Source: a virus
Virus record (IMG/VR): IMGVR_UViG_3300025009_000098
Coordinates: 1-64,000 of that record
DNA: 64,000 nucleotides
Reading direction: 5' to 3' (one strand)
Below the pieces are notes generated by a model. The model worked only from the letters and a program-made list of their open reading frames with translations, was not told the DNA's origin and made no database searches. The translations under genes and the position numbers were made by a program. How positions within the stretch are numbered: the stretch's first letter is position 1; the number at the start of each line of letters is the position of its first letter. This document shows positions 1 to 64,000 of this stretch, piece by piece.

Positions 1-48
1 TCTGGCTTCTGGATTCCATTTAGCCTCGTAGTAAATTACATCTCTCAT
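1..48 (-). CDS. 5' end of a leftward gene leaving the window (partial)
   Basis: An ATG at 48 is preceded by a purine-rich AGAGGT about 7 nt upstream and opens 16 codons (MRDVIYYEAKWNPEAR) that run off the window. It lies downstream of the promoter-like pair at 133-161. The product is not recognisable from this fragment. Confidence 0.45.
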   Translation of the reverse strand, partial: MRDVIYYEAKWNPEAR

Positions 49-74
49 TTCTTTCTACCTCTTTAGAAGTGACA

Positions 75-112
75 CCCTCGCAGACGGCCGGAGGAGCCCA
101 ACCCTGCGAGGG
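75..112. terminator. Inverted repeat between 187-414 and the leftmost gene
   Basis: A 9-bp perfect stem (CCCTCGCAG at 75-83, CTGCGAGGG at 104-112) encloses a 20-nt loop. It sits in the intergenic gap after the leftward gene 187-414. There is no T-run on either side, so it may be a processing or attenuation hairpin in the 5' leader of the leftmost gene rather than a true intrinsic terminator. Confidence 0.4.
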
Positions 113-132
113 TATCTAGGAAGGCACGATTA

Positions 133-161
133 ACTGTAAACTGATTGACAAGGTATTGCAA
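133..161 (-). promoter_or_regulatory. Putative sigma70-type leftward promoter
   Basis: On the minus strand TTGCAA (161-156) is separated by 17 nt from TACAGT (138-133). It would serve the gene beginning at 48. It is bracketed by two copies of a 17-nt operator-like motif, at 168-184 and, inverted, at 136-152. Confidence 0.4.
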
Positions 162-167
162 GGGTTA

Positions 168-184
168 TTTGTCAGTGGGTTTAC
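168..184 (+). promoter_or_regulatory. 17-nt operator-like motif, site 1
   Basis: TTTGTCAGTGGGTTTAC. It matches sites at 7066-7082, 8988-9004, 9079-9095 and 59828-59844 with the common pattern TTTGTYA-N3-GGKTTAC (site 5 has TTTGTTT). A weaker inverted match, GTAAACTGATTGACAAG, lies at 136-152. All sites lie at or beside leftward promoters. Confidence 0.5.
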
Positions 185-186
185 TT

Positions 187-414
187 TTATCCGGCGCACT
201 CACAGCACAGGTATTCAACATTTCCCTTCTCATCTGTAATCTTCATAGACTCCCCAGTATCCTCATCAACAACCTCTGCCGGATACCTATCCCCGCAGGG
301 GGCTCCGCAGCAACAGCATTCGTTCTCCAGTGCTTCGCGGTCGGCCTCGGCCTCGCCACCCAACCACTCCTGGTACATCTGTTCACAATATCGGTCATAT
401 TGCCGAGATCCCAT
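187..414 (-). CDS. Small cysteine-rich protein, likely metal-binding
   Basis: This 75-residue protein is acidic at its N-terminus and has a dense cysteine cluster (ECCCCGAPCG near residues 32-41) plus CCEC close to the C-terminus. That suggests a small zinc-ribbon-like fold. The start is supported by AAGGAG upstream of the ATG at 414. It follows the DNA polymerase gene (486-2651) in the same direction with a 71-nt gap. No specific family is recognised, so the zinc-binding role is inferred from the cysteine spacing only. Confidence 0.65.
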   Translation of the reverse strand: MGSRQYDRYCEQMYQEWLGGEAEADREALENECCCCGAPCGDRYPAEVVDEDTGESMKITDEKGNVEYLCCECAG

Positions 415-485
415 GGCCCTTCTCCTTTAATTTTTGAATTTCTCCAAGTCCACCAGATCGCCCCACGAGCCACCGATCTTGGCGT

Positions 486-2651
486 CTACTTATCAACGTC
501 GCCATAGCTGACAGCAAACCCACCCGAGGACTTGAGCGGCAGGTCCGGGCACCAGGGCGGCGCTGTAGCCATTACATTCTTCATCGTCTCCAGGCAGTCG
601 GTTGCCCGGTAGTGCGGGACGCAGCACACCACCTCATCGTGCGTGGTGGTGACAACTTTGTAGATGCCGCGTGTATCGCACTGTTGCTCGGCGCGTATCC
701 ATTTCTGGATGTTCAGCAGCTGGTCGGACAGCACGATCCTGGACAGGGCCTGGATGATGTTCTCCACCGCCTTGCCGCCGTAGATGTAGGACCACTCCTT
801 CTTTTTCCGGTTCGACATATAGCGAAACTCTTTCCTATCATTGCACTTGAGCTTGTAATACCGGATGATCATGCCGTTTGGCAAGCGAAATCCCTGACTG
901 CAGGTTGTGACCAGTCCGCGCTTGCCCACTGCGATCTCGTCTCCGGCCATGATGGCGTGCAGGGCCTGACCCGCTTCCTTCCAACCGGCAATTATTTCTT
1001 TATTACTACCCCTGGTTTTGTCCACGATCTGTTTGACTGCGGCACAGTGCCAGAGGTGGGTAGTTTCCTCGACGTTCAGGGGCTTGAGCATCAAGGCTTC
1101 TTCCCGCAGGGTGCCGCAGCCTGGGCGGTAACTGCGCTGGTGGCAGAACACATCGATATCAGCCTCCAGTTTCAATGCAGCGGCCTCGTCGAACAGCAGT
1201 GAGGGCATACCCATGAATCCAACCCGCAGAGACTCCTGGAACTTCGACCACCCCATTCCGTAAAAACAGCCGAGCACTGAGGCTTTCCCAGCCATGCCTT
1301 CGAGCCAGAACTGGGGGAGTTTCCGGTTCACCTCATACCCGAAAATTTTTGACGCTTGGTGGTTGTAGGGGTCGCCACCAGCACGGAATAGGTCGAGCAG
1401 ATCCTCCTGGCCAGCCCAGTAAGCATTCTTCCGTACTTCAATCTGCCCGAGGTCACGGACGACCAGGACATGGCCGGGAGGGGCACACAGGGACTTTCTC
1501 AAGGCTCCGGATGTCGGGTCGCGGGGGTCCACCCTCCCCAGGTTCTGGGCATTCTGTTTATCGCCACCGCTCCAGCGCCCGGTATGGGCACCGTAGAAGG
1601 TCAGGTACACTGGGAAGGCCCCGCGCTTGCCGATCTTGAAGAACCGTTTGCTGCGGGTTTCCTTGATCGTGGACTTGATCCCGAACCGGGCCTCGACGAC
1701 GGCCTGGACCTGCTCGTCTGGATGGTCAAGGAGCAATTTGAACTCCTCATCGTTCTTGCCGAAGGCGTAGGCCCACGGATAGATTCGCCCGGCCTCTTTC
1801 ATCTCCGCCCGCCGCTCGACTGGCAGGCCCTTTGTAACAAACGACGGCAGCAGACCGAGAGGCGGCTCGCCGGCATTGTCCGGATTCACCCGGCCATCCT
1901 TCACTTTCGCTGGACTGAGTTTTTTCGGTGGGTCCACACCCAAGGTCAGGAGCAGGGCGGCGAACTTGTCGTTGGAGGCCAACTCGGTTTTCTCGACCTG
2001 GCACTTCTTCAGCAGCGCCCGCTTACTGCGCCGCTCGCGCTTGTACTCCTCGACCAGCACTCCGCGCTCAACCTGCAGCACCGGCTCGGTGAACATGCGG
2101 ATGGTCAGATCGATCAACCGCAACTCCGAGACCGGCACCCGCCCCTTCATGGCATCGAAGGCGTCTGAGGTCAGCTCCACGTCGTTGCAACAGTAGCCGC
2201 CGAGAACATGCTGCTGCTCGTCGGTCAGGCTCCAGAGGTTGATGAAGTTGACCAGTTCATGGCCTTTTTTCCCTATACCGAGCAGGCGGGCGATGTTCGA
2301 CAGACTCACCGACTCGTGCGGATACAGGGCGCGGGCCATTGATAGGGTGCAGCCCCAGAGCGCTGGGCGAATGCCTGCTCGCCAGGACATTATCGCTCCG
2401 TCAAAATGGGTATGATGAGCGATGACGTAGGACCGGTCCCAGGGGTGGGTTTTCAGGAAACGCAGGAGATCGTCGCGTTTGTAGAGATAGAACGCCTGCT
2501 CCCTTTCGATTTTGACCCCCAGGCCATGGACCTTGAACAGTGGGTGCCTCACGTACTCCTCGGTCGTCATCTTGGAGAGGGTAATAGCCTCTTGCGTCAC
2601 TGGGTGCTTACCGTAGGCGGTTTCCCAGTCGAGGGCTGTACGGACGATCAT
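486..2651 (-). CDS. Family A DNA polymerase with 3'-5' exonuclease (T7-like)
   Basis: This is the replicative DNA polymerase, 721 residues. The N-terminal DnaQ-like proofreading domain shows Exo I (D8-W-E10), a variant Exo II (HTHFD, D84) and Exo III (Y153-CCN-D157). The polymerase domain shows motif A with catalytic D400 (DLGQIEVR), motif B with K456 and Y464-G465, and motif C H671-D672-E673. No 5'-3' exonuclease domain is present. The ATG at 2651 is chosen because GGAGG lies 8 nt upstream and ATGA overlaps the stop of the preceding gene; a TTG-initiated extension to 2672 is less likely. The arginine normally four residues before the motif B lysine (R-x3-K) appears to be G452, which is unusual. 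The rest of the replication module is at 54-64 kb. Confidence 0.95.
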   Translation of the reverse strand: MIVRTALDWETAYGKHPVTQEAITLSKMTTEEYVRHPLFKVHGLGVKIEREQAFYLYKRDDLLRFLKTHPWDRSYVIAHHTHFDGAIMSWRAGIRPALWGCTLSMARALYPHESVSLSNIARLLGIGKKGHELVNFINLWSLTDEQQHVLGGYCCNDVELTSDAFDAMKGRVPVSELRLIDLTIRMFTEPVLQVERGVLVEEYKRERRSKRALLKKCQVEKTELASNDKFAALLLTLGVDPPKKLSPAKVKDGRVNPDNAGEPPLGLLPSFVTKGLPVERRAEMKEAGRIYPWAYAFGKNDEEFKLLLDHPDEQVQAVVEARFGIKSTIKETRSKRFFKIGKRGAFPVYLTFYGAHTGRWSGGDKQNAQNLGRVDPRDPTSGALRKSLCAPPGHVLVVRDLGQIEVRKNAYWAGQEDLLDLFRAGGDPYNHQASKIFGYEVNRKLPQFWLEGMAGKASVLGCFYGMGWSKFQESLRVGFMGMPSLLFDEAAALKLEADIDVFCHQRSYRPGCGTLREEALMLKPLNVEETTHLWHCAAVKQIVDKTRGSNKEIIAGWKEAGQALHAIMAGDEIAVGKRGLVTTCSQGFRLPNGMIIRYYKLKCNDRKEFRYMSNRKKKEWSYIYGGKAVENIIQALSRIVLSDQLLNIQKWIRAEQQCDTRGIYKVVTTTHDEVVCCVPHYRATDCLETMKNVMATAPPWCPDLPLKSSGGFAVSYGDVDK

Positions 2652-2914
2652 CTCTTCTTCCTCCGGCTCCAAGGATGCATGACTTTCTCCTTTACCGGGA
2701 TGCCTGACAGTGCGAACTCGGGAGGGCAGACAACGCGCTTTACCGGGAAGTCTGAAAGCTCATCGATCCACACCTTCTGTGGTTCGGGTTCAGGCTCCTG
2801 ATAAAAATCCTCGCTTTTCACAAAGACCAGTTCGGCCTCCGGTACATGCGCCCATCGCTCCCGAAGCATCTCATGCTGCCGCTCGCTCAGTTCTCCGATT
2901 ACAAGGATTTTCAT
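2648..2914 (-). CDS. Hypothetical protein upstream of DNA polymerase
   Basis: This 88-residue protein begins MKILVIGELS, a beta-strand start reminiscent of Rossmann-type folds, and ends in a basic tail (RRKKR). The middle is acidic and proline-rich. It is coupled on both sides: TAATG with the gene above (stop at 2914) and ATGA with the polymerase below. No family is recognised; coupling to the polymerase suggests a replication-linked or regulatory role (inference). Confidence 0.6.
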   Translation of the reverse strand: MKILVIGELSERQHEMLRERWAHVPEAELVFVKSEDFYQEPEPEPQKVWIDELSDFPVKRVVCPPEFALSGIPVKEKVMHPWSRRKKR

Positions 2915-3201
2915 TAGTAGCTACCCTTCTTGTGCTCCGAAGCGAGTCCAGGGCTCGTTGTAGCAGTGATGTTGAGCACTTGGACAATGGTGTCACCCTT
3001 CAGCGCCCGCAAGGTACCCAGTTTCAGGTTGCAGGCTATGCTGTGGCCTTTGGGAAAGTTCAGATGCACAAACTCTCCTAGCTTCACTTTATCTACCTTG
3101 ATATACCTCGATCCGTTGTACGCGAACGGCGCCCCATAAAGCAGGTTGCCAATCTTAATTTCATCAGATGCTTGTGGCTTGTCTGCAATAAATTCAATCA
3201 T
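2914..3201 (-). CDS. Hypothetical small protein
   Basis: 95 residues starting MIEFIADKPQ. ATG 3201 is preferred over an upstream in-frame start because GGGGAGA lies about 6 nt before it. Alternating hydrophobic and charged segments (IKIGNLLYGAPF, YIKVDKVKLGEFVHL) suggest a small beta-barrel. The family is unknown. It lies between the small HTH gene and the gene preceding DNA polymerase, in one operon. Confidence 0.6.
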   Translation of the reverse strand: MIEFIADKPQASDEIKIGNLLYGAPFAYNGSRYIKVDKVKLGEFVHLNFPKGHSIACNLKLGTLRALKGDTIVQVLNITATTSPGLASEHKKGSY

Positions 3202-3391
3202 GGTCTCTCCCCTTCCGCCCATCGATGTGGGCGAGTAGTTTGTCCAGTTTTGGTCTGTACTGGTGCTGCGGTTTGACTCCGGTCTCCCAACGCTCCCAGG
3301 CAGCCTGCTTAACCCCGACGATCTCAGCCATGGCTGCCGTGGAGCGGTTGAGGGTCTTGCGGATGCGCTTGATGTCTTCTTTGGAGATCAT
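3194..3391 (-). CDS. Small Xre-type helix-turn-helix protein
   Basis: 65 residues. ISKEDIKRIRKTLNRSTAAMAEIVGVKQAAWERWETG fits the Cro/C1 HTH pattern, with the recognition helix around KQAAWERWE, and little else is present. Such proteins are DNA-binding regulators. The start at 3391 is set by an ATGA overlap with the upstream membrane-peptide gene. An N-terminally extended reading frame exists but is less likely. Together with the tandem-HTH gene 6576-6992 it is a candidate to bind the operator-like motifs. Confidence 0.75.
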   Translation of the reverse strand: MISKEDIKRIRKTLNRSTAAMAEIVGVKQAAWERWETGVKPQHQYRPKLDKLLAHIDGRKGRDHD

Positions 3392-3510
3392 AGGGCACCG
3401 ATAATGAACCAAATAGCCACACCCCACGCCACGACGAACGCCGCCCAGAAAATCTTGCCGGTCAGGCTCAACTCCTGGACCGGGTACTCTTCTCCGTAAT
3501 CTTTTTGCAT
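3388..3510 (-). CDS. Short single-pass membrane protein (40 aa)
   Basis: 40 residues: a charged N-terminus (MQKDYGEEYP) followed by one hydrophobic segment (IFWAAFVVAWGVAIWFIIGA) that ends the protein. A strong AAGGAGG lies 6 nt before ATG 3510, favouring this start over a longer in-frame one. Its stop overlaps the HTH gene (ATGA). The function is unknown; small phage inner-membrane peptides often modulate host functions or superinfection, but nothing here shows which. Confidence 0.6.
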   Translation of the reverse strand: MQKDYGEEYPVQELSLTGKIFWAAFVVAWGVAIWFIIGAL

Positions 3511-3595
3511 TTTTGGCCTCCTTCGAATTTGAGGTTTGACTGCTTCTACAGCCTTAACCCGGCCACTTGTGATGGTCGGGCGAGGGCTTAATTTA

Positions 3596-3623
3596 CTGTT
3601 ACGCAATTGACGGAGGATGTCAA
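3596..3623 (-). promoter_or_regulatory. Putative leftward promoter before 3510
   Basis: A perfect TTGACA (3623-3618, minus strand) is followed after 16 nt by TAACAG (3601-3596). It lies in the 140-nt gap between genes 3651-4022 and 3388-3510 and would start a sub-operon covering the HTH and DNA polymerase genes. Confidence 0.5.
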
Positions 3624-3650
3624 GTCCTTTTTGTGTCTGGGTTGACGGTT

Positions 3651-4022
3651 TTAATCTCCCTGCACTCGGACGATGCTTATCTTGACAGGCTCCTCAGCTT
3701 CAAGGGCAGCGTTGCATTCATCGCACCACTGTCTCGCTATGCTTCTCAGAGTTTCCCAGGCCGCATCAGTCCACCAGTATTGACGGTCCATCGTGCTGTC
3801 GCAAGGGGCGTAGTGCTGGAAATCACCATCCATCTTGCTGAGGCTATACTGATTGAACGCTGCCAGGAACTGACTTACTCCTCCACCTTTCAACCACAGG
3901 GCGTGGTTACCGTTACTCTTCATAGTGGATTCCACCAAGGTCAAGGTGCCATCTGTGAGCCCCGCGGCTAAAAATCCTACTGTTCCTTGTGCAATACCGA
4001 TCTTCTTGATTTTAATTTCCAT
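3651..4022 (-). CDS. Hypothetical protein
   Basis: 123 residues; start ATG 4022 with GAGGAG upstream. Lysine-rich beta start (MEIKIKKIGIAQGTV), a central part rich in aromatic residues (QYWWTDAAWETLRSIARQW) and a C-terminal strand (VKISIVRVQGD). No family is recognised. It is the last gene before the 3596-3623 promoter gap. Confidence 0.6.
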   Translation of the reverse strand: MEIKIKKIGIAQGTVGFLAAGLTDGTLTLVESTMKSNGNHALWLKGGGVSQFLAAFNQYSLSKMDGDFQHYAPCDSTMDRQYWWTDAAWETLRSIARQWCDECNAALEAEEPVKISIVRVQGD

Positions 4023-4154
4023 GGTCTTTGATCTCCTCTAAAGTTGTTGTTCAAATGTCCCGTGGTCCGGGATATCTCGTAGTCTGAATGATCGGTCCTT
4101 GCCGCTCAAGGCCAACCACTCCGCACTCCCTGAGTTTTTCGCCGGCTTGCCATC

Positions 4155-4382
4155 TCAACAATACCCCCTCGGTGCAGGGGGGGCAAGGAGGTACTCAGAC
4201 TGCCAGCCGGTGCGGGCCATGCGCTGCAGCAGGCTGTGGCGTGATGCCAGACCGACAAGCAGGGCAAGCTCGGTTGAGCCGTAAGTTTTCCCATCGTCAC
4301 AGTCGAACTCCCAGGACTGCTGGCCGGAGGGGAGGGTGATCTTTCTTGGTGGGCGGATGACTCTTGAAGGTTTGGTGGTCAT
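4155..4382 (-). CDS. Hypothetical small protein
   Basis: 75 residues; contains ITLPSGQQSWEFDCDDGKTYGSTEL, a short beta-rich core. ATGA overlap at 4382 with the preceding gene supports translation by coupling. A 132-nt gap to the next gene (3651-4022) holds no clear ORF. Function unknown. Confidence 0.5.
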   Translation of the reverse strand: MTTKPSRVIRPPRKITLPSGQQSWEFDCDDGKTYGSTELALLVGLASRHSLLQRMARTGWQSEYLLAPPAPRGYC

Positions 4383-4645
4383 TCTTCGCCACCCTCAAAT
4401 ACATGAAATACCAATGCGCCACCACTAAGCTGGAACGTGCCGACATACTCGCCGGGATAGTCCGGAACAACGTGACCGGTGCCGTAGGTGCGAAACCGCC
4501 GGCGGACTTTCTGGCGCGTCGGATCTACCAGTGCCCAGATTTGCGGCTCACCGTGCTGTGTCTGCACGGTGAGCACCAGCGCCCCCGCAGGCATCTCAAT
4601 TACGCAATCAGGCGTTAACATCCATTTCCAGATCATCTTTTCCAT
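4379..4645 (-). CDS. DUF7352-like small phage protein
   Basis: 88 residues with the pattern WKW-x5-P-x5-EMPAGALVLTVQ-x3-GEPQIWALVDP, then YGTGHVVPD-x3-GEYVGTFQL-x-GGALVFHVFE. I recall this as a widespread phage and prokaryotic small-domain family (DUF7352) without assigned function. AAGGAGA precedes ATG 4645. It overlaps the following gene by ATGA. The family assignment is from memory of the signature; no search was run. Confidence 0.7.
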   Translation of the reverse strand: MEKMIWKWMLTPDCVIEMPAGALVLTVQTQHGEPQIWALVDPTRQKVRRRFRTYGTGHVVPDYPGEYVGTFQLSGGALVFHVFEGGEE

Positions 4646-4650
4646 GGTCT

Positions 4651-4803
4651 TCAGTCTCCTTGGTAAATGTTCTGCCTCTCGGCGGTTTTAGCCTCCAGTT
4701 TGTCGATATGCCTCGGCACTGTGATGATAAAGGCCAGGATCAACAGGGCGGCGAGGGCTGCGGCTGCGAGGGTGAGGAGGATATCGGGGATGTGCTTTTT
4801 CAT
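4651..4803 (-). CDS. Short single-pass membrane protein (50 aa)
   Basis: 50 codons starting MKKHIPDILLTLAAAALAA, one strongly hydrophobic helix (about residues 7-29), then a charged coiled tail (HIDKLEAKTAERQNIYQGD). AAGGAGGG lies 7 nt before ATG 4803, an excellent ribosome-binding site. The stop is 5 nt upstream of the next start. Topology with a short positive N-terminus suggests an inner-membrane anchor. Function unknown. Confidence 0.65.
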   Translation of the reverse strand: MKKHIPDILLTLAAAALAALLILAFIITVPRHIDKLEAKTAERQNIYQGD

Positions 4804-4815
4804 AGTCTTCCCTCC

Positions 4816-5052
4816 TTACCAAATTTTAATGTCTTCAACGTGCCCCTCGCAGACGAAGACGACGAAAAAGTCCTCGGGGCGGCTCGGGTCCGTGTCGTCG
4901 GGGTCGGTGATCTCCCTGACTGCCTCCTCCTGACCCTCCCTCTGTGCGTGGTCAACGTCCACCGCCTCAACGTGGGCCATGTAGGTGTCATGCCCGTAAG
5001 CGGATGACAGGTAGTCAGGGGTGACCATCAGGACCGTATACTTTTTCATCAT
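4816..5052 (-). CDS. Hypothetical small acidic protein
   Basis: 78 residues beginning MMKKYTVLMVTPDYLSSAYGHDTYMAHVEA and ending DFFVVFVCEGHVEDIKIW, a pattern I associate with small conserved phage proteins of unknown role. GGAGG lies upstream of the double ATG at 5052/5049. An alternative longer start at 5109 would overlap the preceding stop (TGATG) and add 19 residues. Confidence 0.65.
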   Translation of the reverse strand: MMKKYTVLMVTPDYLSSAYGHDTYMAHVEAVDVDHAQREGQEEAVREITDPDDTDPSRPEDFFVVFVCEGHVEDIKIW

Positions 5053-5108
5053 CGCCTTGCCCTCCCTCAAATTTTGAAATATCTGACCTACTCTTGAGTA
5101 TTTGGCCA

Positions 5109-5381
5109 TCAGTTCAAGTCCACAAGCAGGATCTGCCCGGCCTCGATCTGCTTTTCCGTTTCCTTGGTGCTCAGGCGGGTGAAGATGTTCCGGTACTTCG
5201 CCGTGGTCCTGCTGTAGTCCCACTTGTCCTGGTCGAGCTGCAGGGGTCCACTGAACGGCGTGAAGGCGATGACGGTCTGGTAGCTTTGGAAATAGACACC
5301 ATCATCGGTGAAGATTTTGAACTGGTTGGGCACTTCGCGCCCGGTCTTGTCGGACAGCATGTTCTCGATTTTTACTTTCAT
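5109..5381 (-). CDS. Conserved small phage protein of unknown function
   Basis: 90 residues. NQFKIFTDDGVYFQSYQTVIAF and WDYSRTTAKYRNIF resemble a recurrent phage accessory family (possibly DUF8033; recalled, not searched). ATG 5381 has GAGGAG upstream. It belongs to the same leftward operon of small conserved accessory proteins. Confidence 0.65.
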   Translation of the reverse strand: MKVKIENMLSDKTGREVPNQFKIFTDDGVYFQSYQTVIAFTPFSGPLQLDQDKWDYSRTTAKYRNIFTRLSTKETEKQIEAGQILLVDLN

Positions 5382-5469
5382 GGTCTGGTCTCCTCGGTTA
5401 AGTGGGTGTTTACTTCTCCTCTGACAGATCGCAAGGCCCGGCTGCCCAGGCCCTGCAGTCCGGCGAGGG

Positions 5470-5907
5470 TTAATAATCTTCCAGCGCTTTCTGCATATCT
5501 GCCAACTGCTCACGCGTGAAGGTCTTCTTGAGGTTTACGGCCTCTTCACAGCAGGTTTGATAGGTCTTGAACGCCTTCATGCTGTCAGTGTCGTATCCGT
5601 AGTTGTCGCACCATTCGTTGAACGACTGGTCGGCGGCGTCGGCATCCAGGAGGAGGGAGTGCATTATATCGGCGTTGGTTGGTGTGGTCGGTACAGGCTC
5701 GCTCGGTACTGCCACGCCCAAACAAGGTTTTTTCTTCACGAGCCCCAGGCCGGTCTTGTAAGGAACGGTCCAGAAACCGTCCTTCTGCGTGATGACCACA
5801 TTCCACAGGAAGTGGGGCCAGTCCTTGTCTTGCACCTTGCCGACATAGACTACTTGAATCGGTAAGGCGCTGAAGTCGAATCCGTTTACTATGCTGTTTT
5901 TTGTCAT
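5470..5907 (-). CDS. Conserved phage hypothetical protein
   Basis: 145 residues. N-terminal part IQVVYVGKVQDKDWPHFLWNVVI (beta-rich), proline linker (PSEPVPTTPTNADI) and a helical C-terminal part with DQSFNEWCDNYGYDTDS and KTYQTCCEE. The NEWC-x-NYGYDTDS motif recurs in many phage accessory proteins without known function. Start ATG 5907 with an upstream GGAG. No catalytic motif is visible. Confidence 0.65.
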   Translation of the reverse strand: MTKNSIVNGFDFSALPIQVVYVGKVQDKDWPHFLWNVVITQKDGFWTVPYKTGLGLVKKKPCLGVAVPSEPVPTTPTNADIMHSLLLDADAADQSFNEWCDNYGYDTDSMKAFKTYQTCCEEAVNLKKTFTREQLADMQKALEDY

Positions 5908-5937
5908 GGTGTTTGGTCTCCTGGTAAGGGGTGATTT

Positions 5938-6573
5938 TCAGTTGTCGCAGTTGGTGGAATAGTCGCCCACGGTGTAGGCAGTGGTCTCGCCGGACAGGAT
6001 AAGCCTTTCAAGCTCGGCCTTGATGTCTTCAGGGATATCCGCCTCGCCTTGGAACCCCCAGCACTCGTAAAAATCGCCGGGGGGATGCTCCGGGTCTGCC
6101 CAGTCCTCACCAATATTCTGCAGGTACGACTCGACCCATTTATTATCCTTGAGAATGGCCCACAGTCGCACCTGGGCGTTGCCGTCCTGCTCAGTCTCGG
6201 CCTTGCCCCACGCCTCGTTAATAGCGTCCTTGATGGCCTGCAGGCCCTTTGTAAACGGAATGCTTACTGACCCCGTTCCTGCCTCGTCAAAGTCGTTTGA
6301 TACCGATGCCTCGCAGACAATGCTCTCGCCAGTGTAGGTAATGCGAGCTGAGGCTATTTCCTTCTTGCTGCCATACCACCCGGTTGTGAAGGGTTGCCCG
6401 GCTGCCAGTGCTTCGACTATTGCTTCCTCGACCTTCGGATACCAGTCAGTAAGGCCGTGGTGTGAGCCGTCGCCTACGATCTCCAGCTTGGGGAAATCCA
6501 TCTCGAAGTCATCGTCGTCATCATCCCAAGGCGACGCGGTTTTCCATTGGTCGTATCCGTTTAGTCCTGACAT
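5938..6573 (-). CDS. Hypothetical acidic protein
   Basis: 211 residues, strongly acidic with a poly-Asp run near residue 20 (DDDDDDFEMD). The rest is mixed alpha/beta with WYPKVEEAIVEALAAGQPFTTGWYG-type segments. It follows the tandem-HTH gene by 2 nt and is probably co-transcribed from the 7044-7073 promoter. No family is recognised with confidence. The acidity could mimic nucleic acid, but nothing in the sequence shows this. Confidence 0.6.
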   Translation of the reverse strand: MSGLNGYDQWKTASPWDDDDDDFEMDFPKLEIVGDGSHHGLTDWYPKVEEAIVEALAAGQPFTTGWYGSKKEIASARITYTGESIVCEASVSNDFDEAGTGSVSIPFTKGLQAIKDAINEAWGKAETEQDGNAQVRLWAILKDNKWVESYLQNIGEDWADPEHPPGDFYECWGFQGEADIPEDIKAELERLILSGETTAYTVGDYSTNCDN

Positions 6574-6575
6574 GG

Positions 6576-6992
6576 CTAAATCTCCTCTTGTTCTTGTTTG
6601 AGTTTCTGTACCAGACCCCTGAGCGTGTGCAACATGCTACGCGGGACTGGCGACTGGTTATTTTCCCATCTGTTCCAGGTGATGCGGCTGACTCCCAACA
6701 GGGAGGCGGCTGCGTCTTGTGTTAAGTTAAAAGCTCGCCGAAAAGCGGTAAGGTGGGCCGGAGTAGCCACGGGCTGATTAGCCTCAGCTGCGGCCCTGGC
6801 CTCGCGTGCTGCGACGATGCGCGGGACATCGACCTTGTTTTTCATCTCCACGAAATCCGCAATCCTGGGCGGGACGGTTTCGGACTTCTCCATGGAGTAC
6901 CAGACTGAAGGCTGGCGGTTAAACTGCCTGGCGGCCTCTTTTACACTCCAGCCAATCGCTTTTCGTATTTGTTTCAATTCTGATCCGGTCAT
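6576..6992 (-). CDS. Transcriptional regulator with two HTH domains
   Basis: 138 residues with two separate Xre-like helix-turn-helix units. The first is residues about 3-37 (GSELKQIRKAIGWSVKEAARQF, VWYSME) and the second about 82-118 (LTAFRRAFNLTQDAAASLLG, ITWNRWENN), joined by a helical Ala/Arg linker. Two DNA-binding heads in one chain could bind two half-sites. ATG 6992 (AGGGGG upstream) is preferred over an upstream in-frame start. It is the first gene of the leftward polymerase operon. Its promoter (7044-7073) overlaps an operator-like motif, so autoregulation is plausible (inference). Confidence 0.75.
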   Translation of the reverse strand: MTGSELKQIRKAIGWSVKEAARQFNRQPSVWYSMEKSETVPPRIADFVEMKNKVDVPRIVAAREARAAAEANQPVATPAHLTAFRRAFNLTQDAAASLLGVSRITWNRWENNQSPVPRSMLHTLRGLVQKLKQEQEEI

Positions 6993-7043
6993 GGTGTCGG
7001 TCCCCCTATTACTCTTTGTATCATTCTGTGTCGCTGTTTCTTT

Positions 7044-7073
7044 CTTATATCGTGTTTTTTGAGTGTTTGTCAA
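7044..7073 (-). promoter_or_regulatory. Strong sigma70-type leftward promoter
   Basis: Minus strand TTGACA (7073-7068), 18-nt spacer, TATAAG (7049-7044); alternatively ATATAA with 17 nt. It is the best-looking promoter in the window and lies 50 nt upstream of the tandem-HTH regulator. The -35 hexamer is inside operator-like site 4 (7066-7082), so a bound protein would affect polymerase access. Confidence 0.65.
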
Positions 7074-7082
7074 GCGGTTTAC
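7066..7082 (+). promoter_or_regulatory. 17-nt operator-like motif, site 4
   Basis: TTTGTCAAGCGGTTTAC, matching TTTGTYA-N3-GGKTTAC. It overlaps the -35 element of the 7044-7073 promoter. Confidence 0.5.
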
Positions 7083-7273
7083 GTGAAAAAGATTTTATTA
7101 TCTGGTTCTGCGTAGTTGGCTCGTTTCTTGGAAAATATCCAATAAAAACGTACAAGTATGAACGGTTTTAAATAAAAGTTACCGGGCGTACACATCTAAA
7201 TGAATAATATCCTATACTTAAGGCATTGGCACTTGTGAAAAATAAAGTTAATGCTCAACCTTAGTGGTTTGAT

Positions 7274-7339
7274 CGGAACCGGATGTTACATTGGGCTTTG
7301 GTGTAGGGTGTCCAGGCCATCGTGTAACATCGCATTCCG
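7274..7339. repeat. Imperfect inverted repeat / long hairpin
   Basis: GATGTTACA (7282-7290) and TGTAACATC (7323-7331) are exact complements, and outside them CGGAA pairs with TTCCG after a three-base mismatch. That makes a 17-nt arm with a 32-nt loop. Coding neighbours are absent. Candidate operator, origin hairpin or structured RNA. Confidence 0.45.
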
Positions 7340-7383
7340 AAGAAAAGGCAAAAAGTATTCAGTGCTTATCTTTTTTTTTGATA

Positions 7384-7424
7384 CTACTACTACTATACTA
7401 TTTTAAGAATATATATATATAGGA
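7384..7424. repeat. AT microsatellite patch
   Basis: Repeated ACT triplets (7384-7396) followed by an (AT)n tract ending near 7422, right after a T-run (7372-7379). Such easily melted DNA is typical of unwinding elements; function here is unproven. Confidence 0.5.
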
Positions 7425-7544
7425 CTTCATTAGTTTTTTCTCTCAGGGCTGGCATCCCGCCACCTGTGCAAAACCCCCCCAATCACGGTTTTGCGTCAAT
7501 TTACCTTGTAAAAAGGTCGTTTTTACCTCCAAAAACACTACAAA

Positions 7545-7563
7545 ATGTATCACGCTATTACAC
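7545..7563 (+). repeat. 19-nt inverted repeat, left arm
   Basis: ATGTATCACGCTATTACAC. The right arm at 7829-7847 is its reverse complement with one mismatch (18 of 19). The 265 nt between hold the GC-richer segment with the possible ORF 7591-7770. Confidence 0.6.
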
Positions 7564-7590
7564 AAAAACTGCACAGAACAGCCTCAACTA

Positions 7591-7770
7591 TCAGTTTGAC
7601 TGATGAGCGTCGGCTTTGACCTCCTCGTCTCGCCTTGCCTCGACGACCTCCGAGCGAAAGTTTTTGACCTCCTCCGGCCCGACTTGCGACACGGTTTAGC
7701 CTGCCCTAACGATTTTTTCACACAACTTTTCACTTCGGCTTCGACCTCCGAAAAACGGCGTTTCGTGCAT
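7591..7770 (-). other. Doubtful small ORF, interrupted by one stop
   Basis: On the minus strand ATG 7770 has AGGGGG 5 nt upstream and reads 24 codons (MHETPFFGGRSRSEKLCEKI and on) to TAA at 7698-7696. The same frame then continues from GTG 7692 for 33 codons rich in Glu-Val pairs (SQVGPEEVKNFRSEVVEARR) to TGA at 7593-7591. Either two tiny peptides, a gene broken by one stop, or chance. Local GC content is visibly higher than in the flanks. The repeated GACCTCC words here on the plus strand correspond to the Glu-Val codons. Confidence 0.25.
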
Positions 7771-7828
7771 TTTACCCCCTAAGTGCTGTAAAGTCCTACT
7801 CTGTAGTAGAAATCCTTATACTAAAGTC

Positions 7829-7847
7829 GTGTAATAGCCTGATACAT
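7829..7847 (-). repeat. 19-nt inverted repeat, right arm
   Basis: GTGTAATAGCCTGATACAT, reverse complement of 7545-7563 with a single mismatch. The two arms flank the segment 7564-7828. Confidence 0.6.
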
Positions 7848-7875
7848 ACATTTCAAATTGCCGGTTTTGCAGGTT

Positions 7876-7909
7876 ACTTGTACGGCTTTTGTAATAAAAC
7901 CGTACAAGT
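7876..7909. terminator. Strong hairpin downstream of leftward gene 7932-8225
   Basis: ACTTGTACGG-C-TTTT and AAAACCGTACAAGT form a 14-bp stem with one bulged C around a 5-nt loop. It lies 23 nt beyond the stop of gene 7932-8225, where a leftward terminator would be expected, but no T-run follows on the minus strand. The arm word CGTACAAGTA also occurs at 7149-7158, so a protein-binding role is also possible. Confidence 0.5.
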
Positions 7910-7931
7910 AAGGTCGTTTCCAGTGTGTCAG

Positions 7932-8225
7932 TTATTCCCCTTTTTCGGCTGTAACCTCGATACCGCTAAGGAAAGCGGTCATCCAGGTATACAGCTGCCG
8001 TTTCGTGCCGTATCCATCGGTTGATATCCTTCGAACCCCTCCGCCATCCGTCTGGATCTCCTCCAGGGCGACACCGCCGTACGCGCCCGAGATATGAAAA
8101 TTGCCAAGGTTGGCCTTAAACTTCCCGTTTTCATCCTTGCCGTATGGCGTCTCGGGCCGGTTGAGCGCTCGGTTGATCCTGGATACAAGGTGTTCAAGAT
8201 CTTTCTGTGTTATTCTTTGGCTCAT
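7932..8225 (-). CDS. Conserved small phage protein of unknown function
   Basis: 97 residues: ITQKDLEHLVSRINRALNRPETPY, then LGNFHISGAYGGVALEEI and a C-terminal helix. I recognise this arrangement (Q-x-DLE helix, GNFHISGAYGG core, LY-x-WM-x-AF tail) from many phage genomes, where it is uncharacterised. GAGGTG precedes ATG 8225, and ATGA overlaps the stop of the 40-codon gene before it. Confidence 0.7.
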   Translation of the reverse strand: MSQRITQKDLEHLVSRINRALNRPETPYGKDENGKFKANLGNFHISGAYGGVALEEIQTDGGGVRRISTDGYGTKRQLYTWMTAFLSGIEVTAEKGE

Positions 8226-8344
8226 ATCTTCACCTCAAAAATATAGAAATAAACAGTCTGCAGCCTGGCCGATACCGACAAACGGAAATAGCCAGGTTGC
8301 ACCATTAATCGCTTGAGTGCTTGGCTTATCAATATGTGTCTCAT
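8222..8344 (-). CDS. 40-aa basic hypothetical peptide
   Basis: MRHILISQALKRLMVQPGYF and 20 more residues. Its start overlaps the upstream stop (ATGA at 8344) and its stop overlaps the downstream start (ATGA at 8225). That tight nesting is the main argument that it is translated. No family is recognised. Predicted to be beta-rich after a basic N-terminal helix. Confidence 0.5.
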   Translation of the reverse strand: MRHILISQALKRLMVQPGYFRLSVSARLQTVYFYIFEVKI

Positions 8345-8712
8345 TTGATCACCCGTACAGACTTGAAAGGTTTGTAAGACACTGCCATACCAGACAGCGA
8401 CCGGGATGAGTGTATTTGTAAGTGGCAAGGCATGAACCCAGTAGACTTGCCGACATTGAACCTATACGGCTTGCCTCCGTCCGATACTTCGACGCGGTGA
8501 CCTTCAAGGCCAATTAATGAAGGGTTCAACCAAGCGCTTGACCGCCATCCGGTTTCCGCATTCTTTTTCCGCGCTATCTCCTGCAGATCAGTATAATAAC
8601 CGTACAAGGCCATTAATTCATTTTCTGCAGGCGGTACGGGCACAGGCATATTCAACTCAATAGCTAAGCGCTTTGTAATGTCAAAACAGACATCGATTGA
8701 TAAGATTTTCAT
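8341..8712 (-). CDS. Hypothetical phage protein
   Basis: 123 residues. Helical N-terminal half (DVCFDITKRLAIELNM, ELMALYGYYTDLQEIARKK), then WLNPSLIGLEGHRVEVSDG with a small C-terminal beta part. ATG 8712 has AGGAGG upstream; a longer in-frame start is rejected. Located in the small leftward operon 7932-8974. Function unknown. Confidence 0.6.
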   Translation of the reverse strand: MKILSIDVCFDITKRLAIELNMPVPVPPAENELMALYGYYTDLQEIARKKNAETGWRSSAWLNPSLIGLEGHRVEVSDGGKPYRFNVGKSTGFMPCHLQIHSSRSLSGMAVSYKPFKSVRVIK

Positions 8713-8728
8713 AGTCGTATCCTCCTGA

Positions 8729-8974
8729 TTAAATATTGAATTTGTTTTTACATTCGTCGTCAAGCGCTTCGCCATACTCATAAGCCATTATGCACGAGCT
8801 GCAGAGCTTAATGTCGTAATGCTCCCAGGTATTCGTTGAAGCATTAAAGAAAGATGCTTTTGATTCATAGCAGTTATTACCGAGATGATTATTGCAGTTG
8901 TCGCAACCACTCCAATAAAATCCCGCTTCCTCTTCTGACCATAATGCTGTGATGGTATCGTCGTTAATCTTCAT
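8729..8974 (-). CDS. Small zinc-finger-like protein
   Basis: 81 residues; Cys pattern CDNC-x5-NNC near residues 24-35 and C-x2-C (CSSC) near residue 58, consistent with a zinc-binding fold. AAGGAG precedes ATG 8974. It is the first gene of the leftward operon next to the strand switch, after the promoter at 9023-9051. No known family is recognised. Confidence 0.6.
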   Translation of the reverse strand: MKINDDTITALWSEEEAGFYWSGCDNCNNHLGNNCYESKASFFNASTNTWEHYDIKLCSSCIMAYEYGEALDDECKNKFNI

Positions 8975-8987
8975 AGTCGTATCTCCT

Positions 8988-9004
8988 TTTGTTTGGTGGT
9001 TTAC
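8988..9004 (+). promoter_or_regulatory. 17-nt operator-like motif, site 5
   Basis: TTTGTTTGGTGGTTTAC, between the 9023-9051 promoter and the ribosome-binding site of gene 8729-8974. It would be transcribed in the leader. Slightly degenerate (T for A at position 7). Confidence 0.4.
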
Positions 9005-9022
9005 AATCAAACTGTATAATTT

Positions 9023-9051
9023 AGTGTAAGGGACGTAACATAAAGATGCAA
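9023..9051 (-). promoter_or_regulatory. Putative leftward promoter at the strand switch
   Basis: Minus strand TTGCAT (9051-9046), 17-nt spacer, TACACT (9028-9023), then TTATACAG just downstream. It lies 49 nt upstream of ATG 8974. Operator-like sites lie on both sides (8988-9004 and 9079-9095). Confidence 0.5.
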
Positions 9052-9078
9052 GGTTTTATTGCGTGATTGACGTTTTTA

Positions 9079-9095
9079 TTTGTTACTCGGTTTAC
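9079..9095 (+). promoter_or_regulatory. 17-nt operator-like motif, site 3
   Basis: TTTGTTACTCGGTTTAC, upstream (leftward sense) of the 9023-9051 promoter and directly next to the tandem array that begins at 9103. Confidence 0.5.
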
Positions 9096-9102
9096 ATGAT
9101 TG

Positions 9103-9320
9103 CCAGGGCGCAGCTCGTGCATAGCCAGGGCGCAGCTCGTGCATAGCCAGGGCGCAGCTCGTGCATAGCCAGGGCGCAGCTCGTGCATAGCCAGGGCGCA
9201 GCTCGTGCATAGCCAGGGCGCAGCTCGTGCATAGCCAGGGCGCAGCTCGTGCATAGCCAGGGCGCAGCTCGTGCATAGCCAGGGCGCAGCTCGTGCATAG
9301 CCAGGGCGCAGCTCGTGCAT
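9103..9320. repeat. Ten-copy 22-bp tandem repeat (iteron-like array)
   Basis: Units begin at 9103, 9125, 9147, 9169, 9191, 9213, 9235, 9257, 9279 and 9301. Nine are complete and identical; the tenth lacks its last two bases. The unit begins CCAGGGCGCAGCTCGTGC and ends ATAG. 22 bp is close to two helical turns, so all copies face one side of the helix. On the minus strand all three frames stay open through the array, which explains the long overlapping reading frames there; I regard them as artefacts. Iteron origins, packaging sites or regulatory arrays look like this. Confidence 0.9.
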
Positions 9321-9384
9321 GTATGCTCTACGCTCTCCGGCCTGGGATCGTCGGCGCTCGGTTGCCTGGCCGAAGGCGCGTAGC

Positions 9385-9457
9385 GGGGAGGGGCATAGGG
9401 GCGGGGGTAGGGAGAGATTCCAGGAGGGGCGGCAGGGGGGCAGGAGGGGAGGGAGGG
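9385..9457 (+). other. G-run cluster with G-quadruplex potential
   Basis: Runs of G at 9385-9388, 9390-9393, 9398-9401, 9403-9407 and 9410-9412 satisfy the usual G3+N1-7 quadruplex rule. A second set follows at 9426-9429, 9435-9440, 9446-9449, 9451-9453 and 9455-9457. All G runs are on the plus strand, in non-coding DNA between the tandem array and the late operon. Confidence 0.65.
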
Positions 9458-9521
9458 CCACATTCACTCATGCACGCTCTCACACCAAAGACCTCAGAGC
9501 CTCCATTTTTTGTTACGTACC

Positions 9522-9665
9522 TAACATTCCCCAGTAATCCCAGCTACTTACCCCCCAAAACCCTAACAACCTCCGCCAAAAATCCTACCACAAAATTAGT
9601 CACCCCAAACACCCAAAAGCCTAACAACGCAGCAATCCCCTACAGAAGTATCACCCATCTACACT
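9522..9665 (+). other. A/C-rich, almost G-free leader
   Basis: The segment is nearly devoid of G on the plus strand (runs such as ACCCCCCAAAACCC), in sharp contrast with the G-rich stretch before it. It contains no ORF that I trust. An unstructured transcript leader or a single-strand-binding or packaging region are options. Confidence 0.5.
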
Positions 9666-9672
9666 TTTTTAC

Positions 9673-9701
9673 TTGCATTTCCTGCATAAAAACGCTACGA
9701 C
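9673..9701 (+). promoter_or_regulatory. Weak candidate promoter of the late operon
   Basis: TTGCAT (9673-9678), 17-nt spacer, TACGAC (9696-9701). The predicted start, about 9708, would coincide with ATG 9709, giving a leaderless mRNA, which fits the lack of a Shine-Dalgarno there. The -10 is a poor match. Confidence 0.3.
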
Positions 9702-9708
9702 CTTTAGT

Positions 9709-10245
9709 ATGAGCCTCGCAGACTACAACCCCAAGTTAGAAGATGATCTCTCCGACCTCCTCAGCGTGGAGTACGACGAGTCTCCCACCGTGGATTACGA
9801 CACCAACCGCGACCTGACCCTTACCGGCTCAGTCTCCAACCGCAGTCATCACCGAAAAGAACAAGCCTCCGCCAACCAGTGGGACCCCAGGCTCATCCTC
9901 GATCTCGCCCTCGGCATTGAGGACACCCGGGATATCCTCACCAGGTACGGCCTCACTGACAACGACTATATCGTCCTCTGTGGCTCCCGGGTGTTCAGAC
10001 AGGAGCTGGCGGTCACCATCCGCGACGTCCATGAGAACGGGTTGCCTTTCAGGGCGAAAGCCCGGGTACAGGCTGAGGCATACCTGGAGGTGATCAACGA
10101 CCTGGTTTACAATGAGACCACGCCGGCCACGACGAAACTCGAGGCGATCAGGTCGACGGTGCGCTGGGCCAACCTGGAGCCCAAGGAAGACAAGAGCGAG
10201 AGCGGCAACACCCAAGCTCAAATTAATGTTTCAATCAATTTCTAA
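9709..10245 (+). CDS. Probable terminase small subunit
   Basis: 178 residues starting MSLADYNPKLEDDLSDLL, an acidic N-terminus, then a helical core (RLILDLALGIEDTRDILTRYG, with NDYIVLCGSRVFRQELAVTI and TKLEAIRSTVRWANLEPKED). The LALG-ED-x3-ILxRYG and KA-x10-Y pattern resembles small-terminase or DNA-packaging proteins of T7-like and related podoviruses. ATG 9709 has no Shine-Dalgarno; a TTG-started extension to 9673 is rejected. It is the first late gene, immediately beside the repeat and G4 region, but 12.6 kb from terL, an unusual split. Could instead be a small DNA-binding structural protein. Confidence 0.55.
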   Translation: MSLADYNPKLEDDLSDLLSVEYDESPTVDYDTNRDLTLTGSVSNRSHHRKEQASANQWDPRLILDLALGIEDTRDILTRYGLTDNDYIVLCGSRVFRQELAVTIRDVHENGLPFRAKARVQAEAYLEVINDLVYNETTPATTKLEAIRSTVRWANLEPKEDKSESGNTQAQINVSINF

Positions 10246-10257
10246 GGAGCCCACCCC

Positions 10258-10581
10258 ATGCCAGTAGGATACCCCCTCACCCCGCAAACAACCGCAGCCA
10301 CCTCGGAAGTCATCGACTTAACCCGTGACCCGTTCCCGAAGACCATCTACGCCGTCGGGCCCTTTGGAGCAAACACCATCGCCGTCAATGTCGTCACCGC
10401 AGTCGATGCCAACGGCGATGCCTCGGCTGTTCTGCCCCTCTACGACGACACCGGCGCCGCGGTAACCATCACCGCCACCTCCCAGCCGTTGATGGTCGAG
10501 AGCCCGGTCCTGCTGCAGTTCGTCAAGACTGAGAGCGTGGGGGCCACCATCGGCGTCGCCCTGGTGGAAAAAGGCCAATGA
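10258..10581 (+). CDS. Small virion-type hypothetical protein
   Basis: 107 residues, low in Lys, Trp and Cys and rich in Thr, Ala, Val and Pro (MPVGYPLTPQTTAATSEVID). Predicted all-beta, typical of small head, neck or fibre-associated proteins. AAGGAG precedes ATG 10258 and ATGA overlaps the next gene. No family is recognised. Confidence 0.6.
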   Translation: MPVGYPLTPQTTAATSEVIDLTRDPFPKTIYAVGPFGANTIAVNVVTAVDANGDASAVLPLYDDTGAAVTITATSQPLMVESPVLLQFVKTESVGATIGVALVEKGQ

Positions 10582-12800
10582 GCACCGTCACCAGGAACAT
10601 CTTCAAGTCCATCTGCGGCAGGACCGGCAGGGGAGTGACCGGCGGAGCAGACCGGCCGTTCTGGGCGCAGGACCTGCAGACCGGCACCCTCCTGGCGTAT
10701 TACAAGGGAGACATCGTAGGCGGCCGCCTCCAAGCCTACCGCCCACTCGGGTCAGCCACTCCCCAGGTCAAAGGCAGCTTATTCAGCGTAGCCGTCCCCG
10801 AAGGTGTGCCCTACACCGGCCTGCTCACGACAGACGTAATCACCGCAAGCGGCACTGCCCCAACCTGCGCGGTAGATGGAACCCTGAGCATGACCGCGAA
10901 CTTTTGGGATATGTCCATCCATCGGGACGGAGCGCTCTGGGCGTACCTGCCGGGGATAAATATCGGCGCTACGTTTGAGTTGGATGCGAGCGGGAATGGG
11001 CATCACCTGTACCTTACGACTACGACGATTGTCGAGGTGGTTGATGGCACTGGGACGAACTGGTGCAATGAGATGGGATTCGCTGTGGCTGATGGGTCGC
11101 AGTATCTCAGTGATACTGATGGTGGCGTGATATTGCCAGGAAGCAGAATCCCAGTATTAATTGATGGTTCTGGTTGTGCTTCATATTCCATCACAGCAGG
11201 GGATATCCCGGAGGAAGTTGTAAGCCTGTGGAATGCTTCTACGCCTACAGCCTCTGTTTCTGGTCCTGCCCCTGAATACTCATCAGCCTCCCAGCAGCCC
11301 GACGCCAACGGCAATCTCGTTGACTGGCCGAATTACATCGCTACACGCGGAGTCGAGGTTCACCCTGCTTATACTCAGCTAGCCCAGAATAGCAAACTTC
11401 TTAACGCGGTAGCAGGCTCGCCCGGCACCGGCCCGGATAACTGGACATACACAGTAGTTGATACTCCATCCCTCGCAGTCACGGCCAGGACAGTAGGCAA
11501 TTCCCTGACGTTCAGCGGCACAGCATCGCGGGGATATCTCAGTATGACGCAGGCAATGGCTGCTCTGTCAGTCTACACGTTCTCGTTCAATGCGATCTGC
11601 GACGGTGTTCTACAGATTGACGAGATTCAGTATTGCTCGCTCACTGGCGGAACTATCGTTGTCTCAATGGACGGGGTTGTCGTTGCTGATGAGAATGCTG
11701 TACCATCTGCCGGGGTTCATGCGTTCTCAATCAAGGTTACAGCCGGGGCCGTAGGTGATACTGCTGCTTTCAGGTTTGGCCTTGGCGCGAGTGCTGTAGC
11801 GACCGGGACTGTAACGGTCTATGAGCCTCAACTTGTCCTCGGGGCCTACGTTCTGCCGTATGCGGCAAGTGGAGTGGGCGCGACTGTTGCCACTGCCTCC
11901 ACAGCAGCCACCAGCGCGGGTAATGGCCTGGCTATCCCGCTGGATGCGAGGATGAGGGAGTGCCTTGAGAGGTCAGTGACTGATGGGATGGAGTTGATAC
12001 CTAATGGTGATTTCTCTGCAGGGCTTACTGGGGGATGGACTACATCGAACTGGAGTGTAGTGGCTGGAGTAGCCATAGGAGGTAATGGAGGGGCTCTACT
12101 TACTACGAGTGCTTTTGCCGCGCAAGTTGGAAAAGCATATCTTGTAAATTTTACTGTTCTGGCAACCCAGTATCTAAACGTCAGTGTAGGTGGGGTCTCA
12201 CAAGTTTATTATGCTCCTACTGTTGTGAGTAAAGTAGTTGTTGCTACATCTACAGCGGGGATAACTTTTACCCCGGGCGGGGCGATTCCCTCCCAAATCG
12301 ACAACATCTCCATCCAGCGTCTCGCCCCCAGTGTATTCACAGCAGCAGCATTGTGCTGGATGGGAGTGGGGAATGCTGATCTTCCAGCAGGAGTGTCAAC
12401 GACAGTTCCTGTCCTAACTCTGAGAGACACCACGACAGGTCCGAGCTTTTGTCAGCAATCCTCTGGTGGACTTGGTAGTTCTCAACGAGCATTGGATGGA
12501 ACTACAGAGACAGCTATTTTTCAATCTTGGAACCGTGGAGAAGTCCACCTCAAGGTAGTTCAGACCAACGCCCTCGGCACACAGTTCCGAGTAGGCAATC
12601 GCCGATATACCAGCGCAATGGTGCCGATAGATGCGCTGACCTGGGATGTATGGGCAAACTATGATGGCAGCATGAATCCACTGACTCACTTGAGGTTCGG
12701 GTATACCAGCACAGTGCCTCTAGGATTCTTGCAGACTCAGGTGTGGAATAAGAGTTGCGCTGATGCTGAAATCCTCAACTTGTTGAGGTACGCATCATGA
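10578..12800 (+). CDS. Large fibre-like or adhesin protein
   Basis: 740 residues, Ser/Thr/Gly/Ala-rich and beta-sandwich in character. The region about 468-570 (MELIPNGDFSAGLTGGWTTS, IDNISIQRLAP) is the pattern of carbohydrate-binding modules; a similar block occurs near 280-420 (DNWTYTVVDTPSL ... YEPQLVLG). The extreme C-terminus (LRFGYTSTVPLGF ... DAEILNLLRYAS) looks LamG or concanavalin-like. It is likely a receptor-binding or sugar-binding tail protein. ATGA overlaps link it to both neighbours. Assigned from composition and motifs only. Confidence 0.65.
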   Translation: MSTVTRNIFKSICGRTGRGVTGGADRPFWAQDLQTGTLLAYYKGDIVGGRLQAYRPLGSATPQVKGSLFSVAVPEGVPYTGLLTTDVITASGTAPTCAVDGTLSMTANFWDMSIHRDGALWAYLPGINIGATFELDASGNGHHLYLTTTTIVEVVDGTGTNWCNEMGFAVADGSQYLSDTDGGVILPGSRIPVLIDGSGCASYSITAGDIPEEVVSLWNASTPTASVSGPAPEYSSASQQPDANGNLVDWPNYIATRGVEVHPAYTQLAQNSKLLNAVAGSPGTGPDNWTYTVVDTPSLAVTARTVGNSLTFSGTASRGYLSMTQAMAALSVYTFSFNAICDGVLQIDEIQYCSLTGGTIVVSMDGVVVADENAVPSAGVHAFSIKVTAGAVGDTAAFRFGLGASAVATGTVTVYEPQLVLGAYVLPYAASGVGATVATASTAATSAGNGLAIPLDARMRECLERSVTDGMELIPNGDFSAGLTGGWTTSNWSVVAGVAIGGNGGALLTTSAFAAQVGKAYLVNFTVLATQYLNVSVGGVSQVYYAPTVVSKVVVATSTAGITFTPGGAIPSQIDNISIQRLAPSVFTAAALCWMGVGNADLPAGVSTTVPVLTLRDTTTGPSFCQQSSGGLGSSQRALDGTTETAIFQSWNRGEVHLKVVQTNALGTQFRVGNRRYTSAMVPIDALTWDVWANYDGSMNPLTHLRFGYTSTVPLGFLQTQVWNKSCADAEILNLLRYAS

Positions 12801-13324
12801 GCCCAGAACTCAACAGAGGTAAACTGATCCGGGGATATTTCATCGTCAACCCAAACAAGCCCGACCGTCTATTCGGGGCGAGGTGGCTGCACTCATGGCC
12901 CTGCGGCACCTTCGTCAATGCTCAAGGCACCCTCAAGGGTGTGACGTTCTTCATGTTCTACGAGGACGAACTGAACGACCAGGCTGACGGCAGATTTAAG
13001 GAGTCCCTGGACATCGACATGCAGATGGCAGATACCATCCCGGCAGATGAGATACTGGGGGATCTGGTCAAGCGTATCCCACTCTCTGCTGCCAAGATTG
13101 CCAAACTCGACCCGCAGCAACAACTGATCATCGCTGAGAAGTACCCTACAGGATTTCTGCCCAACAAGGCTATTGTCACGAGGGACATGATTAAGCTCAC
13201 TCCGCAATGGCTTGGCAGGACACTGAAGCAGGCGATTAAGGACAGGCCGAATATCTGGCAACCAACCACAGTAGATGGGGTCGAGGTTGCGAACGTGTGG
13301 AAATGCTCATTGGAGGAACTATGA
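12797..13324 (+). CDS. Hypothetical protein of the fibre cluster
   Basis: 175 residues, mixed alpha/beta, soluble, no signal peptide. N-terminal GKLIRGYFIVNPNKPDRLFGARW, then helical PADEILGDLVKRIP and LDPQQQLIIAEKYPTGF. Coupled to the fibre gene by ATGA, so possibly a fibre chaperone or assembly factor (inference from position). No family is recognised. Confidence 0.55.
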   Translation: MSPELNRGKLIRGYFIVNPNKPDRLFGARWLHSWPCGTFVNAQGTLKGVTFFMFYEDELNDQADGRFKESLDIDMQMADTIPADEILGDLVKRIPLSAAKIAKLDPQQQLIIAEKYPTGFLPNKAIVTRDMIKLTPQWLGRTLKQAIKDRPNIWQPTTVDGVEVANVWKCSLEEL

Positions 13325-13650
13325 TACGATCACCAATAACCACACCCGGCCCCCTCAACGTCTCAGCCACCATCACAGCAGGCACCACCTACCCGGATAT
13401 CACGATCAAGGCCCCCCTCGGCCCGAAGTTTCAGGCAATCACCGGCTTGACGAACAACGCCGCCATAGACCTCGCCACGTTTGTCAACACGGATCAGGTG
13501 ATATTCGGACCACGTGGCGGGTTTATTTACAAAGATGCTGTATCGGCAGCAAAACTGGCGCAGGCTGAACAGTATTTAGGGGTTGTCCCTGTACCTCTTG
13601 AGATGCCAGATACCTTAGAAATGACCGATACTTTGGAGATGAGAGAATGA
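13321..13650 (+). CDS. Small beta-rich protein with DTLEM repeats
   Basis: 109 residues. Start ATG 13321 is fixed by ATGA overlap with the previous stop; an earlier in-frame start is rejected. The body is Thr/Ile-rich and the C-terminus carries three near-repeats (PLEMP, DTLEMT, DTLEMR). Its stop overlaps the next start (ATGA). Likely virion-associated; function unknown. Confidence 0.55.
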   Translation: MIRSPITTPGPLNVSATITAGTTYPDITIKAPLGPKFQAITGLTNNAAIDLATFVNTDQVIFGPRGGFIYKDAVSAAKLAQAEQYLGVVPVPLEMPDTLEMTDTLEMRE

Positions 13651-14960
13651 AAAAATCTATTTTAATATTGGCAATATTGCTGCTTACGTCTCCCGCCTTC
13701 GCAGCGCAGCAAACCTTGACCGGGGGAATAGGTGCAACACATCAGTGGTCTGTCCAAAAGGGCAGAATCAACGACAATTTCACCGAGCTTTACGGCTGGA
13801 CCGGCCAGGGGTTGACCACTACCAGTTCGCCAGCATTTACAGCAGTCTCCCTCGGAGTTGCCAGCACAACGTATGGCACACTTGATCTGTATGGGACGAC
13901 TTACGCCAATCCGTTTCGACTGTGGACATATGGCGGTGCGGTTCCGAGCGTAGGGTGGCGACTCCCATCAACTCTGCCAGCCGGGACGTATTTGATTACA
14001 TCAACCGTCAACGGATATCTTGACTATCTCGACCCTGCAACATTTCTCACGCCCTCAGGAGTTGGTGGTGCGCTAACCGTCACGGCAACCGGATTCGATG
14101 GCAACCTTGCCACGACTGACAATACAGTGCAGGAGATTGCACAGAAACTTGATGATCTGGTAGCAACAGGCAGCCCAGCCGACGACACAGCATACAACGC
14201 AACCTCATGGGATGCCAATACCGACGCGGCAACGAAGAATGCCATCCGTGACAAAATCGAAACTCTTGCCGGCGGGCACGATGCTGCAACAATCAACGCC
14301 ACGGCCAACGGCCTGACCATTACCGGCCAGGAGATTGCCTTGGGCCTCGCATCAACCAGCACGATAGGGGCGCTGAGTGATACCGACTGGGATACATTTA
14401 ACAACAAGGTCAGTTACACTCCCGCCACTCCCGGCGCGATAGGCGCGACAACTCCAGCGGCAGGCACGTTTACGACTGTCACGGCAGCGTCATATGTCTC
14501 TAGCGCGGCAGACGGTAGCAGATATACCATCCTGCCGAATAATGCCAGCATTGTCCCACTTGCCGATGGCTCTGAGCAGATATACAACGAGGGCGGGCAG
14601 ATCAAGGTGGTAGAGGCCGACCTTGAGGCTGAGATAACAACCACCATTGCATCCGGCATGGTCGAACTGAATACAACTACCGTTGCAGCTTCTGGAGTGA
14701 TAGCTGATGATGCATGTCAGCTTCTGGCCTCCGCTCAAACGGCAACAAATGCCCTGGCTGCATCAGACGGCGTTGACTTTTATTTCATTGGAGATCCGAC
14801 CTCAAAACTCGGATTTGCAGCAACCGGAATGTTGACCCTGATCCCCTTTGTCAGCGCAGACAACGCTGTCCAGGTGCGGGTCTGTAACCAGACAGGGGCC
14901 AGTATAACCCTGAACACAGCAGGCAATGGGGCCACGATTAAATGGGCGGTGCGGAGATGA
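13647..14960 (+). CDS. Fibre-like protein with a Sec signal peptide
   Basis: 437 residues. MKKSILILAILLLTSPAFAA is a textbook signal peptide with cleavage expected after AFA. The mature part has tail-fibre filler motifs (LTTTSSPAFTAVSLG, WDTFNNKV, TPAAGTFTTVTAASY) and a compact C-terminal beta domain (about 330-437). Tail-fibre proteins are normally cytoplasmic before assembly, so export is unexpected. Coupled to both neighbours by ATGA. Could be a surface protein of infected cells or a secreted adhesin. Confidence 0.65.
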   Translation: MKKSILILAILLLTSPAFAAQQTLTGGIGATHQWSVQKGRINDNFTELYGWTGQGLTTTSSPAFTAVSLGVASTTYGTLDLYGTTYANPFRLWTYGGAVPSVGWRLPSTLPAGTYLITSTVNGYLDYLDPATFLTPSGVGGALTVTATGFDGNLATTDNTVQEIAQKLDDLVATGSPADDTAYNATSWDANTDAATKNAIRDKIETLAGGHDAATINATANGLTITGQEIALGLASTSTIGALSDTDWDTFNNKVSYTPATPGAIGATTPAAGTFTTVTAASYVSSAADGSRYTILPNNASIVPLADGSEQIYNEGGQIKVVEADLEAEITTTIASGMVELNTTTVAASGVIADDACQLLASAQTATNALAASDGVDFYFIGDPTSKLGFAATGMLTLIPFVSADNAVQVRVCNQTGASITLNTAGNGATIKWAVRR

Positions 14961-15541
14961 TTCTCAGACTGATTCTTGCCATACTCCTGCTTCCATCTCT
15001 GCTCTATGCCGGGCAGGGATGTGGCCCTGGGCCTGGGTTTGCGATGCCTGCTGCGGCCTCGTGCGAGACTGTTGAGCAGTCAGCCACTGTAGGGACAAGT
15101 GCTACGACCGTAGGCAATGGGACAAATCTCAAACTTTCTCACAGTTTTCTTGCTTCGTCTACCTATAATCTGTGTAAAGCCATTTACAAAATGGCCAAGA
15201 CAGGCTCCCCCACATTCGACATTGCGGTTGAGCTGTGGTCCGATAATGGATCTGCTGTTCCTAATGCTAAAATCGGAGACCTTGGGACTATAAATGCTGC
15301 CGGTCTAGCCTCAGACGCAGCCCCAGAAGATGAGACTTTTACCATAGCCTCACCGATAGCCCTAACCAGTGGGGTTCGGTATCATGTCATCTTTTCGGCT
15401 GCCACGGGCGGCGATGTATCAAATTACGTCAGGGTGTATCGATCGACATCTGGAACTGAGAAGCTTTACTTTTGGACTGGTGCATCGTGGGGCACTGCGA
15501 TAGATGGTAGCTCCACACTATACTACTACCATTATAAGTGA
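14957..15541 (+). CDS. Exported beta-sandwich protein
   Basis: 194 residues. MILRLILAILLLPSLLYAGQ is a signal peptide, followed by a Cys-Gly-Pro segment (GCGPGPGF). The mature domain (FLASSTYNLCKAIYKMAKTG, FDIAVELWSDNGSAVPNAKIG, ALTSGVRYHVIFSA) resembles jelly-roll domains of the kind found in phage fibre and carbohydrate-binding proteins. ATG 14957 overlaps the previous stop (ATGA); an earlier in-frame start is rejected. Confidence 0.6.
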   Translation: MILRLILAILLLPSLLYAGQGCGPGPGFAMPAAASCETVEQSATVGTSATTVGNGTNLKLSHSFLASSTYNLCKAIYKMAKTGSPTFDIAVELWSDNGSAVPNAKIGDLGTINAAGLASDAAPEDETFTIASPIALTSGVRYHVIFSAATGGDVSNYVRVYRSTSGTEKLYFWTGASWGTAIDGSSTLYYYHYK

Positions 15542-17313
15542 TTATTATGAAATCCATTTTAATAGTCGTCCTTCTCCTGCTTAGTTTTACAGAAGCATCG
15601 GCAGATTACACTATCCCTAAAGGTATCCCTGACCCTGCCGGTTCTTTTGGCGTATTCGATCCGATTGACGACCCTGCGCCTGTGGTCAATGGGGATGGAA
15701 CAAGTACATATTGTCCGAACTGGCCAAGTGCTGTCTCGACCGCCCCTAATTGCTACTATGTGGATAAAACCGCCGTGGGGTGCGACAACGATGACGCTGG
15801 CACTCCTGCCGATCCTCGCTGTACTCCACCCGAGGGGACGTTGCAGGCTGGGACATTTGTCTATATCCATGCCGGGACATATTTAGCAACAGACTCAGGA
15901 GGGCAAACTCTTGACTGGAACGGGGCGGGTACGGCTGAAAGTCCTATATGGATAGTCGGCAACCCAGTTACAAAACCTATTATCCAAGATCTCGTCGGGA
16001 TAGGGTGGGGCTACTCTGCATCCTATATAGTGGTTGAGAGTTTGGAGTGGAGCGGATACACAGGAACAGGGCTATTCTCAATCCGTCCACTGACAGATAC
16101 CCACAATATAGATCATATTGTTATCCGTAACTGTACTATGACCGGGACAGGGGCAAATACAGATGGGGGAGCACTTAACATTGGTGCAAGCCAGGACACT
16201 GACGAAGCACCTCTCAGCGTTATACAATATATAGTTATATACAATAATACTATCTCAAATATATCCAGACTTGCTGCAGATGAGACAGGAGATGATTGCG
16301 CTATTTACCACGCATATCATGTTGATAGTGTCTGGACCCTTGGGAACACGATTCACTCTATTCAGGAGGATGGCATTGCTGGGAGTCACTACAGCGATGC
16401 CAGTAGGACTACGACAAATCTCTACATAGGAGGGAATACCCTCTACAATTTTGGTGCAAATGCGATTGACCTGAAATCTGTTCAGGGATTCGTCATATCA
16501 GAAAACGATATGTCTATGCCAAATGTAAAGTTGGTCGGCCCTGGGGCTACACTGATAATTCACAACGCTGCCCTCGCGGCACCGAGCACACCTTGCACGG
16601 ACGGATGGATACTTTTTAATAAATTCCATAACCTATGTGGGGGAGTCGGATTTGTTACGGGATCAGCGGTGGAGGATATGTATGTTGTTGGTAATGAGTT
16701 TTGGGATATTGATACAGACAACTGTGTTGGGGCGGAAGGAACCTATCCTGGCAGAGCGATATTGATAGCCTCAATGATAGGCAATGGCTGGATTGTTGAT
16801 AATACTTTTTATGATAACGAATCCCCAATATATATGGAGGGCACGTGGGGTACAGCTAATATCAAAATTCACGGCAATATATTCGGTAATATTAATGAGG
16901 ACGGGTACGATATTAATACCAACACCAGATATACATTAGTTGATATGGATTACAACCAGTTCTATCATCCGATAGGCGGCGCAGCAGCAAAAATCTACTG
17001 GGACGGCGCAAGCAGAAATCTGGCCTATATGCAGGGTGTTTCTGAATGTACAAACTGCGACGAGGGCGACCCGCTTCTTTTCAATCCACCATCAAACCTA
17101 TCGCTGCAATCCACATCTCCTGCTAAAAATGCCAGCGTTGAGGGGCCGGTGGGTGGGACGGTTTATGACCTCTTCTTCGCGACGTATGGGATCAGTATCG
17201 AAAAAGATTTCGTCGGCACTGCCAGGCCGATAGACGCATGGGACATCGGAGCCTACGAGTACAACGAGGCAACCGCCCCGCAATCGCTCGGGACGGTCCT
17301 GCTCGGTCAATAA
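15538..17313 (+). CDS. Exported right-handed beta-helix protein, possible polysaccharide-degrading enzyme
   Basis: 591 residues with an N-terminal signal peptide (MKSILIVVLLLLSFTEASA). From about residue 120 onward there are short beta-strand coils in register (HIVIRNCTMTGTG, YIVIYNNTISNIS, NLYIGGNTLYNFGANAIDL, GFVISENDM), the hallmark of parallel beta-helices of pectate-lyase or tailspike type. Substrate and activity cannot be read. The start is either GTG 15538, giving the same 4-nt overlap as its neighbours, or ATG 15547; neither has a good ribosome-binding site. A depolymerase role for host capsule or extracellular polysaccharide is plausible. Confidence 0.7.
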   Translation: MIIMKSILIVVLLLLSFTEASADYTIPKGIPDPAGSFGVFDPIDDPAPVVNGDGTSTYCPNWPSAVSTAPNCYYVDKTAVGCDNDDAGTPADPRCTPPEGTLQAGTFVYIHAGTYLATDSGGQTLDWNGAGTAESPIWIVGNPVTKPIIQDLVGIGWGYSASYIVVESLEWSGYTGTGLFSIRPLTDTHNIDHIVIRNCTMTGTGANTDGGALNIGASQDTDEAPLSVIQYIVIYNNTISNISRLAADETGDDCAIYHAYHVDSVWTLGNTIHSIQEDGIAGSHYSDASRTTTNLYIGGNTLYNFGANAIDLKSVQGFVISENDMSMPNVKLVGPGATLIIHNAALAAPSTPCTDGWILFNKFHNLCGGVGFVTGSAVEDMYVVGNEFWDIDTDNCVGAEGTYPGRAILIASMIGNGWIVDNTFYDNESPIYMEGTWGTANIKIHGNIFGNINEDGYDINTNTRYTLVDMDYNQFYHPIGGAAAKIYWDGASRNLAYMQGVSECTNCDEGDPLLFNPPSNLSLQSTSPAKNASVEGPVGGTVYDLFFATYGISIEKDFVGTARPIDAWDIGAYEYNEATAPQSLGTVLLGQ

Positions 17314-17325
17314 CAGGAGAAAACC

Positions 17326-17664
17326 ATGAAAAGAACGCTTTGCATCATCGCACTACTTATGATGTCAGCCTGCACGATGAACCAGCGGGAGACGCACATA
17401 AACTTTACAGCCGGGACAAGCCTGAAGGTCGAGGCCAACGGTGCGACCAATGCCACCGAGACAGGCCAGACCGCAAATGGGGATTTCTCCGGGCTGGTTG
17501 ATGCGGTGTCGAAGTGGGTCGAGGAAAACATGGCCGGGATAGTCGGCAAGCTGAAAGTTACCGATCTGGTAGACGAGAGCAAGCTGGTCGAGCCAGAAGC
17601 CCTTGACGATAAACCCGCCGCCGTCAGCCCAGCCGGGCAAGGCGAGTTTGAGGAGATTGAATAA
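17326..17664 (+). CDS. Small lipoprotein
   Basis: 112 residues. MKRTLCIIALLMMSAC ends in a lipobox (MSAC), so the mature chain starts at Cys16 and should be lipidated. It continues with a beta segment (ETHINFTAGTSLKVEANGAT) and a helical, acidic tail. AGGAG precedes ATG 17326. Phage lipoproteins include spanin outer-membrane subunits and superinfection-exclusion proteins. This one is longer than typical o-spanins and not proline-rich, so its role is open. Confidence 0.65.
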   Translation: MKRTLCIIALLMMSACTMNQRETHINFTAGTSLKVEANGATNATETGQTANGDFSGLVDAVSKWVEENMAGIVGKLKVTDLVDESKLVEPEALDDKPAAVSPAGQGEFEEIE

Positions 17665-18284
17665 TGGCTACCTGTCCAACGTGCGGCCAGAAGATACCTG
17701 ATGTCGTTGTCCCTCAGCCGGGAATAAAACCCTACCCGCTCAAGGTGATTTTCGACAAGACATCCGACCAGGGCACGGGTGAATACCATGGTACTTCCTG
17801 CCTCCTGCTTGACCCTGGCATGGTAAAGGTTACGCTGAACGGCGAGGTTGCATTCAAAGGTAATCCGTACAAAGGCAAGGATGTCTGGCGATTCAAGAAA
17901 GTAGGTGATGCCTACCCTAAGCCTTGGAATTTCGTCTTTACCCACTCGACAGGTCAGCAGTATTCATATGTGATCAATGAGTCTGGTGGTACTCCTGCAA
18001 ATCCCGACACGCCGACTGGCGGAAAAACATTGACCGTCAAAAATTCAGGTCAGGCAAATGGGAATAGATCACACTTCCGCTTTCCTTCAAAAGTTGCGGT
18101 CTATGGAAACTTCAGTTTTTCGTTCGATGGCGGGAAGGTCCACTATGTGACGGCTGAGCAAGTGAAGGATGGCAGGCATGAACCTGGCGGCGGGGTGCTC
18201 GTAAAGTCTCCGGACAATCGGGGAGGTACAGCTATTCTTGGTGAGTACGGCAAAACATATAAAAGCTGTACCCTGAAATGGTGA
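17664..18284 (+). CDS. Zinc-ribbon protein with beta domains
   Basis: 206 residues. CPTCGQK at residues 4-10 is a zinc-ribbon half. Two beta-rich domains follow, separated by a Gly/Pro/Thr linker (GGTPANPDTPTGGK, about residues 108-121). The second (FPSKVAVYGNFSFSFDGGKV) could be a sugar-binding domain. No signal peptide. The start overlaps the lipoprotein stop (TAATG). Function unknown. Confidence 0.6.
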   Translation: MATCPTCGQKIPDVVVPQPGIKPYPLKVIFDKTSDQGTGEYHGTSCLLLDPGMVKVTLNGEVAFKGNPYKGKDVWRFKKVGDAYPKPWNFVFTHSTGQQYSYVINESGGTPANPDTPTGGKTLTVKNSGQANGNRSHFRFPSKVAVYGNFSFSFDGGKVHYVTAEQVKDGRHEPGGGVLVKSPDNRGGTAILGEYGKTYKSCTLKW

Positions 18285-18288
18285 GAAT

Positions 18289-18525
18289 ATGAACGAAGGG
18301 CTGTTGACCAAAGGCTACAAATCGACCGACTTCTACCTTGTCGCTGCCGTGGTCCTGCCGTGGGTCTGCAACCAACTCGGCATCGATGTCGGGGCGCTGC
18401 TGCAAGGCGCGGAGCAGATGCGCCAGGAAATAAAAGTGGTGCATGGAGGTTCTGATCTGCCGGTGGTTGTAGCTGGTGTCTATGTCGTTGTTCGGGGATG
18501 GCTGAAACATAAACGGATGGTCTGA
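18289..18525 (+). CDS. Holin-like small membrane protein
   Basis: 78 residues with two hydrophobic segments (FYLVAAVVLPWVCNQLGI and VVVAGVYVVVRGWL) and a basic end (KHKRMV). The size, hairpin topology and position at the start of the lysis block fit a class II-type holin. The assignment is inferred from topology; no conserved holin motif exists. Confidence 0.55.
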   Translation: MNEGLLTKGYKSTDFYLVAAVVLPWVCNQLGIDVGALLQGAEQMRQEIKVVHGGSDLPVVVAGVYVVVRGWLKHKRMV

Positions 18526-18662
18526 TGGTCATCTGCTGGTACTGCGGATGTGATTATATCGGCCCAAACTGCCCAATCTGCGGATATCCGCCAACGAATG
18601 ATTGCGATGACTACGAGGTGAATCATGAGGGTGATTCCAGAGGCGAATCTTACAATGAGTGA
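18525..18662 (+). CDS. 45-aa zinc-ribbon peptide
   Basis: MVICWYCGCDYIGPNCPICG: C4-x2-C7 and C16-x2-C19 make a complete zinc-ribbon knuckle pair; an acidic tail follows. The start shares its A with the holin-like stop (TGATG). Very small stand-alone ribbons are common in phage operons; partner unknown. Confidence 0.55.
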   Translation: MVICWYCGCDYIGPNCPICGYPPTNDCDDYEVNHEGDSRGESYNE

Positions 18663-18828
18663 TAGAAATGACGATGGCCTTCATGGCGTGAAGGACAGGT
18701 ACTGTAAAGACGACAGCAGTCTATGGTGTTTCGCTTTTGACTGCAACGGGCGGCAAGGTAAGTCTTGTGACAGGTTTTCGATGATTTCAACAGGCGTTAA
18801 ATTTTGCGCTGACGAGAAAAAGAGATAA
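18625..18828 (+). CDS. Small cysteine-containing hypothetical protein
   Basis: 67 residues from ATG 18625 (GAGGTG 4 nt upstream), overlapping the previous gene by 38 nt. Alternatively 57 residues from ATG 18655 (8-nt overlap). Four cysteines lie in the body (DRYCKDDSSLWCFAFDCNG, KSCDRF) and one near the end. It may fold as a small disulphide or metal-binding unit. No family recognised. Confidence 0.5.
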   Translation: MRVIPEANLTMSDRNDDGLHGVKDRYCKDDSSLWCFAFDCNGRQGKSCDRFSMISTGVKFCADEKKR

Positions 18829-18833
18829 AAAAC

Positions 18834-19307
18834 ATGCTTAAACAAATAGCCCTCGTCATATGGTTCATCTTCTTTCTCACATTCCCAGCCTACGGGATGC
18901 AGGCCAAAGTCTTCCAGGTTATCGACGGTGACACCATCAAAGTAATTTCTGCCAATGGATTAAAGACCATCAGGCTCTACGGAGTCGATTCTCCAGAGAA
19001 AAAGCAGGCGTTCGGGCTGGCGGCCAAAGACTTCACCTCAACTTTTATCGACGGCAAGACCGTTGATGTAACTCCGATAGATACTGATCGCTACGGTCGC
19101 ACAGTGGCAATCGTCATGCTTGGGACGCAGTGTCTTCAGGAGCAACTCATCCTCGCCGGTTACGCCTGGGTCTATCCAGCCTATTGCAAAAAATCATTCT
19201 GCGGGGCATGGACTACTCTGCAGGGTATCAGCGCTGGCAACCGGGTTGGACTGTGGGCCGGGCCTGTGCCGGTGCGACCTTGGGAGTGGAGACGGGCACA
19301 GCGATGA
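18834..19307 (+). CDS. Secreted thermonuclease (SNase family)
   Basis: 157 residues. A signal peptide (IALVIWFIFFLTFPAYG) precedes a complete staphylococcal-nuclease domain. Catalytic and Ca-binding residues map as D33 (DGDT), R47, D52, E55 (RLYGVDSPE) and R89 (DRYGR), equivalent to D21, R35, D40, E43 and R87 of SNase. It cleaves DNA and RNA outside the cytoplasm. In a phage it could degrade extracellular or host DNA, or block superinfecting genomes in the periplasm. ATGA overlaps the next gene. Confidence 0.85.
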   Translation: MLKQIALVIWFIFFLTFPAYGMQAKVFQVIDGDTIKVISANGLKTIRLYGVDSPEKKQAFGLAAKDFTSTFIDGKTVDVTPIDTDRYGRTVAIVMLGTQCLQEQLILAGYAWVYPAYCKKSFCGAWTTLQGISAGNRVGLWAGPVPVRPWEWRRAQR

Positions 19308-19831
19308 ACTACGTCAAAATAGCCTGCTGGGGAGCAATCCTGACCGTCCCTGATTTCCTTGCTAGAGTCTGGCCGTATGACCTGTTGCCAGAGGAATGGC
19401 CGACGTTCTGCGGATCAGGCCCTGGACTGGGTGATGCGATTGTCCCTGACAGTATCCATGGTGTAAGAATATCCCCGGCTTGTCTAGTCCATGACGTAGA
19501 GTGGGCAATTTCTCCAAACACATTTCCAGAGTTTATGGGGGCAAATGGCAGGCTGTTCCTGAACAGTGTAGCCCTGATCATGGCATCTGATTTGTCCACA
19601 TGGCAAACTATCCGGGCAATGAATCGAGCGATGACGGCATACCTCACGGCGGTTTGTACGGTAGGTGTTCTGTTTTTTTCATGGTTTTCAAATCGGCATG
19701 AGGCTATTGACCCGCTCAATCATCCAATCGTCAAGGCGCGATTGAGACAGATTACCGAAGCCCGCGGCAAGATAGATCGAGGCGGGTACGAAGAAGACCC
19801 ATATGATGCATGGGAAGGGACTGAGATATGA
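19304..19831 (+). CDS. Phospholipase A2-like protein
   Basis: 175 residues from ATG 19304 (ATGA overlap with the nuclease); earlier in-frame starts are rejected. C60-x2-H63-D64 in RISPACLVHDVEWA matches the PLA2 active-site pattern (C-x2-HD), preceded by a Gly-rich loop (CGSGPGLGDAIVPD) that could bind calcium. A hydrophobic segment near the C-terminus (AYLTAVCTVGVLFFSW) suggests membrane association, followed by a charged tail. It lies in the lysis block, so membrane phospholipid attack is a reasonable role. Assignment is by motif only. Confidence 0.5.
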   Translation: MNYVKIACWGAILTVPDFLARVWPYDLLPEEWPTFCGSGPGLGDAIVPDSIHGVRISPACLVHDVEWAISPNTFPEFMGANGRLFLNSVALIMASDLSTWQTIRAMNRAMTAYLTAVCTVGVLFFSWFSNRHEAIDPLNHPIVKARLRQITEARGKIDRGGYEEDPYDAWEGTEI

Positions 19832-20544
19832 TACTGAGAGATGGCAAGACGATAACTGAAGATCCACGTTGCGGGCTCATCCCGCAGGAGGACACCAGGG
19901 CCGAGCACCTCTTCGCTGCTGCGCCACCGGATGGAGGTATCGACCTCAGTCTGCGGGAACTTATTTCAAAGCGCCGGGTCAAGAAATTCGGCGATCCGCT
20001 CCTCAATCAAGAGCAATGGTCAGCATGTGCTGGGATGACGATGGCGGCAGCACTCGAACATGAGCCCGGAATCCGAACTATGGGGTCTGAATGGGCGATC
20101 AATTTCTACTTCGACGCACAGGACCATGATTCTTTCCCCGGCAGCGAAAGGCCAGGCGACCCGATTCAGGGTTACGGGACATCAATGGTGGCAATCTGCG
20201 AAGAAGCCAAACGCCAGGGGTTGATCAAAAACTGGTATCGGGCACACACCATCGAAGAGGTCATTATCGGCCTTGGGTACTATTCATGTCCTTTATTTGG
20301 TTTTGAGTGGACCGATGGAATGATGTATCCGAATCACAAGGGCCTTTCCGTCCCGACCGGCAAGACCGTGGGCGGCCATGCTCATCTCGGGACGTTCGTC
20401 AATCTGCGGGATGGCTTGCTCGGCGGGCCTAATTCGTGGGATGGCTGGAACCCGGCACAAAATGGCTTCTGGGTAATGAAGATATCGGATGTCGAAAACA
20501 GGCTGCACCATGGCGGAGAGTGTGTTTTTCTGGAAAAAGTGTAA
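19828..20544 (+). CDS. Papain-like cysteine peptidase
   Basis: 238 residues. NQEQWSACAGM places a nucleophile C67 with an upstream Gln (oxyanion hole), GGHAHLG gives H184, and PNSWDGWN gives N202 with the NSW-x-GW signature of C1-type peptidases. All catalytic residues are in the expected order. No signal peptide. Coupled to the PLA2-like gene by ATGA. Possible roles are cleavage of peptidoglycan peptides (CHAP-like) or of host proteins. Unusual in a phage lysis block. Confidence 0.7.
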   Translation: MILRDGKTITEDPRCGLIPQEDTRAEHLFAAAPPDGGIDLSLRELISKRRVKKFGDPLLNQEQWSACAGMTMAAALEHEPGIRTMGSEWAINFYFDAQDHDSFPGSERPGDPIQGYGTSMVAICEEAKRQGLIKNWYRAHTIEEVIIGLGYYSCPLFGFEWTDGMMYPNHKGLSVPTGKTVGGHAHLGTFVNLRDGLLGGPNSWDGWNPAQNGFWVMKISDVENRLHHGGECVFLEKV

Positions 20545-20579
20545 CGGTTGCAGAACTCAAAATGGCCTCGGGGTGTGAT

Positions 20580-21005
20580 ATGACAGCAGAACAGCATGTA
20601 GCAAAGTGCAGTTATGGAGAAGATGGAATGTGTGCTTTGCATGGTGTTGAGGTTGAGCGGCGCAAAGGTATGGAAGCCTTGACGGATAATATTCCCAAAA
20701 TGCTATCTTGGCAGAACAGAATAGTTGGATGGTCTCTGCTTGTTACTGTATTTGTAATTGGGGCGTATGCTTACACGAATCAGATTAAGAATGAAATGAA
20801 GGTACAGTACGCAGAAGGAATTGGGTCTACTGCTACTGAGATTAAAATTATGACAAAGCAACTCGAGCAGTTGTCCAACGGCCAAGCCAGGACGGAGGAG
20901 CGATATGCCTCCCTGCTGAGATCAATAACGGAGCTGAGCTCCAGCGTCAATACTTTGACCTACCTGCAGTTTGAAAAGAAAGAGGAGGCGAAGAAACCCA
21001 GATGA
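20580..21005 (+). CDS. Membrane-anchored coiled-coil protein (lysis-associated)
   Basis: 141 residues: N-terminal Cys/His cluster (KCSYGEDGMCALHG), one transmembrane helix (WSLLVTVFVIGAYAYT, about 51-66), then a long helical, coiled-coil-like tail (TATEIKIMTKQLEQLSN, LLRSITELSSSVNTL). This layout resembles holin or spanin accessory proteins next to lysozymes. ATG 20580 (GGGGTG upstream) is preferred over 20562. Confidence 0.55.
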   Translation: MTAEQHVAKCSYGEDGMCALHGVEVERRKGMEALTDNIPKMLSWQNRIVGWSLLVTVFVIGAYAYTNQIKNEMKVQYAEGIGSTATEIKIMTKQLEQLSNGQARTEERYASLLRSITELSSSVNTLTYLQFEKKEEAKKPR

Positions 21006-21172
21006 GCACCGCCCAAAGGATCCAGGAACTGCTTGACTGCGCTGTCCGTGTACCTGAGAAGGACGCGGCCGGTATCATTACCGCCGCCGGCATCGATGCC
21101 CAGGTCAGAGTCAAGGCCCTCAATGACTGCCTGAAGATTGCTCAGGATGAGGAGAAACATGAGCGTGATTGA
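21002..21172 (+). CDS. 56-aa helical hypothetical protein
   Basis: MSTAQRIQELLDCAVRVPEK and 36 more residues, predicted helical. The start overlaps the previous stop (ATGA), and its end overlaps the lysozyme start by 14 nt, with GAGGAG for the lysozyme inside it. Function unknown. Confidence 0.5.
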   Translation: MSTAQRIQELLDCAVRVPEKDAAGIITAAGIDAQVRVKALNDCLKIAQDEEKHERD

Positions 21173-21557
21173 CGACCTCAAGAAACACGAGGGGTTCAGG
21201 GCCAAGCCCTACCGGTGCTCGGAAGGTTTCCTTACAATCGGCTACGGCCTCAACCTCGACGCCGGCATTACCAGGGACGAAGCGACTATGCTGCTCGAGC
21301 ACCGGGTCTCAGTCCTGCAGGACGTACTGGCAGTGCGGCTGTCGTTCTGGTACCGGCTCACTCAAGCTAGAAAAGACGTGTTACTCAATATGGCCTACAA
21401 TCTCGGGGTTGCCGGGTTGCTGGGATTCAAGACGACGCTCAGGCTGGTCTCTGAAGAGAACTACACGGAGGCCTCCAAGCAGATGCTGAAAAGCAAATGG
21501 GCAAAACAGGTAGGCGGTAGGGCTCTCTGGCTGTCCAACAAGATGCGAGAGGGTTGA
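21159..21557 (+). CDS. Phage lysozyme, GH24 (T4-lysozyme type)
   Basis: 132 residues. E11, C20 and T26 (HEGFRAKPYRCSEGFLTIGYG region) match the E-x8-D/C-x5-T triad of GH24 muramidases with Cys in place of Asp. YNLGVAGLLGFKTTL and WLSNKMREG are typical later segments. It cleaves peptidoglycan glycan strands at lysis. No signal sequence, so a holin is needed; the candidate is 18289-18525. ATG 21159 with GAGGAG is chosen over an upstream in-frame start. Confidence 0.9.
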   Translation: MSVIDDLKKHEGFRAKPYRCSEGFLTIGYGLNLDAGITRDEATMLLEHRVSVLQDVLAVRLSFWYRLTQARKDVLLNMAYNLGVAGLLGFKTTLRLVSEENYTEASKQMLKSKWAKQVGGRALWLSNKMREG

Positions 21558-21558
21558 G

Positions 21559-21768
21559 GTGTACGAACTGATCATTGACCCTTTTCTCTGCGCCGCCTGC
21601 GGCAACTGCGACCGGCGCCTGCCGGGGCTGCACCTGAAAGCTACCGGCAACCGGCTGCTGGTCAATGAGAATAACTCGATCGTTGATTTCGTTGCAATTT
21701 TCCGCGCAATAGGTGATTGTTACATGGACGCGCTGACCTTGAGGAGACTAGATGGCCGACCAGCTTGA
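21559..21768 (+). CDS. Small CxxCxxC protein
   Basis: 69 residues from GTG 21559, with FLCAACGNCDRRLPG near the N-terminus. C-x2-C-x2-C is half of a ferredoxin-like cluster motif, but the fourth, distant Cys with Pro is lacking, so iron-sulphur binding is uncertain. It overlaps the downstream DksA-like gene by 17 nt. Confidence 0.5.
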   Translation: MYELIIDPFLCAACGNCDRRLPGLHLKATGNRLLVNENNSIVDFVAIFRAIGDCYMDALTLRRLDGRPA

Positions 21769-21946
21769 CCGCGCCTGGGACCTGCAGGAGATGCACCTGA
21801 AGCATATACTGCTGAACCGTCCGCAAATGGTCGGAGAGTCCCGGACCCACTGTCTGGAGTGCGAGGAACCAATCCCCGAGGGGCGCAGGCGGGCGGCACC
21901 GGGGTGTCAATACTGTGTACAGTGCGCTGAGGAGTTGCAGGGATGA
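21752..21946 (+). CDS. TraR/DksA-type zinc-finger protein
   Basis: 64 residues: helical N-terminus then C-x2-C (CLECEEPIP), RR spacer and C-x2-C (CQYCVQC), the TraR/DksA zinc-finger pattern. Full DksA has a long coiled-coil; this short phage type resembles TraR. Known TraR binds the secondary channel of RNA polymerase and alters promoter use. Here it could tune host or late transcription. Confidence 0.75.
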   Translation: MADQLDRAWDLQEMHLKHILLNRPQMVGESRTHCLECEEPIPEGRRRAAPGCQYCVQCAEELQG

Positions 21947-22878
21947 TAAAGCAAGGGGGAGTATATCAGATTGTCAATACCGAGAACGGCAAGCGGTATA
22001 TTGGGAGTGCTAAGTGTTTCCGGGTCAGACGGGGAGTACACTTTCGGCTGCTCACTGCCGACAACCACCACGCATATAAGATGCAGGTGGAGTGGAGCCA
22101 CTACCCTACTGAGGCGTTCAAGTTTGAAATTCTGTTGATCTGTGCCCCCAAAGACTGTCTGTACTACGAGCAGAAGTTTCTGGACTTCTTCAAGCCTGAG
22201 TACAACGTGAACCCTACAGCACAGAGCAGGTTCGGAGCGCGGAATACTGCGGAGCATTGCAGGAAAATAAGCGAGGCGCATAAAGGTAAGACCTACGACG
22301 CCGCCAGAACTGCGCAGATACGTGCTACACTGCTTGAGAAGGACACTGGTAAAAGGTACAAATGCAACGGCAAGGTCATGAGTATTCGGAAGGCTTCTGA
22401 TGTGTTTGGAATCTCGTATAACGTATTGCAGCACAGAGTGAAAATATATGGGAGCCTTCAGGCAGCAGTAGACCATATCCCAACTAGCGTGGACGAGATA
22501 CGGCAGAAAGCCTATGAAGCCTCCCGAGCAAACGCAACAAGGGTTGAATGCAACGGCGAGTTTAAAAGCATCCCAGAGTGGGCGAAGTTTTTTGGGGTGG
22601 ATAGGCGAAGTCTGTACAAGAAAGTCCACAATGGGATGACTGTGGCGCAGGCGATTGCCAGCTTCAAGGCTCCGCTTACTATCACACTTGATGGAGTCAC
22701 TAAGGCGATCACAGAGTGGGCTGCTGAGACCGGGCTTACCATGAACACCATTAAGGGCAGGCTCAAGCGCGGGTGGAGTGCCAGAGATACCTTGACCATC
22801 CCCAGAGGAAAACAAGGCATGGATGTGCGGAAGTCGTATCATGCTGATAGTCAGGCTCAACAGAGCATTGGAGCATAA
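21943..22878 (+). CDS. GIY-YIG endonuclease, homing type
   Basis: 311 residues. N-terminal GIY-YIG nuclease (GGVYQIVN and KRYIGSA at about residues 5-23, with a Glu in YYEQKFLDFF). The C-terminal part has repeated DNA-binding modules similar to NUMOD/HTH units (KVMSIRKASDVFGISYN, EFKSIPEWAKFFGVDRRSL, AITEWAAETGLTMNTIKGRL). It lies 1 nt into terL (TAATG) and 4 nt after the DksA-like gene. A free-standing homing endonuclease placed against terL is a known pattern in phages. Confidence 0.85.
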   Translation: MIKQGGVYQIVNTENGKRYIGSAKCFRVRRGVHFRLLTADNHHAYKMQVEWSHYPTEAFKFEILLICAPKDCLYYEQKFLDFFKPEYNVNPTAQSRFGARNTAEHCRKISEAHKGKTYDAARTAQIRATLLEKDTGKRYKCNGKVMSIRKASDVFGISYNVLQHRVKIYGSLQAAVDHIPTSVDEIRQKAYEASRANATRVECNGEFKSIPEWAKFFGVDRRSLYKKVHNGMTVAQAIASFKAPLTITLDGVTKAITEWAAETGLTMNTIKGRLKRGWSARDTLTIPRGKQGMDVRKSYHADSQAQQSIGA

Positions 22879-24326
22879 TGGCCGCAATCGATTTTCAATA
22901 TACCGCTCCTAAAATTGTTGGGCAATTCATGCGTTCAGACGCAGAATTTAAAGCAATTCTCGGACCTTATGGGAGCGGCAAGAGCGTCGGTTGCTGCGTG
23001 GAAATACTTCGCCGGTGTATCCAGCAGGTTAAGTCTCAGGATGGGTTCAAATACAGCCGGTGGGTGGTCGTACGGAATGTTAGGCAGCAATTAAAAGACA
23101 CGACGCTAAAGACCTGGTTTCAGTGGATCAAACCCGGCGTACTGGGGTTCTGGAAAGAGACAGATAGTACGTTCTACATGCACTTTAATGATGTTAGGGC
23201 AGAGATCCTTTTCCGGGCCCTCGATACTCCGGAGGATGTGCAGAAGGTTCTCTCACTCGAAATCACCGGATGCTGGTTGAATGAATGTCAATTTATTCCT
23301 CGGGAGATCATTGAAGGTCTGCAGGGCAGGTTGAAACGATACCCGTCGAAGGAGATGGGCGGGTCCAATTACTGGATGATGATGGCCGATACCAACCCGC
23401 CGGCAATGGACTCTTACTGGTACAAAATATTTGAGCATATCCCTATCGATGAAGCGGATCCGAACTCGGTAGTGGACTGCGATACGTTCAAGCAGCCGTC
23501 TGGGCTTTCGCCGGAAGCGGACAATCTTGAGAACCTCGCCGAAGGCTACTACGAGAAGCTCGCCCTCGGTAAGTCAAAAGTGTTTGTCGACGCCTCTGTC
23601 CACGCCCTCTATCCTCCGTCTCAATCTGGCAAGCCAGTCTATCATGCGACTTTCCGGCGAGATCGTCACGTATCCAAAACACCGCTGCCAATTAATCCAT
23701 ATCTACCCGTAATTGTTGGACAAGATTTCGGGCTCACCCCCGCAGGGCTGTGGATGCAGATGCAGGAGGATGGGAGGATATTTGTCTTGCGAGAAACGCC
23801 GGCGTTCGATATGGGCACGAAGCGGTATATTAGAAGCCGGTTCCGGCCGATGCAGATGACGACCTTCCCAACCAACCCGATCGTCGTGATCGGTGACCCT
23901 TCGGGTGTGCGACGGGCGGACTCTGACGAGGGCACGAGCTTCAAAGAGTTCAAGGACGCTGGATATATCGCCAAGCCGGCGTCGACCAACGACCCGGAGG
24001 TCAGGATAAAAGCCTTGGATGAACTGTTCTCAATGTATCCGGATGGAGAGCCTGCCATTCTCATTGACCCTGCCTGCAAGTCGTTCATCGGGGCCATGGC
24101 TTCCAGTTATCGGTATCCTCGCAAGAAGCAGGCGTTTGGGGAAGAGTACGGCGAGAAGCCAGACAAGTCTCATCCCTGTTCGCATCTCGTGGAGGGGGGA
24201 CAATATGGTGCGATGTTTCTCACCGGCAGAAAATATGACCCCGCTGATTACACAGTTTACGATGACCAGTTTAATCCACTGGCTACCCACAACCCATACA
24301 GACCTGCCCAGCGCGAAGGATACTAA
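22878..24326 (+). CDS. Terminase large subunit
   Basis: 482 residues. Packaging ATPase with Walker A GPYGSGKS (29-36) and Walker B ending in E136 (ITGCWLNE). The RNase H-like nuclease has D283 (VIVGQDFG) and D340 (VVIGDPSG). It pumps DNA into the procapsid and cuts it. Immediately upstream of portal. The small subunit is not adjacent; the candidate is 9709-10245. Confidence 0.95.
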   Translation: MAAIDFQYTAPKIVGQFMRSDAEFKAILGPYGSGKSVGCCVEILRRCIQQVKSQDGFKYSRWVVVRNVRQQLKDTTLKTWFQWIKPGVLGFWKETDSTFYMHFNDVRAEILFRALDTPEDVQKVLSLEITGCWLNECQFIPREIIEGLQGRLKRYPSKEMGGSNYWMMMADTNPPAMDSYWYKIFEHIPIDEADPNSVVDCDTFKQPSGLSPEADNLENLAEGYYEKLALGKSKVFVDASVHALYPPSQSGKPVYHATFRRDRHVSKTPLPINPYLPVIVGQDFGLTPAGLWMQMQEDGRIFVLRETPAFDMGTKRYIRSRFRPMQMTTFPTNPIVVIGDPSGVRRADSDEGTSFKEFKDAGYIAKPASTNDPEVRIKALDELFSMYPDGEPAILIDPACKSFIGAMASSYRYPRKKQAFGEEYGEKPDKSHPCSHLVEGGQYGAMFLTGRKYDPADYTVYDDQFNPLATHNPYRPAQREGY

Positions 24327-24328
24327 AA

Positions 24329-26404
24329 ATGGCAAAATACAACTTCGATGAACTGTCCAAGCTCGGCACCCACCTGAAGGGCACCCTCGCCCAGTTCATC
24401 AACGACCGGGCTCTCTGTGAGGCACAGTGGTTGAAGAACCTGCGGCAGTACCTCGGCAAGTACGACCCGGAGATCCTCAAGTATATCCAGGACGAGCGCA
24501 GTCATGTCTACCCTCGCGATACCAAGGTCAAAATCAAGGGCGGAGTGGCGAAGATGATGGAGATGATGTTCCCGAGTCAGGACCGCAACTGGACCCTGTC
24601 GGTGTCGCCATCCCCCTCTATCCCCAAAGACGCCCTTGAGAACATCCTGGCCAACCTACAGCAGACCGGGGAGCCGATCAGCAGTGAGACGATCGAGCGG
24701 GCGGTCAGGGAGTTCGCCGAGGATCGCAAGGGCAGGATGGAGACCGAGATCGCCGATCAGCTCTCAGACGCTAATGTCGACCACCCCCAGCTCTGCAAGC
24801 GGGTCACCCGCAGCGGCTATATCTACGGGTTCGGCGTCGCCCGTTGTCCGATGGTGCGCACTCAGCGAGAGCGTTACTGGGAGATGGACGAGGCCACCGG
24901 CGCCTATGCCGCCAAGGAGAAGACCATTCGCCGGCCGTACCCGGAGTATGTGCGGATATGGGACTTTTACCCGGATCTCTCGGCCAAGTGCTGGGAGGAC
25001 CAGGAGATGATGTTCGAGCGGGCCGTCCTCAGCCGTCACGACTTCCGGGAACTGGCCAAACGCGACGACTTTATCGGCAAGAGCATCCGCGACTATATCA
25101 GGGACCACGCCACCGGCAACTACCTGGCCAAGTCCTACGAGGCCGAGCTGCACACCCTGGCCAAGACCTCGAACCTCGCCGACCGTACCGCCCGCCGCTA
25201 CGAGATCTACCGCAGCCTTGGTTTCATCTCGGGGCATACCCTGGCGGCGGCCGGCATCGAGGTACCCGAAGACAATCTCGATATGGACATCCTGGCCGAT
25301 CTATGGTTCGTCGACGATGTTGTGATCAAGGCCGTGGTCGCGCCGTTCGGCAAACGCCCCTCTGACCAATATCATGCCTTTATCTACACCGAGGACGAGG
25401 ACAGCGGCCTGACCGGCGTCGGGATGCCGGAGGAGATCAGGGACTCGCAGATGTCGATCTGTGCTTCGACCAGGGCGTTGATGGACAATATGGCAGCAAC
25501 TGCTGGCCCCATCCTCGAAGTCAACGTTGAATTGCTGGCCAGGGGGCGTAAGAGCATCGGACCTATCCATCCGTTCATGACCATCGAGCGTGAGGGTGAC
25601 GGAGTGGCGGCTCAGTATCCTGCAGTACGGGCAGTCACGACCCAGTCGCATGTTGCCGAGATCCTCAGCATCATCACCATGCAGCGGCAGCAGCTCGACA
25701 TCGAGAGCAACCTGCCGGCCTACACCATGGGGGCGATGCAGCAGCAACCACTCGGCGAGGCCTTCAGGACCTCGAACAATATGAGCATGATGATGGGCTC
25801 GGCGAACATGGTGACGAAAGACACCGTCCGGGCCTTCGACAAGTTCACTACCAGCTTGATTGGGTCTATGTTGAACTGGAACATGGAGTTCAATCCGAAT
25901 GAGGAGATCAAGGGGGATTACCAGCCGGTTGCCAAGGGCAATCTCTCGTTGGTTGCCAAGGAAGTACGCGGCGCCGCCCTTGACCAGTTCGTCACCACCC
26001 TGACCCCGGAGGAGCGGGCCATCCTTGACACATACGGGCTGCTGGTCGATCGCCTCAAGGCGCGTGACCTGCCGGTTGACCGGATGCTGCCAGAGGACGA
26101 GGCTAAGAAGGTGCTGGCCGACATGCGGGCCGCTGCCTCGCAGGCCGCTCAGGTCGAGCAGGGGCTGACCACTGCCAAGACCGAGGCCGCCACCGCCTCG
26201 GCTGAGAAACAGCGCACCGACGCGCAGGTAGTAGCGGCAACCGCTGAGGCTACAATTCAGGAAATCCTGTCGCGGGTTGAGCAGAACCTGGCCAACGCCA
26301 AGACAGGGCAGGACAAGGTGCAGTTGGAGAATCTGAAAACCTTACTGCTTACCGCAGTAAAACCTGAGAAGGAAACTAAGAAAGGGGGAAAGAAGGATGC
26401 TTAA
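24329..26404 (+). CDS. Portal protein
   Basis: 691 residues, 2 nt after terL. Composition and segments such as YPEYVRIWDFYPDLSA, GVGMPEEIRDSQMSI and SNLPAYTMGAMQQQPLGEAFRTSNN are typical of podovirus portal or head-tail connector proteins. The C-terminal 100 residues are Ala/Gln/Lys-rich coiled coil (barrel or crown). It forms the DNA-entry ring of the capsid. Position between terL and scaffold supports this. Confidence 0.9.
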   Translation: MAKYNFDELSKLGTHLKGTLAQFINDRALCEAQWLKNLRQYLGKYDPEILKYIQDERSHVYPRDTKVKIKGGVAKMMEMMFPSQDRNWTLSVSPSPSIPKDALENILANLQQTGEPISSETIERAVREFAEDRKGRMETEIADQLSDANVDHPQLCKRVTRSGYIYGFGVARCPMVRTQRERYWEMDEATGAYAAKEKTIRRPYPEYVRIWDFYPDLSAKCWEDQEMMFERAVLSRHDFRELAKRDDFIGKSIRDYIRDHATGNYLAKSYEAELHTLAKTSNLADRTARRYEIYRSLGFISGHTLAAAGIEVPEDNLDMDILADLWFVDDVVIKAVVAPFGKRPSDQYHAFIYTEDEDSGLTGVGMPEEIRDSQMSICASTRALMDNMAATAGPILEVNVELLARGRKSIGPIHPFMTIEREGDGVAAQYPAVRAVTTQSHVAEILSIITMQRQQLDIESNLPAYTMGAMQQQPLGEAFRTSNNMSMMMGSANMVTKDTVRAFDKFTTSLIGSMLNWNMEFNPNEEIKGDYQPVAKGNLSLVAKEVRGAALDQFVTTLTPEERAILDTYGLLVDRLKARDLPVDRMLPEDEAKKVLADMRAAASQAAQVEQGLTTAKTEAATASAEKQRTDAQVVAATAEATIQEILSRVEQNLANAKTGQDKVQLENLKTLLLTAVKPEKETKKGGKKDA

Positions 26405-26428
26405 GATATTTGCGGGCGGGGCGGGCAG

Positions 26429-26725
26429 ATGAGAATAATCAGTTTATCGGAACCGGGAAACTTCGCTTTCTGGTGTCCTGGTTGTCTGGAGTATCATCGT
26501 TTCGACAATACCCATGCTTTTAATGGAAACACTGATAGGCCAACGATACATACCAGCATAGAGGCCAGGTGCACACCAAAACCGAGTTTAGGTTTACATA
26601 CTCTGGCAGACAGGGAGACGAAAGGTACTTGTCATTCTTTTGTAAAAGATGGAATGATCCAGTTCCTTGATAACTGTACCCATAAACTAGTTGGGCAGAC
26701 CGTGGAAATTCCGAGGATTGAATAA
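26429..26725 (+). CDS. DUF6527-like small phage protein
   Basis: 98 residues: FWCPGC-x-EYHRFDNTHAFNGN, PTIHTSIE, CHSFVKDGMIQFLDNCTHKL and GQTVEIP. This layout matches a widespread phage protein (DUF6527, from memory) of unknown role, with a CPGC zinc ribbon and CHSFV-x-DG core. It often sits beside portal or capsid genes, as here. Confidence 0.75.
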   Translation: MRIISLSEPGNFAFWCPGCLEYHRFDNTHAFNGNTDRPTIHTSIEARCTPKPSLGLHTLADRETKGTCHSFVKDGMIQFLDNCTHKLVGQTVEIPRIE

Positions 26726-26775
26726 GGGATTACCACATTATTATTTCAAAAAGCATGTGAAGGGGGAGAAGAAAA

Positions 26776-26970
26776 ATGGCAAACAAGGAAAGGGAAGCGG
26801 AAATTGAAGACATTCTCAAGACTTACAAGACAGCCGAGCCGGTGCAGTTGTTCCTCGAACTGTTCCAGCTTCGGCGTGAGAGGCATCGTGACAAGTTAGA
26901 GGACGGTGAGAATGCCGAAGCTCGCGGAAAATCGCAGGAATGTAAGTCGTTGATACAGCTTTTTGATTGA
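26776..26970 (+). CDS. Small helical protein before scaffold
   Basis: 64 residues, charged and helical (MANKEREAEIEDILKTYKTA, LELFQLRRERHRDKL). GGGGGAG precedes ATG 26776. Unknown function; it lies in the capsid assembly block. Confidence 0.6.
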   Translation: MANKEREAEIEDILKTYKTAEPVQLFLELFQLRRERHRDKLEDGENAEARGKSQECKSLIQLFD

Positions 26971-27016
26971 CTTTTACAATAAAATATTGTTACGCTTCTA
27001 ACAAACCGGAGAAACA

Positions 27017-27946
27017 ATGGAAAATACAGAACAAGATACGACTTTTACTGATTTCGACCTCGCCTTCGAGGCCACCGCCGGACTGCCGGACCCCGATAAA
27101 AAAGAGGAAGGCTTCACCGATCCTCCCGTAGCCCCACCCGCGGACCCCCCGACAGGGGATCTGGTCCCTCCTGAACCTCCGCCGGTCGATCCTCCCGTTG
27201 ACCCGCCGGTAGTGCCTGAGCCTCCGGCCGAACCTCCCGGGCCTACTGTTGCAGAACTCGCCGCCAAGGTCGCTGCCGACGCAGTCGCCAAAGTCAATGC
27301 CGATGCCCAGGCCAAGGCTGACAAGGACGCCGCAGACGCTGCAGCCAAAGCTGCTGCCGATGACGCAGCCGCTCGCGCCGGCAAGGAGAACGTCTCTGCT
27401 GACGAGCAGGCTATCCTCGACACACTCGAGGCCAATTTCCCCGAGGTCACCGCCGCCAACGCCGTGCTCTCTCGGGTGATCATGGCCCGGGTTGAGAACG
27501 TGGTTGAGCAGCGGGTGAACGCCGTCCTCGCCCAGATCGCCCCGATCGCCGCCGTTACCCAGAACGTCGCCCGTAATGCCCACGAGCAGGCCATCCTGGC
27601 CAAGCACCCGGATGCATTCACCACGCTTCCGCAGGTCGAGGCCTGGGTCGACTCCCAGCCGAAGGTCTTAAAAGCCGCGTGGAACAAGGTGCTCGACAAC
27701 GGCAGCACCGACGACATTATTGAATTGTACGATGTTTTCAAGAAGGATACCGGGAGCGCACAGACACCGGGATCACCAGGCGCGGCGCCGGATGCTGCCG
27801 CCGCCAAAGCAGCAGCAGAGGCCGCTGCGAAGGAAGCCAAGCTCAAAGCCCAGGAAGGCATCAGGAGCAGGCAGACGACGCAGCAGAGTGGCGTAGATGA
27901 GGACGACTTCGAGGGAGCGTTCAATCAATTCGCCGCAAAAGCGTAA
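27017..27946 (+). CDS. Scaffold protein
   Basis: 309 residues. An acidic N-terminus is followed by a proline-rich stretch (PPVAPPADPPTGDLVPPEPP and on, about 36-75), then a long Ala/Lys/Asp helical region and a charged C-terminus. This composition, with no globular motif and placement between portal and capsid, is typical of phage scaffolding proteins. It guides procapsid assembly and is then lost. Confidence 0.8.
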   Translation: MENTEQDTTFTDFDLAFEATAGLPDPDKKEEGFTDPPVAPPADPPTGDLVPPEPPPVDPPVDPPVVPEPPAEPPGPTVAELAAKVAADAVAKVNADAQAKADKDAADAAAKAAADDAAARAGKENVSADEQAILDTLEANFPEVTAANAVLSRVIMARVENVVEQRVNAVLAQIAPIAAVTQNVARNAHEQAILAKHPDAFTTLPQVEAWVDSQPKVLKAAWNKVLDNGSTDDIIELYDVFKKDTGSAQTPGSPGAAPDAAAAKAAAEAAAKEAKLKAQEGIRSRQTTQQSGVDEDDFEGAFNQFAAKA

Positions 27947-27973
27947 CCCCACCATTCAGGAGGAGCAAGAATT

Positions 27974-28975
27974 ATGCCTACAATGACCGTCAGTGATATC
28001 TCTTATCGAACCGCAGGCTACGTCGCCGCTGACTTGCTGAAGCGAGCCGACCCCGATCTGGTTATGCAGCCGTTTCTGCAGACCAAAGCCATCCCGCGCA
28101 ACTCTTCGGATACCGTTAAGTTTCGCAGGTACGAGGCCTTGTCAGCAGCTACTACGGACCTGACCGAGGGCGTAACCCCGGCCGGCAGTACCATCACCAG
28201 CACCGATTATCAGGCCACACTCGCCCAACTCGGCGACTGGGTTGGCATTACCGATAAGGTAGCCGACACCCATGAGGATCCAATCATCAAGGAGTACAGC
28301 GACATCCTGGCCAAACAGGCTGCCCTGTCGGTTGAGACCCGGCTGTTCTACATCATGCGGGCCGGCACCAACCGTTATTTCGCCAACTCGACGGTTCGTA
28401 CCGATGTCAATACAACCCTGACCAAGACCCTGCAGCAGAAGATCACCCGCGGGTTCAAACGTCAGAACGCCTCCGTCATCACCAAGAAACTCTCCAGTTC
28501 AGCGAACATGGAGACCGTCAATGTGAAACCCGGCTTTATCGCCTTCACCCATCCCGATCTCGAGGATGTTATTCAGAAGATGTCCGGGTTCAAGGATGTG
28601 GTGGACTACGGCTCGATGGTCGGTTACCCGACCGAGATCGGTTCCGTCGGCAATGTCCGTTATCTCACCTCTACTGTCTTCACCCCTTGGGCTGATGGCG
28701 GAGGGCTCAAGGCCGGCTCCGGCACCACGATGATCTCCACGACCGGCACCAATGCCGACGTGTATCCGGTTATCTACATCGCCGCCGACGCTGCGGCCGT
28801 CACCCCGCTCAAGGGCGCCACGGCTCTCACTCCGTTTGTCAAGAACCCGGGTATCGTCAGCGACTCCGACAAGCTCGGCCAGCGCGGACATATCGGCTGG
28901 AAGACCTACTTCGCAGCATTAATTTTGAACCAATTATTCTGCGCGGTCTGTGAGGTTGCGATTCCAGAACTGTAA
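27974..28975 (+). CDS. Major capsid protein, N4 gp56 type
   Basis: 333 residues. DTVKFRRYEALSAATTDLTEGVTP, TLAQLGDWVGITDKVADTHEDP and QAALSVETRLFYIMRAG match the N4 gp56 family of HK97-fold capsid proteins. AGGAGG precedes ATG 27974. It is followed by a stem-loop with a T-rich tail (28983-29006). Confidence 0.9.
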   Translation: MPTMTVSDISYRTAGYVAADLLKRADPDLVMQPFLQTKAIPRNSSDTVKFRRYEALSAATTDLTEGVTPAGSTITSTDYQATLAQLGDWVGITDKVADTHEDPIIKEYSDILAKQAALSVETRLFYIMRAGTNRYFANSTVRTDVNTTLTKTLQQKITRGFKRQNASVITKKLSSSANMETVNVKPGFIAFTHPDLEDVIQKMSGFKDVVDYGSMVGYPTEIGSVGNVRYLTSTVFTPWADGGGLKAGSGTTMISTTGTNADVYPVIYIAADAAAVTPLKGATALTPFVKNPGIVSDSDKLGQRGHIGWKTYFAALILNQLFCAVCEVAIPEL

Positions 28976-28982
28976 TATCTGA

Positions 28983-29006
28983 GGGGGGCTCCGGCCCCTT
29001 TCTCTT
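28983..29006 (+). terminator. Intrinsic terminator-like hairpin after the capsid gene
   Basis: A GC-only stem (GGGGC / GCCCC, loop TCCG) is followed by TTTCTCTT. It lies 8 nt after the capsid stop. It is probably partial, allowing strong capsid expression with reduced read-through. Confidence 0.6.
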
Positions 29007-29031
29007 AAAAATTTAGCAGGAGGATTTCGAT

Positions 29032-29577
29032 ATGAGTTTGAACCACGCAGATCAGTATCAGAAGGTTGGGACATTCGTCGTTGACGATCCGGTCTCCGCG
29101 ATGAACGTCATCCTCGGCTGGCAGCCGAGGTACGTGCGGGCGATCAATGTCAATAACCTCGCATCTTACGAGTATTTCTCCGGCATGGCTGCAGGCACCT
29201 CGCTCGACAACGCAAACGCTGACGCCGTTCAGTGGTCGGTCAACGCTGCCGGCTCGATCTCGCTGTATGCAGGAAGGGCGTCTGGGTCGACGATCACAGG
29301 CACCGTCGCCGTCACGGCCGGGTCCGCCACAGTCACCGGCACCAGCACTAATTTTATTGGTGAACTGGTTGTCGGAGACAAGATCATGGTCAACGGTGAG
29401 ACCCGCGTAGTCGCCGCCATCGCCACGACCACCAGCCTTACCACGGAGACGACATTCGACGCCGCCGCCTCCACTGTATCGTGCTACGATATGTCAGGCA
29501 AAGGTCCTGGGTTCACGCTCGGTACTGACATTTGTGACACCGCGGCCGACGTAGTTCGCTGGCTGGCCCTTCGCTAA
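29032..29577 (+). CDS. Virion protein with Ig-like beta domain
   Basis: 181 residues. VAVTAGSATVTGTSTNFIGE and VGDKIMVNGETRVVAAIATT are a recurring phage beta-sandwich found in decoration and tail proteins. AGGAGG precedes ATG 29032. Probably head decoration or stabilising protein. Confidence 0.65.
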   Translation: MSLNHADQYQKVGTFVVDDPVSAMNVILGWQPRYVRAINVNNLASYEYFSGMAAGTSLDNANADAVQWSVNAAGSISLYAGRASGSTITGTVAVTAGSATVTGTSTNFIGELVVGDKIMVNGETRVVAAIATTTSLTTETTFDAAASTVSCYDMSGKGPGFTLGTDICDTAADVVRWLALR

Positions 29578-29622
29578 ACCCTTACCTGTTCAGGCGGGCA
29601 AATACTACCTGAAGGAGAATAT

Positions 29623-30237
29623 ATGAGCAGACAAGAAGTTAAGACCCAGAGAGTCATCACTGATTATCTGGAAACATCCAACAGTGGGATGCCTACTATC
29701 GGTGGCCTCAACGCTACAGTAGCTGAACTCAACTATGCCGCCGACCTCTCGGCCCAGGATGCCATGGCTCCGGGTGCAGGTTTCGCCGGTACCGGTACGA
29801 TCTACGAAAGCGCGGTTGAGCGGGTCGGTGGGCTGATCAAGACCACGATCCTCATCGATCTCACCGGCGCCAAGTCGACGACCACGGACCTCGATATCAT
29901 CGGGCTCAGTGGTGTCTCACACATCGGTCAGTTTACCGCGGCCGTAAACGGGGCGTACCTGGGAGGCAAGTTGACTTGTCTTGAGGCGCCTACTGGAGGC
30001 GTGACGGACATTGATCTCTACGCTGCCACCGAAGGGACCGGGGCCTATGACGGGGCGGTTGGCGACTTGGTAGAAACCGCTCTCGTTACGGCCGGCGGAG
30101 CATGGACGCTTGGGCTTACCAAACCGTTGCTTGTCGACATAGCAGCCAACAAGTATCTGTATCTCACCTCCGGTGCCGCAGGAACAGCGGCAACGTACAC
30201 TGCCGGCAGGTTCCTGCTCGAGATCTGGGGCGTGTAA
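29623..30237 (+). CDS. Probable head decoration protein
   Basis: 204 residues, beta-rich and Gly/Ala/Thr-rich (GGLNATVAELNYAADLSAQD, IKTTILIDLTGAKSTTTDLD, LETALVTAGGAWTLG-like). AAGGAG precedes ATG 29623; the leader contains a small TTCAGG/CCTGAA hairpin. It follows the capsid and decoration genes. I have seen similar proteins as head proteins of unknown role. Confidence 0.6.
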   Translation: MSRQEVKTQRVITDYLETSNSGMPTIGGLNATVAELNYAADLSAQDAMAPGAGFAGTGTIYESAVERVGGLIKTTILIDLTGAKSTTTDLDIIGLSGVSHIGQFTAAVNGAYLGGKLTCLEAPTGGVTDIDLYAATEGTGAYDGAVGDLVETALVTAGGAWTLGLTKPLLVDIAANKYLYLTSGAAGTAATYTAGRFLLEIWGV

Positions 30238-30310
30238 TTTAATTGAAAGGCACTTACAGGAGCAGGGGGGCGACTCCCTCTCTTGTGAGTGAAGTTCAAC
30301 CGCAATTAAA
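30238..30310 (+). promoter_or_regulatory. Long intercistronic stem-loop
   Basis: TTTAATTG (30238-30245) pairs with CAATTAAA (30303-30310). Inside, CACTTACA pairs with TGTGAGTG (one G-U) and GGAG with CTCT, with G-run against CCC at the top. It sits just before the ribosome-binding site of 30327-30704. Possible terminator, RNase site or regulatory RNA. Confidence 0.45.
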
Positions 30311-30326
30311 CTTTTAAGGGGGATGT

Positions 30327-30704
30327 ATGACTGGAAATGAAGAATTTGAACTTGGCCTGACTGACACACCGGTTCCGCCCGCACCACCGGAAGATGACGA
30401 AGTAGTTGTGAAGGTGAAAGGCAAGGCTGCCAAGCCGGCCGCTGAACCTGCCAAACCGAAAGGAAAGGACATGGTCCGGATTATGATCGACGAAGTTCCC
30501 GGGATGAACAACTACGAGGTCGTCGGGGTGAATGGGAAAGTTTATCAGATCAAGCGCGGGGTCCCTGTTGAGGTACCGCGGGAGGTCATGACCACCCTCG
30601 AGTGCTGCCAGATGACCATCGTCGAGCAGAAGAAGAATAAGTTCACCGGTGAGTCGGAAGATGTCACTCGACACTTCTCGGCCGTCCCCTGGCGGAGGGT
30701 GTAA
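30327..30704 (+). CDS. Hypothetical virion or neck protein
   Basis: 125 residues: acidic, Pro/Ala/Lys-rich N-terminal half (PPAPPEDDEVVVKVKGK) and a compact C-terminal half (VYQIKRGVPVEVPREVMTTL). The second half resembles small head-completion proteins, but no family is certain. AAGGGGG precedes ATG 30327. Confidence 0.55.
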   Translation: MTGNEEFELGLTDTPVPPAPPEDDEVVVKVKGKAAKPAAEPAKPKGKDMVRIMIDEVPGMNNYEVVGVNGKVYQIKRGVPVEVPREVMTTLECCQMTIVEQKKNKFTGESEDVTRHFSAVPWRRV

Positions 30705-30707
30705 GGC

Positions 30708-31415
30708 ATGACCCGGGCTGAGATGCTCATCGAGTTGTACGCGGTCCTCAATGCGGATTCTGCCTCGCCACCGGCTGGATGGGGGGAGACCGCCCTGCTC
30801 CGCTATCTCGCCGAAGGGCAGGACAAGTTCTGTGAAGCGACCGGCTATTTCCGGGACATCACCAACTACAGCCTGACTTTGCAGACCGGTGTTGCCGTCT
30901 ATGCCATCCCGGACCGGGTTATTCAGATTCTGGATATCTGGGACGGGACCAGGAAGCTCGGCAAGATCCTGCCCGACTCGACGACCGTAAGTGACGAGTG
31001 GCCCGAGGACCTGGGGGCGGCTGCTACCGGGCCGCCGGCGCAGTGGCGCACCGACCAGACGACCGGATTTATCCACCTGCTCCAGACACCGACAGCGGCT
31101 GAGAATGGGGATGTCCTGACGCTGCATCTCTGGCGGTACAGTAGATACGATCTGGCCGGGAGCGGGGCGGTGCCTGAAGGTGGTGGCGCGGCCCCCCCTG
31201 CCGCGCCGGAGTTGCCGTCTCGCTTCCAGCTGGCTTGTGTGCAGTGGGCAGCACATAAGGCCTTCAATCACCACGATGTCGAGACTCAGGACCCGATCAA
31301 GGCCGCTGACCATTTGAAGTGGTTCAACGATTATGTCTCTGACGGCAAATCCCAGATGCGCAGGATCCATAACCAGGAGACCCGGGTTGGCATGGACCCG
31401 GCGTACCGGACATGA
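30708..31415 (+). CDS. Head-tail adaptor / tail tubular A-like protein
   Basis: 235 residues. TRAEMLIELYAVLNAD, the WGETALLRYLAEGQDKFCEAT helix pair and the C-terminal RFQLACVQWAAHKAF-x-HDVETQDP match the adaptor (gp11 or gp6-like) pattern of helical wings attaching below the portal. It is the first of the tail module and is coupled by ATGA to the next gene. Confidence 0.65.
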   Translation: MTRAEMLIELYAVLNADSASPPAGWGETALLRYLAEGQDKFCEATGYFRDITNYSLTLQTGVAVYAIPDRVIQILDIWDGTRKLGKILPDSTTVSDEWPEDLGAAATGPPAQWRTDQTTGFIHLLQTPTAAENGDVLTLHLWRYSRYDLAGSGAVPEGGGAAPPAAPELPSRFQLACVQWAAHKAFNHHDVETQDPIKAADHLKWFNDYVSDGKSQMRRIHNQETRVGMDPAYRT

Positions 31416-32644
31416 AGTACGAGAACGGGGTCGCGACGCTGCACCCGTTCAGCGGGGGGATGAATAACCGGGCGCAGGAGGCCCGCCTTCCGGAAGGCTT
31501 CGTCCGCAACGCCGTCAACGCCGACTTCGTTGGGGAATCCCTGCGCAGGCGCAAGGGACTGACGAAAGTTCTCTCCTGTGTCAACTCAAAGGCAGGGTTC
31601 AGTTGCCCGCTTGGTAGGTTCTTTGTTGAGGGGCCATTCCTGAAGAAGTTCAATGCCAACAATACCGCAACGACTCTCTACGCAGGGATTACCGGCACAC
31701 ACTGCACCTACGATTACTTTAATGATGTGCTCTATTTCAGCGATGGCGTCGTCAACCTGAAGATCACTGCAAGCGGAGTGACGAAGTGGGGCATTGAGCC
31801 ACCGGCAGCGCCGGCCATCTCGAACGTATCAGGCACGTATACCGCAGGAGTATACCAGGCTGCATGTTGCTTCGTTGATGCCGCAGGGGTCGAATCAGGG
31901 GCATCCTCGGTAGTTTCTATCACGGTGAATGACAACTCAGGATTTGTCTTCACGTTGCCGACGATAACCGATCCGCAGGTTGAGGCAGTCCGTATTTACC
32001 TCAGTACGGCAAACGGGAGTGAACTGTACCACGTAGCCGATACCATACTCAGTTCCTACACCATCACCGCCGGCCGGTACGACGAAGGGACGACACTCGA
32101 AACACAACTCATCTCCCCTCCGCCAACTGGAATCAGAATTATCCGCCATTACAACGGGCGGTCTTATGTAGCCGACTCGCATGGTCGTGTCTGGTACTCA
32201 GAACCATACTCGTTTGACCAGTTCAAACTTGGCGACAACTATATTCAGGTTACCGACCCAGTAGCCATCATGGAGCCGGTGAAAAACGGGATATTCTTCG
32301 CCTACGGGAACAGGACTGAGTTTTGGGCAGGCAATCCTGAAGACGGATTTGAAGTCATTCCAAAGTTTGAATATGGGGGAGTGCTCGGCACAGGTGGCCC
32401 CATCCCCAATTCAGACAATGTCGCATGGCAGTCTCAGCGCGGCATGGTCGTCGGCACACCTGACGGGAACTGCAAGAATATTCAAGAGGAAAACGTAGCC
32501 GTTGAATCCGCTGTATCAGGGGCAACTCTGGTCAGAGAGAAGGACGGCATTCGTCAATTCATAGCAAGTCTTCATCAGCCGACCACATCGACAATGGCGG
32601 CATCATCATGGGTAGATGCCGAGGTGATTCGGCGGGGAGCGTAA
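31412..32644 (+). CDS. Tail (nozzle or propeller-type) protein
   Basis: 410 residues. FSGGMNNRAQEARLPEGFVR and RRRKGLTKVL form a start found in many phage tail proteins, followed by a beta-propeller-like body (FDQFKLGDNYIQVTDPVAIM, NGIFFAYGNRTEFWAG). Likely tail tube or nozzle (T7 gp12-like role), inferred from order after the adaptor. Confidence 0.6.
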   Translation: MKYENGVATLHPFSGGMNNRAQEARLPEGFVRNAVNADFVGESLRRRKGLTKVLSCVNSKAGFSCPLGRFFVEGPFLKKFNANNTATTLYAGITGTHCTYDYFNDVLYFSDGVVNLKITASGVTKWGIEPPAAPAISNVSGTYTAGVYQAACCFVDAAGVESGASSVVSITVNDNSGFVFTLPTITDPQVEAVRIYLSTANGSELYHVADTILSSYTITAGRYDEGTTLETQLISPPPTGIRIIRHYNGRSYVADSHGRVWYSEPYSFDQFKLGDNYIQVTDPVAIMEPVKNGIFFAYGNRTEFWAGNPEDGFEVIPKFEYGGVLGTGGPIPNSDNVAWQSQRGMVVGTPDGNCKNIQEENVAVESAVSGATLVREKDGIRQFIASLHQPTTSTMAASSWVDAEVIRRGA

Positions 32645-33151
32645 ATGGAAGAGTACAAGGTAGGGTTCACCTACACGGTTGAGCACATTGGACGAGACGG
32701 TCGGATAATTTCGACAACCGATACGTTTCATAACCTCATGCCGAACGCAGGGATTGACTACATGCTTTCTGCGGCGTTCAAGGGCGGATCGGCGTACACA
32801 ACTTGGTATCTGTTTGCGTATGGGGCAAATCGTGTCCCGCTTGCCACTGATACCATGATAACTCTGCTGGCAGACTGCCAAGAGGATACGGTCTACACGG
32901 TAGTTGGGGGGGCAAGGCAGGCAGTCACATTGTCAACGCCTTCACTCGGAGTTATGACCAACACGGCATCCCCGAACATTCTGGCGTTCCCATCAGCCTC
33001 GACTGTCAGGGGGTTAGGTTTGACAACGAATGTCACCAGGGGGAGTAATTCAGGCTTGCTGGTATCCGCTGCGCTACTGCCGTCTGTCAAAACTCCTGCT
33101 GCCGGGGAAGAACTCAAGTGTTACGTCGGCTTTGCCATCGTAGCAGTATAA
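32645..33151 (+). CDS. Virion-associated beta protein
   Basis: 168 residues starting MEEYKVGFTYTVEHIGRDGR; NLMPNAGIDYML is a motif I know from phage tail-associated proteins. Low Cys, beta-rich, no enzyme motif. GGGGAG precedes ATG 32645. Confidence 0.6.
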   Translation: MEEYKVGFTYTVEHIGRDGRIISTTDTFHNLMPNAGIDYMLSAAFKGGSAYTTWYLFAYGANRVPLATDTMITLLADCQEDTVYTVVGGARQAVTLSTPSLGVMTNTASPNILAFPSASTVRGLGLTTNVTRGSNSGLLVSAALLPSVKTPAAGEELKCYVGFAIVAV

Positions 33152-33161
33152 GGAGATAATC

Positions 33162-33554
33162 ATGGCATTCACTACACACGGCGGCAATCTCGCACTGGCT
33201 TTTCTTCTCACCGCAGGCACAGCAACCAGACCTACCGCTTGGCATGTGGCCCTTCACACTGGCGACCCAGGCGTAGCGGGCACAGCCAACGAACTCGTGG
33301 TCGGCACAGATCCAGATTATGTGCGGAAGTCAGTCACATTCGCCACTCCTGCATCAAGACAGGCGTTATCAGATGCGGCAGTCTCATGGACCGCAGGAAC
33401 GACAGCAGGTTACAACATTACGCATGTCTCTATCTGGGATGCGGCAACAGCCGGGAATTGTCTTCTCGCTGCTGCAAAACCTGTAGTTGTCGCTGTCACA
33501 ACCGGCAAGGTCACTACTTTTGCAATAGGCGAGATTATCGCCAACGCACTCTAA
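33162..33554 (+). CDS. Phage tail-fibre family protein
   Basis: 130 residues: WHVALHTGDPGVAGTANE, DYVRKSVTFATP and ITHVSIWDAATAGNCLL are the signature of a common small phage tail-fibre family. AAGGAG precedes ATG 33162. Probably a baseplate or tail-tip component. Confidence 0.75.
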   Translation: MAFTTHGGNLALAFLLTAGTATRPTAWHVALHTGDPGVAGTANELVVGTDPDYVRKSVTFATPASRQALSDAAVSWTAGTTAGYNITHVSIWDAATAGNCLLAAAKPVVVAVTTGKVTTFAIGEIIANAL

Positions 33555-33564
33555 GGAGTAATTA

Positions 33565-34029
33565 ATGAAAGTATCTACAGGATTACGTGTTCACCGGCTC
33601 GTTACCGGCTCGTTTAAGTCTGCGATGGACGGGGCAACTCTGAAACTCTATGGTTCTCCAACAAGTCAGGCTGCGGCAGATGCGCTTATCCCGGCTACGG
33701 CTGATGCTGCAATCGGGGCGGCTACGCTGATGTGTACCGTATCAGTCGGCGGGACTGGCACGGGTTTTACCTTTGAGGCTACTGCTCCAAGTGGGGTATT
33801 GAGTAAGGCATCCGCTGAATCGCTTACCGGGACACTGGTTGCTACAGGGTATTACTCATTTGCAAGGCTTGTCCTCTCCACAGACACCGGAGTATTGAGC
33901 ACCACTGAGAAACGGGCACAGTTCACAGTCGGCACCGTCAACAAGGAGGTCATTGTCAACTCGGCATACAAGACCTTGGGCGATGCTCAACCAGTAACCG
34001 CTTTCTTCATCGCTGATCCGGCTGAGTAA
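33565..34029 (+). CDS. Virion-associated beta protein
   Basis: 154 residues: STGLRVHRLVTGSFKSAMDG, FTFEATAPSGVLSKASAE and a C-terminal FTVGTVNKEVIVNSAY. Typical of uncharacterised phage tail proteins. AAGGAG precedes ATG 33565; TAATG links to the next gene. Confidence 0.6.
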   Translation: MKVSTGLRVHRLVTGSFKSAMDGATLKLYGSPTSQAAADALIPATADAAIGAATLMCTVSVGGTGTGFTFEATAPSGVLSKASAESLTGTLVATGYYSFARLVLSTDTGVLSTTEKRAQFTVGTVNKEVIVNSAYKTLGDAQPVTAFFIADPAE

Positions 34030-35045
34030 TGGATTACATTTATGATAATGGGCAACCTTGGAGGTTGCTTTATGACACCAATGCTGCCCAAACCGGAGAT
34101 ATAACTCCGTGGGTTGCTGGAACAGTCCTCCCCGCAGCCTCTGAGGGTGGTTGTGCGGTGATGACCAACGCGAATACGATATATTTGCTTGGGGGTGGCA
34201 CTGTAAATGTTTACAAGGCAACTATCACAAATGGTATCATCGGATCGTGGAGCACAGATACACCACTACCGGGGGGGGTGGCGAGGGGGGTCGCCTTCCT
34301 TACCAGAGGACGGGTATATATACTCGGAAACACGTTTTCATCCGCTGTATATACTGCCCCAGTAAACGATAATGGGGTGATAGGGACTTGGGCATCAGCA
34401 ACCCCCCTTTCAGTGGCAAGGTCAGATCACGCAGGGTTGATAATAAAGAACAGGGCGTATTTATTTGGAGGATACCTTAATTCTGGGGGGAACACAGCAA
34501 CAGTTATTACTGCTGTGGTAAATCAGGATGGGACTATCGGTACATGGTCTTCGTATGCCTCTCTTCCTGCCGCACTTCGCAGTCCTGTTGCGATTAAAAC
34601 GGAAAACAAAGTTTATATTATCGGTGGGGAAAATTCTACTGATATATATATGGCAGCAACTGACGAAGACGGATTGATAGGGGCTTGGTCAAATGTTGGG
34701 AATATCCCTAATGACATTAGTTACGCTCAAGCTGTAACTGTTCCTGGGATGGTTTATCTTCTTGGGGGGGCAGACCCTGCGATAAAAGATACTGTTTACA
34801 GGGCACCAATAGACATAAATGGAGATATCGGGGCGTGGTCATCTGGGACAGTTTTGCCCATATGGATGGCGATGTCTCAGGCGGTTGTGACTACCAGTAA
34901 AATTTATCTCCTTGGAGGGACCGATTGGAATGGTGTTCCGCTGAATACGGTTTACTCAGCCCCATTTGCAGGAGCCACGGCAAGTAGTTACTCGTTCAAC
35001 TTATTCTGGACAAACTTTCACGGCCAGACCGAGATTCTTCCATGA
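34029..35045 (+). CDS. Kelch-like beta-propeller tail protein
   Basis: 338 residues with at least five repeats of D-x-NGxIGxWS-x4-LP and a following K-x-YLLGG (TIYLLGGG, RVYILGN, RAYLFGGY, KVYIIGG, MVYLLGG, KIYLLGG). Kelch-type propellers bind proteins or sugars. In this position it is likely a receptor-binding or tail-tip protein. Coupled by TAATG and ATGA. Confidence 0.75.
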   Translation: MDYIYDNGQPWRLLYDTNAAQTGDITPWVAGTVLPAASEGGCAVMTNANTIYLLGGGTVNVYKATITNGIIGSWSTDTPLPGGVARGVAFLTRGRVYILGNTFSSAVYTAPVNDNGVIGTWASATPLSVARSDHAGLIIKNRAYLFGGYLNSGGNTATVITAVVNQDGTIGTWSSYASLPAALRSPVAIKTENKVYIIGGENSTDIYMAATDEDGLIGAWSNVGNIPNDISYAQAVTVPGMVYLLGGADPAIKDTVYRAPIDINGDIGAWSSGTVLPIWMAMSQAVVTTSKIYLLGGTDWNGVPLNTVYSAPFAGATASSYSFNLFWTNFHGQTEILP

Positions 35046-36853
35046 TAACCTTTGATGGCGATCGCAGCAAAAAGCGCAAATGGTTTGCGGAGAAGCAACT
35101 CGCTGTCATCAAGGATATTGATGTACCTGCCAAAGCCGTCAAGTGGGACGGCTTTACTTTTAAGGTCTGGCAGCAAGGCGAGTTGACAGGGGGCAGGGTA
35201 ACCGCTCCGATGGGTGCGGTTGTATCCTGCTCAAATGACGACGGGATAAGGTTGGCGGTAGCCGACTTCTGGGCTGGGGGGTTCACCTCTTATGTCCCGC
35301 TGAATGTCCTGTATTATGCTGCTGAAGGCAATACCCCAGTGATAAAAGCTATCAACCTTGCTTCTGCTGGGGATGTCGCTCTTGACGGCAACCAGACTGT
35401 GCAATTCAGACCCATGCTTGGAAGTTCCCCCTTTGGGCTGGTAGGTGGTGAAACCCCTGGCCCTGATACTGTGTGGGTTCAAGATTACGCCTGTGGCCCG
35501 AACCTCTTGCCCTACAAGGGGGCTGAAGGTTTTTGGCTCTCTGTGGCCGACAACCTGTTCATCGATTTTAACAATAGCGGAGTAGCTGATTTCCCAAAGT
35601 ACACCTTCGATAATACCCTGATGTTCTACTCTTCGAATGGGTCGAACCTTGGGGGAAGAAGGACCCTCACCTTGCAAGTTGGCGGTGGCGAAGAGATGGC
35701 AGGGGCAGTGCAGCCACTTAGGACTGCGCAACAACTGGCGAAAGATTGGCAGGTGCTGCATCAATTCTATTCCTATGAGGGACACAACAGCAAGTATATT
35801 TGCGCCTGGAATTTCCTGTTTCCGGCATATTCTCCTATATATCTGGAGACTATGATCCCGGAAGATACGATGCCAGCCGCCTTGAGGATAATCATTCTTG
35901 ATATCTCAGCGACCTCTTCATGGCCGATGGGGTATTACTCGTTTGCAGCAAACGGGGTACAGACTTTTCTGCATGTAAACAATGCTACAAACACTATCCC
36001 ATATAAGATAAGCAATCCTGCGGAGGACTGGTTTGTCGCGAATCCTGCTTATGAGAATTGGCGACTGTCGTTCTCTTTTGCAGTTGGAAGCACGGTATCG
36101 GTAATAGATTCGAGCCAGTTTATACTGTTACTTGATGGCCTCTCTGATGTAACCGTAATTGGGGATTGGAGGATGGCAAAGAGAATGCTTGAGCAACTTC
36201 TCCCGCACCCGAACAGCAATTTTCTCATTCCCTACGACTCTGTAATGTTCCATGCTCATGATGGCCTGATTTATACCTGGACCAGAAAGTACGGAGCGGT
36301 ATATTTCTCATCTACCGGGTTATTCAGTGCGACCATTTCTGTCCCGGTAGAGGTATCGAGTGAGGACGGAGTGCGCCCTGATATTACATATGCTGGGGCA
36401 TTTGAGTCGGGGAATCTATATCTGTGCATATGCAACAAAGTAAAGGAATCTGTCAGGGCGGTGTATTACGGCTCGCCGTTTACTTCATGGGTAAAACTTC
36501 CCGGAACAGATACAGGCCAAACCCTCGTTCATGTCAGGCCGGTTAAGGTAACCCCGGATGAGATAGTCCTACTCGGAGTAATACAAGAAACTATCGAGGT
36601 TGAAACAGTACCGACTGATATATACTCCCTCGCTTTTCTCAGGTGGCAGATGATTGCAGAGGTCCCGACGACTGCCCTTTGGCAAAAATTAGGAAGACTC
36701 CCTTTCACAGCAAGTGATAATGATAATTTCTCGGTAAGTTTGTTTGGAGTAGGGCAGTTTGTGGATGATCTGGAATCGTATCTTTCGCCGCCTCCTACTC
36801 TGCCTCAAACGCCTGTCGGCCCATACGCTAAATACGCAATAGGGATGCCATGA
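35042..36853 (+). CDS. Large tail protein of unknown fold
   Basis: 603 residues. N-terminal basic start (DGDRSKKRKWFAEKQLAVIK), then a Val/Gly/Tyr-rich beta body and a helical Pro-rich end (YLSPPPTLPQTPVGPYA). No signal peptide. AT-richer than the capsid genes, as are its two neighbours. Coupled by ATGA on both sides. Probably a tail or fibre component. Confidence 0.6.
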   Translation: MITFDGDRSKKRKWFAEKQLAVIKDIDVPAKAVKWDGFTFKVWQQGELTGGRVTAPMGAVVSCSNDDGIRLAVADFWAGGFTSYVPLNVLYYAAEGNTPVIKAINLASAGDVALDGNQTVQFRPMLGSSPFGLVGGETPGPDTVWVQDYACGPNLLPYKGAEGFWLSVADNLFIDFNNSGVADFPKYTFDNTLMFYSSNGSNLGGRRTLTLQVGGGEEMAGAVQPLRTAQQLAKDWQVLHQFYSYEGHNSKYICAWNFLFPAYSPIYLETMIPEDTMPAALRIIILDISATSSWPMGYYSFAANGVQTFLHVNNATNTIPYKISNPAEDWFVANPAYENWRLSFSFAVGSTVSVIDSSQFILLLDGLSDVTVIGDWRMAKRMLEQLLPHPNSNFLIPYDSVMFHAHDGLIYTWTRKYGAVYFSSTGLFSATISVPVEVSSEDGVRPDITYAGAFESGNLYLCICNKVKESVRAVYYGSPFTSWVKLPGTDTGQTLVHVRPVKVTPDEIVLLGVIQETIEVETVPTDIYSLAFLRWQMIAEVPTTALWQKLGRLPFTASDNDNFSVSLFGVGQFVDDLESYLSPPPTLPQTPVGPYAKYAIGMP

Positions 36854-38097
36854 CAATACTCTTAAAAGATATGGGCACTGCGGTTATCTCTGGTTACACC
36901 GGGACATCTGCGAATAATGCATACACTTCAACTTCAGTTGAGACAATTGATTCCCCATCAGTCGGCCCGACTGGGCAGATATATACAGTCACCCCAGATG
37001 GTAGGTTAAACCTTGATAGGACTACATACCCCAAGGGCATCTATCTTGCCACCGCTCAAGAATATGCTACAGTTGCAAACTCGCTTTACCCTGTAGGTAT
37101 GGGGCAGTCATTGTCATGGCAACTGGTCCAGATGGAAAATCTTGGTCGCTCTCTTGGATTCGGCACTCCAATGTACACCTTTACAGGGGGGTATTGGATG
37201 GCGATGTGGAACGGCGATAACGGGATAGGATTCTATATCTTTGTCGGCTACGATGTGAGCAACCCTCCGTCACAAACGCTTTACTACAATCCAGCGACGC
37301 AGACATATTCACCGACCCCGATTAATTACACTGATCAATATGCCGATGCTACATGGCTTGCTCAACAGGATGCTGATGAGACCACGCAGACAGCGGTAGA
37401 TGCTCTTGAAACGGAGATATTTGGCTCGGATGAAGGGTTTTATGTCCTTGGTGGGGGGTATAACGATCCTCTCTATGACCCTAACTCTGGGTTGCCTGAA
37501 AAGATCGACGAAGTAACAACCGCCACAGGAATTCCGTACTTTGTTTCTCCTACGGTGTCGGTCGAAACTACAGTCACCACGACGACGACCATACCGGCAA
37601 GTGAGGCAACCACCACAACGACTGTCATTCCATACTCCTATATCGTTTCCGTTACGAACCAAGGGTGGAACTCCTGGGCGCGGAGTATAGACCCCCTTGC
37701 AGCAGGAGAATATATCCTCTTCACTATCATGTCAGGGGTTCATGCCGCACAACTTGCGATCGGCCCAAAAGGAAAAGAAGGAAATGGGATTAATACTTTC
37801 TCGCATGCTCTGATGATTGACTCTGAAGGAATCCATGTCTACGAGAACGGGGCAAAGAGTTCGACGATGAAACTGGCGCAGGTCGCTACGTCATTACTCA
37901 GAATATACCGCCACGAAGACAACACCATTCATTATGTAGTCACTACTGGAACGGAGACAATCGTCCACAGAAGCGCACTGGCAAGCCCATATCCCTTGGT
38001 CGTGCCGCTGTACGTGTACGGGCATCTCTATACCAGTGGCGATAAGGTTCTTTCGGCAAGGTTCAGAAGTGGCGAGATCCACTACGGGAGCGTCTGA
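36850..38097 (+). CDS. Tail protein with Thr-rich linker
   Basis: 415 residues. About residue 239-256 is a Thr-rich linker (TTVTTTTTIPASEATTTTTV) between an N-terminal domain and a C-terminal lectin-like domain (SYIVSVTNQGWNSWARSIDP, FTIMSGVHAAQLAIG). Such two-domain layouts fit fibres. Unknown ligand. Confidence 0.6.
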   Translation: MTILLKDMGTAVISGYTGTSANNAYTSTSVETIDSPSVGPTGQIYTVTPDGRLNLDRTTYPKGIYLATAQEYATVANSLYPVGMGQSLSWQLVQMENLGRSLGFGTPMYTFTGGYWMAMWNGDNGIGFYIFVGYDVSNPPSQTLYYNPATQTYSPTPINYTDQYADATWLAQQDADETTQTAVDALETEIFGSDEGFYVLGGGYNDPLYDPNSGLPEKIDEVTTATGIPYFVSPTVSVETTVTTTTTIPASEATTTTTVIPYSYIVSVTNQGWNSWARSIDPLAAGEYILFTIMSGVHAAQLAIGPKGKEGNGINTFSHALMIDSEGIHVYENGAKSSTMKLAQVATSLLRIYRHEDNTIHYVVTTGTETIVHRSALASPYPLVVPLYVYGHLYTSGDKVLSARFRSGEIHYGSV

Positions 38098-39293
38098 TGG
38101 ATTTAGAAGTCACGCTTAATATCATCGATTACGCAGTCCTATTCTCCAACTCGGTCGAGTTGACTGTCCATGAGTCGGAGAGCATGACGTTCAACTGTGA
38201 GGTTGGCTTGTACGCCAACTCAACTTCAGATTACGTACGCGCCTCTCTCCCAGCACTGGCTGGATTTGTCAGAGAATCGGCGGGGACTTATGGTGCAGTC
38301 TATGCTGAACTTCCGGCTATGACTGCGATGATTGAGGAAGGAGCCTATGTTCCCCCTGCCTTGCAGTATGCCTTCGGCATCCTCCCCCCGTTGACGGCGT
38401 TCATCTCGATCGGCACGGAAAGTCCTGTTTCGGTCGATGCAACTCTCCCGGCACTTCAAGGCAGAGCATACGAGAGCGCATATGGCGAAGTCTATGCGAC
38501 TCTTCCGAGTATGCAGGGGTTTGCCTTTGAAGATCCGAACCCAGGGGAAGCGTGGTGCGTATCGGTGATGTATGCTCTGGACGGAGCAGTTGCGCCAATG
38601 CAGCACATCGTTTTTCTCAACGCGAACGGTCAGGTTGTAGATACCTACTCGGCAACGCGGACCTTGATTGCGACCGTGATTGAACAGATTCAGGCAAGTG
38701 GAACATTCACAGTTCTTGGTACATACGTTGCATCCATGACAGCCTCGCTCTCAGCATCCACAAACCAGTTGGCAACTATAGGCCGTGTTGTTGGGGAAAC
38801 AACGGTCTACTCTCCTTCCCTTGATGATGACGGCAGGGTGTGGGTGGTCAATATGGATCCAAATGCTGCTGGTCAATATGCTTCAGGGCAGTATGACAAT
38901 TACGGCTTCAACTCGTTCTTTGAGAGCGATGGAAAGTATTACGGCGTAGCAGATGACGGAATCTACGAACTCGCCGGGTCCACCGATGCTGGCAGCACCA
39001 TCGACTGGCAAGTAGACTTTGGCACCAGCAACTGTGGCATTCCGGCCAGAAAGAAGATTCTCAATGTCTATGTCGGGGTAACTACTGGCGGCACCACCTA
39101 CATGAAGGTGAACGTCGACGGTACTGAGCACACCTACCGGGTCGAGGCCTGCACTCGCGGCCCCTACGATTTCCGAGCCAAGATCCCGCACGACATCCAG
39201 GGGCATCAGTGGGGCTTTACCCTGATGTCGTCCGATGACACCGACCTGATCGGGGTGGAGTTCGTCCCGGCAAACCTTACCAGGAGGATATGA
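38097..39293 (+). CDS. Tail protein with short internal repeats
   Basis: 398 residues. Residues about 40-145 contain repeated ELPAM/TLPAL/TLPSM-x-GF/GRA-x-E units roughly 30 residues apart. The C-terminal domain (DGIYELAGSTDAG, WQVDFGTSNCGIPARKKILN) is a conserved phage tail domain. TGATG with the previous gene, GGAGG before the next. Confidence 0.6.
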   Translation: MDLEVTLNIIDYAVLFSNSVELTVHESESMTFNCEVGLYANSTSDYVRASLPALAGFVRESAGTYGAVYAELPAMTAMIEEGAYVPPALQYAFGILPPLTAFISIGTESPVSVDATLPALQGRAYESAYGEVYATLPSMQGFAFEDPNPGEAWCVSVMYALDGAVAPMQHIVFLNANGQVVDTYSATRTLIATVIEQIQASGTFTVLGTYVASMTASLSASTNQLATIGRVVGETTVYSPSLDDDGRVWVVNMDPNAAGQYASGQYDNYGFNSFFESDGKYYGVADDGIYELAGSTDAGSTIDWQVDFGTSNCGIPARKKILNVYVGVTTGGTTYMKVNVDGTEHTYRVEACTRGPYDFRAKIPHDIQGHQWGFTLMSSDDTDLIGVEFVPANLTRRI

Positions 39294-39294
39294 C

Positions 39295-40497
39295 ATGCCC
39301 ACCGCCGAAGAAACGATCAATGCGATAATCGCCAACGCCCTCCTTACGGCGCAGACATACACGACCCAGGTTGCAGACGCCGCGAATGATCTAATCGGCG
39401 TCAATGCTGGATTCTATATTGACCCTCCATCCACGACGACAGGCTTTGCCTTGTCTGAACTTACCACCCCCCTCACAGATATAGCGTTTGTGCCAACAGT
39501 TACCCCTGCGCCAAGCACGGCCACAGGGTTTGCGCCCGCTGCTGTCGAGCCTACAATTCCAAGCGTTGCAGATGCGACGATAACCTACGATGCCCAACTA
39601 GCCAAATTAATCGCTATGTTATCCGCCCAGCTAGCCGGGTTTTTCGCCAGCTATTACCCCTTGGCGAGCGACGCTTTTGATGAAGCTACAACTTGGCTGG
39701 TCAATACCATCACCAATGGCGGTACCGGGATCAATCAGGCGATCTGGGATCAGGTCTGGCAGCGAGGGAGGGAGAATGTCATCGCGGACGGCCGCAGAGT
39801 GCAGGCGCAGATTGTCACCGGCTTCGCTGCAAAAGGCATAATGCTTCCTGCCGGCGCGATGATCAAGAAAATATCTGAGTCGTTGTTTGATCAAGCCGGA
39901 AAGGTGGGGCAGATGGCCACCGCCAATGCCATGAAGCAGGTTGAGATCGAGGTTGAGACAATTAAGTTTGCGATCGGCAAAGCCCTCGAGTCTCGCCAGA
40001 TGGCGATGCAGGCCGCTGCTGATTACATTCGGGCCATAGCCACGGCTCCGGATGCGGCGGTGCGGGTGGCCAGTATCAACACTGATACGCAGGCGAAGAT
40101 GATGGGGGCTGCTGCTGAGTTCTATAGGGCGCGACTTAACAGAGATGATTTAGTGCTGCAATCAAAAATAGCCACCCTGACAGCCGGGACCGATATTTAC
40201 CGTTCGCAAATGGCTAAGGATGATCTTTCCCTGAAGGCAAAAATTGCTGAGGTCAGTAGCGGGGTAGATGTATATCGAGCCACCCTTACGAGGGACGAGT
40301 TGGATCTCAAAGCTAAGACATCTGACATCACGGCCGGCATAGATGTCTACAAGCACCGCCGGGAGAATGCCACTGAGAACGACCGGGTCGAGGTCCAGGC
40401 CTTGACCGCAGCAGCTGACGCGTTCGCCAGGACTGCCTCGGCAGCGCTTGCCAGCCTGAACAGCATCGTCAGTTCGTCTGTCAACTCGTTTGCTTGA
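39295..40497 (+). CDS. Coiled-coil tail or internal virion protein
   Basis: 400 residues, largely helical after a Pro/Thr-rich N-terminus. IWDQVWQRGRENVIADGRRV and GFAAKGIMLPAGAMI are typical of a conserved phage virion family. Three near-repeats of DDLxLKxKIA-x-xSxGxDVYR occur near 280-355. Possibly an elongated ejection or neck protein. Confidence 0.6.
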   Translation: MPTAEETINAIIANALLTAQTYTTQVADAANDLIGVNAGFYIDPPSTTTGFALSELTTPLTDIAFVPTVTPAPSTATGFAPAAVEPTIPSVADATITYDAQLAKLIAMLSAQLAGFFASYYPLASDAFDEATTWLVNTITNGGTGINQAIWDQVWQRGRENVIADGRRVQAQIVTGFAAKGIMLPAGAMIKKISESLFDQAGKVGQMATANAMKQVEIEVETIKFAIGKALESRQMAMQAAADYIRAIATAPDAAVRVASINTDTQAKMMGAAAEFYRARLNRDDLVLQSKIATLTAGTDIYRSQMAKDDLSLKAKIAEVSSGVDVYRATLTRDELDLKAKTSDITAGIDVYKHRRENATENDRVEVQALTAAADAFARTASAALASLNSIVSSSVNSFA

Positions 40498-40522
40498 TTT
40501 ATATATGAGAATACTCTATAGT
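40494..40522 (+). promoter_or_regulatory. Promoter for the last two late genes
   Basis: TTGATT (40494-40499), 17-nt spacer, TATAGT (40517-40522). It overlaps the stop of the previous gene and lies 34 nt before ATG 40556. Confidence 0.55.
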
Positions 40523-40555
40523 TAAGCCACACCCTAACCAAGAAGGAGATGGCAG

Positions 40556-41647
40556 ATGGCATATTTGACACCGGAAGAGAGAATAGCAGCTGCCGTCGAA
40601 AGTGGCTGGCGCGGATTGGCCAACCGTTTCGGTACCGCCCGGGCCGGCACGCCGCAGGAAAAGTTCAACGCTCCCCCCGAACCTCCGCCGGCCGTTGCTC
40701 CGGCAGTCGCCCCCGCCGAGCGGGCGAAGGTGAAGGCCAACAGCTTTACTACCACCCTCCCCAATCAGGACCTTACGGCGAATCACAGAGGGTTACGCGC
40801 AGCCCCCGCCGCTCCTGTCCGTTCCGTACCGACCAGCAATTTCATCATGGATAAGTCAACAGGCAACACTGTGTCGATGAATCCAGACGGAAGTATGCGC
40901 TGGTCCGACGTTGCCGGCGAGACGATCGCCCGGCCGCAGGCCCCAATGATCGAGGCTCGTCCCGCCACCTCTGGAATGGTCCGGCCCACCGCCCAGATCG
41001 ACCGCTACAATGCCGCCCAGGAAGTCCCCCGCGGTCAGTTCTTCGGCGTGCGGCCGCTGCCCGGCGCCGGCGGAGACAACCTCACAGACAAGAGTATCGG
41101 CGGGCTGGTAGTAGACGGCATCAGGCAGCGCAGGGCTCAGATCGCCGCCACCCAGGACCTCACCGCCAGGGGGCAGGACGCCGAGCTTGTCGCGGCCGGG
41201 ATGCGGGAGCGCACCGCCGGGGAGCAGAACAGGATCCTCGCCGAGCGGGCCACTTCAGAGATGGGCCTTGATCGGGCGCAGACTGCCGCCGCCGAGCAGG
41301 AGCTGGCCCAGGCCGACGAGGTCAGAGGGTTGATTGATCAATTTGACACTGAGACCGATAAGGGCATCCGCCAGCGCCTTAAGGAGCGGATCAACCTGTT
41401 GACCGGCCGGAAGGAGGAACAGATCGCGCCGCACTTCACGACTGAGGAACTGCAGGGACTCGAGGGCGGATCGCGGGGGGTGGTGATCGTCCCTGACCCG
41501 GCCGCACCCGGAGGCTTCCGCAAGATTGTACCGCAAGAGAGCGGAGGTTCGGCGCTGCCGCCGGTAGCCGACCGGGTCGAGGGTAAGGTCTACCCCTTGC
41601 CGCAGGGTAATTTCAGATGGGTCAAGGGTAAGTGGGAGGCCGAGTAA
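40556..41647 (+). CDS. Helical, proline-rich virion protein
   Basis: 363 residues. Pro/Ala-rich segment (NAPPEPPPAVAPAVAPAE) after a short helical start, then long helices (ELVAAGMRERTAGEQNRILAE, IRQRLKERINLLTGRKEEQI) and a C-terminal beta end (YPLPQGNFRWVKGKWE). AAGGAG precedes ATG 40556. Ahead of the giant protein; may be a co-ejected internal protein. Confidence 0.6.
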   Translation: MAYLTPEERIAAAVESGWRGLANRFGTARAGTPQEKFNAPPEPPPAVAPAVAPAERAKVKANSFTTTLPNQDLTANHRGLRAAPAAPVRSVPTSNFIMDKSTGNTVSMNPDGSMRWSDVAGETIARPQAPMIEARPATSGMVRPTAQIDRYNAAQEVPRGQFFGVRPLPGAGGDNLTDKSIGGLVVDGIRQRRAQIAATQDLTARGQDAELVAAGMRERTAGEQNRILAERATSEMGLDRAQTAAAEQELAQADEVRGLIDQFDTETDKGIRQRLKERINLLTGRKEEQIAPHFTTEELQGLEGGSRGVVIVPDPAAPGGFRKIVPQESGGSALPPVADRVEGKVYPLPQGNFRWVKGKWEAE

Positions 41648-44600
41648 TGGCTTACACCGATGAGGAACTTCTCGCCCTGCCGGTAGCCGGCAAGACATCG
41701 TTCACTGACGAAGAACTGCTCAATATGCCGTCTTCGGCAACTGTCCCACCGCCGGCCGGCATCCGCCGTTCCGCAACCGGAGAGATAGCCACCGGGTTAA
41801 AGCGCGGCGTCATTGGCGAATTGCCCAGGATGGTCGGGCAGGCAGCCAAGTGGGCAACGGAGCCAGCGTCGGGCATTTACAGGAAAGGGCAGCAATTAGT
41901 TACGGCCGCTGACGAACGTCTCGCCAGACCTGAGAACCAGCTTAATCCGGAAGGCCACAACGTCGTCACCAACGCCCTCGCCTCCGGCGCGGAGATGCTC
42001 GCCCCGTCGGTGGCTATCCCGGCAGCGACTGGACTCGCTCTGGCAGCGGCTCCGGAGGTAGCAGTCAGTGGCGCCGTAGGCTTAGGGATTGCCTCTCTGG
42101 CCGGCGCAGTGCCGATGGGCATGGCGCAGGCGCAGGATACTTTCGAGAATGTCAAGGTTGCAGGCGGAACGGATGAGTCGGCACGAGCCGCGGGCTGGAA
42201 GTCCGGAGCAATTGAGGCCGGCGGCGAGACCGTCGGCACATACCTCGGCGGAAAGCTGCTGGGCATAGGTGGCAAGGTACTCGCTGGGGAAGGAGTATTG
42301 AAGCCTTTCGCCAAGCAGTTAGGCAAGACCGCAGTCGGCGAGGTCGGCACCGAGATGGGCCAGAGCTACGGCGAGGCCGCAGTGGAGAAAGGCGCCGGAG
42401 TGAATGTCGATCCATGGCAGCAGGCTAAGGCCGCCATAGCCCCGACCCTCGGCATGACTGCCCTGCTGTCACCGTTCGGACTTGCCGGGCAATATCGCAA
42501 CTCCAGACGGGCTCGCGCTCAAGAAGTCCTCGACGATACTCCAAGCGAAGACCCGGTAACCGACCGGGTGAGTGGCGAGCTGCTGACCACCCTGCTGCCC
42601 GAGGGCATAGTCCTCAACGGCACCAAGAACAGCATGGCCAATGTCAGTTTCCCAACCGCCGACGGCCAGAGCGCGACGATCAATATCCCGATCGACGAGG
42701 TCAGTAAACTCCTCGCCGCCAACAAGCCGGACGAGATCGCTGCCGCCCTTGAGTGGGTCGAGCAGGAGCGGGCGGCGAAGATTTACAATAAGACGAAGAA
42801 CCTGCCGACGGAAGATTACTCCGGCGTCACCCTGCCCGGGACCATCGAAGACAAGACAATCAGGGGTCTGGCGCAGGGCGGGATGCGCAGCTTGACCACC
42901 GACGCGGCCAAGGCGCCGGCCGAGCAACTGCTGGCAGAGGCCGAGGAGGCCATGCAGCGCCGCAGGGCTGAGTTGTACAACCAGACCCGTAACCTGCCGG
43001 CAGAGGACTACTCGGGCGTGGAGGTGCCGCCGTCCCGGCAGCAGCCCTCCCCCGGTCTCGGGATGCGCTTCAGCCAGCCGCCGGTAAAGCCGGATGTCAG
43101 CAAGACCCCGGTCACCGGCTACGAGGCCGATCTGGTCAAGGTCGCCGACACCCTGGGCAACGAGCACTTCGTCCAGAAACGCGAACTTGCCGGCAAGGGC
43201 AAGGAGATCGCCCGCTATACCGAGGACGGCCGGAGAACGGTTACCACCATCCCACGTGCTTCGCTGGTGCAGTCACAGCCTGCTACTGTGAATTACACCC
43301 GTCTTCCCGACGACCCGGCCAAACCCGACACGGTGCAGTATAATGTTAGGGGAGAAGTCCGCACTTTCGCTCCGGCGGAGGGGATGAGCAAGGCGGAGGT
43401 CGAGGAGGCCCTCGCCGCCCGGAAAGGCCCCGGGTCGCAGGTTGCCTGGTTGCAGAAGAATACTGTTGAGGTGAAGGATGAAGATCAGCAAGCGGGGGCT
43501 ACGCAGGCTGAAGTTAAAACCGATCAAGCTGGACCTGTCGAACCTACAGCCGCTGCCTCTGGATCTGGCGTGCAACCGCCAGCCGCAGAAATCCATACTG
43601 CCACCGGAGATGGTAAAGCTGAAGTAGCCACCACTGCAGATGCGCCCCGGCCGAACAGAAAGTATAGCGACGAGGAAGCGGTAAAAGGGTTGCAGTACAA
43701 ACGGGAGGGGCATACTGGAGATATGCAGAACATCCTGGATATAACTGAAGAGACGGTCGAGGTAGCACAGGTAGCTGTCAAAGCAGGCGAGTCACTGCAG
43801 GATGCGTATGACAGGTATGTGTCATTCACAAGAGGGTACCCAGATGTCAGTATTGAGGGGTTCGCTGATATTTATGCTAATGTAGGCGGTGACATTGGAA
43901 CGCAAAAATCAGTATCTATCGGCAGGAGTATTACCGAGAACGCTGCAAAAGCTCCTGCCGTAGAGAAAAGCACCCCCTCGGCCTCTGCCAAGGCACCGGC
44001 AAGCCCACCGCAGGGGGTCACTTCTTCCGAGGAAGTCTACAATAACGGCGGCACTGGTGAATTGATGCTGCTGAGGAAAAGGTCTGATGGACTTGTAATG
44101 TTGCAAGATACCAAAGACAACGTCCTCGGCACGTTCCCCGATGCGAAGCAGGCAGCAACCACAGCGAAAGAGATGGGCTATAGTTGGCGGGATGAGACCG
44201 GCCAGTTGCCCAAACGCTCCGCTGTGGAGAAGCCTACCAAGGCCAAGGCAGCCAAGCCGAAGCCCGCAGCAGCCAAACCCCCCACCCTCCCCGGCGTTAA
44301 GTACGACGGCAAGAACCAGTTCACCATCACCGAGGGTAAAGCCAAAGGTGCGTCGTTCACTGTCAAGGACCTGAGCGAACAGGAAGTCAAGAAGGCCCAC
44401 GACAAAACGGTCAAGGGGTTCGTCAGGTCGAAGACTGCCCCCAAGGCCTCCGTTGTCGCCCGGGTCGCGGCCAGGAAACACGAGATGCTCGCCCCCACCG
44501 TGGCCGAGATCATCGCCGAGGACGGCACCAAGGAGTTCAAGCGGGTGCCTTCAGTCGAGGTCTACACCGCCCTCGCCGAGGCGCGCCGGCAGGCAGACCC

Positions 44601-47600
44601 AAAAGCCAAGATCGACGACCGACTGTTCTATGAGCTGGCGAGCATGAGTGAGAAGGACTACCAGGAGGTACTGCCCCTGGACTCGGTTGAGTCGGAGATG
44701 GTGGCTTTTCACGGCACACCGCACACTGTCGACAAGTTCTCGATGTCGAAGGTAGGCACCGGTGAGGGGGCGCAGGCTTACGGGCACGGTCTCTATTTCT
44801 CGTCGGCTAAGAGTGTCGCCGAATGGTATCGGGATAAACTGGCTGAGTGGCAACCGACCGTAGAGGACATGCGGGATTACTTCAAGCCAGGGAATATTGT
44901 TCCAGCTTACGGAGGGCAGGACAGGGTTGTAAAGTTTTACGAGGCAAGTGATGGTAGTTGGACCGGCATGGGCGAGTGGGCCGTTGAGGTCCGCGCTGTT
45001 GATGAGAACGGTAATGACATACGAGGTGAACGGAACAGGATACACGGCACAACGCCAAAGAAGAATAACTTTGAACGAATTACAGGGAGAAAAGCAAGCG
45101 CTGGCAAACTCTACCAAGTAGACCTCGCCCCCGCCGAAGATGAGTATCTTCTCTGGGATCGTCCGCTGAGCGAGCAGTCGGAGAAGGTGAAGGCTGCGCT
45201 GAAACCTGTACTGAAAAATCTACAGGACCAGTATGACTATGCCGCGAGTCTGGTCAGGGGTGGAAAATCTCAAAATGCGTTAGAATTAACCGGCAGAGAT
45301 TTGTATGAGAGAGGTTTGTTACAGGGTGGAGTTGATTCAAATGAGTTCAAGGGGAAGCTTGACGACAAAGGAAAATCAGAATACCTCCACTCCCTCGGTA
45401 TCCGTGGAATCAAGTATCTCGACGGGACAAGCCGGGGGAAGGGTGAAGGGAACTTCAACTATGTCATCTTCAACGAGGATGACATCAGCATCCTCTCATC
45501 TGAAAAGAAAACCCTCGGCGGCGACCCGGATACCCAGGAGTCCCAAACTATCCAGGATGGGCTCGAAGGCAAGACCGCCCTCGAAGCCACCAAGTTCTTG
45601 GTCGACAACGCCCCGACCGCCTCCAACCGCATCATCGCCGAGAAGGTCAGGAATGTCTTGCAGAGGCTGACCGCTCAAGGCATCAAGTTCAACTTCAAGA
45701 TCGCCCATGTCGGCGATCAGGTGCCGGCGTCGTTGGCCAACGCCCGCGGGCTGTCCTCGACCAAGTTCAATGAGACCCCGATGACCGTCGATGTCTGGCT
45801 GAACGGCGCCGATGTCACAGGTAAGAGCGGCATGTCCTACGAGGTCGCCCTGCATGAGTTTATCCACGCTGCCACCCAGGCTGCCCTGCACCTAGGCAAC
45901 CGGCGCGCCGCAGCCGGCACCGCCACGGCCAAGGCAGTCGCTGACCTGTACTCCGTGACTAACGAGATCATCGCCCACTTCAACGCCCGCATCGAAGCCA
46001 ACAAGAACGACATGGGCAATCTCACCGCACTTGAGCGGGCGATCTACGAGAACCGCACCAACGCCCTGGCCAACCCACACGAGATCCTGGCCTGGACATT
46101 GTCGAACAAGGAGATGCAGGAGTACCTCGAGACCATCAAGTCCGGACCCGAGACTCTATGGTCCAAGTTCGTCGCGTCCATCCGCACCCTGCTCGGCCTG
46201 CCGGTCTCCTCGAACACCGCCCTCGCTAAAGTCCTCGCCGCCAGCGAGACGATCTTCGACGCGCCGGTGCTTGAGTTGCTGCAAGCAGCGAAAACAGGGA
46301 CCCCGGCGACGGTGGCTCAGACTACGGCGATGAGTGTTGAGGATGTGCAAAAAGCTGCTAAAGCAGTATGGTCGGATGAGCGTATAGACGCTGAGATTGG
46401 GTATGCAGCTTATGACGATGGCAGAACGAAGGCAGTAGTAGGGTTCGTAAACCCGAAAGAGTTTGTAGCCTCGACAGTAGATGAACAATTTAAAGCTCGA
46501 AAGATAACTAGAGAAGCTGGGAATCTTGATCTTGCGAAACTCCGCAGAGAGTCTCAGTCGATGTTTCTGTATGTTTCTGAGGATAGGAAGATTATTGATC
46601 ACGAGGGGCGACATCGCATGGCGGCACTGGCCGCTGCAGGCATTGAGCGCGTACCTGTTATTCTTGACTATCGCGCTGGGAAAATGCGGTTTGACAGCAA
46701 GTCGGTGAACCTCATGGGTCAAGTTTTCCCTATGGGGATGGGTAAAGATTTGATCGTCCATGATGTCACTCCACTTACTTTTGAGAACAAGCGCAAAATA
46801 GCCAAGATGATGTCTGGAGATGATGTAGCAGTGAGCTTCTACCAGTCCTCAGTCGAATCCCAGATGATCTCCAGTCTTAATACTGCGGTCAAGGACGCCA
46901 GAACGACCGCTGCCAACGCCCTCGCATCTCTTAACAACCCCAAGGACGCCCTGCACGACAAGTGGCTGCAGCACGCACCCAAGGTCCTCGCTGTCACCCC
47001 GCTCTCCCATCTCGCTCAGACCTACGGCAAGACCATCCACTGGATCAAGGACCTGGCCAAGCACACCAACGAGTTGGAGGCTACCACTACCCGGCTGATC
47101 GATGACTTCTTCGCCATTCACGAAGAAGCAACTAAGGCTGCCGAGTCTGAGACCGGCATCGACAAGTTCAACCGGGCCATGCTGGTCGCCACCTTCAACC
47201 AGATGAACCCGACCAAAGAACTCAGCAAACAGGACTGGGTCTCGGACAAGCTCCCCCCCGGCCAGCAGATCGTCGATGCCCAGAAGAAATGGGTCGATGC
47301 CGGGATGCAGAAAGCCACCGGGATGACATTCACTCAAGCCTACGCTGAGTCCAAAAAAGAGTACGAGGCCCTCGGCCCCAAGACGCAAAAGCAGATGGTC
47401 GAGATCGCCAAGTACCTCGGCAAGCTGCGAGACATGGACCGCGACGCCTCCCTGGCCTTTATCGAGAAGGTATCGAAAGAGGGCTCCGACTTGCGCAAGT
47501 CCCTAATGGAGCAGTTCAATAACTCCTTCAGTAGATTGAAAGGTATGTACTTCCCTCTCAGCCGCTACGGCACGTTCGTCCTGCAGTTCACCGGCACTGA

Positions 47601-49803
47601 CGGCCGGCCGGTCATCGAGCAGTTCGACTCGATCAGGGAACGCAAGGACGCCATGCTGACCGCCATCGCCAACGGCGTCGACGAGCAGACGATCGTGCTG
47701 AGGATGCAGGATGAGAACCCGGCCGGTGCCGTGGCCATCCCCTCTGAGCTGCTGACCAAGCTGCGCGAAGCCATTACGACGCAATATATGACCGATGTCG
47801 ACAAGAAGGACAAGGAGGCCGTCGCCGCGGTCAACAACCAGATCGAGGCTGCCCTTGCTGGCTTCAACCAGACCGTGCTGCGTTGGCTGCCGGATACCTC
47901 CGCGCTGAAGAACTCGATGACCCGCAAGAGCGTGCTCGGGGCCAACCCGGACATGCTGCGCAGCGTCAACGGCTATGTGCAGCGACATGCCGGCAGGATC
48001 GCCTGGAGCACGGTCGGCCGCCAGATCGAGGATGATATCGCCGGCTTTGCCAATGAGAATAAGGAAATGGCCAAGGTGGGGGATGTCGACCTGACCATGC
48101 GCGGTCACCTCCTCAACAACTCTCGAATGTGGCTGCAGGCGGTGCAGAAGGAGCGGGTCAGTGCCCTGACCTCACATATCGGCAAGCTGATGACCGGCTA
48201 CTTCATGACTTCGCCGTCGACTTTCCTGGTGCAGATGACTCAGTTGCCGACCCTGACCCTGCCGCACCTTGCCGCCAAGTATAAATCCTACGGCAAGGCG
48301 GCCTCGGCTATGTCGACGGCACTGGGACAAGCCTTCTCGAAGAAGTTCGCCAAGGAGGCGATGCGCGGCGACGTCAAGGTCAATGAGGTCTACGACGCCA
48401 TCCACCGCAAGGTCAGCCATAAGGACAGGACGGCCGGCAAGGCAGTCGGCACTGACTGGTTCACCCAGAGCGAGAAGCTGGCCATGGTCGGCCGGCTGAC
48501 CGACTACCAGAAGCAACTGCTCGCCCTGCGCGAAGCGGAGTCCAGGAACCTCCTCGACATCTCGGCGGTCCATGAGGCGATCGATGTCTCACAGGGCAAC
48601 CAGCAGGGGATGCTCGGTAAGGCGATGCGGCTGGCAATGCTGCCCATGCAGCACGGCGAGCTGGCCTCCCGTAAAGCTGCCATCCTCGCCTCGTTCAATC
48701 TCGCATCCACCAGCAAGAAGGACTTCTTCGAGGCGATGGACGAGACCGCCGATATCATCGACAAGACGATCTACAACTTCAGCAAGCGGGATAAGGGCTG
48801 GTTGATGCAGAAGGACCTGATGCGGATCCCCTTCACCTTCCAGACCTACCGGATCAAGACCGCGCTCAGGCTGGGACTGCTGTTCCGCGACTCGCTGCGC
48901 ACCTTCAAGAACGAAGGCCTTGAGAAGGGCCTCGCCGACGCATCTACCAAGGAGTTCATCGGCATCTTCATGACCACCGGCGCCCTGGCCGGTTCTCTCG
49001 GTGTCCCCTTCGCCGGCACCGCCATGGGGATCATCTCCCTACTGTTCAGCAGTGACGATGACGAGCCCAAGGACAAGAAGCTCGAGTACACCAACTTCCT
49101 CACCGAGACTTTCGGTCAGACGGTCGGCGACATCCTGGCCTACGGCCTGCCGACGGTCGCCGGCGTGAACCTGTCGAGACGTATCGGCATGGGCGACATC
49201 TACGGGGCCTCCTCACAGCCGCCGGAGCAACTGCACGGTGCAGGCTTGGCCGCCTGGTGGGCTGGTAACCTGATCGGCCCGTCGTACTCGATCGCCGAGT
49301 CCTGGGTGAAGGGCTACGACGAGATTATGAACAAGGGGAATTACATGAAGGGCCTTGAGACCGCCAGCCCAAAACCGATCAAGGATGTCTTCAAGGCGAT
49401 CAGGACGGCAACTGACGGGGTGAAGGACGGCGCCGGCAAGAAGCTGCTGGACGACAGCCAGATCGGGGCGGACGAGATATTGATGATCGCTCTGGGGTTC
49501 GCTCCCGACGAGATCACCCGAGCCCAGAACGCCGAGCGGAGCCTGCGAGGGATATCCGGACGGATTTCAACACGGCGGGGCAGGTTGATCAGGCAGGCGG
49601 CGGAGGGAGTCATCGACGGGGATGCTTCAGATGCACTGGCGGAGATCAGAGAGTTTAATGCCAAGATGCCGCGCTTCGCCATCGGCGGGCGGGATATCAA
49701 ACCGGCCGTGCGCAAGATCCTCAAGGGAGAACTCGGCACGACCGGGCGGCGACAGAGGGATGTGGCTACTCAGTTTGGGGTTCCTGTATATCTTGGGGAG
49801 TAA
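41647..49803 (+). CDS. Giant polyvalent protein with ADP-ribosyltransferase-like domain
   Basis: 2718 residues (ATG 41647, TAATG with the previous stop; an upstream in-frame start is rejected). It begins with duplicated TDEELL-x-LP motifs (residues 4-30), then a hydrophobic helical segment (about 122-163). At 1022-1282 lies an ART-PolyVal-like domain (FHGTPHTVDKFSMSKVGTG, AYGHGLYFSSAKSVAEWYRD, GIRGIKYLDG). Around 1403 an HEFIH zinc-peptidase signature occurs. Around 1651 a ParB-like DHEGRHRMAAL motif lies in an AT-richer block. Near the C-terminus a hydrophobic helix (about 2437-2468) precedes a mainly helical tail. Such polyvalent proteins are ejected with phage DNA and modify host targets. 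No RNA-polymerase motif of the N4 type was found. Confidence 0.85.
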   Translation: MAYTDEELLALPVAGKTSFTDEELLNMPSSATVPPPAGIRRSATGEIATGLKRGVIGELPRMVGQAAKWATEPASGIYRKGQQLVTAADERLARPENQLNPEGHNVVTNALASGAEMLAPSVAIPAATGLALAAAPEVAVSGAVGLGIASLAGAVPMGMAQAQDTFENVKVAGGTDESARAAGWKSGAIEAGGETVGTYLGGKLLGIGGKVLAGEGVLKPFAKQLGKTAVGEVGTEMGQSYGEAAVEKGAGVNVDPWQQAKAAIAPTLGMTALLSPFGLAGQYRNSRRARAQEVLDDTPSEDPVTDRVSGELLTTLLPEGIVLNGTKNSMANVSFPTADGQSATINIPIDEVSKLLAANKPDEIAAALEWVEQERAAKIYNKTKNLPTEDYSGVTLPGTIEDKTIRGLAQGGMRSLTTDAAKAPAEQLLAEAEEAMQRRRAELYNQTRNLPAEDYSGVEVPPSRQQPSPGLGMRFSQPPVKPDVSKTPVTGYEADLVKVADTLGNEHFVQKRELAGKGKEIARYTEDGRRTVTTIPRASLVQSQPATVNYTRLPDDPAKPDTVQYNVRGEVRTFAPAEGMSKAEVEEALAARKGPGSQVAWLQKNTVEVKDEDQQAGATQAEVKTDQAGPVEPTAAASGSGVQPPAAEIHTATGDGKAEVATTADAPRPNRKYSDEEAVKGLQYKREGHTGDMQNILDITEETVEVAQVAVKAGESLQDAYDRYVSFTRGYPDVSIEGFADIYANVGGDIGTQKSVSIGRSITENAAKAPAVEKSTPSASAKAPASPPQGVTSSEEVYNNGGTGELMLLRKRSDGLVMLQDTKDNVLGTFPDAKQAATTAKEMGYSWRDETGQLPKRSAVEKPTKAKAAKPKPAAAKPPTLPGVKYDGKNQFTITEGKAKGASFTVKDLSEQEVKKAHDKTVKGFVRSKTAPKASVVARVAARKHEMLAPTVAEIIAEDGTKEFKRVPSVEVYTALAEARRQADPKAKIDDRLFYELASMSEKDYQEVLPLDSVESEMVAFHGTPHTVDKFSMSKVGTGEGAQAYGHGLYFSSAKSVAEWYRDKLAEWQPTVEDMRDYFKPGNIVPAYGGQDRVVKFYEASDGSWTGMGEWAVEVRAVDENGNDIRGERNRIHGTTPKKNNFERITGRKASAGKLYQVDLAPAEDEYLLWDRPLSEQSEKVKAALKPVLKNLQDQYDYAASLVRGGKSQNALELTGRDLYERGLLQGGVDSNEFKGKLDDKGKSEYLHSLGIRGIKYLDGTSRGKGEGNFNYVIFNEDDISILSSEKKTLGGDPDTQESQTIQDGLEGKTALEATKFLVDNAPTASNRIIAEKVRNVLQRLTAQGIKFNFKIAHVGDQVPASLANARGLSSTKFNETPMTVDVWLNGADVTGKSGMSYEVALHEFIHAATQAALHLGNRRAAAGTATAKAVADLYSVTNEIIAHFNARIEANKNDMGNLTALERAIYENRTNALANPHEILAWTLSNKEMQEYLETIKSGPETLWSKFVASIRTLLGLPVSSNTALAKVLAASETIFDAPVLELLQAAKTGTPATVAQTTAMSVEDVQKAAKAVWSDERIDAEIGYAAYDDGRTKAVVGFVNPKEFVASTVDEQFKARKITREAGNLDLAKLRRESQSMFLYVSEDRKIIDHEGRHRMAALAAAGIERVPVILDYRAGKMRFDSKSVNLMGQVFPMGMGKDLIVHDVTPLTFENKRKIAKMMSGDDVAVSFYQSSVESQMISSLNTAVKDARTTAANALASLNNPKDALHDKWLQHAPKVLAVTPLSHLAQTYGKTIHWIKDLAKHTNELEATTTRLIDDFFAIHEEATKAAESETGIDKFNRAMLVATFNQMNPTKELSKQDWVSDKLPPGQQIVDAQKKWVDAGMQKATGMTFTQAYAESKKEYEALGPKTQKQMVEIAKYLGKLRDMDRDASLAFIEKVSKEGSDLRKSLMEQFNNSFSRLKGMYFPLSRYGTFVLQFTGTDGRPVIEQFDSIRERKDAMLTAIANGVDEQTIVLRMQDENPAGAVAIPSELLTKLREAITTQYMTDVDKKDKEAVAAVNNQIEAALAGFNQTVLRWLPDTSALKNSMTRKSVLGANPDMLRSVNGYVQRHAGRIAWSTVGRQIEDDIAGFANENKEMAKVGDVDLTMRGHLLNNSRMWLQAVQKERVSALTSHIGKLMTGYFMTSPSTFLVQMTQLPTLTLPHLAAKYKSYGKAASAMSTALGQAFSKKFAKEAMRGDVKVNEVYDAIHRKVSHKDRTAGKAVGTDWFTQSEKLAMVGRLTDYQKQLLALREAESRNLLDISAVHEAIDVSQGNQQGMLGKAMRLAMLPMQHGELASRKAAILASFNLASTSKKDFFEAMDETADIIDKTIYNFSKRDKGWLMQKDLMRIPFTFQTYRIKTALRLGLLFRDSLRTFKNEGLEKGLADASTKEFIGIFMTTGALAGSLGVPFAGTAMGIISLLFSSDDDEPKDKKLEYTNFLTETFGQTVGDILAYGLPTVAGVNLSRRIGMGDIYGASSQPPEQLHGAGLAAWWAGNLIGPSYSIAESWVKGYDEIMNKGNYMKGLETASPKPIKDVFKAIRTATDGVKDGAGKKLLDDSQIGADEILMIALGFAPDEITRAQNAERSLRGISGRISTRRGRLIRQAAEGVIDGDASDALAEIREFNAKMPRFAIGGRDIKPAVRKILKGELGTTGRRQRDVATQFGVPVYLGE

Positions 49804-50065
49804 TCTTTTCAAATCCGGCTTTGATTGCTTCGTTGATCTGCTTTCGCCCTGCGCCGTACATAAAGTGATTCTCGATTGCTTCTGAGATCGCTTTATGTAC
49901 GATATCGCAGACTTTATCTTCCCAAGGGTACGACGCTACCGACCTCTCAATTTCCGCATCTACCGCTGCACCGAGTTCGCTTCCTCTGATACCTAAGTGT
50001 GCGATGATTGACGATTTTATTCCTTCTATCTCAAATCTCAATGTTGGAACTGTCTTGAAGTCCAT
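49766..50065 (-). CDS. Hypothetical helical protein
   Basis: 99 residues. Start ATG 50065 with GGAGGAG upstream; a GTG at 50071 is possible. It is convergent with the giant gene and overlaps its 3' end by 38 nt. The middle is amphipathic (WEDKVCDIVHKAISEAIENH). No family recognised. Confidence 0.6.
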   Translation of the reverse strand: MDFKTVPTLRFEIEGIKSSIIAHLGIRGSELGAAVDAEIERSVASYPWEDKVCDIVHKAISEAIENHFMYGAGRKQINEAIKAGFEKITPQDIQEPQTE

Positions 50066-50067
50066 AA

Positions 50068-50421
50068 TCACTCCTCCAACAAAGGCGCAAGAGCAGAAAC
50101 GATAGCTTTGAACAGGTGGTCTTTCGCCTGCTGCTCCGGAGGCAGTTGCTTGTAGGGCACCATGCAGGGATGAGTTTTCTTCTCGGTGTCCTTCACCTCG
50201 CCGTACACCCAGCCCTCAGCCTTCTTCTGCTTGAGCCAGGAGTTGTGGTTGGCACTGGCCGGGGCCTTGGGGTTGTCCAAACAGAACTTCACGCCGGCAA
50301 TGGCACTGGCCCGCTGCCACTCTGGGGATGCCATCCACGACTGCTGGCTGTCGTCTCTCAAGGCATTACACAGTTCGCGGTTTGCTTCGTGGCATACTGA
50401 TGCGATCTCTTGGATTTTCAT
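50068..50421 (-). CDS. RyR-domain protein
   Basis: 117 residues. WMASPEWQRASAIAGVKF, NHNSWLKQKKAEGWVYGEV and HPCMVPYKQLPPEQQAKDHL match the RyR domain, a small fold named from ryanodine receptors and found in many phages and bacteria. Phage copies have no established role; nucleotide-derivative sensing has been suggested for RyR domains linked to anti-phage systems. Member of an accessory operon. Confidence 0.85.
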   Translation of the reverse strand: MKIQEIASVCHEANRELCNALRDDSQQSWMASPEWQRASAIAGVKFCLDNPKAPASANHNSWLKQKKAEGWVYGEVKDTEKKTHPCMVPYKQLPPEQQAKDHLFKAIVSALAPLLEE

Positions 50422-50433
50422 GGTGTTCTCCTT

Positions 50434-50697
50434 TTAAGGTTTGACTTCTTCGTTCTTCATAAGCTTGAGTTTTTCATTTACTGAGTTTATAACCCCAGTC
50501 AGTAGCGCGTAAGGATTTATATGGATCATTGACTCTCTAGTAATTACCTGCTGAACTGCATAGGTGTTTCGAGTCTTTCGGCAGTAGTGCCGAAAATCCA
50601 GCCGCAACGCGTTGAGGTCTACCTGGGCAGTTATTGTACACTGCGGCCTGATACCTGCATCAAGGGCTACTAAGAAATCATACGTCTGCTTTATCAC
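50434..50697 (-). CDS. Hypothetical small protein
   Basis: 87 residues from GTG 50697, just after the previous stop, with AAGGAGG upstream. Mixed alpha/beta, no motif. Its neighbours suggest an accessory role. Confidence 0.55.
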   Translation of the reverse strand: MIKQTYDFLVALDAGIRPQCTITAQVDLNALRLDFRHYCRKTRNTYAVQQVITRESMIHINPYALLTGVINSVNEKLKLMKNEEVKP

Positions 50698-51033
50698 TCA
50701 TCCCTCCTTCTTTATAAGTTCCTCGGCTTCGGCGAGGGCTGCTAAAATATCGTTGCCTTCGTCGTCCGGTATAGACTGCATCACTACTTGAGATATCTTG
50801 CAGTGAACGGCATTGAGTTTTTTCACAGCCTCTACCAACCTCTGATGTGAGGCGGCGAGTTTCTCAATACCATACAGGTGAGTGACTGTTACCAGACCGT
50901 CTTCTTTCTTATCCACTCGCAGGACCTGCCCAACCATAGATGGGAAGCCACAGCCGAGTTCTTCAAAAAGACAAGCCGCGTAACGGGTGCCCTCAATAGT
51001 TACTGTGTTGTCATCGTGCTGTTCTATTCTCAT
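50698..51033 (-). CDS. Hypothetical phage protein
   Basis: 111 residues: beta-rich first half (VTIEGTRYAACLFEELGCGF, GQVLRVDKKEDGLVTVTHL) and helical second half (QRLVEAVKKLNAV, ILAALAEAEELIKKEG). ATGA overlap with the upstream gene. The IxGxxYxxxLF-x-ELG start recurs in phage accessory proteins. Confidence 0.6.
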   Translation of the reverse strand: MRIEQHDDNTVTIEGTRYAACLFEELGCGFPSMVGQVLRVDKKEDGLVTVTHLYGIEKLAASHQRLVEAVKKLNAVHCKISQVVMQSIPDDEGNDILAALAEAEELIKKEG

Positions 51034-51275
51034 TCTACCTCCTTCGGTCCCTCGACCTCTTCCGGCGTCGGCTCTCCGCTCATCTCTTTGGTGACATCGA
51101 TCACCATGAAGGTCTTGCCGCCACCCTCGACGGTGCAGACGCCGGCTGCTACGGTGTCGAACTGGAGGCGGGTGGTTGCTTCTTTTACAACTTGCTGTAG
51201 GCCAATCATATAGCCTATTGTCAGCAAGGCTACTACCAGCAGTACTGCTACGAAATGACTCGTTGTATCATTCAC
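51030..51275 (-). CDS. Single-pass membrane protein
   Basis: 81 residues from GTG 51275 (GAGGAG upstream). Hydrophobic helix FVAVLLVVALLTIGYMIGL (about 8-26), then a charged, beta-containing tail (VCTVEGGGKTFMVIDVTKEM) and acidic C-terminus. Topology unknown. A longer start at TTG 51290 is less likely. Confidence 0.55.
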   Translation of the reverse strand: MNDTTSHFVAVLLVVALLTIGYMIGLQQVVKEATTRLQFDTVAAGVCTVEGGGKTFMVIDVTKEMSGEPTPEEVEGPKEVE

Positions 51276-51353
51276 TTGACATCTCCTCAATTGTTTGCTA
51301 CCATTTTCTTACATGGTCTCGGATCCGGGGGTTGTCCTCGGGCTCCTCAGAAA

Positions 51354-51410
51354 CCCCTCTTCGATCAAGCTGGTGCAGGCTCAGGTTGGGGAGGGGTTTT
51401 TATTTGTTCC
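51354..51410. other. Inverted repeat beyond gene 51400-52398
   Basis: AAACCCCTC (starting at 51353) and GAGGGGTTT form a 9-bp stem with about 32 nt in the loop; T-rich sequence follows on the plus strand. It lies in the 124-nt gap between two leftward genes, where a leftward partial terminator could act. Confidence 0.35.
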
Positions 51411-52398
51411 TCCGCTGAATTTCCCAAGCCTCTTCCACGACTGCCTTGTTGCAAGTATCGATTATCTCCTTCCGCGTAGCCTCTCTTTTCCGCGCAGTAC
51501 AGACAAGGCACTTCTGGAAGTACGGAGGCTCGTCGATGTTCCAGGTCTCCGGATGTTCGCACTTCGCTACGTACTCTGGGTCTACGTCCCAGGCGTACCA
51601 GCGGCCGATATCTGCTTTGATAACTTCTGTACGGTACGGTGGCTCTGGCTCAGGTAGGTCTACCGTGATACCGGCCGGATACGTTTTCCAGTCAATGGCG
51701 TCACCGCGTAACCGCAACTCCAACTGCGCCAGCACGTTCCAACACTTATGAGCGTCGTGCAGTAGGCCGGAGTCCTGGTCGTACTCCTCATGCCTGGACT
51801 TCAGCAGGTGCCGCCACTCGGCGTCCTTGTAGCGGGTCAGGGCATCAGGTACTGACTGCCACCCGCCTCGTGAATATTTCTTCGCCCCGTGGGTGCCGAC
51901 CTCGGCCACTGCCTGCAGGGCCAGGGAGAAATCACTGAGGGTGGCGGCCAGCAACTTGCCGCCATCGAGCTTGGCCCCAGGCTCATGCGCCTCGGCACCG
52001 GTGGGGTCGAACTCATTTGAAGGACCAGATCCTTTCTTGCTCTCACATTTCGGACACACCTGCGGCTCGTTGGGGGTCTTCAGTACGCTGTACATCCCAT
52101 GCACTGGGCACTTTGCCATGCTGTAGCCTTCCTCCGGCTCTACCCCATCGGCTTTTTCCTCCTCAATCTGGCGGTACAGGGCGGCCTGGGTCAGACAGGT
52201 GGGGCAGGTCTTCTGCTTGGAGGTGACTTCGTACTCGCCGTGGACGGGGCAGGTCAGGACAAGTTGAGCTTTTGTCTTTTCCTCTCTCGGAGGTAAATTC
52301 AACCCACAGTCTACGCACTTTACTATTCCGCGGGTTATTGTCCGCGTTCGGTGGTGGTCACAGTTTAAGGCGGTGAGGTGTTCATCATTGTACGTCAT
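51400..52398 (-). CDS. dATP/dGTP diphosphohydrolase-like protein with tandem zinc ribbons
   Basis: 332 residues from ATG 52398 (GTG 52401 possible). Residues 142-230 match the DUF5664 family (LDGGKLL, VAEVGTHGAKKYSRGGW, YKDAEWRHLLK, DQDSGLLHDAHKCWN), MazG-like enzymes annotated as dATP/dGTP diphosphohydrolases. Before it are zinc-ribbon-like modules (C13-x-H-H to C28/C31; C50 to C65/C68; C97 to C115/C118), and a further C-x-H ... CxxC follows near the C-terminus. The fusion is unusual. In phages with 2-aminoadenine DNA a related MazZ acts with PurZ; no PurZ is visible in this window. Confidence 0.75.
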   Translation of the reverse strand: MTYNDEHLTALNCDHHRTRTITRGIVKCVDCGLNLPPREEKTKAQLVLTCPVHGEYEVTSKQKTCPTCLTQAALYRQIEEEKADGVEPEEGYSMAKCPVHGMYSVLKTPNEPQVCPKCESKKGSGPSNEFDPTGAEAHEPGAKLDGGKLLAATLSDFSLALQAVAEVGTHGAKKYSRGGWQSVPDALTRYKDAEWRHLLKSRHEEYDQDSGLLHDAHKCWNVLAQLELRLRGDAIDWKTYPAGITVDLPEPEPPYRTEVIKADIGRWYAWDVDPEYVAKCEHPETWNIDEPPYFQKCLVCTARKREATRKEIIDTCNKAVVEEAWEIQRRNK

Positions 52399-52577
52399 CA
52401 CTCAATCTCCTTCTCAATAAGGGTTTGTAATTCTTTCAGCCTCTCGATCTCCCGCTCCTTGGCGCCGATCAGGTCCGCGCAGGACACTTTCGCCGGGACC
52501 CAGAGTCCCTTGCTGATAAACTCACGCAACAGGGCGCCTTGGATGCGGTGGGCGGTCATGAATTTCAGGAGGTTCAT
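52398..52577 (-). CDS. 59-aa helical hypothetical protein
   Basis: MNLLKFMTAHRIQGALLREF and 39 more residues, ending in a coiled-coil-like helix (IGAKEREIERLKELQTLIEK). GGAGG lies 7 nt before ATG 52577. ATGA overlap with the gene above; TGATG with the one below. Unknown function. Confidence 0.6.
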   Translation of the reverse strand: MNLLKFMTAHRIQGALLREFISKGLWVPAKVSCADLIGAKEREIERLKELQTLIEKEIE

Positions 52578-52726
52578 TCAGGAACCTCCAGCTCGAATAC
52601 AGCTCTCTCAAAATGGCCAAGGTTGTGTGCTTCCATGTAGTTCTCTGCCTCTTCTTCTGAATCAAACGGCCCTACAACTCCTTGCACGCCATCAAATATT
52701 CCGCCGTACATTATTACATATTTCAT
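52574..52726 (-). CDS. 50-aa acidic hypothetical protein
   Basis: MKYVIMYGGIFDGVQGVVGP and 30 more residues: strand, strand, helix (DSEEEAENYMEAH), a small ferredoxin-like layout. GGGAGG precedes ATG 52726. Its start lies just below the duplicated thyX-tail sequence. Confidence 0.6.
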   Translation of the reverse strand: MKYVIMYGGIFDGVQGVVGPFDSEEEAENYMEAHNLGHFERAVFELEVPE

Positions 52727-53136
52727 AAAAATTCCTCCCAAGGCATCATGTTCATTTCTCTCCCCTCTTTCTTCTCATCTTCCTTACCTCTAATTCTCCA
52801 TAACTCTGTAGCCTGACAACAACATCCTACCTGGCCAAACAAATCAGAAAGTCCTGATGCTTTCTTAAGAACAATTATCAATTCTGGATTTTCTTCTATG
52901 TACATATCCCATAGAGCGGAATAATAAGAGGCACAGTAATCAGCATTTACTGCCCTTCTTCCTTTAGCTGCTCTCCAGGACAATCCTGTATCACCGTTTT
53001 TGAATACTTTTGAGGCTTGATATAAATCCTCAATAGACTTCCCCCCAAGAGATTTTATTCTTGCATAAAAAGCTGAGAATCTTTTATCCCCTTTTGAAGA
53101 ACATTCAAGGTATGGTGCTTTTCCTATTTTTATCAT
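52723..53136 (-). CDS. Conserved protein with SSKGDKRFSA motif, cassette-like
   Basis: 137 residues. YLECSSKGDKRFSAFYARI, the DTGLSWRAAKGRRAVN region and GQVGCCCQATELWRIR match a conserved phage and bacterial protein of unknown function. AT-rich compared with neighbours. The final residues (MNMMPWEEFL) are identical to those of ThyX and encoded by a near-identical DNA stretch; see the repeat entries. The start has GGAGGAG, itself part of the repeated segment. Confidence 0.7.
   Translation of the reverse strand: MIKIGKAPYLECSSKGDKRFSAFYARIKSLGGKSIEDLYQASKVFKNGDTGLSWRAAKGRRAVNADYCASYYSALWDMYIEENPELIIVLKKASGLSDLFGQVGCCCQATELWRIRGKEDEKKEGREMNMMPWEEFL
52724..52757. repeat. Direct repeat copy 1 (thyX-tail duplicate)
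   Basis: About 34 nt nearly identical to 53134-53167, with a few differences near the ends. It encodes the same C-terminal residues and the same start-plus-ribosome-binding context as at the end of thyX. Confidence 0.8.
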
Positions 53137-54002
53137 AAGAACTCCTCCCAAGGCATCATGTTCATTACTCGCTGCATATCAGGATGAGCCGCCGGGACAG
53201 TCCTGAGCGTACGAATGTGATTCCATTCAGCAGCATCAGCTGTGACTACGATCTCAGTTTTCAGGGCGTTGGGCAGGACGGCCCGGGCTTGTTGGGGAGA
53301 AAGTTCTCCAATACTCAACATGAACTTATATTGAGCTTCCGATATCGAACAACTATCACGGAAAGTAAGTTTTCCAGATCCATCCCAATCTTCAAATTCA
53401 GTCGGCTCAATAAACTCCATATCCTTGCCAGCATAATTCACATACCTAGTTGACTCCTGTGCAAATGAGCATGGACGATGCCGCACCAACTCATGGCTGA
53501 CGCCGCGATCACAAATGAATTTAGCTGAATAACGATGAAGGGCTGGTGGAATCTCGTTGTAGGAACAAACTTCCCACTGACCGCAGCTACCTTCAGATAA
53601 ATTAAGCCCAAATAATTCACTATATAATTCGTGAAATGGAGCAAATACTGGTTTGGGAGAATTAAGCATAACGCGTTGATACCAAGCAGTTAAACTTCCG
53701 CCAACATAGCTGTATATACCTCTATGAAAAAAAGTAAGATATTTTCCAATTATATTTTTAATCTTATCTTCAAATTGAATGTTATATGGCCGCTCAAGTC
53801 TAACCACAAAATTAGAATGCTCTACCATAGCCAAATGCCCGGCAGCGATCAGTTTCCTGACGAACTTCTCGGCGCTGTCCGGGGTGATCTTGTCCTCTGA
53901 CTTATAGCAGGTCCTGCCGGCGACCTCGATGAACCGCAAGGCTCCCTCGTAGTCCGTCGGCACCGCTCCGTAAAACTCAACACTTGGACTGATGATTTTC
54001 AT
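53133..54002 (-). CDS. thyX: Flavin-dependent thymidylate synthase ThyX
   Basis: 289 residues. The ThyX motif RHR-x2-S-x4-S-x-R is present at 174-187 (RHRPCSFAQESTRY). It makes dTMP from dUMP using FADH2 and methylene-tetrahydrofolate. The middle of the gene (about 53300-53830) is visibly more AT-rich than both ends, suggesting mosaic recombination. AAGGAG precedes ATG 54002. Confidence 0.95.
   Translation of the reverse strand: MKIISPSVEFYGAVPTDYEGALRFIEVAGRTCYKSEDKITPDSAEKFVRKLIAAGHLAMVEHSNFVVRLERPYNIQFEDKIKNIIGKYLTFFHRGIYSYVGGSLTAWYQRVMLNSPKPVFAPFHELYSELFGLNLSEGSCGQWEVCSYNEIPPALHRYSAKFICDRGVSHELVRHRPCSFAQESTRYVNYAGKDMEFIEPTEFEDWDGSGKLTFRDSCSISEAQYKFMLSIGELSPQQARAVLPNALKTEIVVTADAAEWNHIRTLRTVPAAHPDMQRVMNMMPWEEFL
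53134..53167. repeat. Direct repeat copy 2 (3' end of thyX)
   Basis: Partner of 52724-52757. Recombination between the two copies would delete the 410-bp unit carrying the SSKGDKRFSA gene and restore a single thyX end. Confidence 0.8.
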
Positions 54003-54018
54003 AAGGTCTCCTTATATG

Positions 54019-56901
54019 TTAAAGTTTCATCGCCCCAGCCGACTTCATGTCAGCTTTCGCCAGCAGCGTCCCGACTTCCTTCAACTCCTGGATAACCCCG
54101 CCCAGGTGCGGGGATTTCATATTGATCGTCCACACCGGCTGGCGCATGGAGTCATACGTCGTGCCGCTGCCCAGTGCCTTATGAGCGTTGCCGCTCAGGA
54201 GTATCTTCTTCGCCTCGAGTTCCTTGCGCACTCCCGAGTACGACCCGAACCGCTTGGCTATCCAGGTCTTGAACGCCGCTCTGGATATGAACAGCAGGTC
54301 GTTCTCAACCTCGTAGCGGATGACCAGCGGCCCCCGCGGTGCCTCGACGATCAGGCAGGGCAGGCGGGTGCTGGTGATGCCCTTGACCAATAATCTGTTA
54401 TGAGCATGTTCGTCCAAAAACTGTCCCAGGATGCCGATCGCATCCCCGGCCAGGTCGTCCTTGTCACCGCGCATGTTCCTGATCACGCTGATCACCCACT
54501 CCATCGGGTCGACGACGTTGAACTTAATCAACCCGAGAGACTTGGCGATCGCTCCACCGACTAGAGACGCCGAAGCAACGGCCGACCAATACCTCTCATC
54601 TCCCCGGGTCTTCGCTCTTAAATCGATCTTCTCCCGCATCTTCTCAATGGCGATCTTCACCACATCGACGTTCTTGACCAGCCACTTGGCATAGATCTCG
54701 CCGGCATGGCCGTAATTCTCGTGGATTGTCCAGTAGGCTTGGGTCGCGGTCTGGCCCTTGAAACAGGTCATCTCCGGCACCGGGTACTCAAAGACCCGGT
54801 TGATCTCGGCGGAGGCGTCGTGCTTCAGTTCGCTGAGCTTATCGATCAGGGAGGCGTTGGAGCTGGTGACGGCCAGAGTGTTCCAGGAGTTGATCAGCTT
54901 GCGCTCCTCGGAGTTCTTGGTGAGTCGGGCCTTGTCTCGCCCCTGGGTGACCTTATAGACGAAGTCGCTGATCTCGATCCCGGGCATGTTGGTCACCTCG
55001 TCGACCACCAACGGCAGATTGCCGTAGACCCCGAGCCTGCTCACCAGGGCGTTCTTGGTATCGTCCCGCAGCATCATCAGGTCGTTGTGATACCCCCAGA
55101 CCGATTGGTTCCACCGCAGCATCAGGGTCTTGCCGGCTCCGGAGTCGCCGACCAGCGACACCAAGGCCCCGTCGAAGCCGGTGAAGGGCATCAGCGGGGC
55201 GCCGAAGGAGGCCAGCAGTGCGAAAGCGAACGGCTCCATGCCTGGGCGGCCGAGGATCTCAGTGGCCTCGGTCCATTTCTCCAAGGACCCTGCCTGCCGG
55301 AAACCCTCGGCCGACTTTGGCACGTTCCTGGCCAGGCTGGCCTCTTCGACCGCACCGTTTGAGTGGTAGATCTTCTTACCGTGGACGAACATCGGCGAGG
55401 CGGTGTCCAGGTCCTTCCAGCCCATCTGGCAGAGCAGTTTGGTCATCTTCTGGTGCCGCTGCAGTTTTGCCTGATACGATTCGATATAGCCGAGCATATG
55501 CTTTTTCTCCTTTGCACCTACTACCTTGATATGTGAGTCTGCAAGTATGGTCATCAGGGCCTTGGGGTCGTGGACCAGTGAGGACCTGAGCGTACACTCC
55601 AGCGCCCCCTCGTGCGGCAGATGATGCTTGATCGTCATCACCTCATAGCCCAGGCTCTCGTCGTAGGCCAGCCGTTCCAGGTACAGGTCCATGTCGTAGA
55701 ACTTCACCCAGCGGCCCTCTTCCTCAGCGAACAGGCCGTCCTTGCTGCGCCGGTAGCCGGGCGGGGTGTCGCATGTGGTTACCGGCACCTCTGCCTTCAC
55801 CGGCTCCGGCCGGCCGAGGACGATCGGCGACTTGATCTTGCCGTTGTGCGGACAGCCGATGCAGGTCTGCGGGTTCTCGCTGCCCAGCTTGGCGCAGGTC
55901 GTGGGGCCCACTCCCGCGGTGCGCCATTGCAGGATCTTGTCGTCGGTCTGAGTGGTTGAGTAGCCCGAGTGTCCCTGCGACCACTCGTGAATAATCTCCT
56001 CGCCGTTGATGCAGTGCACCAGGATGCCGATGCAGGAGTACCAGAGCGGCTCGGGGATGTTGCCCCCTGTCGAGCGCATCAGGCCGACTTGGGCGCACTT
56101 GGCGGCGATCAGGTTGGCGTCGTTGATCGACTCCTCGTAGACGAAGAACTCGGCGTTGACATCCTTGTTTGCTTTGGGCGGCAGCAGGGCGTCGTGCTTC
56201 ACCTTCTTGGCCTTGGCCGCGGCTCTGAGCTTGGCGGCGAAATCCTCAAAGGCGATGTCCTTGTTCGGGTCGTGCAGGATGGTGACCGGTTTCGGCTCGC
56301 GGCCAGGCTTTCGGTTGGTGGTGCCGGGGATCCGGAGAACCGAGGCGGTGTCCGAGGTCCTGGTCGAGTCGCCGCCGATGGCAGGAGAATACGCGGCCAC
56401 GACTTTCTTCAGTAAGTAGGCCACGGTCTGCCACTGCGGCGCAGGTATGGCCTGGTCAAGTATCCAGTGGGCATAGAGGCCGTTGCCGGAGTTGATGACG
56501 GCGGGCATCGGCAGGCCGGTCTCTGTGACGAATTGCTGCAGGGCTTTGCACCCCTCGCTCTGGTTCTTCAGAGGCCACTTCTCACCGCAGTCGATGTCCA
56601 GGAAGAAGTTCTTCAGGTACCGAGCGTTGTCCTGGCTGCGGGTCTTTCTGGCCAGGGCTTTGTACTCAGGTTTCGGCAGGCCGTAAGGTATCTGTTTGTT
56701 ATGGGCCTGGGCTTCCCGGATCTTCTCCGGGTCGTAGGTTGCCTGGGTTATGTAGGTGGTATTGCCGTTCTTATCCAGCATCTTGATCTGGAGAACGGCG
56801 GAGTCGAGGTCTTCAAAAAAGAAATGCCGGAAGCCTCCGCTGGGGAGCAGCTGCGCGACGCAATACATCCCTTCTTCCGGAAGGAGCCGGTGCAAGAACA
56901 T
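54019..56901 (-). CDS. Primase-helicase (AEP-like primase fused to DUF927-type helicase)
   Basis: 960 residues. N-terminal half: archaeo-eukaryotic-primase-like features with FFLDIDCGEK (DxD about 98-103), PAVINSGNGLYAHWILD and RTSDTASVLRIPGTTN. C-terminal half: helicase ATPase with Walker A GDSGAGKT (about 584-591), LPLVVDEVTN as Walker B and TSSNAS as sensor, matching DUF927 helicases. A CIGCPHNG zinc-binding segment lies between. It should prime and unwind at the fork. GGAGG precedes ATG 56901. Confidence 0.85.
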   Translation of the reverse strand: MFLHRLLPEEGMYCVAQLLPSGGFRHFFFEDLDSAVLQIKMLDKNGNTTYITQATYDPEKIREAQAHNKQIPYGLPKPEYKALARKTRSQDNARYLKNFFLDIDCGEKWPLKNQSEGCKALQQFVTETGLPMPAVINSGNGLYAHWILDQAIPAPQWQTVAYLLKKVVAAYSPAIGGDSTRTSDTASVLRIPGTTNRKPGREPKPVTILHDPNKDIAFEDFAAKLRAAAKAKKVKHDALLPPKANKDVNAEFFVYEESINDANLIAAKCAQVGLMRSTGGNIPEPLWYSCIGILVHCINGEEIIHEWSQGHSGYSTTQTDDKILQWRTAGVGPTTCAKLGSENPQTCIGCPHNGKIKSPIVLGRPEPVKAEVPVTTCDTPPGYRRSKDGLFAEEEGRWVKFYDMDLYLERLAYDESLGYEVMTIKHHLPHEGALECTLRSSLVHDPKALMTILADSHIKVVGAKEKKHMLGYIESYQAKLQRHQKMTKLLCQMGWKDLDTASPMFVHGKKIYHSNGAVEEASLARNVPKSAEGFRQAGSLEKWTEATEILGRPGMEPFAFALLASFGAPLMPFTGFDGALVSLVGDSGAGKTLMLRWNQSVWGYHNDLMMLRDDTKNALVSRLGVYGNLPLVVDEVTNMPGIEISDFVYKVTQGRDKARLTKNSEERKLINSWNTLAVTSSNASLIDKLSELKHDASAEINRVFEYPVPEMTCFKGQTATQAYWTIHENYGHAGEIYAKWLVKNVDVVKIAIEKMREKIDLRAKTRGDERYWSAVASASLVGGAIAKSLGLIKFNVVDPMEWVISVIRNMRGDKDDLAGDAIGILGQFLDEHAHNRLLVKGITSTRLPCLIVEAPRGPLVIRYEVENDLLFISRAAFKTWIAKRFGSYSGVRKELEAKKILLSGNAHKALGSGTTYDSMRQPVWTINMKSPHLGGVIQELKEVGTLLAKADMKSAGAMKL

Positions 56902-56937
56902 AGGTTACCTCCACCTGTAGGTTATAGAGTTAGATAC

Positions 56938-57237
56938 CTACTTGGCGGAGCGCATTTCTGCAATAAGTTTCCGTAGCACCTTGATACGCTGTGGTGCTTT
57001 CAGGCGTTCTTTTAAGGGCAGACGCCCGGCACGGCATCCCTTCTCCAGGCGCAGGGCGGTGTTGTAGGCGATGTCGAGCCTGAGCTTGTCGGCGATCGGC
57101 TGGCCTTTCTTCCAACGGTAGAGGGTCTCCCGGGAGATGCTGGTGAGAATGGAGAAATCGGTCGGGCCGATCATAGCTTTCTCCAGAACTTCGTAAATGT
57201 ATGCTACTTTCGGATCGATCTTGATTTCTTCGGTCAT
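56938..57237 (-). CDS. Small HTH-type protein
   Basis: 99 residues. ILTSISRETLYRWKKGQPI resembles a phage HTH recognition region, followed by a basic helical end. Positioned 36 nt upstream of the primase-helicase. May bind DNA at replication or regulate the operon. Weaker match than the other two HTH genes. Confidence 0.6.
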   Translation of the reverse strand: MTEEIKIDPKVAYIYEVLEKAMIGPTDFSILTSISRETLYRWKKGQPIADKLRLDIAYNTALRLEKGCRAGRLPLKERLKAPQRIKVLRKLIAEMRSAK

Positions 57238-57269
57238 GATGTTCTCTCTTTTCTCACTGCAAGGTTAAA

Positions 57270-57305
57270 GCGACGGCACCGGTTTCTCACAGCCAGTGCC
57301 GTCGC
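57270..57305. terminator. Hairpin between SSB-like gene and HTH gene
   Basis: GCGACGGCAC (57270-57279) pairs perfectly with GTGCCGTCGC (57296-57305), with a further GG/CC in the 16-nt loop. It lies just after the SSB-like stop in leftward sense, followed by TTTAACC. Likely transcript 3' end or partial terminator. Confidence 0.6.
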
Positions 57306-57314
57306 AGTAGATTT

Positions 57315-58439
57315 TTACAGACCAAGGTCCCTGATCAACTGGTCGTCACTCGGCTCAAGACCGCCGGCATGGACCGGGGTGTTACTGACCGGAGCAGCAG
57401 AGGTCCCGCCGAGGTCGAGGTCATCCAGCAGTTCGGCATCCGGTTTGGCAGCGAGTTTTGCAGCAGCCTCGGCAGCTTCCTTCTCAGCCTTCTTGGCTGC
57501 CTTGGTGGCGGCGGACTTGGCGGCAGCTTCCGCCCGGGTCTTGGCTATGACGGCTTCTTTCTCGGCTGCGGCCTGGGCCTCTGCTTCTGCCTTGGCAGCT
57601 TCTGCCTGCATATCAGCAGGGGTGAATATTTCGTCGGCCGTAGTGGCCAGTGCGACCGGCGGTGCCGGCAGGGCAGGTGCCGACGACATGCCAGCGATAA
57701 TGTCCTCAACCTCCGGCAGGGCGGCGATCTCGGCCAGCTTGGGTAGGGTGTCCTGGGGCAGGAAACCGCCGAATTTGAAGACTACGACCGGGAAGGTCTG
57801 GGCCAAGTCGAACGCTACCAGGGTCTTGGCGGTGCCGAGCGGGATGCCGGCAGCACTCAACTGTTTGACGTACATGCCGAAGTTCTTCAGCGAAGCCGGC
57901 GGGATCTTGAACATATAGGCCTTCGGGTCGGTCTCGGCCTTGCGGCTGCCGGGGATGAAGACGGCCAGGGTCTTGGTGTCCGAGCAGGCCTTGCCCTTGG
58001 TGGCGTTGCCGTTCTGGTCGGTCCCGGAGCCGAAGGCATTGTGTGGACAGTTGGCACACAACTCGCTCTGCGGGCTCGGAGAGGTCGGGTCAGGACGCAG
58101 GCTGTCGGTAGAGAAACAGTCCGGGCTCTTGCCTTCCTCGCCGGGGTTGAAGGCGGTAGCATACCAGGTCTTCTGCAAGGGCTTTTTGGCCCTGAGAATA
58201 ACCATCGGCAGGTAGGCGTTGTCGTCAGGGCCGATCACCATCTTGCCGGCCGGGAAGGCAGTCTCGTCGCCGTTGGCATCAACCAGGGTGAACTGCTTAC
58301 CACTGAGTTTGAGCCGCGGAGGCATACCGGTACTGATGCCGGCCGCCGCGTCGTCATTGGCCTGCTTGGCCAACTCGGAATTGAGAATATATGAGGGAAT
58401 GGTAGTACGGTCTGGAATCATCAGGTCCAAATTGCTCAT
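57315..58439 (-). CDS. Putative single-stranded DNA-binding protein
   Basis: 374 residues. Globular first 210 residues with a Cys cluster (LCANCPHNAFGSG, KGKACSDTKTLAVF), then an Ala/Lys/Glu linker (about 270-335) and an acidic end (ELLDDLDLGGTS ... DDQLIRDLGL), the SSB layout of core, linker and acidic tip. The family is common in phages, where I have seen it annotated as ssDNA-binding. AAGGAG precedes ATG 58439; ATGA overlaps the HNH gene. Confidence 0.65.
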   Translation of the reverse strand: MSNLDLMIPDRTTIPSYILNSELAKQANDDAAAGISTGMPPRLKLSGKQFTLVDANGDETAFPAGKMVIGPDDNAYLPMVILRAKKPLQKTWYATAFNPGEEGKSPDCFSTDSLRPDPTSPSPQSELCANCPHNAFGSGTDQNGNATKGKACSDTKTLAVFIPGSRKAETDPKAYMFKIPPASLKNFGMYVKQLSAAGIPLGTAKTLVAFDLAQTFPVVVFKFGGFLPQDTLPKLAEIAALPEVEDIIAGMSSAPALPAPPVALATTADEIFTPADMQAEAAKAEAEAQAAAEKEAVIAKTRAEAAAKSAATKAAKKAEKEAAEAAAKLAAKPDAELLDDLDLGGTSAAPVSNTPVHAGGLEPSDDQLIRDLGL

Positions 58440-58981
58440 TTTACTACTCCTTTTTGTTGTTGTACGAATTGAGTAACGAACTTTTTAGCAGGAGAAGCTG
58501 CGTTACAACTGCCCCACCCTGCACATTGCTCCGCCGCTAGGCGTAAACACACCGCTTCTATTTTGTCATAGCATCTCCCTAAGTTTACTACCTTGCCTTT
58601 GTTACAAATCATAGCGCACCATTTTTGCCTACCACTGCTCCAATTTACTCCGCGTATACCAGATGTTTTATTCGGTCTCCTTAGAGAATTTTTAATGTTA
58701 CAGCTTTGAGATACTTCTCTGAGGTTCTCTATTCTGTTATCTTTTTTGTTCCTGTTTATGTGGTCTATTCCATGCTCCGGGAAATACCCATTATGGTACA
58801 ACCACACCAATCTATGTACATAGTAGCTTTTCCGATCAGCTGTTACTCCAAGGTACCCGAGGCCTTTAGCGCTCCCCGCAACATCTCCTGGTTTTGTATT
58901 AGAGCTTGCAGACGATCGGCGCACTAAGGTCCCATCACATCTGTACTCAAATAGTTCTCGTACCCGTTGCTGTGTAATCAC
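58436..58981 (-). CDS. HNH endonuclease with AP2-like domain
   Basis: 181 residues from GTG 58981. HRLVWLYHNGYFPEHGIDHI and NRIENLREVS are the HNH homing-endonuclease pattern; the following IRGVNWSSGRQKWCAMI segment is an AP2 DNA-binding domain. A mobile gene inserted between the SSB-like gene and the upstream replication gene. AT-richer than both. Confidence 0.85.
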   Translation of the reverse strand: MITQQRVRELFEYRCDGTLVRRSSASSNTKPGDVAGSAKGLGYLGVTADRKSYYVHRLVWLYHNGYFPEHGIDHINRNKKDNRIENLREVSQSCNIKNSLRRPNKTSGIRGVNWSSGRQKWCAMICNKGKVVNLGRCYDKIEAVCLRLAAEQCAGWGSCNAASPAKKFVTQFVQQQKGVVK

Positions 58982-58983
58982 TA

Positions 58984-59568
58984 TCAGCTCCGTCGTACCT
59001 TAATACTCTTGAACTGGGAGTACGAAACACCTGGGGGAGGCGGCTGGCCGTCCTCGATCGCCTGCTTGACTGCCGACTTCGACACGGCATGGGTCAGGAA
59101 ATCGAACTTCTGACCCTCCTGCACCCAGCCGAAAAACGTCGACCAGTCGGCGACGGACACATTATCGACGGTGTCGATGTAGCTCGTGCCGTGCGGGGTT
59201 TTGATCGATGTGGCGCCGATCCTGTTCATCTCGGCCATCAGCCAGTTCTCCCGCTTGGTTTGCAGATCCTTGAGGACAGCGAGTTCCTCGTTGAGGGCCT
59301 TGGTCTTGGCGGCGATGATGTCGCGGGTCTCGACATATTTCGCCACCACCTGTTCTGCTGTTACGTGTGTCACTGCCATGGTCTTAGTCTCCTTTTTTGC
59401 AAGTTCGTTGACGGTGCCGATCCACCCGCAGGCGCAGTCGGCGATGTTGAGGTCGGGCGGGGCCGGGTATGCAGTCTTAGTCATCCTGCCGGGGATGCGG
59501 TTGCACTTCGGGCAGGCCTGGTGCAGGAGCTTATACTCGGCCATGGTTGGTGGTTTGTATGCGGTCAT
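58984..59568 (-). CDS. Zinc-ribbon plus coiled-coil protein, possible dual start
   Basis: 194 residues. N-terminal 55 residues hold a zinc ribbon (C19-C22 and C45-C47). From M64 the protein (MAVTHVTAEQVVAKYVETRD) matches a common stand-alone phage protein with coiled coil and a VSVADWSTFFGWVQEGQKFD domain. AAGGAG precedes that internal ATG (59379), so a 131-residue short form may also be made from 58984-59379. Confidence 0.65.
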   Translation of the reverse strand: MTAYKPPTMAEYKLLHQACPKCNRIPGRMTKTAYPAPPDLNIADCACGWIGTVNELAKKETKTMAVTHVTAEQVVAKYVETRDIIAAKTKALNEELAVLKDLQTKRENWLMAEMNRIGATSIKTPHGTSYIDTVDNVSVADWSTFFGWVQEGQKFDFLTHAVSKSAVKQAIEDGQPPPPGVSYSQFKSIKVRRS

Positions 59569-59771
59569 CTCGTCCTCGTAATGACTCTAAAATCCGTTTC
59601 TACTGAGGCGCCTACTTCCAGAGTTAGAACATGCTCACGCCAAAACCACCGGCAATCCATGGTGGATCCTGCATTAGTATTATTGCTGGTCAACCAATCA
59701 GGTGCGTCCAAGTCAGAAAATATTTCAGGTTCGCACTCAGGTAAAATCTTATGGCGCATCTCGAATTGCAT
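59565..59771 (-). CDS. Hypothetical small protein
   Basis: 68 residues, first gene after the promoter and operator-like region 59793-59844. GGGGGAAGG precedes ATG 59771; ATGA with the next gene. No recognised fold (MQFEMRHKILPECEPEIFSD). Confidence 0.55.
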   Translation of the reverse strand: MQFEMRHKILPECEPEIFSDLDAPDWLTSNNTNAGSTMDCRWFWREHVLTLEVGASVETDFRVITRTR

Positions 59772-59792
59772 CTTTCCTTCCCCCTTTCCTAC

Positions 59793-59821
59793 ACCCTACA
59801 ACTTCGTCAACGGGTTGTCAA
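59793..59821 (-). promoter_or_regulatory. Putative leftward promoter
   Basis: TTGACA (59821-59816, minus) with a 17-nt spacer and TAGGGT (59798-59793). The -10 is a weak match. It would start the operon with 59565-59771. Operator-like site 2 is just upstream; a degenerate copy (TTCGTCAACGGGTTGTC) lies in the spacer at 59803-59819. Confidence 0.35.
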
Positions 59822-59827
59822 TTATTA

Positions 59828-59844
59828 TTTGTCAGCGGGGTTAC
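59828..59844 (+). promoter_or_regulatory. 17-nt operator-like motif, site 2
   Basis: TTTGTCAGCGGGGTTAC, matching TTTGTYA-N3-GGKTTAC. It shares extended flanking (TTA before) with site 1 at the other end of the window. Confidence 0.5.
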
Positions 59845-61397
59845 GTTTTTATATTGCTCAGGCTGAGGACCACCTCTTGAAGTTTCCCCTTATCCTTTAA
59901 CACCTGGTAAATCTTCTTCTCCTCGGCCGTGGCGTACAGGTGACAGATATCGATCTTGATCTTCTGCTTGCTGCCGTCCATCCGGGCGTTGGCCTGCTGG
60001 TAGACCTCGGCCTTGTAGGTCGGGGCGTACCAGATCGTAAGCGTCGCGGCGGTGAGGTCGAGGCCGTGGGCCAGGACCTGGGGGTGGGCGACCAGGACGT
60101 GCGGGTTGGGTAGGGTCCGGAACTCCCTGAAGATCGTTGTTCTTGCCCCGGCAGATACCCGGCCATCGACCACCGCTACCGACCATTTCTTCCTCAGCTC
60201 TGTGGCCACAGCGTCAAGGGCGCCGGTGAACGGCACCAGGACGATAACCTTCTCATCATTCTCGGCGATCACTTCCTCAAGGACACTCATGCGCGGGCCG
60301 AAGTCGAACTTGACCAGTGAGCCGTCGGCTGCTATGACCACCCCGCAGGCGGTTTGCACGAGCTTTGATATCAGTACGGCGGCATTGACGGCAGTAACGG
60401 TAGAACCCCTGACCTCGGTGGCGGCCTGGGCGATCAGTTGCTTGTAAGCCTTGCGCTGATCCTCGGACAACTCAGCCCGCCGTTCAATGAAGCAGGGCTC
60501 CATGTCGGTGCAGACCGATCGTTCAAAACGGATCGAGGGCTTCAGGATCCTGGCCACCGACTTCTCGGAGCCTTTCTTTGGCACCCACTTGAACGGCCCG
60601 AACTGCAGCATGGTTTCCTGTTTGAAGGCGGTGAAGTGACCATGGTAGTTCTCGGGGGTCAGGAGTTTACACTGACCGAACGCGTCGGTTGGCTCAGATG
60701 GGGTCGGTGTACCGGTCAGCCCCCAGGCTGCCCTGGCGATCTTCTGAGCGTTGAGCACCCGGTTGAGAGGCTTGAACAGGGTCTTGGATCGGCTGTTCCG
60801 GAAAACTGCAACCTCGTCGACAATCACCAAGTCGATGTCTGGGCGTTTGGCCAGGGCTTCCTCGATCAGGCCGACGCCGTGATGGTTGATAATGTAATAG
60901 TCACACTTCTGTGCCAGTAGGTCGTGTCTCTTCTGCCGGCTGCCGTGCAGGACGGCGAAGGTGTTGAGCGGCAGGGACTCAAAGATCGCCTGCTCCCACA
61001 CTGACCACAGGGTAGAGAGGGGGGCAACCACCAGAACGCGGTGGACCTTTCCCTCTCTTCTGAGGTAGTCAGCGGCCCAGAGGGCGGAGTTTGTCTTGCC
61101 GGTCCTCATGGCATTATGGCAGTGAGCCCTGGTGTGTAGGGTAAGAAACTCAGAAGTATCCAGCTGATACCACCTCGGCGTGAACCGTCCAGGCCAGTCA
61201 TACTGAGTGCGGATCGGGCTCTGCACCTTGATTCCGATATTATTGAGGACCCGAGCAGCCTCGAGAGTCTGCGGTACAGCAACGAACTGCTTGCCCTGCA
61301 CCGTCGCGACTTTCAGGTCGGGGAACAGGGCCTGGTAGCGACCGGCGTCGGGGGTCTGCAGGACATAGTGATCGTTGATTACGCGGGCGGGGGTCAT
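59841..61397 (-). CDS. SNF2-like DNA helicase/ATPase
   Basis: 518 residues from ATG 61397. Motif I is MRTGKT (about 97-102), motif II VDEVAVF (DEVA rather than DExH), TGTP for motif III and later helicase motifs (VLVAHPQVLAHGLDL, QQANARMDGSKQ). This is the SNF2-related phage helicase family used in replication or recombination. Coupled to the zinc-finger gene above (TGACATG). Confidence 0.85.
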   Translation of the reverse strand: MTPARVINDHYVLQTPDAGRYQALFPDLKVATVQGKQFVAVPQTLEAARVLNNIGIKVQSPIRTQYDWPGRFTPRWYQLDTSEFLTLHTRAHCHNAMRTGKTNSALWAADYLRREGKVHRVLVVAPLSTLWSVWEQAIFESLPLNTFAVLHGSRQKRHDLLAQKCDYYIINHHGVGLIEEALAKRPDIDLVIVDEVAVFRNSRSKTLFKPLNRVLNAQKIARAAWGLTGTPTPSEPTDAFGQCKLLTPENYHGHFTAFKQETMLQFGPFKWVPKKGSEKSVARILKPSIRFERSVCTDMEPCFIERRAELSEDQRKAYKQLIAQAATEVRGSTVTAVNAAVLISKLVQTACGVVIAADGSLVKFDFGPRMSVLEEVIAENDEKVIVLVPFTGALDAVATELRKKWSVAVVDGRVSAGARTTIFREFRTLPNPHVLVAHPQVLAHGLDLTAATLTIWYAPTYKAEVYQQANARMDGSKQKIKIDICHLYATAEEKKIYQVLKDKGKLQEVVLSLSNIKT

Positions 61398-61398
61398 G

Positions 61399-61779
61399 TC
61401 ACATACCCCTAAACATTTGTCGAATGACATTCTCGGCTTCAGCGAGAAAGCGAAGTGTCTCTTCGCGTTTCAGCCTTTTAGCTTCAATTTTCTTCAACCT
61501 GCGTTTCTCTACGTTTTCAGGTTTCCGATAGTTCGCTCTACGTACCGCGGCCCGTTTTTCTTTTTCCTGTTTTCTTTTTTCTTGCCAAGTCTCTTCCTGG
61601 CGCCGCTCAGCAAGTGCACTACATTGTGCTGAATCGTAACACTCTTCGCACAATGGATAATCGATTTGGTTTTGAAGAGTCATCTGTACACAGCAGTCTT
61701 CGCAGACAGGCTCCCCGCAAACATCGCAAGTGAAGTCAGTTATGTGCTCACATATATGACAAACTAAGGACTCAGTCAT
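61399..61779 (-). CDS. Zinc-finger protein with basic coiled-coil tail
   Basis: 126 residues. C-x2-C pairs (CHIC, CDVC, CEDC, CEEC) form B-box-like or double-zinc modules in the first 50 residues. The rest is a basic coiled coil (RRQEETWQEKRKQEKEKRAA). Start 61779 by ATGA overlap. Such basic-coil and zinc proteins can bind nucleic acid; unknown. Confidence 0.6.
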   Translation of the reverse strand: MTESLVCHICEHITDFTCDVCGEPVCEDCCVQMTLQNQIDYPLCEECYDSAQCSALAERRQEETWQEKRKQEKEKRAAVRRANYRKPENVEKRRLKKIEAKRLKREETLRFLAEAENVIRQMFRGM

Positions 61780-62138
61780 TCCACACTCCTCAACCAAGTT
61801 TCAAACTCCTTCAACGACTCCTCGCCGTCGATGACGAAAATAGCACCGCCGGAACAGCGGATTGCGTCCACTTGCATTTTCTGGAACCCCTCAGCCTTTG
61901 CAGTTTTCCTTTTCGTTTCAAGGCCGAAGTACAATCCCCGGTAATGCCCCTCAAAATCCGGGATACCGCGGACGCCGAACGCTGCGCCTTTTATAGGCAT
62001 CCAATACCAGCCGGCGGCGTCGAGCGGCAACCCTCGACCTCCCGGGCCTGACCCTGCTTTCGAGGCTGGGTAGATTTTGTACTTGGCAAGGAGTTTTTTC
62101 GTGGCGTCTTTGACAAGACCTTCAGGAGTTACAGCCAT
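61776..62138 (-). CDS. VRR-NUC domain nuclease
   Basis: 120 residues. VRGIPD (P60-D61), FGLETKRK (E74, K76) and FQKMQ are the PD-(D/E)XK signature of VRR-NUC. Small phage forms cut DNA structures in replication or recombination. ATG 62138 is chosen over an upstream in-frame start; GGTGGG is upstream. Confidence 0.8.
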   Translation of the reverse strand: MAVTPEGLVKDATKKLLAKYKIYPASKAGSGPGGRGLPLDAAGWYWMPIKGAAFGVRGIPDFEGHYRGLYFGLETKRKTAKAEGFQKMQVDAIRCSGGAIFVIDGEESLKEFETWLRSVE

Positions 62139-62227
62139 ATCACCCACCAAATCCCAAAAACAACGAGCAGGATGCTCAACTCCGCCTTGATGATCGGCCA
62201 GAGGTACTCTTTTCCGTAGGGGATCAT
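62129..62227 (-). CDS. 32-aa membrane peptide
   Basis: MIPYGKEYLWPIIKAELSIL plus 12 residues, ending in a hydrophobic helix rich in Trp. ATGA overlap with the exonuclease stop (62227) and 10-nt overlap with the VRR-NUC start. Very short, so uncertain, but both overlaps suggest translation. Confidence 0.4.
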   Translation of the reverse strand: MIPYGKEYLWPIIKAELSILLVVFGIWWVIWL

Positions 62228-62754
62228 TTCTTCAGTACCTCAATAAGATATCGCGCTTGGTTCTTGGCGTCGTCGAGAGCGTTATGTGCTACTCCGTTTT
62301 TCACAAACTCGACCTCCGGGTGCAGGGCCTTGATCGTCCGGAAACATCGATCGTCCCAGAAGTTCCACGGCGCCTTCAACCCCAGTCGCTCGTAGGCGGT
62401 TCTCAAGATCACATTGTCGAACGCGGCGCCGTTGCCCCAGATGCAGACGTTGCGCACCCCGTTCAACTGGTACACCCAGCCGGTGAAATGGTGCAGGGTG
62501 GTGGATATCTGCTCACCCTTACGCTCAAACACCTTCCTGGCCTCGTCGCTCTGCTGCATCCACCAGAGTACGGTCGAGGGAGTGATCGTGCCGCCAGCGG
62601 CCACTGAGGACTCGAGATCGACGACCTCGTAGAACTCCTGGCCGAGCAGGCCGGTTTCGAGTGAGAACTCTACCGCACCCACGGCTATAATCGCCGCATC
62701 CGGGCCGTTGCCCATGGTCTCAAGGTCCAGACTGAGGTCAATACACGGCATCAT
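62224..62754 (-). CDS. 3'-5' exonuclease, DnaQ/RNase T-like
   Basis: 176 residues. D10-L-E12 (LDLETMG), AFDNVILR and HNALDDAKNQA supply the DEDD acidic residues with a conserved His. Similar to the phage Rv2179c-like or DUF5051 exonucleases. Start 62754 with AAGGAG. Works with VRR-NUC and PD-(D/E)XK nucleases in the replication block. Confidence 0.85.
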   Translation of the reverse strand: MMPCIDLSLDLETMGNGPDAAIIAVGAVEFSLETGLLGQEFYEVVDLESSVAAGGTITPSTVLWWMQQSDEARKVFERKGEQISTTLHHFTGWVYQLNGVRNVCIWGNGAAFDNVILRTAYERLGLKAPWNFWDDRCFRTIKALHPEVEFVKNGVAHNALDDAKNQARYLIEVLKK

Positions 62755-62884
62755 CAATCTCCTTGTTTTGAATGAGCCTCTCGGCCCGGGCCTCGTCCCT
62801 CTCCTGCTGCCAGGCATCAGGATCGAGAGGGTAGGTGTCGGTCGCTTCGCAGTAATCGAGATAGTCTTCGTAGGTGAGGACCAT
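62738..62884 (-). CDS. 48-aa acidic hypothetical protein
   Basis: MVLTYEDYLDYCEATDTYPL plus 28 residues, helical and acidic (WQQERDEARAERLIQNKE). It overlaps the exonuclease start by 17 nt and contains its ribosome-binding site. GAGGG precedes ATG 62884. Confidence 0.55.
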   Translation of the reverse strand: MVLTYEDYLDYCEATDTYPLDPDAWQQERDEARAERLIQNKEIDDAVY

Positions 62885-62896
62885 GTCGTGGCCCTC

Positions 62897-63250
62897 TTAG
62901 AAATGATTGTTGAAGAACTCCCGCAGGACTGGATAGACTAGATCATCGCTAAACTCTCCACCATCCAATACGGTACCTTGTGTTGCCTCCTCAAACCACA
63001 CCGAGGTCTTACTCTGGCGGCAAATAACTAGACCGTTATTTTTATCACCTATTCGTACCCTCAATGTACCTCCGTACATCCCCGCCAGAGGGTAGTCCTC
63101 AGCGTTCGGGTCGTTCAGGGTCACCCGAGTACCCTGCAGTGCTGCCTTGATGGTTTCCCACATCTCAAAATGCTCCGGGCAGAGACTCTCTTCGCACATT
63201 ACCTGCATTCGGTTCATGACCTGGGTGTCTTCAAAGTAATTTCCGCTCAT
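62897..63250 (-). CDS. Hypothetical protein
   Basis: 117 residues from ATG 63250 (GAGGAG upstream). The N-terminal part has CEESLCPEHFE; the rest is mixed beta and helix (GTLRVRIGDKNNGLVIC). ATGA overlap with the nuclease above. No family recognised. Confidence 0.55.
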   Translation of the reverse strand: MSGNYFEDTQVMNRMQVMCEESLCPEHFEMWETIKAALQGTRVTLNDPNAEDYPLAGMYGGTLRVRIGDKNNGLVICRQSKTSVWFEEATQGTVLDGGEFSDDLVYPVLREFFNNHF

Positions 63251-63948
63251 CGTCTTTCTCCTCTTCGTTGTGGACAGTCGTTCACGGCGCACCAGGGGCA
63301 AAGCCCGGAAGGCCGAGGATCAAACCGCTCCGTCCTCCACGCCTCCTCCATCCGCGCCACCCGCGGCAGGAACTCCTGCCATATTTTAGGGATATCCGCT
63401 TTCGCAATCGGCTCGATGCCGGTCACCTGCTTGTGCTGGGTCCAGATATACTTGCCGGTGAACTCCTGCAGGTAGGGGCGGACGACGGCCAGGGCAGCGA
63501 CGCAGAGCCTGAGCTGGTCCGGGGCGTCCTTGATCTTGCCCTCTGTTTTCCAATCCAGAAGAGAGACTGAGTTTTCTTTCCGCTTGGTCACCACCACGTC
63601 CAACTTGGCCCTGAACCATGCGTCCTTGGCGAACCAGGAGGTGGGTGCCATGCCTCGGGTGAGAGCGACCTCGACCTCCGCCTCGACCTTGTGTCCGGTT
63701 CTTAATATGGCTGTGCAGTACGGCTCGACCGGGAGCAGGGCCTCTTCGTCCTTGTGAGGGATGCCCTTCAAGAAAAGCTCTCCGGCTTTGTGAACTCGGG
63801 ACCCCCAAATCGACGCGGCCGACTCTTGGAAGGGGACTGTGCAGTAAAATCTTGAGGCTGCATATCTGGCCGCGCATCCTTCGTAATCGGCGAGGGCAGT
63901 GAAGGACCAGGAGAAGGGCTTACCTTTGGCGTTAAGGGGGGCGGTCAT
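63247..63948 (-). CDS. PD-(D/E)XK nuclease, Cas4/RecB-like
   Basis: 233 residues. H53 (SRVHKAG), D117 (KLDVVV) and D132-W-K134 (LLDWKTEG) form the RecB-like active site, and CPWC-x5-C near the C-terminus could bind a metal cluster as in Cas4-like exonucleases. Probable DNA end-processing nuclease. Start ATG 63948, overlapping the gene above (ATGA). Confidence 0.8.
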   Translation of the reverse strand: MTAPLNAKGKPFSWSFTALADYEGCAARYAASRFYCTVPFQESAASIWGSRVHKAGELFLKGIPHKDEEALLPVEPYCTAILRTGHKVEAEVEVALTRGMAPTSWFAKDAWFRAKLDVVVTKRKENSVSLLDWKTEGKIKDAPDQLRLCVAALAVVRPYLQEFTGKYIWTQHKQVTGIEPIAKADIPKIWQEFLPRVARMEEAWRTERFDPRPSGLCPWCAVNDCPQRRGERR

Positions 63949-64000
63949 TTGGCCACCCGGTAGCAATGAAAAATCTCCCCACTCTGGAATACCGGAAAGC
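63945..64000 (-). CDS. 3' end of a leftward gene entering from the right edge (partial)
   Basis: The only frame ending in TGA at 63947-63945 reads FPVFQSGEIFHCYRVAK and overlaps the nuclease start (ATGA). Too short for an identity. Confidence 0.45.
   Translation of the reverse strand, partial: FPVFQSGEIFHCYRVAK

Follow-up and report, generated by a model that had tools for sequence, protein, structure and literature searches.

Five genes between positions 13647 and 19307 of the 64,000-nucleotide viral DNA analysed here (the window) carry predicted Sec or lipoprotein signals (F437, BS199, BH591, LP112, and the SNase gene; Table 1). The coordinates and gene order first assigned to the 13647–20544 block are correct. 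The first-pass annotation had also described a single ATGA-coupled run; ATGA/GTGA overlaps do join g13321 to F437 (13647–13650), F437 to BS199 (14957–14960), and BS199 to BH591 (15538–15541), but the chain is broken before LP112, which starts 12 bp past the end of BH591. The 3′ end of g13321 overlaps F437 and provides its ribosome-binding site, and the true start of BS199 is 14957 rather than 14942. Three genes in the block had gone unlisted, namely g17664, a holin-like gene, and a conserved Cys-rich gene.

Table 1. Genes of the exported block and its flanks (positions in the window).
Feature	Position	Strand	Remark
fib740, signal-less tail-fibre-like protein; lies before the exported set as its cytoplasmic counterpart	10578–12800	+	
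175-aa protein of fibre cassette, no signal	12797–13324	+	
109-aa protein (g13321), no signal	13321–13650	+	
F437, signal peptide and tail-fibre-like modules	13647–14960	+	
BS199, signal peptide and beta-sandwich, choice-of-anchor R domain	14957–15541	+	
BH591, signal peptide and right-handed beta-helix	15538–17313	+	start GTG 15538 or ATG 15547
LP112, small acidic lipoprotein (MMSA/C)	17326–17664	+	
g17664, predicted tandem beta-sandwich, no signal in window	17664–18284	+	
Holin-like small membrane protein	18289–18525	+	hydrophobic segment
67-aa Cys-rich conserved gene	18625–18828	+	
SNase, signal peptide and staphylococcal-nuclease domain	18834–19307	+	conserved CX4C
PLA2-like (motif only), no signal	19304–19831	+	one likely membrane segment
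Papain-like cysteine peptidase, no signal	19828–20544	+	
Membrane-anchored coiled-coil-like protein	20580–21005	+	possible inner-membrane spanin or holin accessory
Endolysin (phage lysozyme)	21159–21557	+	PF00959 1.1e-15; phrog_7

Export signals were called with a home-made rule-based predictor that recognized 10 of 10 exported E. coli controls and none of the cytosolic ones. Positives were returned for five of seven block genes, against one weak call among the 71 other genes of the window (p = 5.8e-6); shuffled N-termini gave 1.25 calls per 78 genes. The predicted signal peptides are MKKSILILAILLLTSPAFA in F437 (cut after A19, before AQQT), MILRLILAILLLPSLLYA in BS199 (before GQGC), MKSILIVVLLLLSFTEASA in BH591 (before DYTI), and MLKQIALVIWFIFFLTFPAYG in the SNase (before MQ), and the lipoprotein signal of LP112, MKRTLCIIALLMMSA, directly precedes its Cys. 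These rule-based predictions agree with the earlier description of signal-bearing fibre-like, beta-sandwich, and beta-helix proteins followed by a lipoprotein. In the cassette of exported and hydrolytic proteins first described, the PLA2-like and papain-like proteins have no signal. The Cys content of the exported proteins shows a mild excess (1.17% versus 0.87%) that is not decisive for disulphides.

Upstream of the exported set, fib740 has a weak match to phrog_12940 (tail fibre), and its N- or C-terminal half is found in relatives, always signal-less. Partial homologues of the adjoining 175-aa protein lie beside fib740 in L044, L050, L063, and L068, with another in L062. The relatives of F437 in L053, L056, L059, L061, and L065 each carry a signal; F437 matched no tail-anchor family in Pfam and PHROG profile searches. 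BS199 matches NF041539 at the cutoff (4.2e-7). Full-length homologues of BH591, about 30% identical, occur in L119–L121, the one in L121 being a Pfam Beta_helix protein, and BH591 itself matches choice_anch_Q (4.6e-4) and bears a C-terminal GTVLLG tag. Because all three proteins and their relatives have signals, where an ordinary virion fibre would have none, we do not class F437, BS199, and BH591 as ordinary tail fibres.

Lipoproteins occupy the LP112 position in nearly all relatives. LP112 itself gave NCBIfam matches at chance level only and nothing in PADLOC. Its conserved acidic C-terminus was considered as a protein feature and rejected, since the GAGGAG codons just before the g17664 start are probably the ribosome-binding site of that gene. 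The g17664 protein has a signal peptide in most relatives but not in the window, and in L064 its domain is fused to a lipoprotein. An AF2 model (mean pLDDT 77) consists mostly of strands; the fold search gave no significant match, the non-significant ones being mostly Ig-like. The holin-like protein has homologues 53–56% identical in L048 and L059, and the 67-aa Cys-rich gene, 42–81% identical in most relatives, invariably lies just before the SNase gene.

The SNase matches PF00565 (1.2e-18), and its residues D31, D33, T34, R47, D52, E55, and R89 are invariant across 11 relatives. D33, R47, D52, E55, and R89 are the equivalents of Asp21, Arg35, Asp40, Glu43, and Arg87, and the window protein has Ser at the Thr41 position. 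Together with the predicted signal peptide, this argues for the initial call of a secreted nuclease with its catalytic residues. A hydrophobic N-terminus and an AxA-like site are always present in the SNases of related phages, and the SNase domain was the sole match in a PADLOC defence-system scan. Relatives in genomes are mostly from Desulfobacterota, Elusimicrobiota, and Bacteroidota, and the closest of these inspected are apparently chromosomal and lack the cassette. Searches for PF03906 and g17664 in 395 genomes of one SNase-relative phylum, run without a positive control, returned nothing.

The name of the PLA2-like protein derives from a GxGxGxxD...HD motif, in which GxGxGxxD and HD are invariant in 13 homologues. 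The motif is the one feature that suggests this assignment; no Pfam or PDB sequence match was found, and AF2 modelling failed. In the papain-like peptidase, Cys67 and His184 are invariant among homologues and the Asn is kept in all but two (Gln), and matches to phrog_16701 (5e-17) and, weakly, to the C1 protease 3ois in the PDB (1e-4) support the original call. The membrane-anchored coiled-coil-like protein, a hydrophobic segment with a charged tail, has homologues in L057, L063, and L069–L071. The signal-less PLA2-like protein, peptidase, and lysozyme look like part of the lysis region, in a compartment different from that of the exported set.

The block is kept together in about 21 related phages. 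Exported or hydrophobic N-termini were found in 80 of 153 block genes and 9 of 213 genes outside across 21 related loci; the genes counted are not mutually independent. In relatives, the middle of the block is swapped (Fn3-like, beta-helix, LamG-like, fibre-like), and the replacements are again mostly exported. The same exported triad (a fibre-like protein, a sandwich protein of 200–300 aa, and a beta-helix protein) is present in the unrelated phages L119–L122, L128, and L129. The protein heading the triad is a lipoprotein in L041, L067, and L121, and the L041 protein, with its lipoprotein signal, is homologous to one with an ordinary signal in L061 (1e-16). Cultured phages gave no DNA match to the 10–22 kb region of the window and no protein match to F437, BH591, the PLA2-like protein, the L121 beta-helix protein, or the 752-aa protein of L041. 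Finding the triad again in unrelated uncultured phages points to a general feature; exported fibre sets are not seen in well-studied cultured phages and could therefore have been overlooked.

The reading that we tentatively favour is a late exported set of adhesin or spike proteins and a nuclease, derived from tail fibres, whose targets are the dying cell's envelope and surroundings. Host Sec would export the fibre- and spike-derived F437, BS199, and BH591, along with LP112 and the SNase, late in infection, and the products would gather in the periplasm and the outer envelope, to leave the cell with the progeny. The adhesin and beta-helix proteins may bind receptor surface polysaccharide or, if enzymatic activity extends beyond the SNase and papain-like families, cut it, so masking or removing the receptor, while the exported SNase would degrade DNA. 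Jointly, these activities would prevent further adsorption to the infected cell or its debris and free virions more easily. The PLA2-like protein, peptidase, and lysozyme would stay cytoplasmic and finish the envelope once the holin has opened the membrane. The proposal of a secreted system made in the first-pass annotation gains from the signals kept in relatives and from the lipoprotein versions, which set these proteins apart from ordinary virion fibres. Exopolysaccharide digestion, nucleic-acid scavenging, and exclusion of other phages, the functions then suggested, may apply. The exported proteins matched no known polysaccharide lyase or hydrolase family, their only matches being to Beta_helix, LamG, and choice-of-anchor; this and the signal-less g17664 of the window count against the favoured reading.

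The main alternative, rather unlikely but serious, is that the exported proteins are true virion fibres or spikes, routed through Sec, folded in the periplasm (possibly with disulphides), and docked on tails at lysis, once the action of holin and endolysin brings virions into contact with the periplasm. That some tailed phages store Sec-exported receptor-binding fibres and spikes in the periplasm, apart from the virions under assembly, and fit them only at lysis also seems unlikely. Favouring such docking, several signals exactly precede domains that form the bare N-terminus of virion fibres. In the clearest case, the exported fibre of L122 (G001) has its signal peptide directly before Phage_T7_tail (PF03906 above cutoff, phrog_1640 5e-30), a domain found among exported proteins in this counterpart only; the mature F437 N-terminus (AQQT...INDNFTELY) resembles a signal-less tail-region protein of L211 from residue 20 onward; and the exported KITDLT...VDVSDTT domain has signal-less counterparts in L027, L029, and L034. 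The rule that fibres lack signal peptides holds for the cultured fibres checked (the Phage_T7_tail domain of HTVC010P and phiV10 begins within roughly 10 residues of the N-terminus), but N-terminal domains that normally attach fibres to the tail are present in exported counterparts from other phages. The PF03906 fibre is the sole copy in the 39-kb G001 record, a seemingly near-complete genome, and fib740 homologues are absent from the records L053, L056, L059, and L061, where the exported triad fills the fibre slot; both observations fit a virion fibre better than the favoured reading. A signal-less beta-helix protein with the same DIGAYEY C-terminal region fills that slot in L066. Against docking, tail fibres are normally built in the host cytoplasm, which makes an exported fibre-like set odd, and the literature searched described neither tail fibres with signal peptides nor a periplasmic route of fibre assembly. 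Lipoprotein forms would be membrane-tethered, and triad heads that are lipoproteins are more in keeping with attachment to membranes than with virion assembly in the cytoplasm. Additional signal-less fibre-like proteins are present in the window, L065, L067, and L119–L121, so that the window and L065 need not rely on the exported set for their only fibre. No internal start with a ribosome-binding site that would yield a cytoplasmic isoform emerged from the start-site check.

It is less probable still that the block amounts to an extended lysis region, with LP112 and the transmembrane coiled-coil protein as spanins, the SNase, PLA2-like protein, and peptidase degrading DNA, membrane, and proteins during lysis, and the fibre-like proteins as passengers. 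The adjacent holin-like, lysozyme, and membrane-anchored genes agree with it, as do the often Pro-rich C-termini of LP112 relatives and the conservation of the SNase, PLA2-like, and peptidase genes as a group (mostly 50–70% identity), before terL and portal in several relatives. LP112, however, adjoins g17664 and lies 3 kb from its putative inner-membrane partner, and the triad keeps its signals in phages without the neighbouring lysis-enzyme set. Very improbably, the hydrophobic N-termini are membrane or assembly anchors or start-codon artefacts: among the 21 SNase relatives, 9 have no positive charge ahead of the hydrophobic stretch and were called transmembrane, and ribosome-binding sites are weak at some starts. 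But unrelated genes share charge, hydrophobic core, and AxA site, and others have lipoboxes; the pattern stays while sequences diverge; and good alternative starts are absent.

Either outcome would be unusual. A set active outside the virion would mean that phages have converted receptor-binding proteins of their own into secreted tools for use against competitors and debris. Virion fibres of this kind would mean that one part of a tailed phage forms beyond the cytoplasm, contrary to the standard view of assembly. For virion proteomics, the two readings predict opposite results.

The set shares with T7-type fibres (PF03906) and podovirus tailspikes a fibre-type N-terminal domain (in the L122 counterpart), shaft-like modules, a beta-helix, and the fibre position, and differs in the Sec or lipoprotein signal added in front, with a product predicted to exit the cytoplasm. 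The SNase has the fold, active site, and signal peptide of secreted staphylococcal-type nucleases (PF00565), and other phage SNases also have signals (L074, L090, L092, and L101–L103); unlike these, it is constantly paired with an exported fibre block in this phage group and has a conserved CX4C. In phages T1, HK022, N15, ES18, and phi80, exported lipoproteins that block receptors are encoded directly downstream of the tail-fibre genes, together with companion membrane proteins (PMC13164509), and Llp of T5 inactivates the receptor of that phage (PMC9586334). As in the Cor cassettes of T1, phi80, and N15 (Cor and two membrane proteins) and with T5 Llp, the tail-fibre genes in the window are directly followed by predicted exported proteins, among them a small lipoprotein (LP112 and its counterparts), and both kinds of cassette are exchangeable between unrelated phages. 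The likeness seen is one of gene position: the set of the window is large, consists of proteins of tail-fibre or spike type, and includes a nuclease, and by position it is apparently expressed late, whereas Llp and Cor act early.

In the window, a single translationally coupled run leads from fib740 through g12797 (175 aa) and g13321 (109 aa), all three signal-less, to the triad of the fibre-like F437, the beta-sandwich protein BS199 and the beta-helix protein BH591; start and stop codons overlap at 13647, 14957 and 15538. The run is followed by the lipoprotein LP112, g17664, a holin-like gene, a Cys-rich gene, the SNase, a PLA2-like gene, a papain-like peptidase, a membrane-anchored protein and a lysozyme. 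Both the gene caller and the rule-based signal-peptide predictor were custom-written; the predictor, which is not SignalP, was positive for 10/10 known E. coli exported proteins and 0/5 non-secreted controls. Five of the seven cassette genes have a predicted signal, against one of the 71 remaining genes in the window (hypergeometric p = 5.8e-6), and shuffled N-termini gave 1.25 calls per 78 genes. The clustering of export signals within the cassette is therefore real, in line with the signal peptides that the first-pass annotation had noted in this run.

Coordinates of the features discussed (in the window unless another locus is named)
Feature	Positions	Description
fib740	10578..12800	signal-less tail-fibre-like protein, start of coupled run
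F437	13647..14960	fibre-like
BS199	14957..15541	beta-sandwich
BH591	15538..17313	beta-helix
C-terminal tag	17290-17313	end of BH591
LP112	17326..17664	small acidic lipoprotein
g17664	17664..18284	predicted tandem beta-sandwich
Cys-rich gene	18625-18828	67 aa
SNase	18834..19307	
GIY-YIG-like ORF	21943-22878	identified by eye
Giant protein	41647-49803	2,718 aa
L066 beta-helix	2987-4540	signal-less
L225 protein (record G016)	8457-8789	PLA2-like motif

A search of viral contigs with the SNase returned 76 loci (designated L), about 21 of which are non-identical relatives with the same neighbourhood. In these relatives, genes in the stretch from the capsid or fibre genes to the SNase are exchanged: L053, L056, L059, L061 and L065 have a fibre triad between the upstream genes and the SNase, and L044, L048, L050, L063, L066, L068 and L070 have one small exported Fn3-like protein in the same position. 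Next in nearly every relative come an exported lipoprotein and g17664, then the SNase; the Cys-rich gene (42-81% identity) directly precedes the SNase in most. Exported or hydrophobic N-termini occur in 80/153 block genes versus 9/213 outside (p = 2e-27, indicative only, as the genes are related). Because a major-capsid-like gene (~307 aa, by eye) lies shortly 5' of the block, upstream of the fibre slot, in L053, L056, L059, L061, L063 and L066, the fibre-export-lysis module seems mobile between phages of differing gene order.

The SNase and papain-like peptidase assignments are sound, and the view of the SNase as secreted is in keeping with a signal-like N-terminus in the window and in 21/21 relatives (12 strict calls, and 9 with an AxA site and no positive charge); the PLA2-like assignment was not confirmed. 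Since the SNase signal is poorly conserved and the mature domain well conserved, selection appears to act on export rather than on signal sequence, and its conserved CX4C cysteines would suit an oxidising compartment. Another small protein with a PLA2-like motif (SPACxxHD, L225) occurs in the L041 phage, distant from its SNase. Homologues of g17664 begin with a signal peptide in most relatives, and in L064 the domain is fused to a lipoprotein; the N-terminus is short, Cys-containing and signal-less in the window, L044, L048, L056, L059 and L066. Judged by its relatives, g17664 tends likewise toward export; the signal-less window copy is a tentative member of the cassette. Its predicted model consists mostly of strands (mean pLDDT 77), and a fold search with it gave no significant match. 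BS199 contains a choice-of-anchor R domain, and BH591 weakly matches choice-of-anchor Q, both being types named from bacterial surface proteins; family searches found no polysaccharide lyase or hydrolase families among the exported proteins.

Full-length relatives of BH591 occur in L119, L120 and L121, with C-terminal matches in further loci. The triad recurs in unrelated phages: in L120, L121, L122, L128 and L129 a large fibre-like gene, a 200-300 aa gene and a beta-helix gene adjoin and are all exported; the arrangement is less complete in L119, and L121 has six consecutive exported genes, including two for lipoproteins, recognised by rule or by eye. The L122 record (G001; 38,992 bases) contains terminase, portal, tail and internal virion proteins, and its triad, with internal virion protein genes on one side and a holin-like gene on the other, occupies the slot that holds the fibre gene in T7-type phages. 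Its head protein joins a signal peptide to the record's single Phage_T7_tail domain (PF03906, 28.1 bits, cutoff 25.2; phrog_1640, 5e-30), whereas in HTVC010P and phiV10 this domain follows no signal and begins within about the first ten residues.

Similarly, F437 past its cleavage site (AQQT...INDNFTELY) matches the natural N-terminus (MAQQTI...KINDNFTELY) of a signal-less tail-region protein in L211; the L041 gene at 7055 places a signal before a KITDLT...VDVSDTT-type domain that is the N-terminus of signal-less proteins in L027, L029 and L034; and the L066 fibre slot holds a signal-less beta-helix sharing the DIGAYEY C-terminal region. These cases show that fibre-type genes have gained signals several times, or else lost them. 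The L066 beta-helix, part of a non-exported fibre cassette, appears fused at its C-terminus to a g13321-type protein.

The last triad gene ends in GTV(P/L)LG plus a few residues (GTV(P/L)LG-x-(M/P)R or GTVLLGQ) in the window, L053, L056, L059 and L061; in L053 the tag is on a separate short ORF. It is common to apparently unrelated proteins, those of L056/L061 differing in apparent fold from the beta-helix proteins, and may serve in docking or sorting. Triads in L065, L120, L122 and L128 end instead in Gly-rich tails or repeats.

The window comes from an IMG/VR virus record of 65,168 bases, with terminase, portal, head and tail genes and a giant protein 3' of the block. The portal (phrog_332) has its nearest isolate relative in Pseudomonas phage Rollin (39%). 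No DNA-level match to the block was found among cultured phages; two metagenome-derived virus records have an identical or near-identical copy of the region, one of which may be a sibling assembly of the same record. The giant protein, with weak polyvalent-protein domain matches (LPD39, ART-PolyVal), is probably an ejected virion protein. Immediately 5' of the large terminase lies a GIY-YIG-like ORF with a distant homologue on the opposite strand near an SNase gene in L078.

We tentatively favour a model, still short of an even chance, in which the exported fibre-like set acts outside the virion, masking or removing the receptor carried by the infected cell and by debris, with DNA cleared by the SNase. 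Lipoprotein heads in L041, L067 and L121, the occurrence of homologues with either a lipoprotein or an ordinary signal, and the coexistence of a signal-less fibre with the exported set in the window and L065 argue for it. That the exported proteins are instead the virion fibres themselves, attached at lysis, is somewhat less likely; in its favour, the anchor domain is intact in G001, which has no further T7-type fibre, and fib740 is absent from the (incomplete) L053, L056, L059 and L061 records. This reading, with fibres assembled by way of the periplasm, is the more radical possibility. A plain lysis module is improbable.

Neither exclusion cassettes nor the export of phage proteins is new; in the literature searched, we found no description of exported proteins of tail-fibre or spike domains in a recurrent triad. 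Action outside the virion is also favoured by a known phage arrangement, in which exported receptor-blocking proteins are encoded directly 3' of the fibre genes (PMC13164509; PMC9586334).

Follow-up and report, generated by a model that had tools for sequence, protein, structure and literature searches.

A giant phage polyvalent protein with a constant zincin-bearing chassis and exchangeable cargo domains

The DNA analysed here (the window) covers 64 kb of an IMG/VR virus record with a total length of 65,168 bases. Its plus strand carries a gene for a protein of 2718 residues (41647..49803), an open frame free of stops whose ATG overlaps the stop codon of the preceding gene (TAATG). This giant gene is the last of a run of structural genes that it closes (22878..41647, plus strand), including, all on the plus strand, genes for the terminase (22878-24326), a portal-type (T7-type) head-tail adaptor (24329-26404), the major head protein (27974-28975), head closure (31412-32644) and a virion structural protein (38097-39293). 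Minus-strand genes come next, among them an endolysin-like gene (51400-52401) and a primase-helicase-like gene (54019-56901). A tblastn search of 50,697 phage records gave no match for two genes upstream of the giant gene (35042-36853 and 40556-41647), and we consider both to be candidates for additional ejection proteins. The structural module also encodes a kelch-type beta-propeller (NANM-like) protein of 338 residues (34029-35045), and an HNH homing-endonuclease-like gene (21943-22878) lies immediately 5' of the terminase gene. PADLOC returned no match.

The 2718-residue product is a polyvalent protein, a kind already known (Iyer et al., 2017; PMC5512222), with at least two unrelated domain activities in one phage polypeptide: here an ART, a zincin, a ParB/Srx-like domain and LPD39. 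A previous inspection of the DNA without database searches (the sequence-only reading) had proposed a polyvalent protein that joins ART-PolyVal-like, HEFIH and DHEGRHRM domains in a single frame, and this architecture is real. All parts lie on the plus strand. The N-terminal module (residues 1-285; 41647..42501) is one of two exchangeable types and has hydrophobic, TM-like windows with starts at residues 117-142. It is followed by a variable linker, slot 0 (residues 561-890; 43327..44316; GC 0.562), which has no recognised domain in the window protein, and then by the ART in slot 1 (residues about 1021-1285; 44706..45501), the zincin (MPTase) region (residues 1286-1567; 45502..46345) and the ParB/Srx-like domain in slot 2 (residues about 1568-1733; 46346..46847), hereafter the HEGRHR domain. 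LPD39 (residues 1766-1969; 46942..47553; Pfam PF18858, 28.8 bits against a cut-off of 27) leads into the C-terminus of the chassis, the PLxRFG "tail-700" region (residues 1966-2689; 47542..49713), with PLSRYG at residues 1970-1975. This region matches NCBIfam NF032893 (E 2.1e-85; 287.6 bits against a cut-off of 100) and PHROG 10089 (E 2.2e-37), and a profile of the C-terminal chassis (A5) matches POI1126 gp30 with E 7e-77. PHROGs labels the C-terminus "DarB-like antirestriction". The match covers positions 3841-4612 of a 4647-position profile, and a Pfam search of the window protein at E up to 10 found neither adenine methylase nor SNF2 helicase modules. Thus, the label reflects a shared C-terminus only, and we rejected it as a function.

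The comparison set consisted of the window protein and twelve related proteins with usable sequence in IMG/VR (13 in total); the adaptor gene is 72-77% identical in the four relative contigs where it was found. Alignments among the relatives break at the same places. DNA identity between the window and L005 is 88-90% up to position 44705 and resumes at 45502, so that at this first site 796 nt encoding the ART in the window stand against 4 nt in L005. At the second site, window positions 46346-46847, which encode the ParB-like domain, face an unrelated 643-nt stretch encoding an ART in L005. An independent pair, L003 and L012 (about 86-90% identity), differs in 15 versus 349 residues at site 1 and in 3 versus 182 residues at site 2. 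Site 1 is filled in three of seven comparable proteins and empty in the other four. Site 2 holds the ParB-like domain in the window protein, an ART in L005, L007 and L012, a divergent ART in L018, a different domain in L014 and nothing in L003, L020, L132 and L134. A constant chassis composed of the zincin, LPD39 and the 700-residue PLxRFG region therefore bears cargo at fixed sites that flank the zincin.

Some of these variants deserve description in their own right. The slot 2 domain of L014 (L014:9011-9883; residues about 1180-1470 of the protein encoded at L014:5474-12883) has the motifs HFSQYTEPG ... RYDLSKQVD and no Pfam match. L020 carries tandem zincins (HEIVH and HELVH; L020:9473-9955) and has both cargo sites empty. 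A third, looser site lies upstream in slot 0, where L012 has an ART and L003 a domain that is likely a 2H phosphoesterase (L003:12347-12721; residues about 801-925 of the protein encoded at L003:9947-16852). The latter has the motifs PHITV ... PHATIAYV, a Pfam E value of 3.1e-4 that falls below the cut-off, and weak matches to 2_5_RNA_ligase2 and Acb1. The 2H phosphoesterases are the superfamily of the anti-CBASS protein Acb1, and judging from these motifs the L003 domain is possibly an anti-CBASS-type cargo. The N-terminal 285 residues fall into one type in the window protein, L003 and L007 (71-79% identity) and another in L005, L014, L018 and L020 (53-61% among themselves). Searches of bacterial and archaeal genomes returned no relative of the chassis, and thus no host can be named.

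Base composition follows the same division. GC content is 0.633 in the N-terminal module, 0.616 in the zincin and 0.603 in the C-terminal chassis, whereas the ART has 0.515 and the ParB-like cassette 0.472; the lowest window in the N- and C-terminal chassis is 0.577 at the length of the ART and 0.556 at that of the ParB-like cassette. Cargo in L003, L005, L007 and L012 has a GC content of 0.38-0.54 versus 0.59-0.63 for the chassis, and L014 is less clear (0.554 versus 0.559-0.644). The sequence-only reading had treated the ART, the peptidase and the ParB-like domain as three equivalent weapons. This does not hold, given that GC, conservation and the presence of an HExxH zincin in all 13 proteins place the peptidase in the constant chassis; we accordingly rejected the HEFIH domain as a cargo candidate. 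By these comparisons, the ART and ParB-like domains are exchangeable cargo.

The ART assignment is based on a partial Pfam match, on homologues and on its absence from L005. Within the window protein the Pfam ART-PolyVal model matches residues 1018-1063 with E 1.6e-4 and 22.9 bits, which is below the cut-off of 31.2 and covers model positions 7-46 only, whereas the ARTs of relatives exceed that cut-off (87.7 bits in L007, 69.2 in L005 and 104 in L012). A full-length homologue occurs in the archaeal virus vir555 (38% identity, E 2e-42). H1022, Y1050 and D1278/D1279 align with the expected H-Y-D triad, which characterises the ARTs of polyvalent proteins (Iyer et al.; PMC5512222), and are conserved in the window protein (P0001), L007 and L012. 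The ART-PolyVal-like domain of the sequence-only reading is real, although its Pfam match is incomplete and sub-threshold. No PDB relatives of the ART were found by sequence, and in a structure model of the ART plus zincin the ART part mostly had pLDDT below 40, with an uninformative Foldseek list. The vir555 homologue (L009:4660-10584, a Methanomicrobiales virus) is a 1974-residue protein with an internal virion protein gene two genes away, and its slot-1-type ART means that this cargo type is common to bacterial and archaeal viruses.

The HEGRHR motif (residues 1652-1657; 46600-46617, plus strand) lies within DHEGRHRMAAL (residues 1651-1661); the HEGRH in it resembles HExxH by chance. A single-sequence scan with the domain retrieved no relatives, and the family was reached with a DNA pattern for DHEGRHRM followed by a five-sequence alignment. 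This yielded at least 148 viral loci in IMG/VR; since sampling began from the motif HEGRHRM, the family is probably larger than this, and the conservation of the motif is partly an effect of the search. Eighty of the 148 loci were kept, giving 64 distinct copies. Complete frames contain 49 of the 64, and 39 of these 49 are at least 1000 aa long (median 2814 aa); 29 of the 64 share a frame with an ART recognised by our ART profiles. Short frames of about 450-850 aa in L047, L049, L051, L052 and L059 join the HEGRHR domain to a slot-1-type ART, showing that the two cargo types also exist as a fused pair, and a frame of at least 3728 aa in L078 (match 7658-8131) has two HEGRHR domains.

No significant match to Pfam or to PHROGs was obtained for 50 family members. 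The weak Pfam matches were to PFIN (plasmid fertility inhibition factor; seven of the 50, best E 0.014) and, in one member each, to ParB_N (0.15) and ParBc_2 (0.16). P1 DdrB, as a single sequence, had no significant match to the family with hhalign or hmmsearch, and no PDB relatives were found by sequence. The AlphaFold2 model of the HEGRHR domain is confident (pLDDT 89.4, pTM 0.85), so that structure prediction, a check proposed by the sequence-only reading, succeeded for this domain but not for the ART. Foldseek against the PDB placed mostly Noc, PadC and SbnI at the top, with weak, non-significant E values (Foldseek E 0.7). All 24 entries listed by VIA-align (Z at least 2) are ParB/sulfiredoxin structures, the best being Osa (Z 4.7, rmsd 4.4 over 124 residues), which is a low score in absolute terms. 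Despite the low scores, no unrelated fold was listed and the PFIN hint from sequence is concordant; on the strength of the model, the domain likely belongs to the ParB/Srx superfamily. Osa and other ParB/Srx domains have been reported as DNases and NTPases (PMC5512222). The DHEGRHRMAAL motif had been called nuclease-like: it does mark a domain with at least 148 relatives, but a nuclease is suggested only by the modelled fold, with which NTP binding or hydrolysis would be equally compatible.

The zincin region was recognised from a seven-copy alignment and by homology to PDB 9sfn chain G. HEFIH (residues 1403-1407; 45853-45867) and E1479 in EILAW (46081-46083), the candidate third ligand, are on the plus strand and invariant across the seven aligned copies; an HEXXH plus glutamate arrangement was likewise described by Iyer et al. 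(PMC5512222). HExxH motifs of differing types occur in the zincin part of 13 of 13 proteins, versus 0.018 per protein in shuffled sequences, and a third-ligand pattern was recognised in nine of the 13. The zinc-peptidase signature of the sequence-only reading is thus borne out, and the catalytic residues it had suggested looking for are present in both the ART and the peptidase.

The zincin profile matches PDB 9sfn chain G ("Internal virion protein", 1337 residues) with E 1.6e-33, and the window protein as a single sequence does so with E 2.5e-20 over residues 1328-1557. A further match of the zincin is to the "DNA ejectosome component" of PJNP013, a phiKMV-like phage (L008:4948-8961; E 6e-38), in which the zincin motif HEAVH ... 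KELVAW is intact. The annotation consulted for these phiKMV-type internal virion proteins is silent on the intact zincin motif that both carry. Internal virion proteins of phiKMV have been detected in virions by mass spectrometry (PMC3765740), and the zincin homology points indirectly to packaging of the giant protein in the virion. Burkholderia phage JC1 encodes a DarB-like protein of 4515 residues in the same gene position as the giant gene, and this protein is abundant in CsCl-purified virions (51 unique peptides; PMC9144972). However, neither hhalign nor a profile search detected homology between JC1 gp69 and the chassis, and JC1 thus serves as an analogy only. By sequence, the window protein is probably a virion component that enters the bacterium together with the DNA.

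We therefore propose, with a probability of roughly 0.6, that the protein is a virion-packaged carrier whose zincin releases cargo; its packaging, ejection, cleavage, activities and targets are what we infer here. Standing last in the structural module, the gene would be expressed late, and its product would be packaged inside the virion. The chassis (the hydrophobic N-terminal module, zincin, LPD39 and PLxRFG region) would join in ejection and enter the envelope or cytoplasm with the first DNA. The zincin, which sits between both cargo sites, would then cut the chain and free the cargo, whereupon the ART may ADP-ribosylate host proteins and the HEGRHR domain may act on nucleotides or DNA, like Osa in plasmid conflict. 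In-frame recombination at the zincin-flanking sites would exchange cargo among phages of this lineage. A bolder form of the carrier model, which we offer only tentatively, is a plug-in platform in which a constant ejection chassis cannot dispense with its protease and takes up cargo, at acceptor sites flanking that protease, by precise in-frame exchange, and in which the HEGRHR domains are an uncatalogued, Osa-like ParB/Srx effector family directed against nucleotides or competing DNA at entry.

The main rival, which we regard as unlikely, is that the whole chain is ejected uncut and forms part of the DNA channel, with the zincin being structural or digesting envelope proteins and the inserts being tolerated decorations. 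The phiKMV-type proteins (PJNP013 and 9sfn chain G) do retain a zincin within a 1337-residue chain, the N4 vRNAP with its MPTase is packaged unprocessed (Iyer et al.; PMC5512222), and in L003 and L020 both sites 1 and 2 are empty. However, the inserts retain their predicted catalytic residues, and other known conflict domains (ART, 2H) take their place in relatives, which would scarcely be expected of neutral inserts, and the HExxH zincin is retained in all 13 proteins. We consider it improbable that the protein is instead a late intracellular one, modifying host components while virions are assembled or the cell is lysed, as might be suggested by the adjoining minus-strand replication and lysis genes (primase-helicase and endolysin-like): the zincin is homologous to internal virion proteins, the gene closes the structural module, and the DarB-like giant in the same gene position in JC1 is located in virions (PMC9144972). 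Finally, that the cargo is decaying mosaic material that serves no function at present and was spread by recombination into permissive sites is very improbable, for despite the low GC, the presence/absence polymorphism and an ART-like copy in slot 2 of L018 with LWRG in place of YHGT as its first motif, every junction is in frame, distant copies share the H, Y, D triad and the HEGRHR motif, and the cargo copies read lie within open frames.

Judged against the tools and literature searched, three findings are new: the cargo sites defined at nucleotide level on a constant chassis, the homology that connects the zincin with an internal virion protein of solved structure, and a widely distributed ParB/Srx-like family outside Pfam and PHROGs, the two libraries tested. 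Polyvalent proteins had been predicted from domain networks across distant genomes, where the exchange of parts was hard to see. Relatives with 88-90% identical flanks now show one and the same site with cargo, without it or with a substitute, on a chassis that remains constant and keeps a zincin, and the cargo borders can be tested in work on cargo and protease release. The HEGRHR family, whose many viral loci mostly form part of giant proteins, offers a new subject for functional assays, and the link between the zincin and internal virion proteins connects proteins of this class with the machinery of DNA ejection.

Among known systems, the polyvalent proteins of Iyer et al. (PMC5512222) are alike in their disparate enzyme domains, zincin hub, HYD2-type ART, ParB-superfamily domain, LPD and structural-gene context. 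In contrast to these, the ParB/Srx domain of the window looks like a family of its own (50 members gave no significant match in Pfam, and none was found to P1 DdrB), and cargo is resolved to the nucleotide at fixed chassis sites in close relatives. The phiKMV-type internal virion protein shares a homologous zincin, with HExxH and a downstream E, and a position among structural genes, but at 1337 aa it is half the length of the window protein and the match is confined to the zincin; searches of PJNP013 with the ParB-like and chassis profiles gave no match. The DarB-like/PLxRFG giants of podophages of about 60 kb (POI1126 gp30, Parlo, SopranoGao and Skulduggery) have the C-terminal chassis (NF032893) in common with the window protein and were described with methylase/SNF2 helicase modules, whereas none was found here. 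Osa, the plasmid fertility-inhibition factor (PDB 4ovb/4o7k), is the best structural match to the HEGRHR domain (Z 4.7/4.6 over 124-125 residues, 12-13% identity), yet it is a stand-alone plasmid protein, whereas the HEGRHR domain resides in a phage carrier. Lastly, T4 Alt differs from the window ART in clade (R-S-E versus H-Y-D; PMC5512222) and in architecture, but if the carrier model is right, both would be ARTs delivered with the phage DNA.

Follow-up and report, generated by a model that had tools for sequence, protein, structure and literature searches.

Introduction

Mycobacteriophage Island3 has a gene, 68, that is absent from phage Brujita and whose 3′ end is common to gene 67; recombination between sequences of about 50 bp has been discussed for this pair (Pope et al. 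2011, PMC3029335). The extra gene has no homologs, lies behind a conserved gene, and repeats the C-terminus of that gene at its own end (18 residues, approximately 50–60 bp), and Brujita is a single-copy relative without it. The two genomes differ by only about 100 nt, so the event is recent. Other described systems share single features with this arrangement. Phage morons and boundary-sequence mosaicism, as far as they are summarized in PMC3029335, involve one gene of foreign composition between genes that are adjacent in a relative, with a short conserved boundary, and morons have their own promoter and terminator. In the PeSL regulatory cassettes of T4 (Arbiol 2010, as cited in PMC4503421), a repeated promoter–stem-loop flanks exchangeable small genes. 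Free-standing HNH homing endonuclease genes of T-even phages, such as mobE, lie behind a nucleotide-metabolism gene with a stop/start overlap (PMC2988022). Here, we describe a viral locus in which a gene for a NADAR-fold protein stands behind thyX and ends in a second copy of the thyX tail.

Results

The gene behind thyX and its copied tail

The window is the 64,000-nt stretch analyzed here, from an IMG/VR virus sequence of 65,168 bases that came from a metagenome. On its minus strand, a DUF927 primase/helicase-like gene (960 aa, 54019..56901; Pfam DUF927, E 8.6e-27), kept in this order in relatives, is followed by thyX (53133..54002), which encodes a flavin-dependent thymidylate synthase of 289 aa (Pfam Thy1, E 1.6e-34). 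Behind thyX come a 137-aa gene for a NADAR-fold protein, referred to below as the inserted gene (52723..53136), a small MKYVI-type gene of 50 aa (52574..52726; start MKYVIMYGGIFDGVQG...), and a 59-aa gene beginning MNLLKF (52398..52577); 4-nt overlaps link thyX and these three genes in that order. Within thyX, the ends are GC-richer than the middle (53577-53802), which is very AT-rich (GC 0.336) and changes fastest among relatives. Further along the same strand, the gene at 51400-52401 has a dGTP diphosphohydrolase N-terminal-like domain, and its N-terminal half is zinc-ribbon-like; its best PHROG label, "endolysin; inhibits RNA polymerase," is apparently a mislabel.

The first-pass annotation had reported a near-perfect 34-nt direct repeat at the ends of thyX and the inserted gene. 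The repeat is where it was claimed to be, with the small correction that "near-perfect" stands for 31/34 matches, or three mismatches. It extends to 38 nt, of which 35 are identical (longest exact run, 24 nt), and no similarity was found outside these 38 nt, the flanks matching at 9/40 and 12/40 positions. The upstream copy (53133..53170, minus strand) is the native 3′ end of thyX, and the downstream copy (52723..52760, minus strand) provides the C-terminal codons of the inserted gene. Each copy codes for MNMMPWEEFL, carries a Shine-Dalgarno (SD)-like sequence a few bases 5′ of an ATG (GGGAGGAG at 53149-53142 in the upstream copy; GGGAGGAA at 52739-52732 in the downstream copy, where it serves the 50-aa gene), and ends in ATGA (53136-53133 and 52726-52723). 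As had been noticed, both proteins share this C-terminus and each tail overlaps the next start; the inserted gene itself begins (ATGAT...) in the ATGA stop of thyX. The further claim that a 410-nt unit can be removed also held, since its deletion in silico leaves a 289-aa ThyX ending in MNMMPWEEFL, with the start of the 50-aa ORF still in an overlapping ATGA. Apart from a tandem array with a 22-nt period and about ten or more copies (9055-9362), this is the only direct repeat of at least 26 nt in the 64 kb, and the only repeated 20-mers outside the array lie within it.

At repeat position 4, the upstream copy has T, as do all of the 40 distinct thyX tails found in relatives (40/40). The downstream copy has A, and is thereby recognizable as the transplanted, truncated one. 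Assigning each tail to a source phage proved uninformative, as relatives show every combination of variants at positions 29 and 32, and the three mismatches between the two tails fit drift as well as they fit two sources. The record is an IMG/VR contig, in which two phages of one sample might have been wrongly joined. The exact run shared by the copies is only 24 nt, however, and frame, ribosome-binding site (RBS), and 4-nt overlaps are kept at both junctions, which would be unlikely in a random misjoin; we therefore hold an assembly artefact to be extremely improbable.

Empty sites in relatives

A scan of viral contigs with thyX gave 80 related loci. In two of them, L022 and L023, a homolog of the window's 50-aa gene comes directly after the thyX tail and overlaps it by the same ATGA. 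This is the empty arrangement of the proposed insertion behind thyX, with its second thyX tail and kept stop/start coupling. Aligned over 54002-52392, the window and L023 are otherwise continuous, with a single clean 410-nt gap at the repeat. Relative to L022 and L023, the window carries one insertion, which brings a second thyX tail and keeps frame, RBS, and overlaps. Without any insertion, chance or selection for a common RBS might account for the likeness of the two gene ends; in favor of this, GGGAGGA is a functional SD core and relatives conserve the tail. Yet the 24-nt exact run with the same ten codons occurs nowhere else in the 64 kb, relatives lack exactly this unit, and the empty site in L022 and L023 contradicts such an account, to which we give next to no credence.

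The slot behind thyX can be followed through a syntenic series of relatives with the order primase, thyX, slot, and 59-aa MNLLKF gene. It is empty in L189 and L031, and the 59-aa gene, its conserved far edge, stands directly behind thyX in L031, L032, and L189. An MKYVI-type 50-aa gene fills it in L187 and L023, and other genes do so in L188, L198, and L206. Within this series, NADAR plus MKYVI genes are found in the window only, and since the NADAR gene stands in this slot in none of the other loci compared, one gain is simpler than many losses. Conversely, the filled form could be ancestral and the empty relatives the result of deletion between the two repeats. The 24-nt exact core could recombine, and the authors of the Island3/Brujita comparison likewise could not exclude deletion (PMC3029335). 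We nevertheless find this very improbable, because the place where the window alone has NADAR is empty or taken by another single gene in most relatives, and because the NADAR copy can be recognized as derived by its chimeric end and T-to-A change.

Scans of viral contigs with the NADAR gene, thyX, the primase, and the downstream gene yielded no close relative (>95%) spanning the junction, with or without the insert; the scan with the downstream gene returned nothing. Across the junction, no relative exceeded approximately 80% identity. L204 and L205 are 97% identical to the window in the primase, but their contigs end inside this gene.

The insertion had also been called recent, a claim that found no support, as the thyX tail is conserved across old divergence. 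Relatives match the window's upstream tail copy at a mean of 85% over 38 nt, against 66% over the preceding 60 nt, and in L002 the tail is identical at 38/38 positions although ThyX is only 68% identical. Because the tail is so much better conserved than the adjoining thyX, repeat identity cannot date the event, and dating on this basis was dropped. The tail is presumably constrained as protein end, RBS, and start codon together.

Family and composition of the inserted gene

The inserted protein matches PHROG 9995 over residues 1-119 (phrog_9995, E 4.1e-35), a family without assigned function. Against Pfam NADAR-DarT1 it scores 21.7 bits (E 1.5e-4), below the cut-off of 27; 39/66 family members match this profile at E<0.001 (best, 4.5e-10). 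The AlphaFold2 model has a mean pLDDT of 92. Its closest solved structure is the Geobacter NADAR 8bat (Foldseek E 5.6e-4; Z 10.2 over 119 residues), followed by YbiA (Z 7.8) and the Phytophthora NADAR 8bau (Z 6.8), all far above the next rows; structural-alignment rows below Z 3 (Csy-AcrIF24, Cas12i1) were taken as noise. As modeled, the product is a compact NADAR-fold protein with a 116-aa core. Pfam and PHROG matches were to NADAR and PHROG 9995 only, with none identifying the ORF as an endonuclease.

NADARs undo the ADP-ribosylation of guanine, and DarT1 antitoxins are among them (PMC11543638, PMC11125620). For phage NADARs, a role against host defenses based on ADP-ribose has been proposed (PMC9503650, PMC11125620). 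Judging from the NADAR family, the product is probably an enzyme that clears ADP-ribose off nucleic acids or small molecules, and it would thereby shield the phage against an ADP-ribosylating defense of the host.

The C-terminus does not belong to this family. Residues 1-116 are common to the homologs and are followed by an 11-residue linker and the 10-residue thyX tail. The family set comprised 107 phage records and 80 viral loci; similarity stops at approximately residue 115-119 of the inserted protein, and the homologs, whose ends are unlike one another, typically end 3-26 aa past a WRIR motif. The first-pass annotation had named a thyX tail on homologs of the inserted gene as the finding that would speak against an insertion. 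None of the 80 homologous loci has one, and in only one of the 80 does thyX lie within 4 kb of the NADAR homolog. The tail is therefore foreign to the family and the neighborhood new, which argues that the tail was acquired at a thyX locus. A scan of viral contigs for the exact tail pattern with stop/start overlap found 18 stretches, all on thyX and none on other ORFs. Model confidence drops to a pLDDT of 60-67 across the last 17 residues, so no fixed structural role is indicated for the tail. Elsewhere, NADAR genes are coupled by 4-nt overlaps to 16 unrelated upstream genes (16/64 loci).

The inserted gene is AT-rich, as had been stated, with the lowest GC (0.377) and GC3 (0.292) of the 50 ORFs, for which mean GC3 is 0.611 (SD 0.116); the window as a whole has a GC of 0.547. 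AT-rich relatives exist (L002, L030, and L013; locus GC 0.37-0.39).

How the gene may have been gained

The NADAR gene is present in one genome, lies between genes that are adjacent in a relative, and differs in composition, as a moron does. We think it likely that this tailed-phage-like genome gained the gene behind thyX in a moron-like event, with the 3′ end of the gene joined in frame to a thyX tail by recombination. The gene would have come to lie immediately behind thyX, where its translation could start from the SD site within the thyX tail. At its 3′ end, a second thyX tail would have been attached in frame where the conserved codons stop, to serve both as the NADAR C-terminus and as SD site and overlapping start for the old downstream gene. 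The likeliest route would be recombination between two related phages. One of them would have contributed thyX with the NADAR gene behind it, and a crossover between sequences of hardly any homology, or none, may have joined the 3′ end of this gene to the other phage's thyX tail. The recombinant would have been retained because frame, RBS, and start survived. Comparison with L017 shows mosaicism, with 93-81% identity at the start of thyX, then approximately 50-80%, and again 85-91% from 52577; this mosaicism and the AT-rich relatives are consistent with a two-phage crossover without proving it. Among the relatives, we found no donor phage in which this NADAR gene follows thyX.

Other genes in the slot

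Besides NADAR, at least 11 unrelated genes in relatives have their start within the overlapping stop at the end of the thyX tail, counting overlap-coupled cases only, as a mechanical pick of the first ORF was wrong for some loci that lack the overlap. HNH genes stand right behind thyX in three groups: L054 (PHROG HNH, E 2.8e-63), L055-L061 (HNH_3, E 9.2e-15), and L026-L029 (HNH_3, E 1.9e-17). The HNH gene of L054 (L054:3132-3917) sits inside the thyX tail. There, the thyX end is recoded (RLTSMIPWDRIG), and GCCTTGGGAGGAGTTTTTGTGA is left behind the HNH gene as RBS and start of the next gene, which directly follows thyX in L047, the empty site for L054. Taken together, the window and L054 show that the same kind of junction has been broken by insertion at least twice.

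These HNH genes, and the remnant in L054 with its empty counterpart, speak for a gain driven by an endonuclease. An HNH homing endonuclease would have cut the thyX tail and repair brought in the cargo, or an endonuclease gene in the slot would later have been replaced by NADAR, the rebuilt tail being a by-product of homing. LAGLIDADG/intein-type insertions within thyX of L075 and L103 and an HNH gene in the window itself point the same way. However, the inserted gene is no endonuclease, the 410 nt hold no trace of one, and the window's thyX tail is not recoded. Moreover, the usual cut site of a free-standing T4 endonuclease lies hundreds of bases from its own gene (PMC2988022). We consider this route unlikely and favor moron-like gain by recombination.

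Several related observations were made in passing. The insertion in L075 (L075:394-2352) is intein-like with LAGLIDADG, and the one in L103 (L103:162-1895) is LAGLIDADG-like, at a different place in thyX, with a weak match (LAGLIDADG_3, E 0.002). The window's HNH_3 gene (58436-58981, minus strand) lies between two conserved genes; a homolog (49%) occupies the same junction in L205, and none was detected there in L204 or L187. In L005, L006, L007, and L025-L029, the ThyX C-terminus is extended in frame by an HRCxKHHKDFTG segment. In L023 this segment lies near the N-terminus of the downstream MazG/dGTPase-like gene, and we read the extension as a fusion via slot deletion.

One could go further and view the last ~25 bases of thyX as a recurrent, sequence-defined landing site, at which endonuclease and unrelated cargo genes would arrive by one mechanism (e.g., HNH cutting of the tail, which repair would then restore), and each arrival would leave the next gene with an RBS/start remnant. 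We find this distinctly unlikely. A special hotspot behind thyX is at most a possibility; the idea of a unique one was dropped, as the upstream side of thyX varies too (24 clusters, against 35 downstream).

Discussion

The window offers a well-delimited snapshot of a single-gene gain by a phage, in which the empty site, the foreign gene, and the duplicated boundary can all be read. A gene tail that doubles as RBS and start codon is reusable, so that an added gene is translated and its neighbors are left undisturbed. Since the slot holds different genes, or HNH genes, across the relatives, the question of what promotes gain there becomes testable.

Each of the described systems matches this locus in part. 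Like mobE and its kind, the inserted gene follows a nucleotide-metabolism gene with a stop/start overlap, but it is no endonuclease; HNH genes are found in the same slot of relatives. As in the T4 PeSL cassettes, so far as they are described in PMC4503421, a repeated expression signal flanks a small exchangeable gene; in the window, thyX supplies this signal through its 3′ coding end and RBS, in place of a promoter–stem-loop, and only one duplicated copy was found. With morons, as summarized in PMC3029335, the window has in common a single gene of foreign composition and a short conserved boundary. In contrast to their own promoter and terminator, expression of the inserted gene appears to rest on translation coupling, and the 4-nt overlaps on both of its sides leave no intergenic space. 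The fold is that of the NADAR superfamily (YbiA, DarT1-associated NADAR, T4 gp30.3), although the protein, with its 116-aa core, is shorter and stays below the Pfam cut-off.

The likeness to Island3 genes 67 and 68 goes furthest. There as here, a conserved gene is followed by an additional one that repeats its C-terminus, and the window also has a single-copy empty relative and a tail that is foreign to the family of the insert. L022 and L023 take the place of Brujita. The copied end is shorter in the window (10 residues, 38 nt), and its empty relative is approximately 68–74% identical, whereas Island3 and Brujita are nearly the same. The extra gene of Island3 is without homologs, while the inserted gene belongs to a known family. 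Consequently, the window is a further example of the published Island3 architecture, with a recognizable cargo family and a richer series of relatives.
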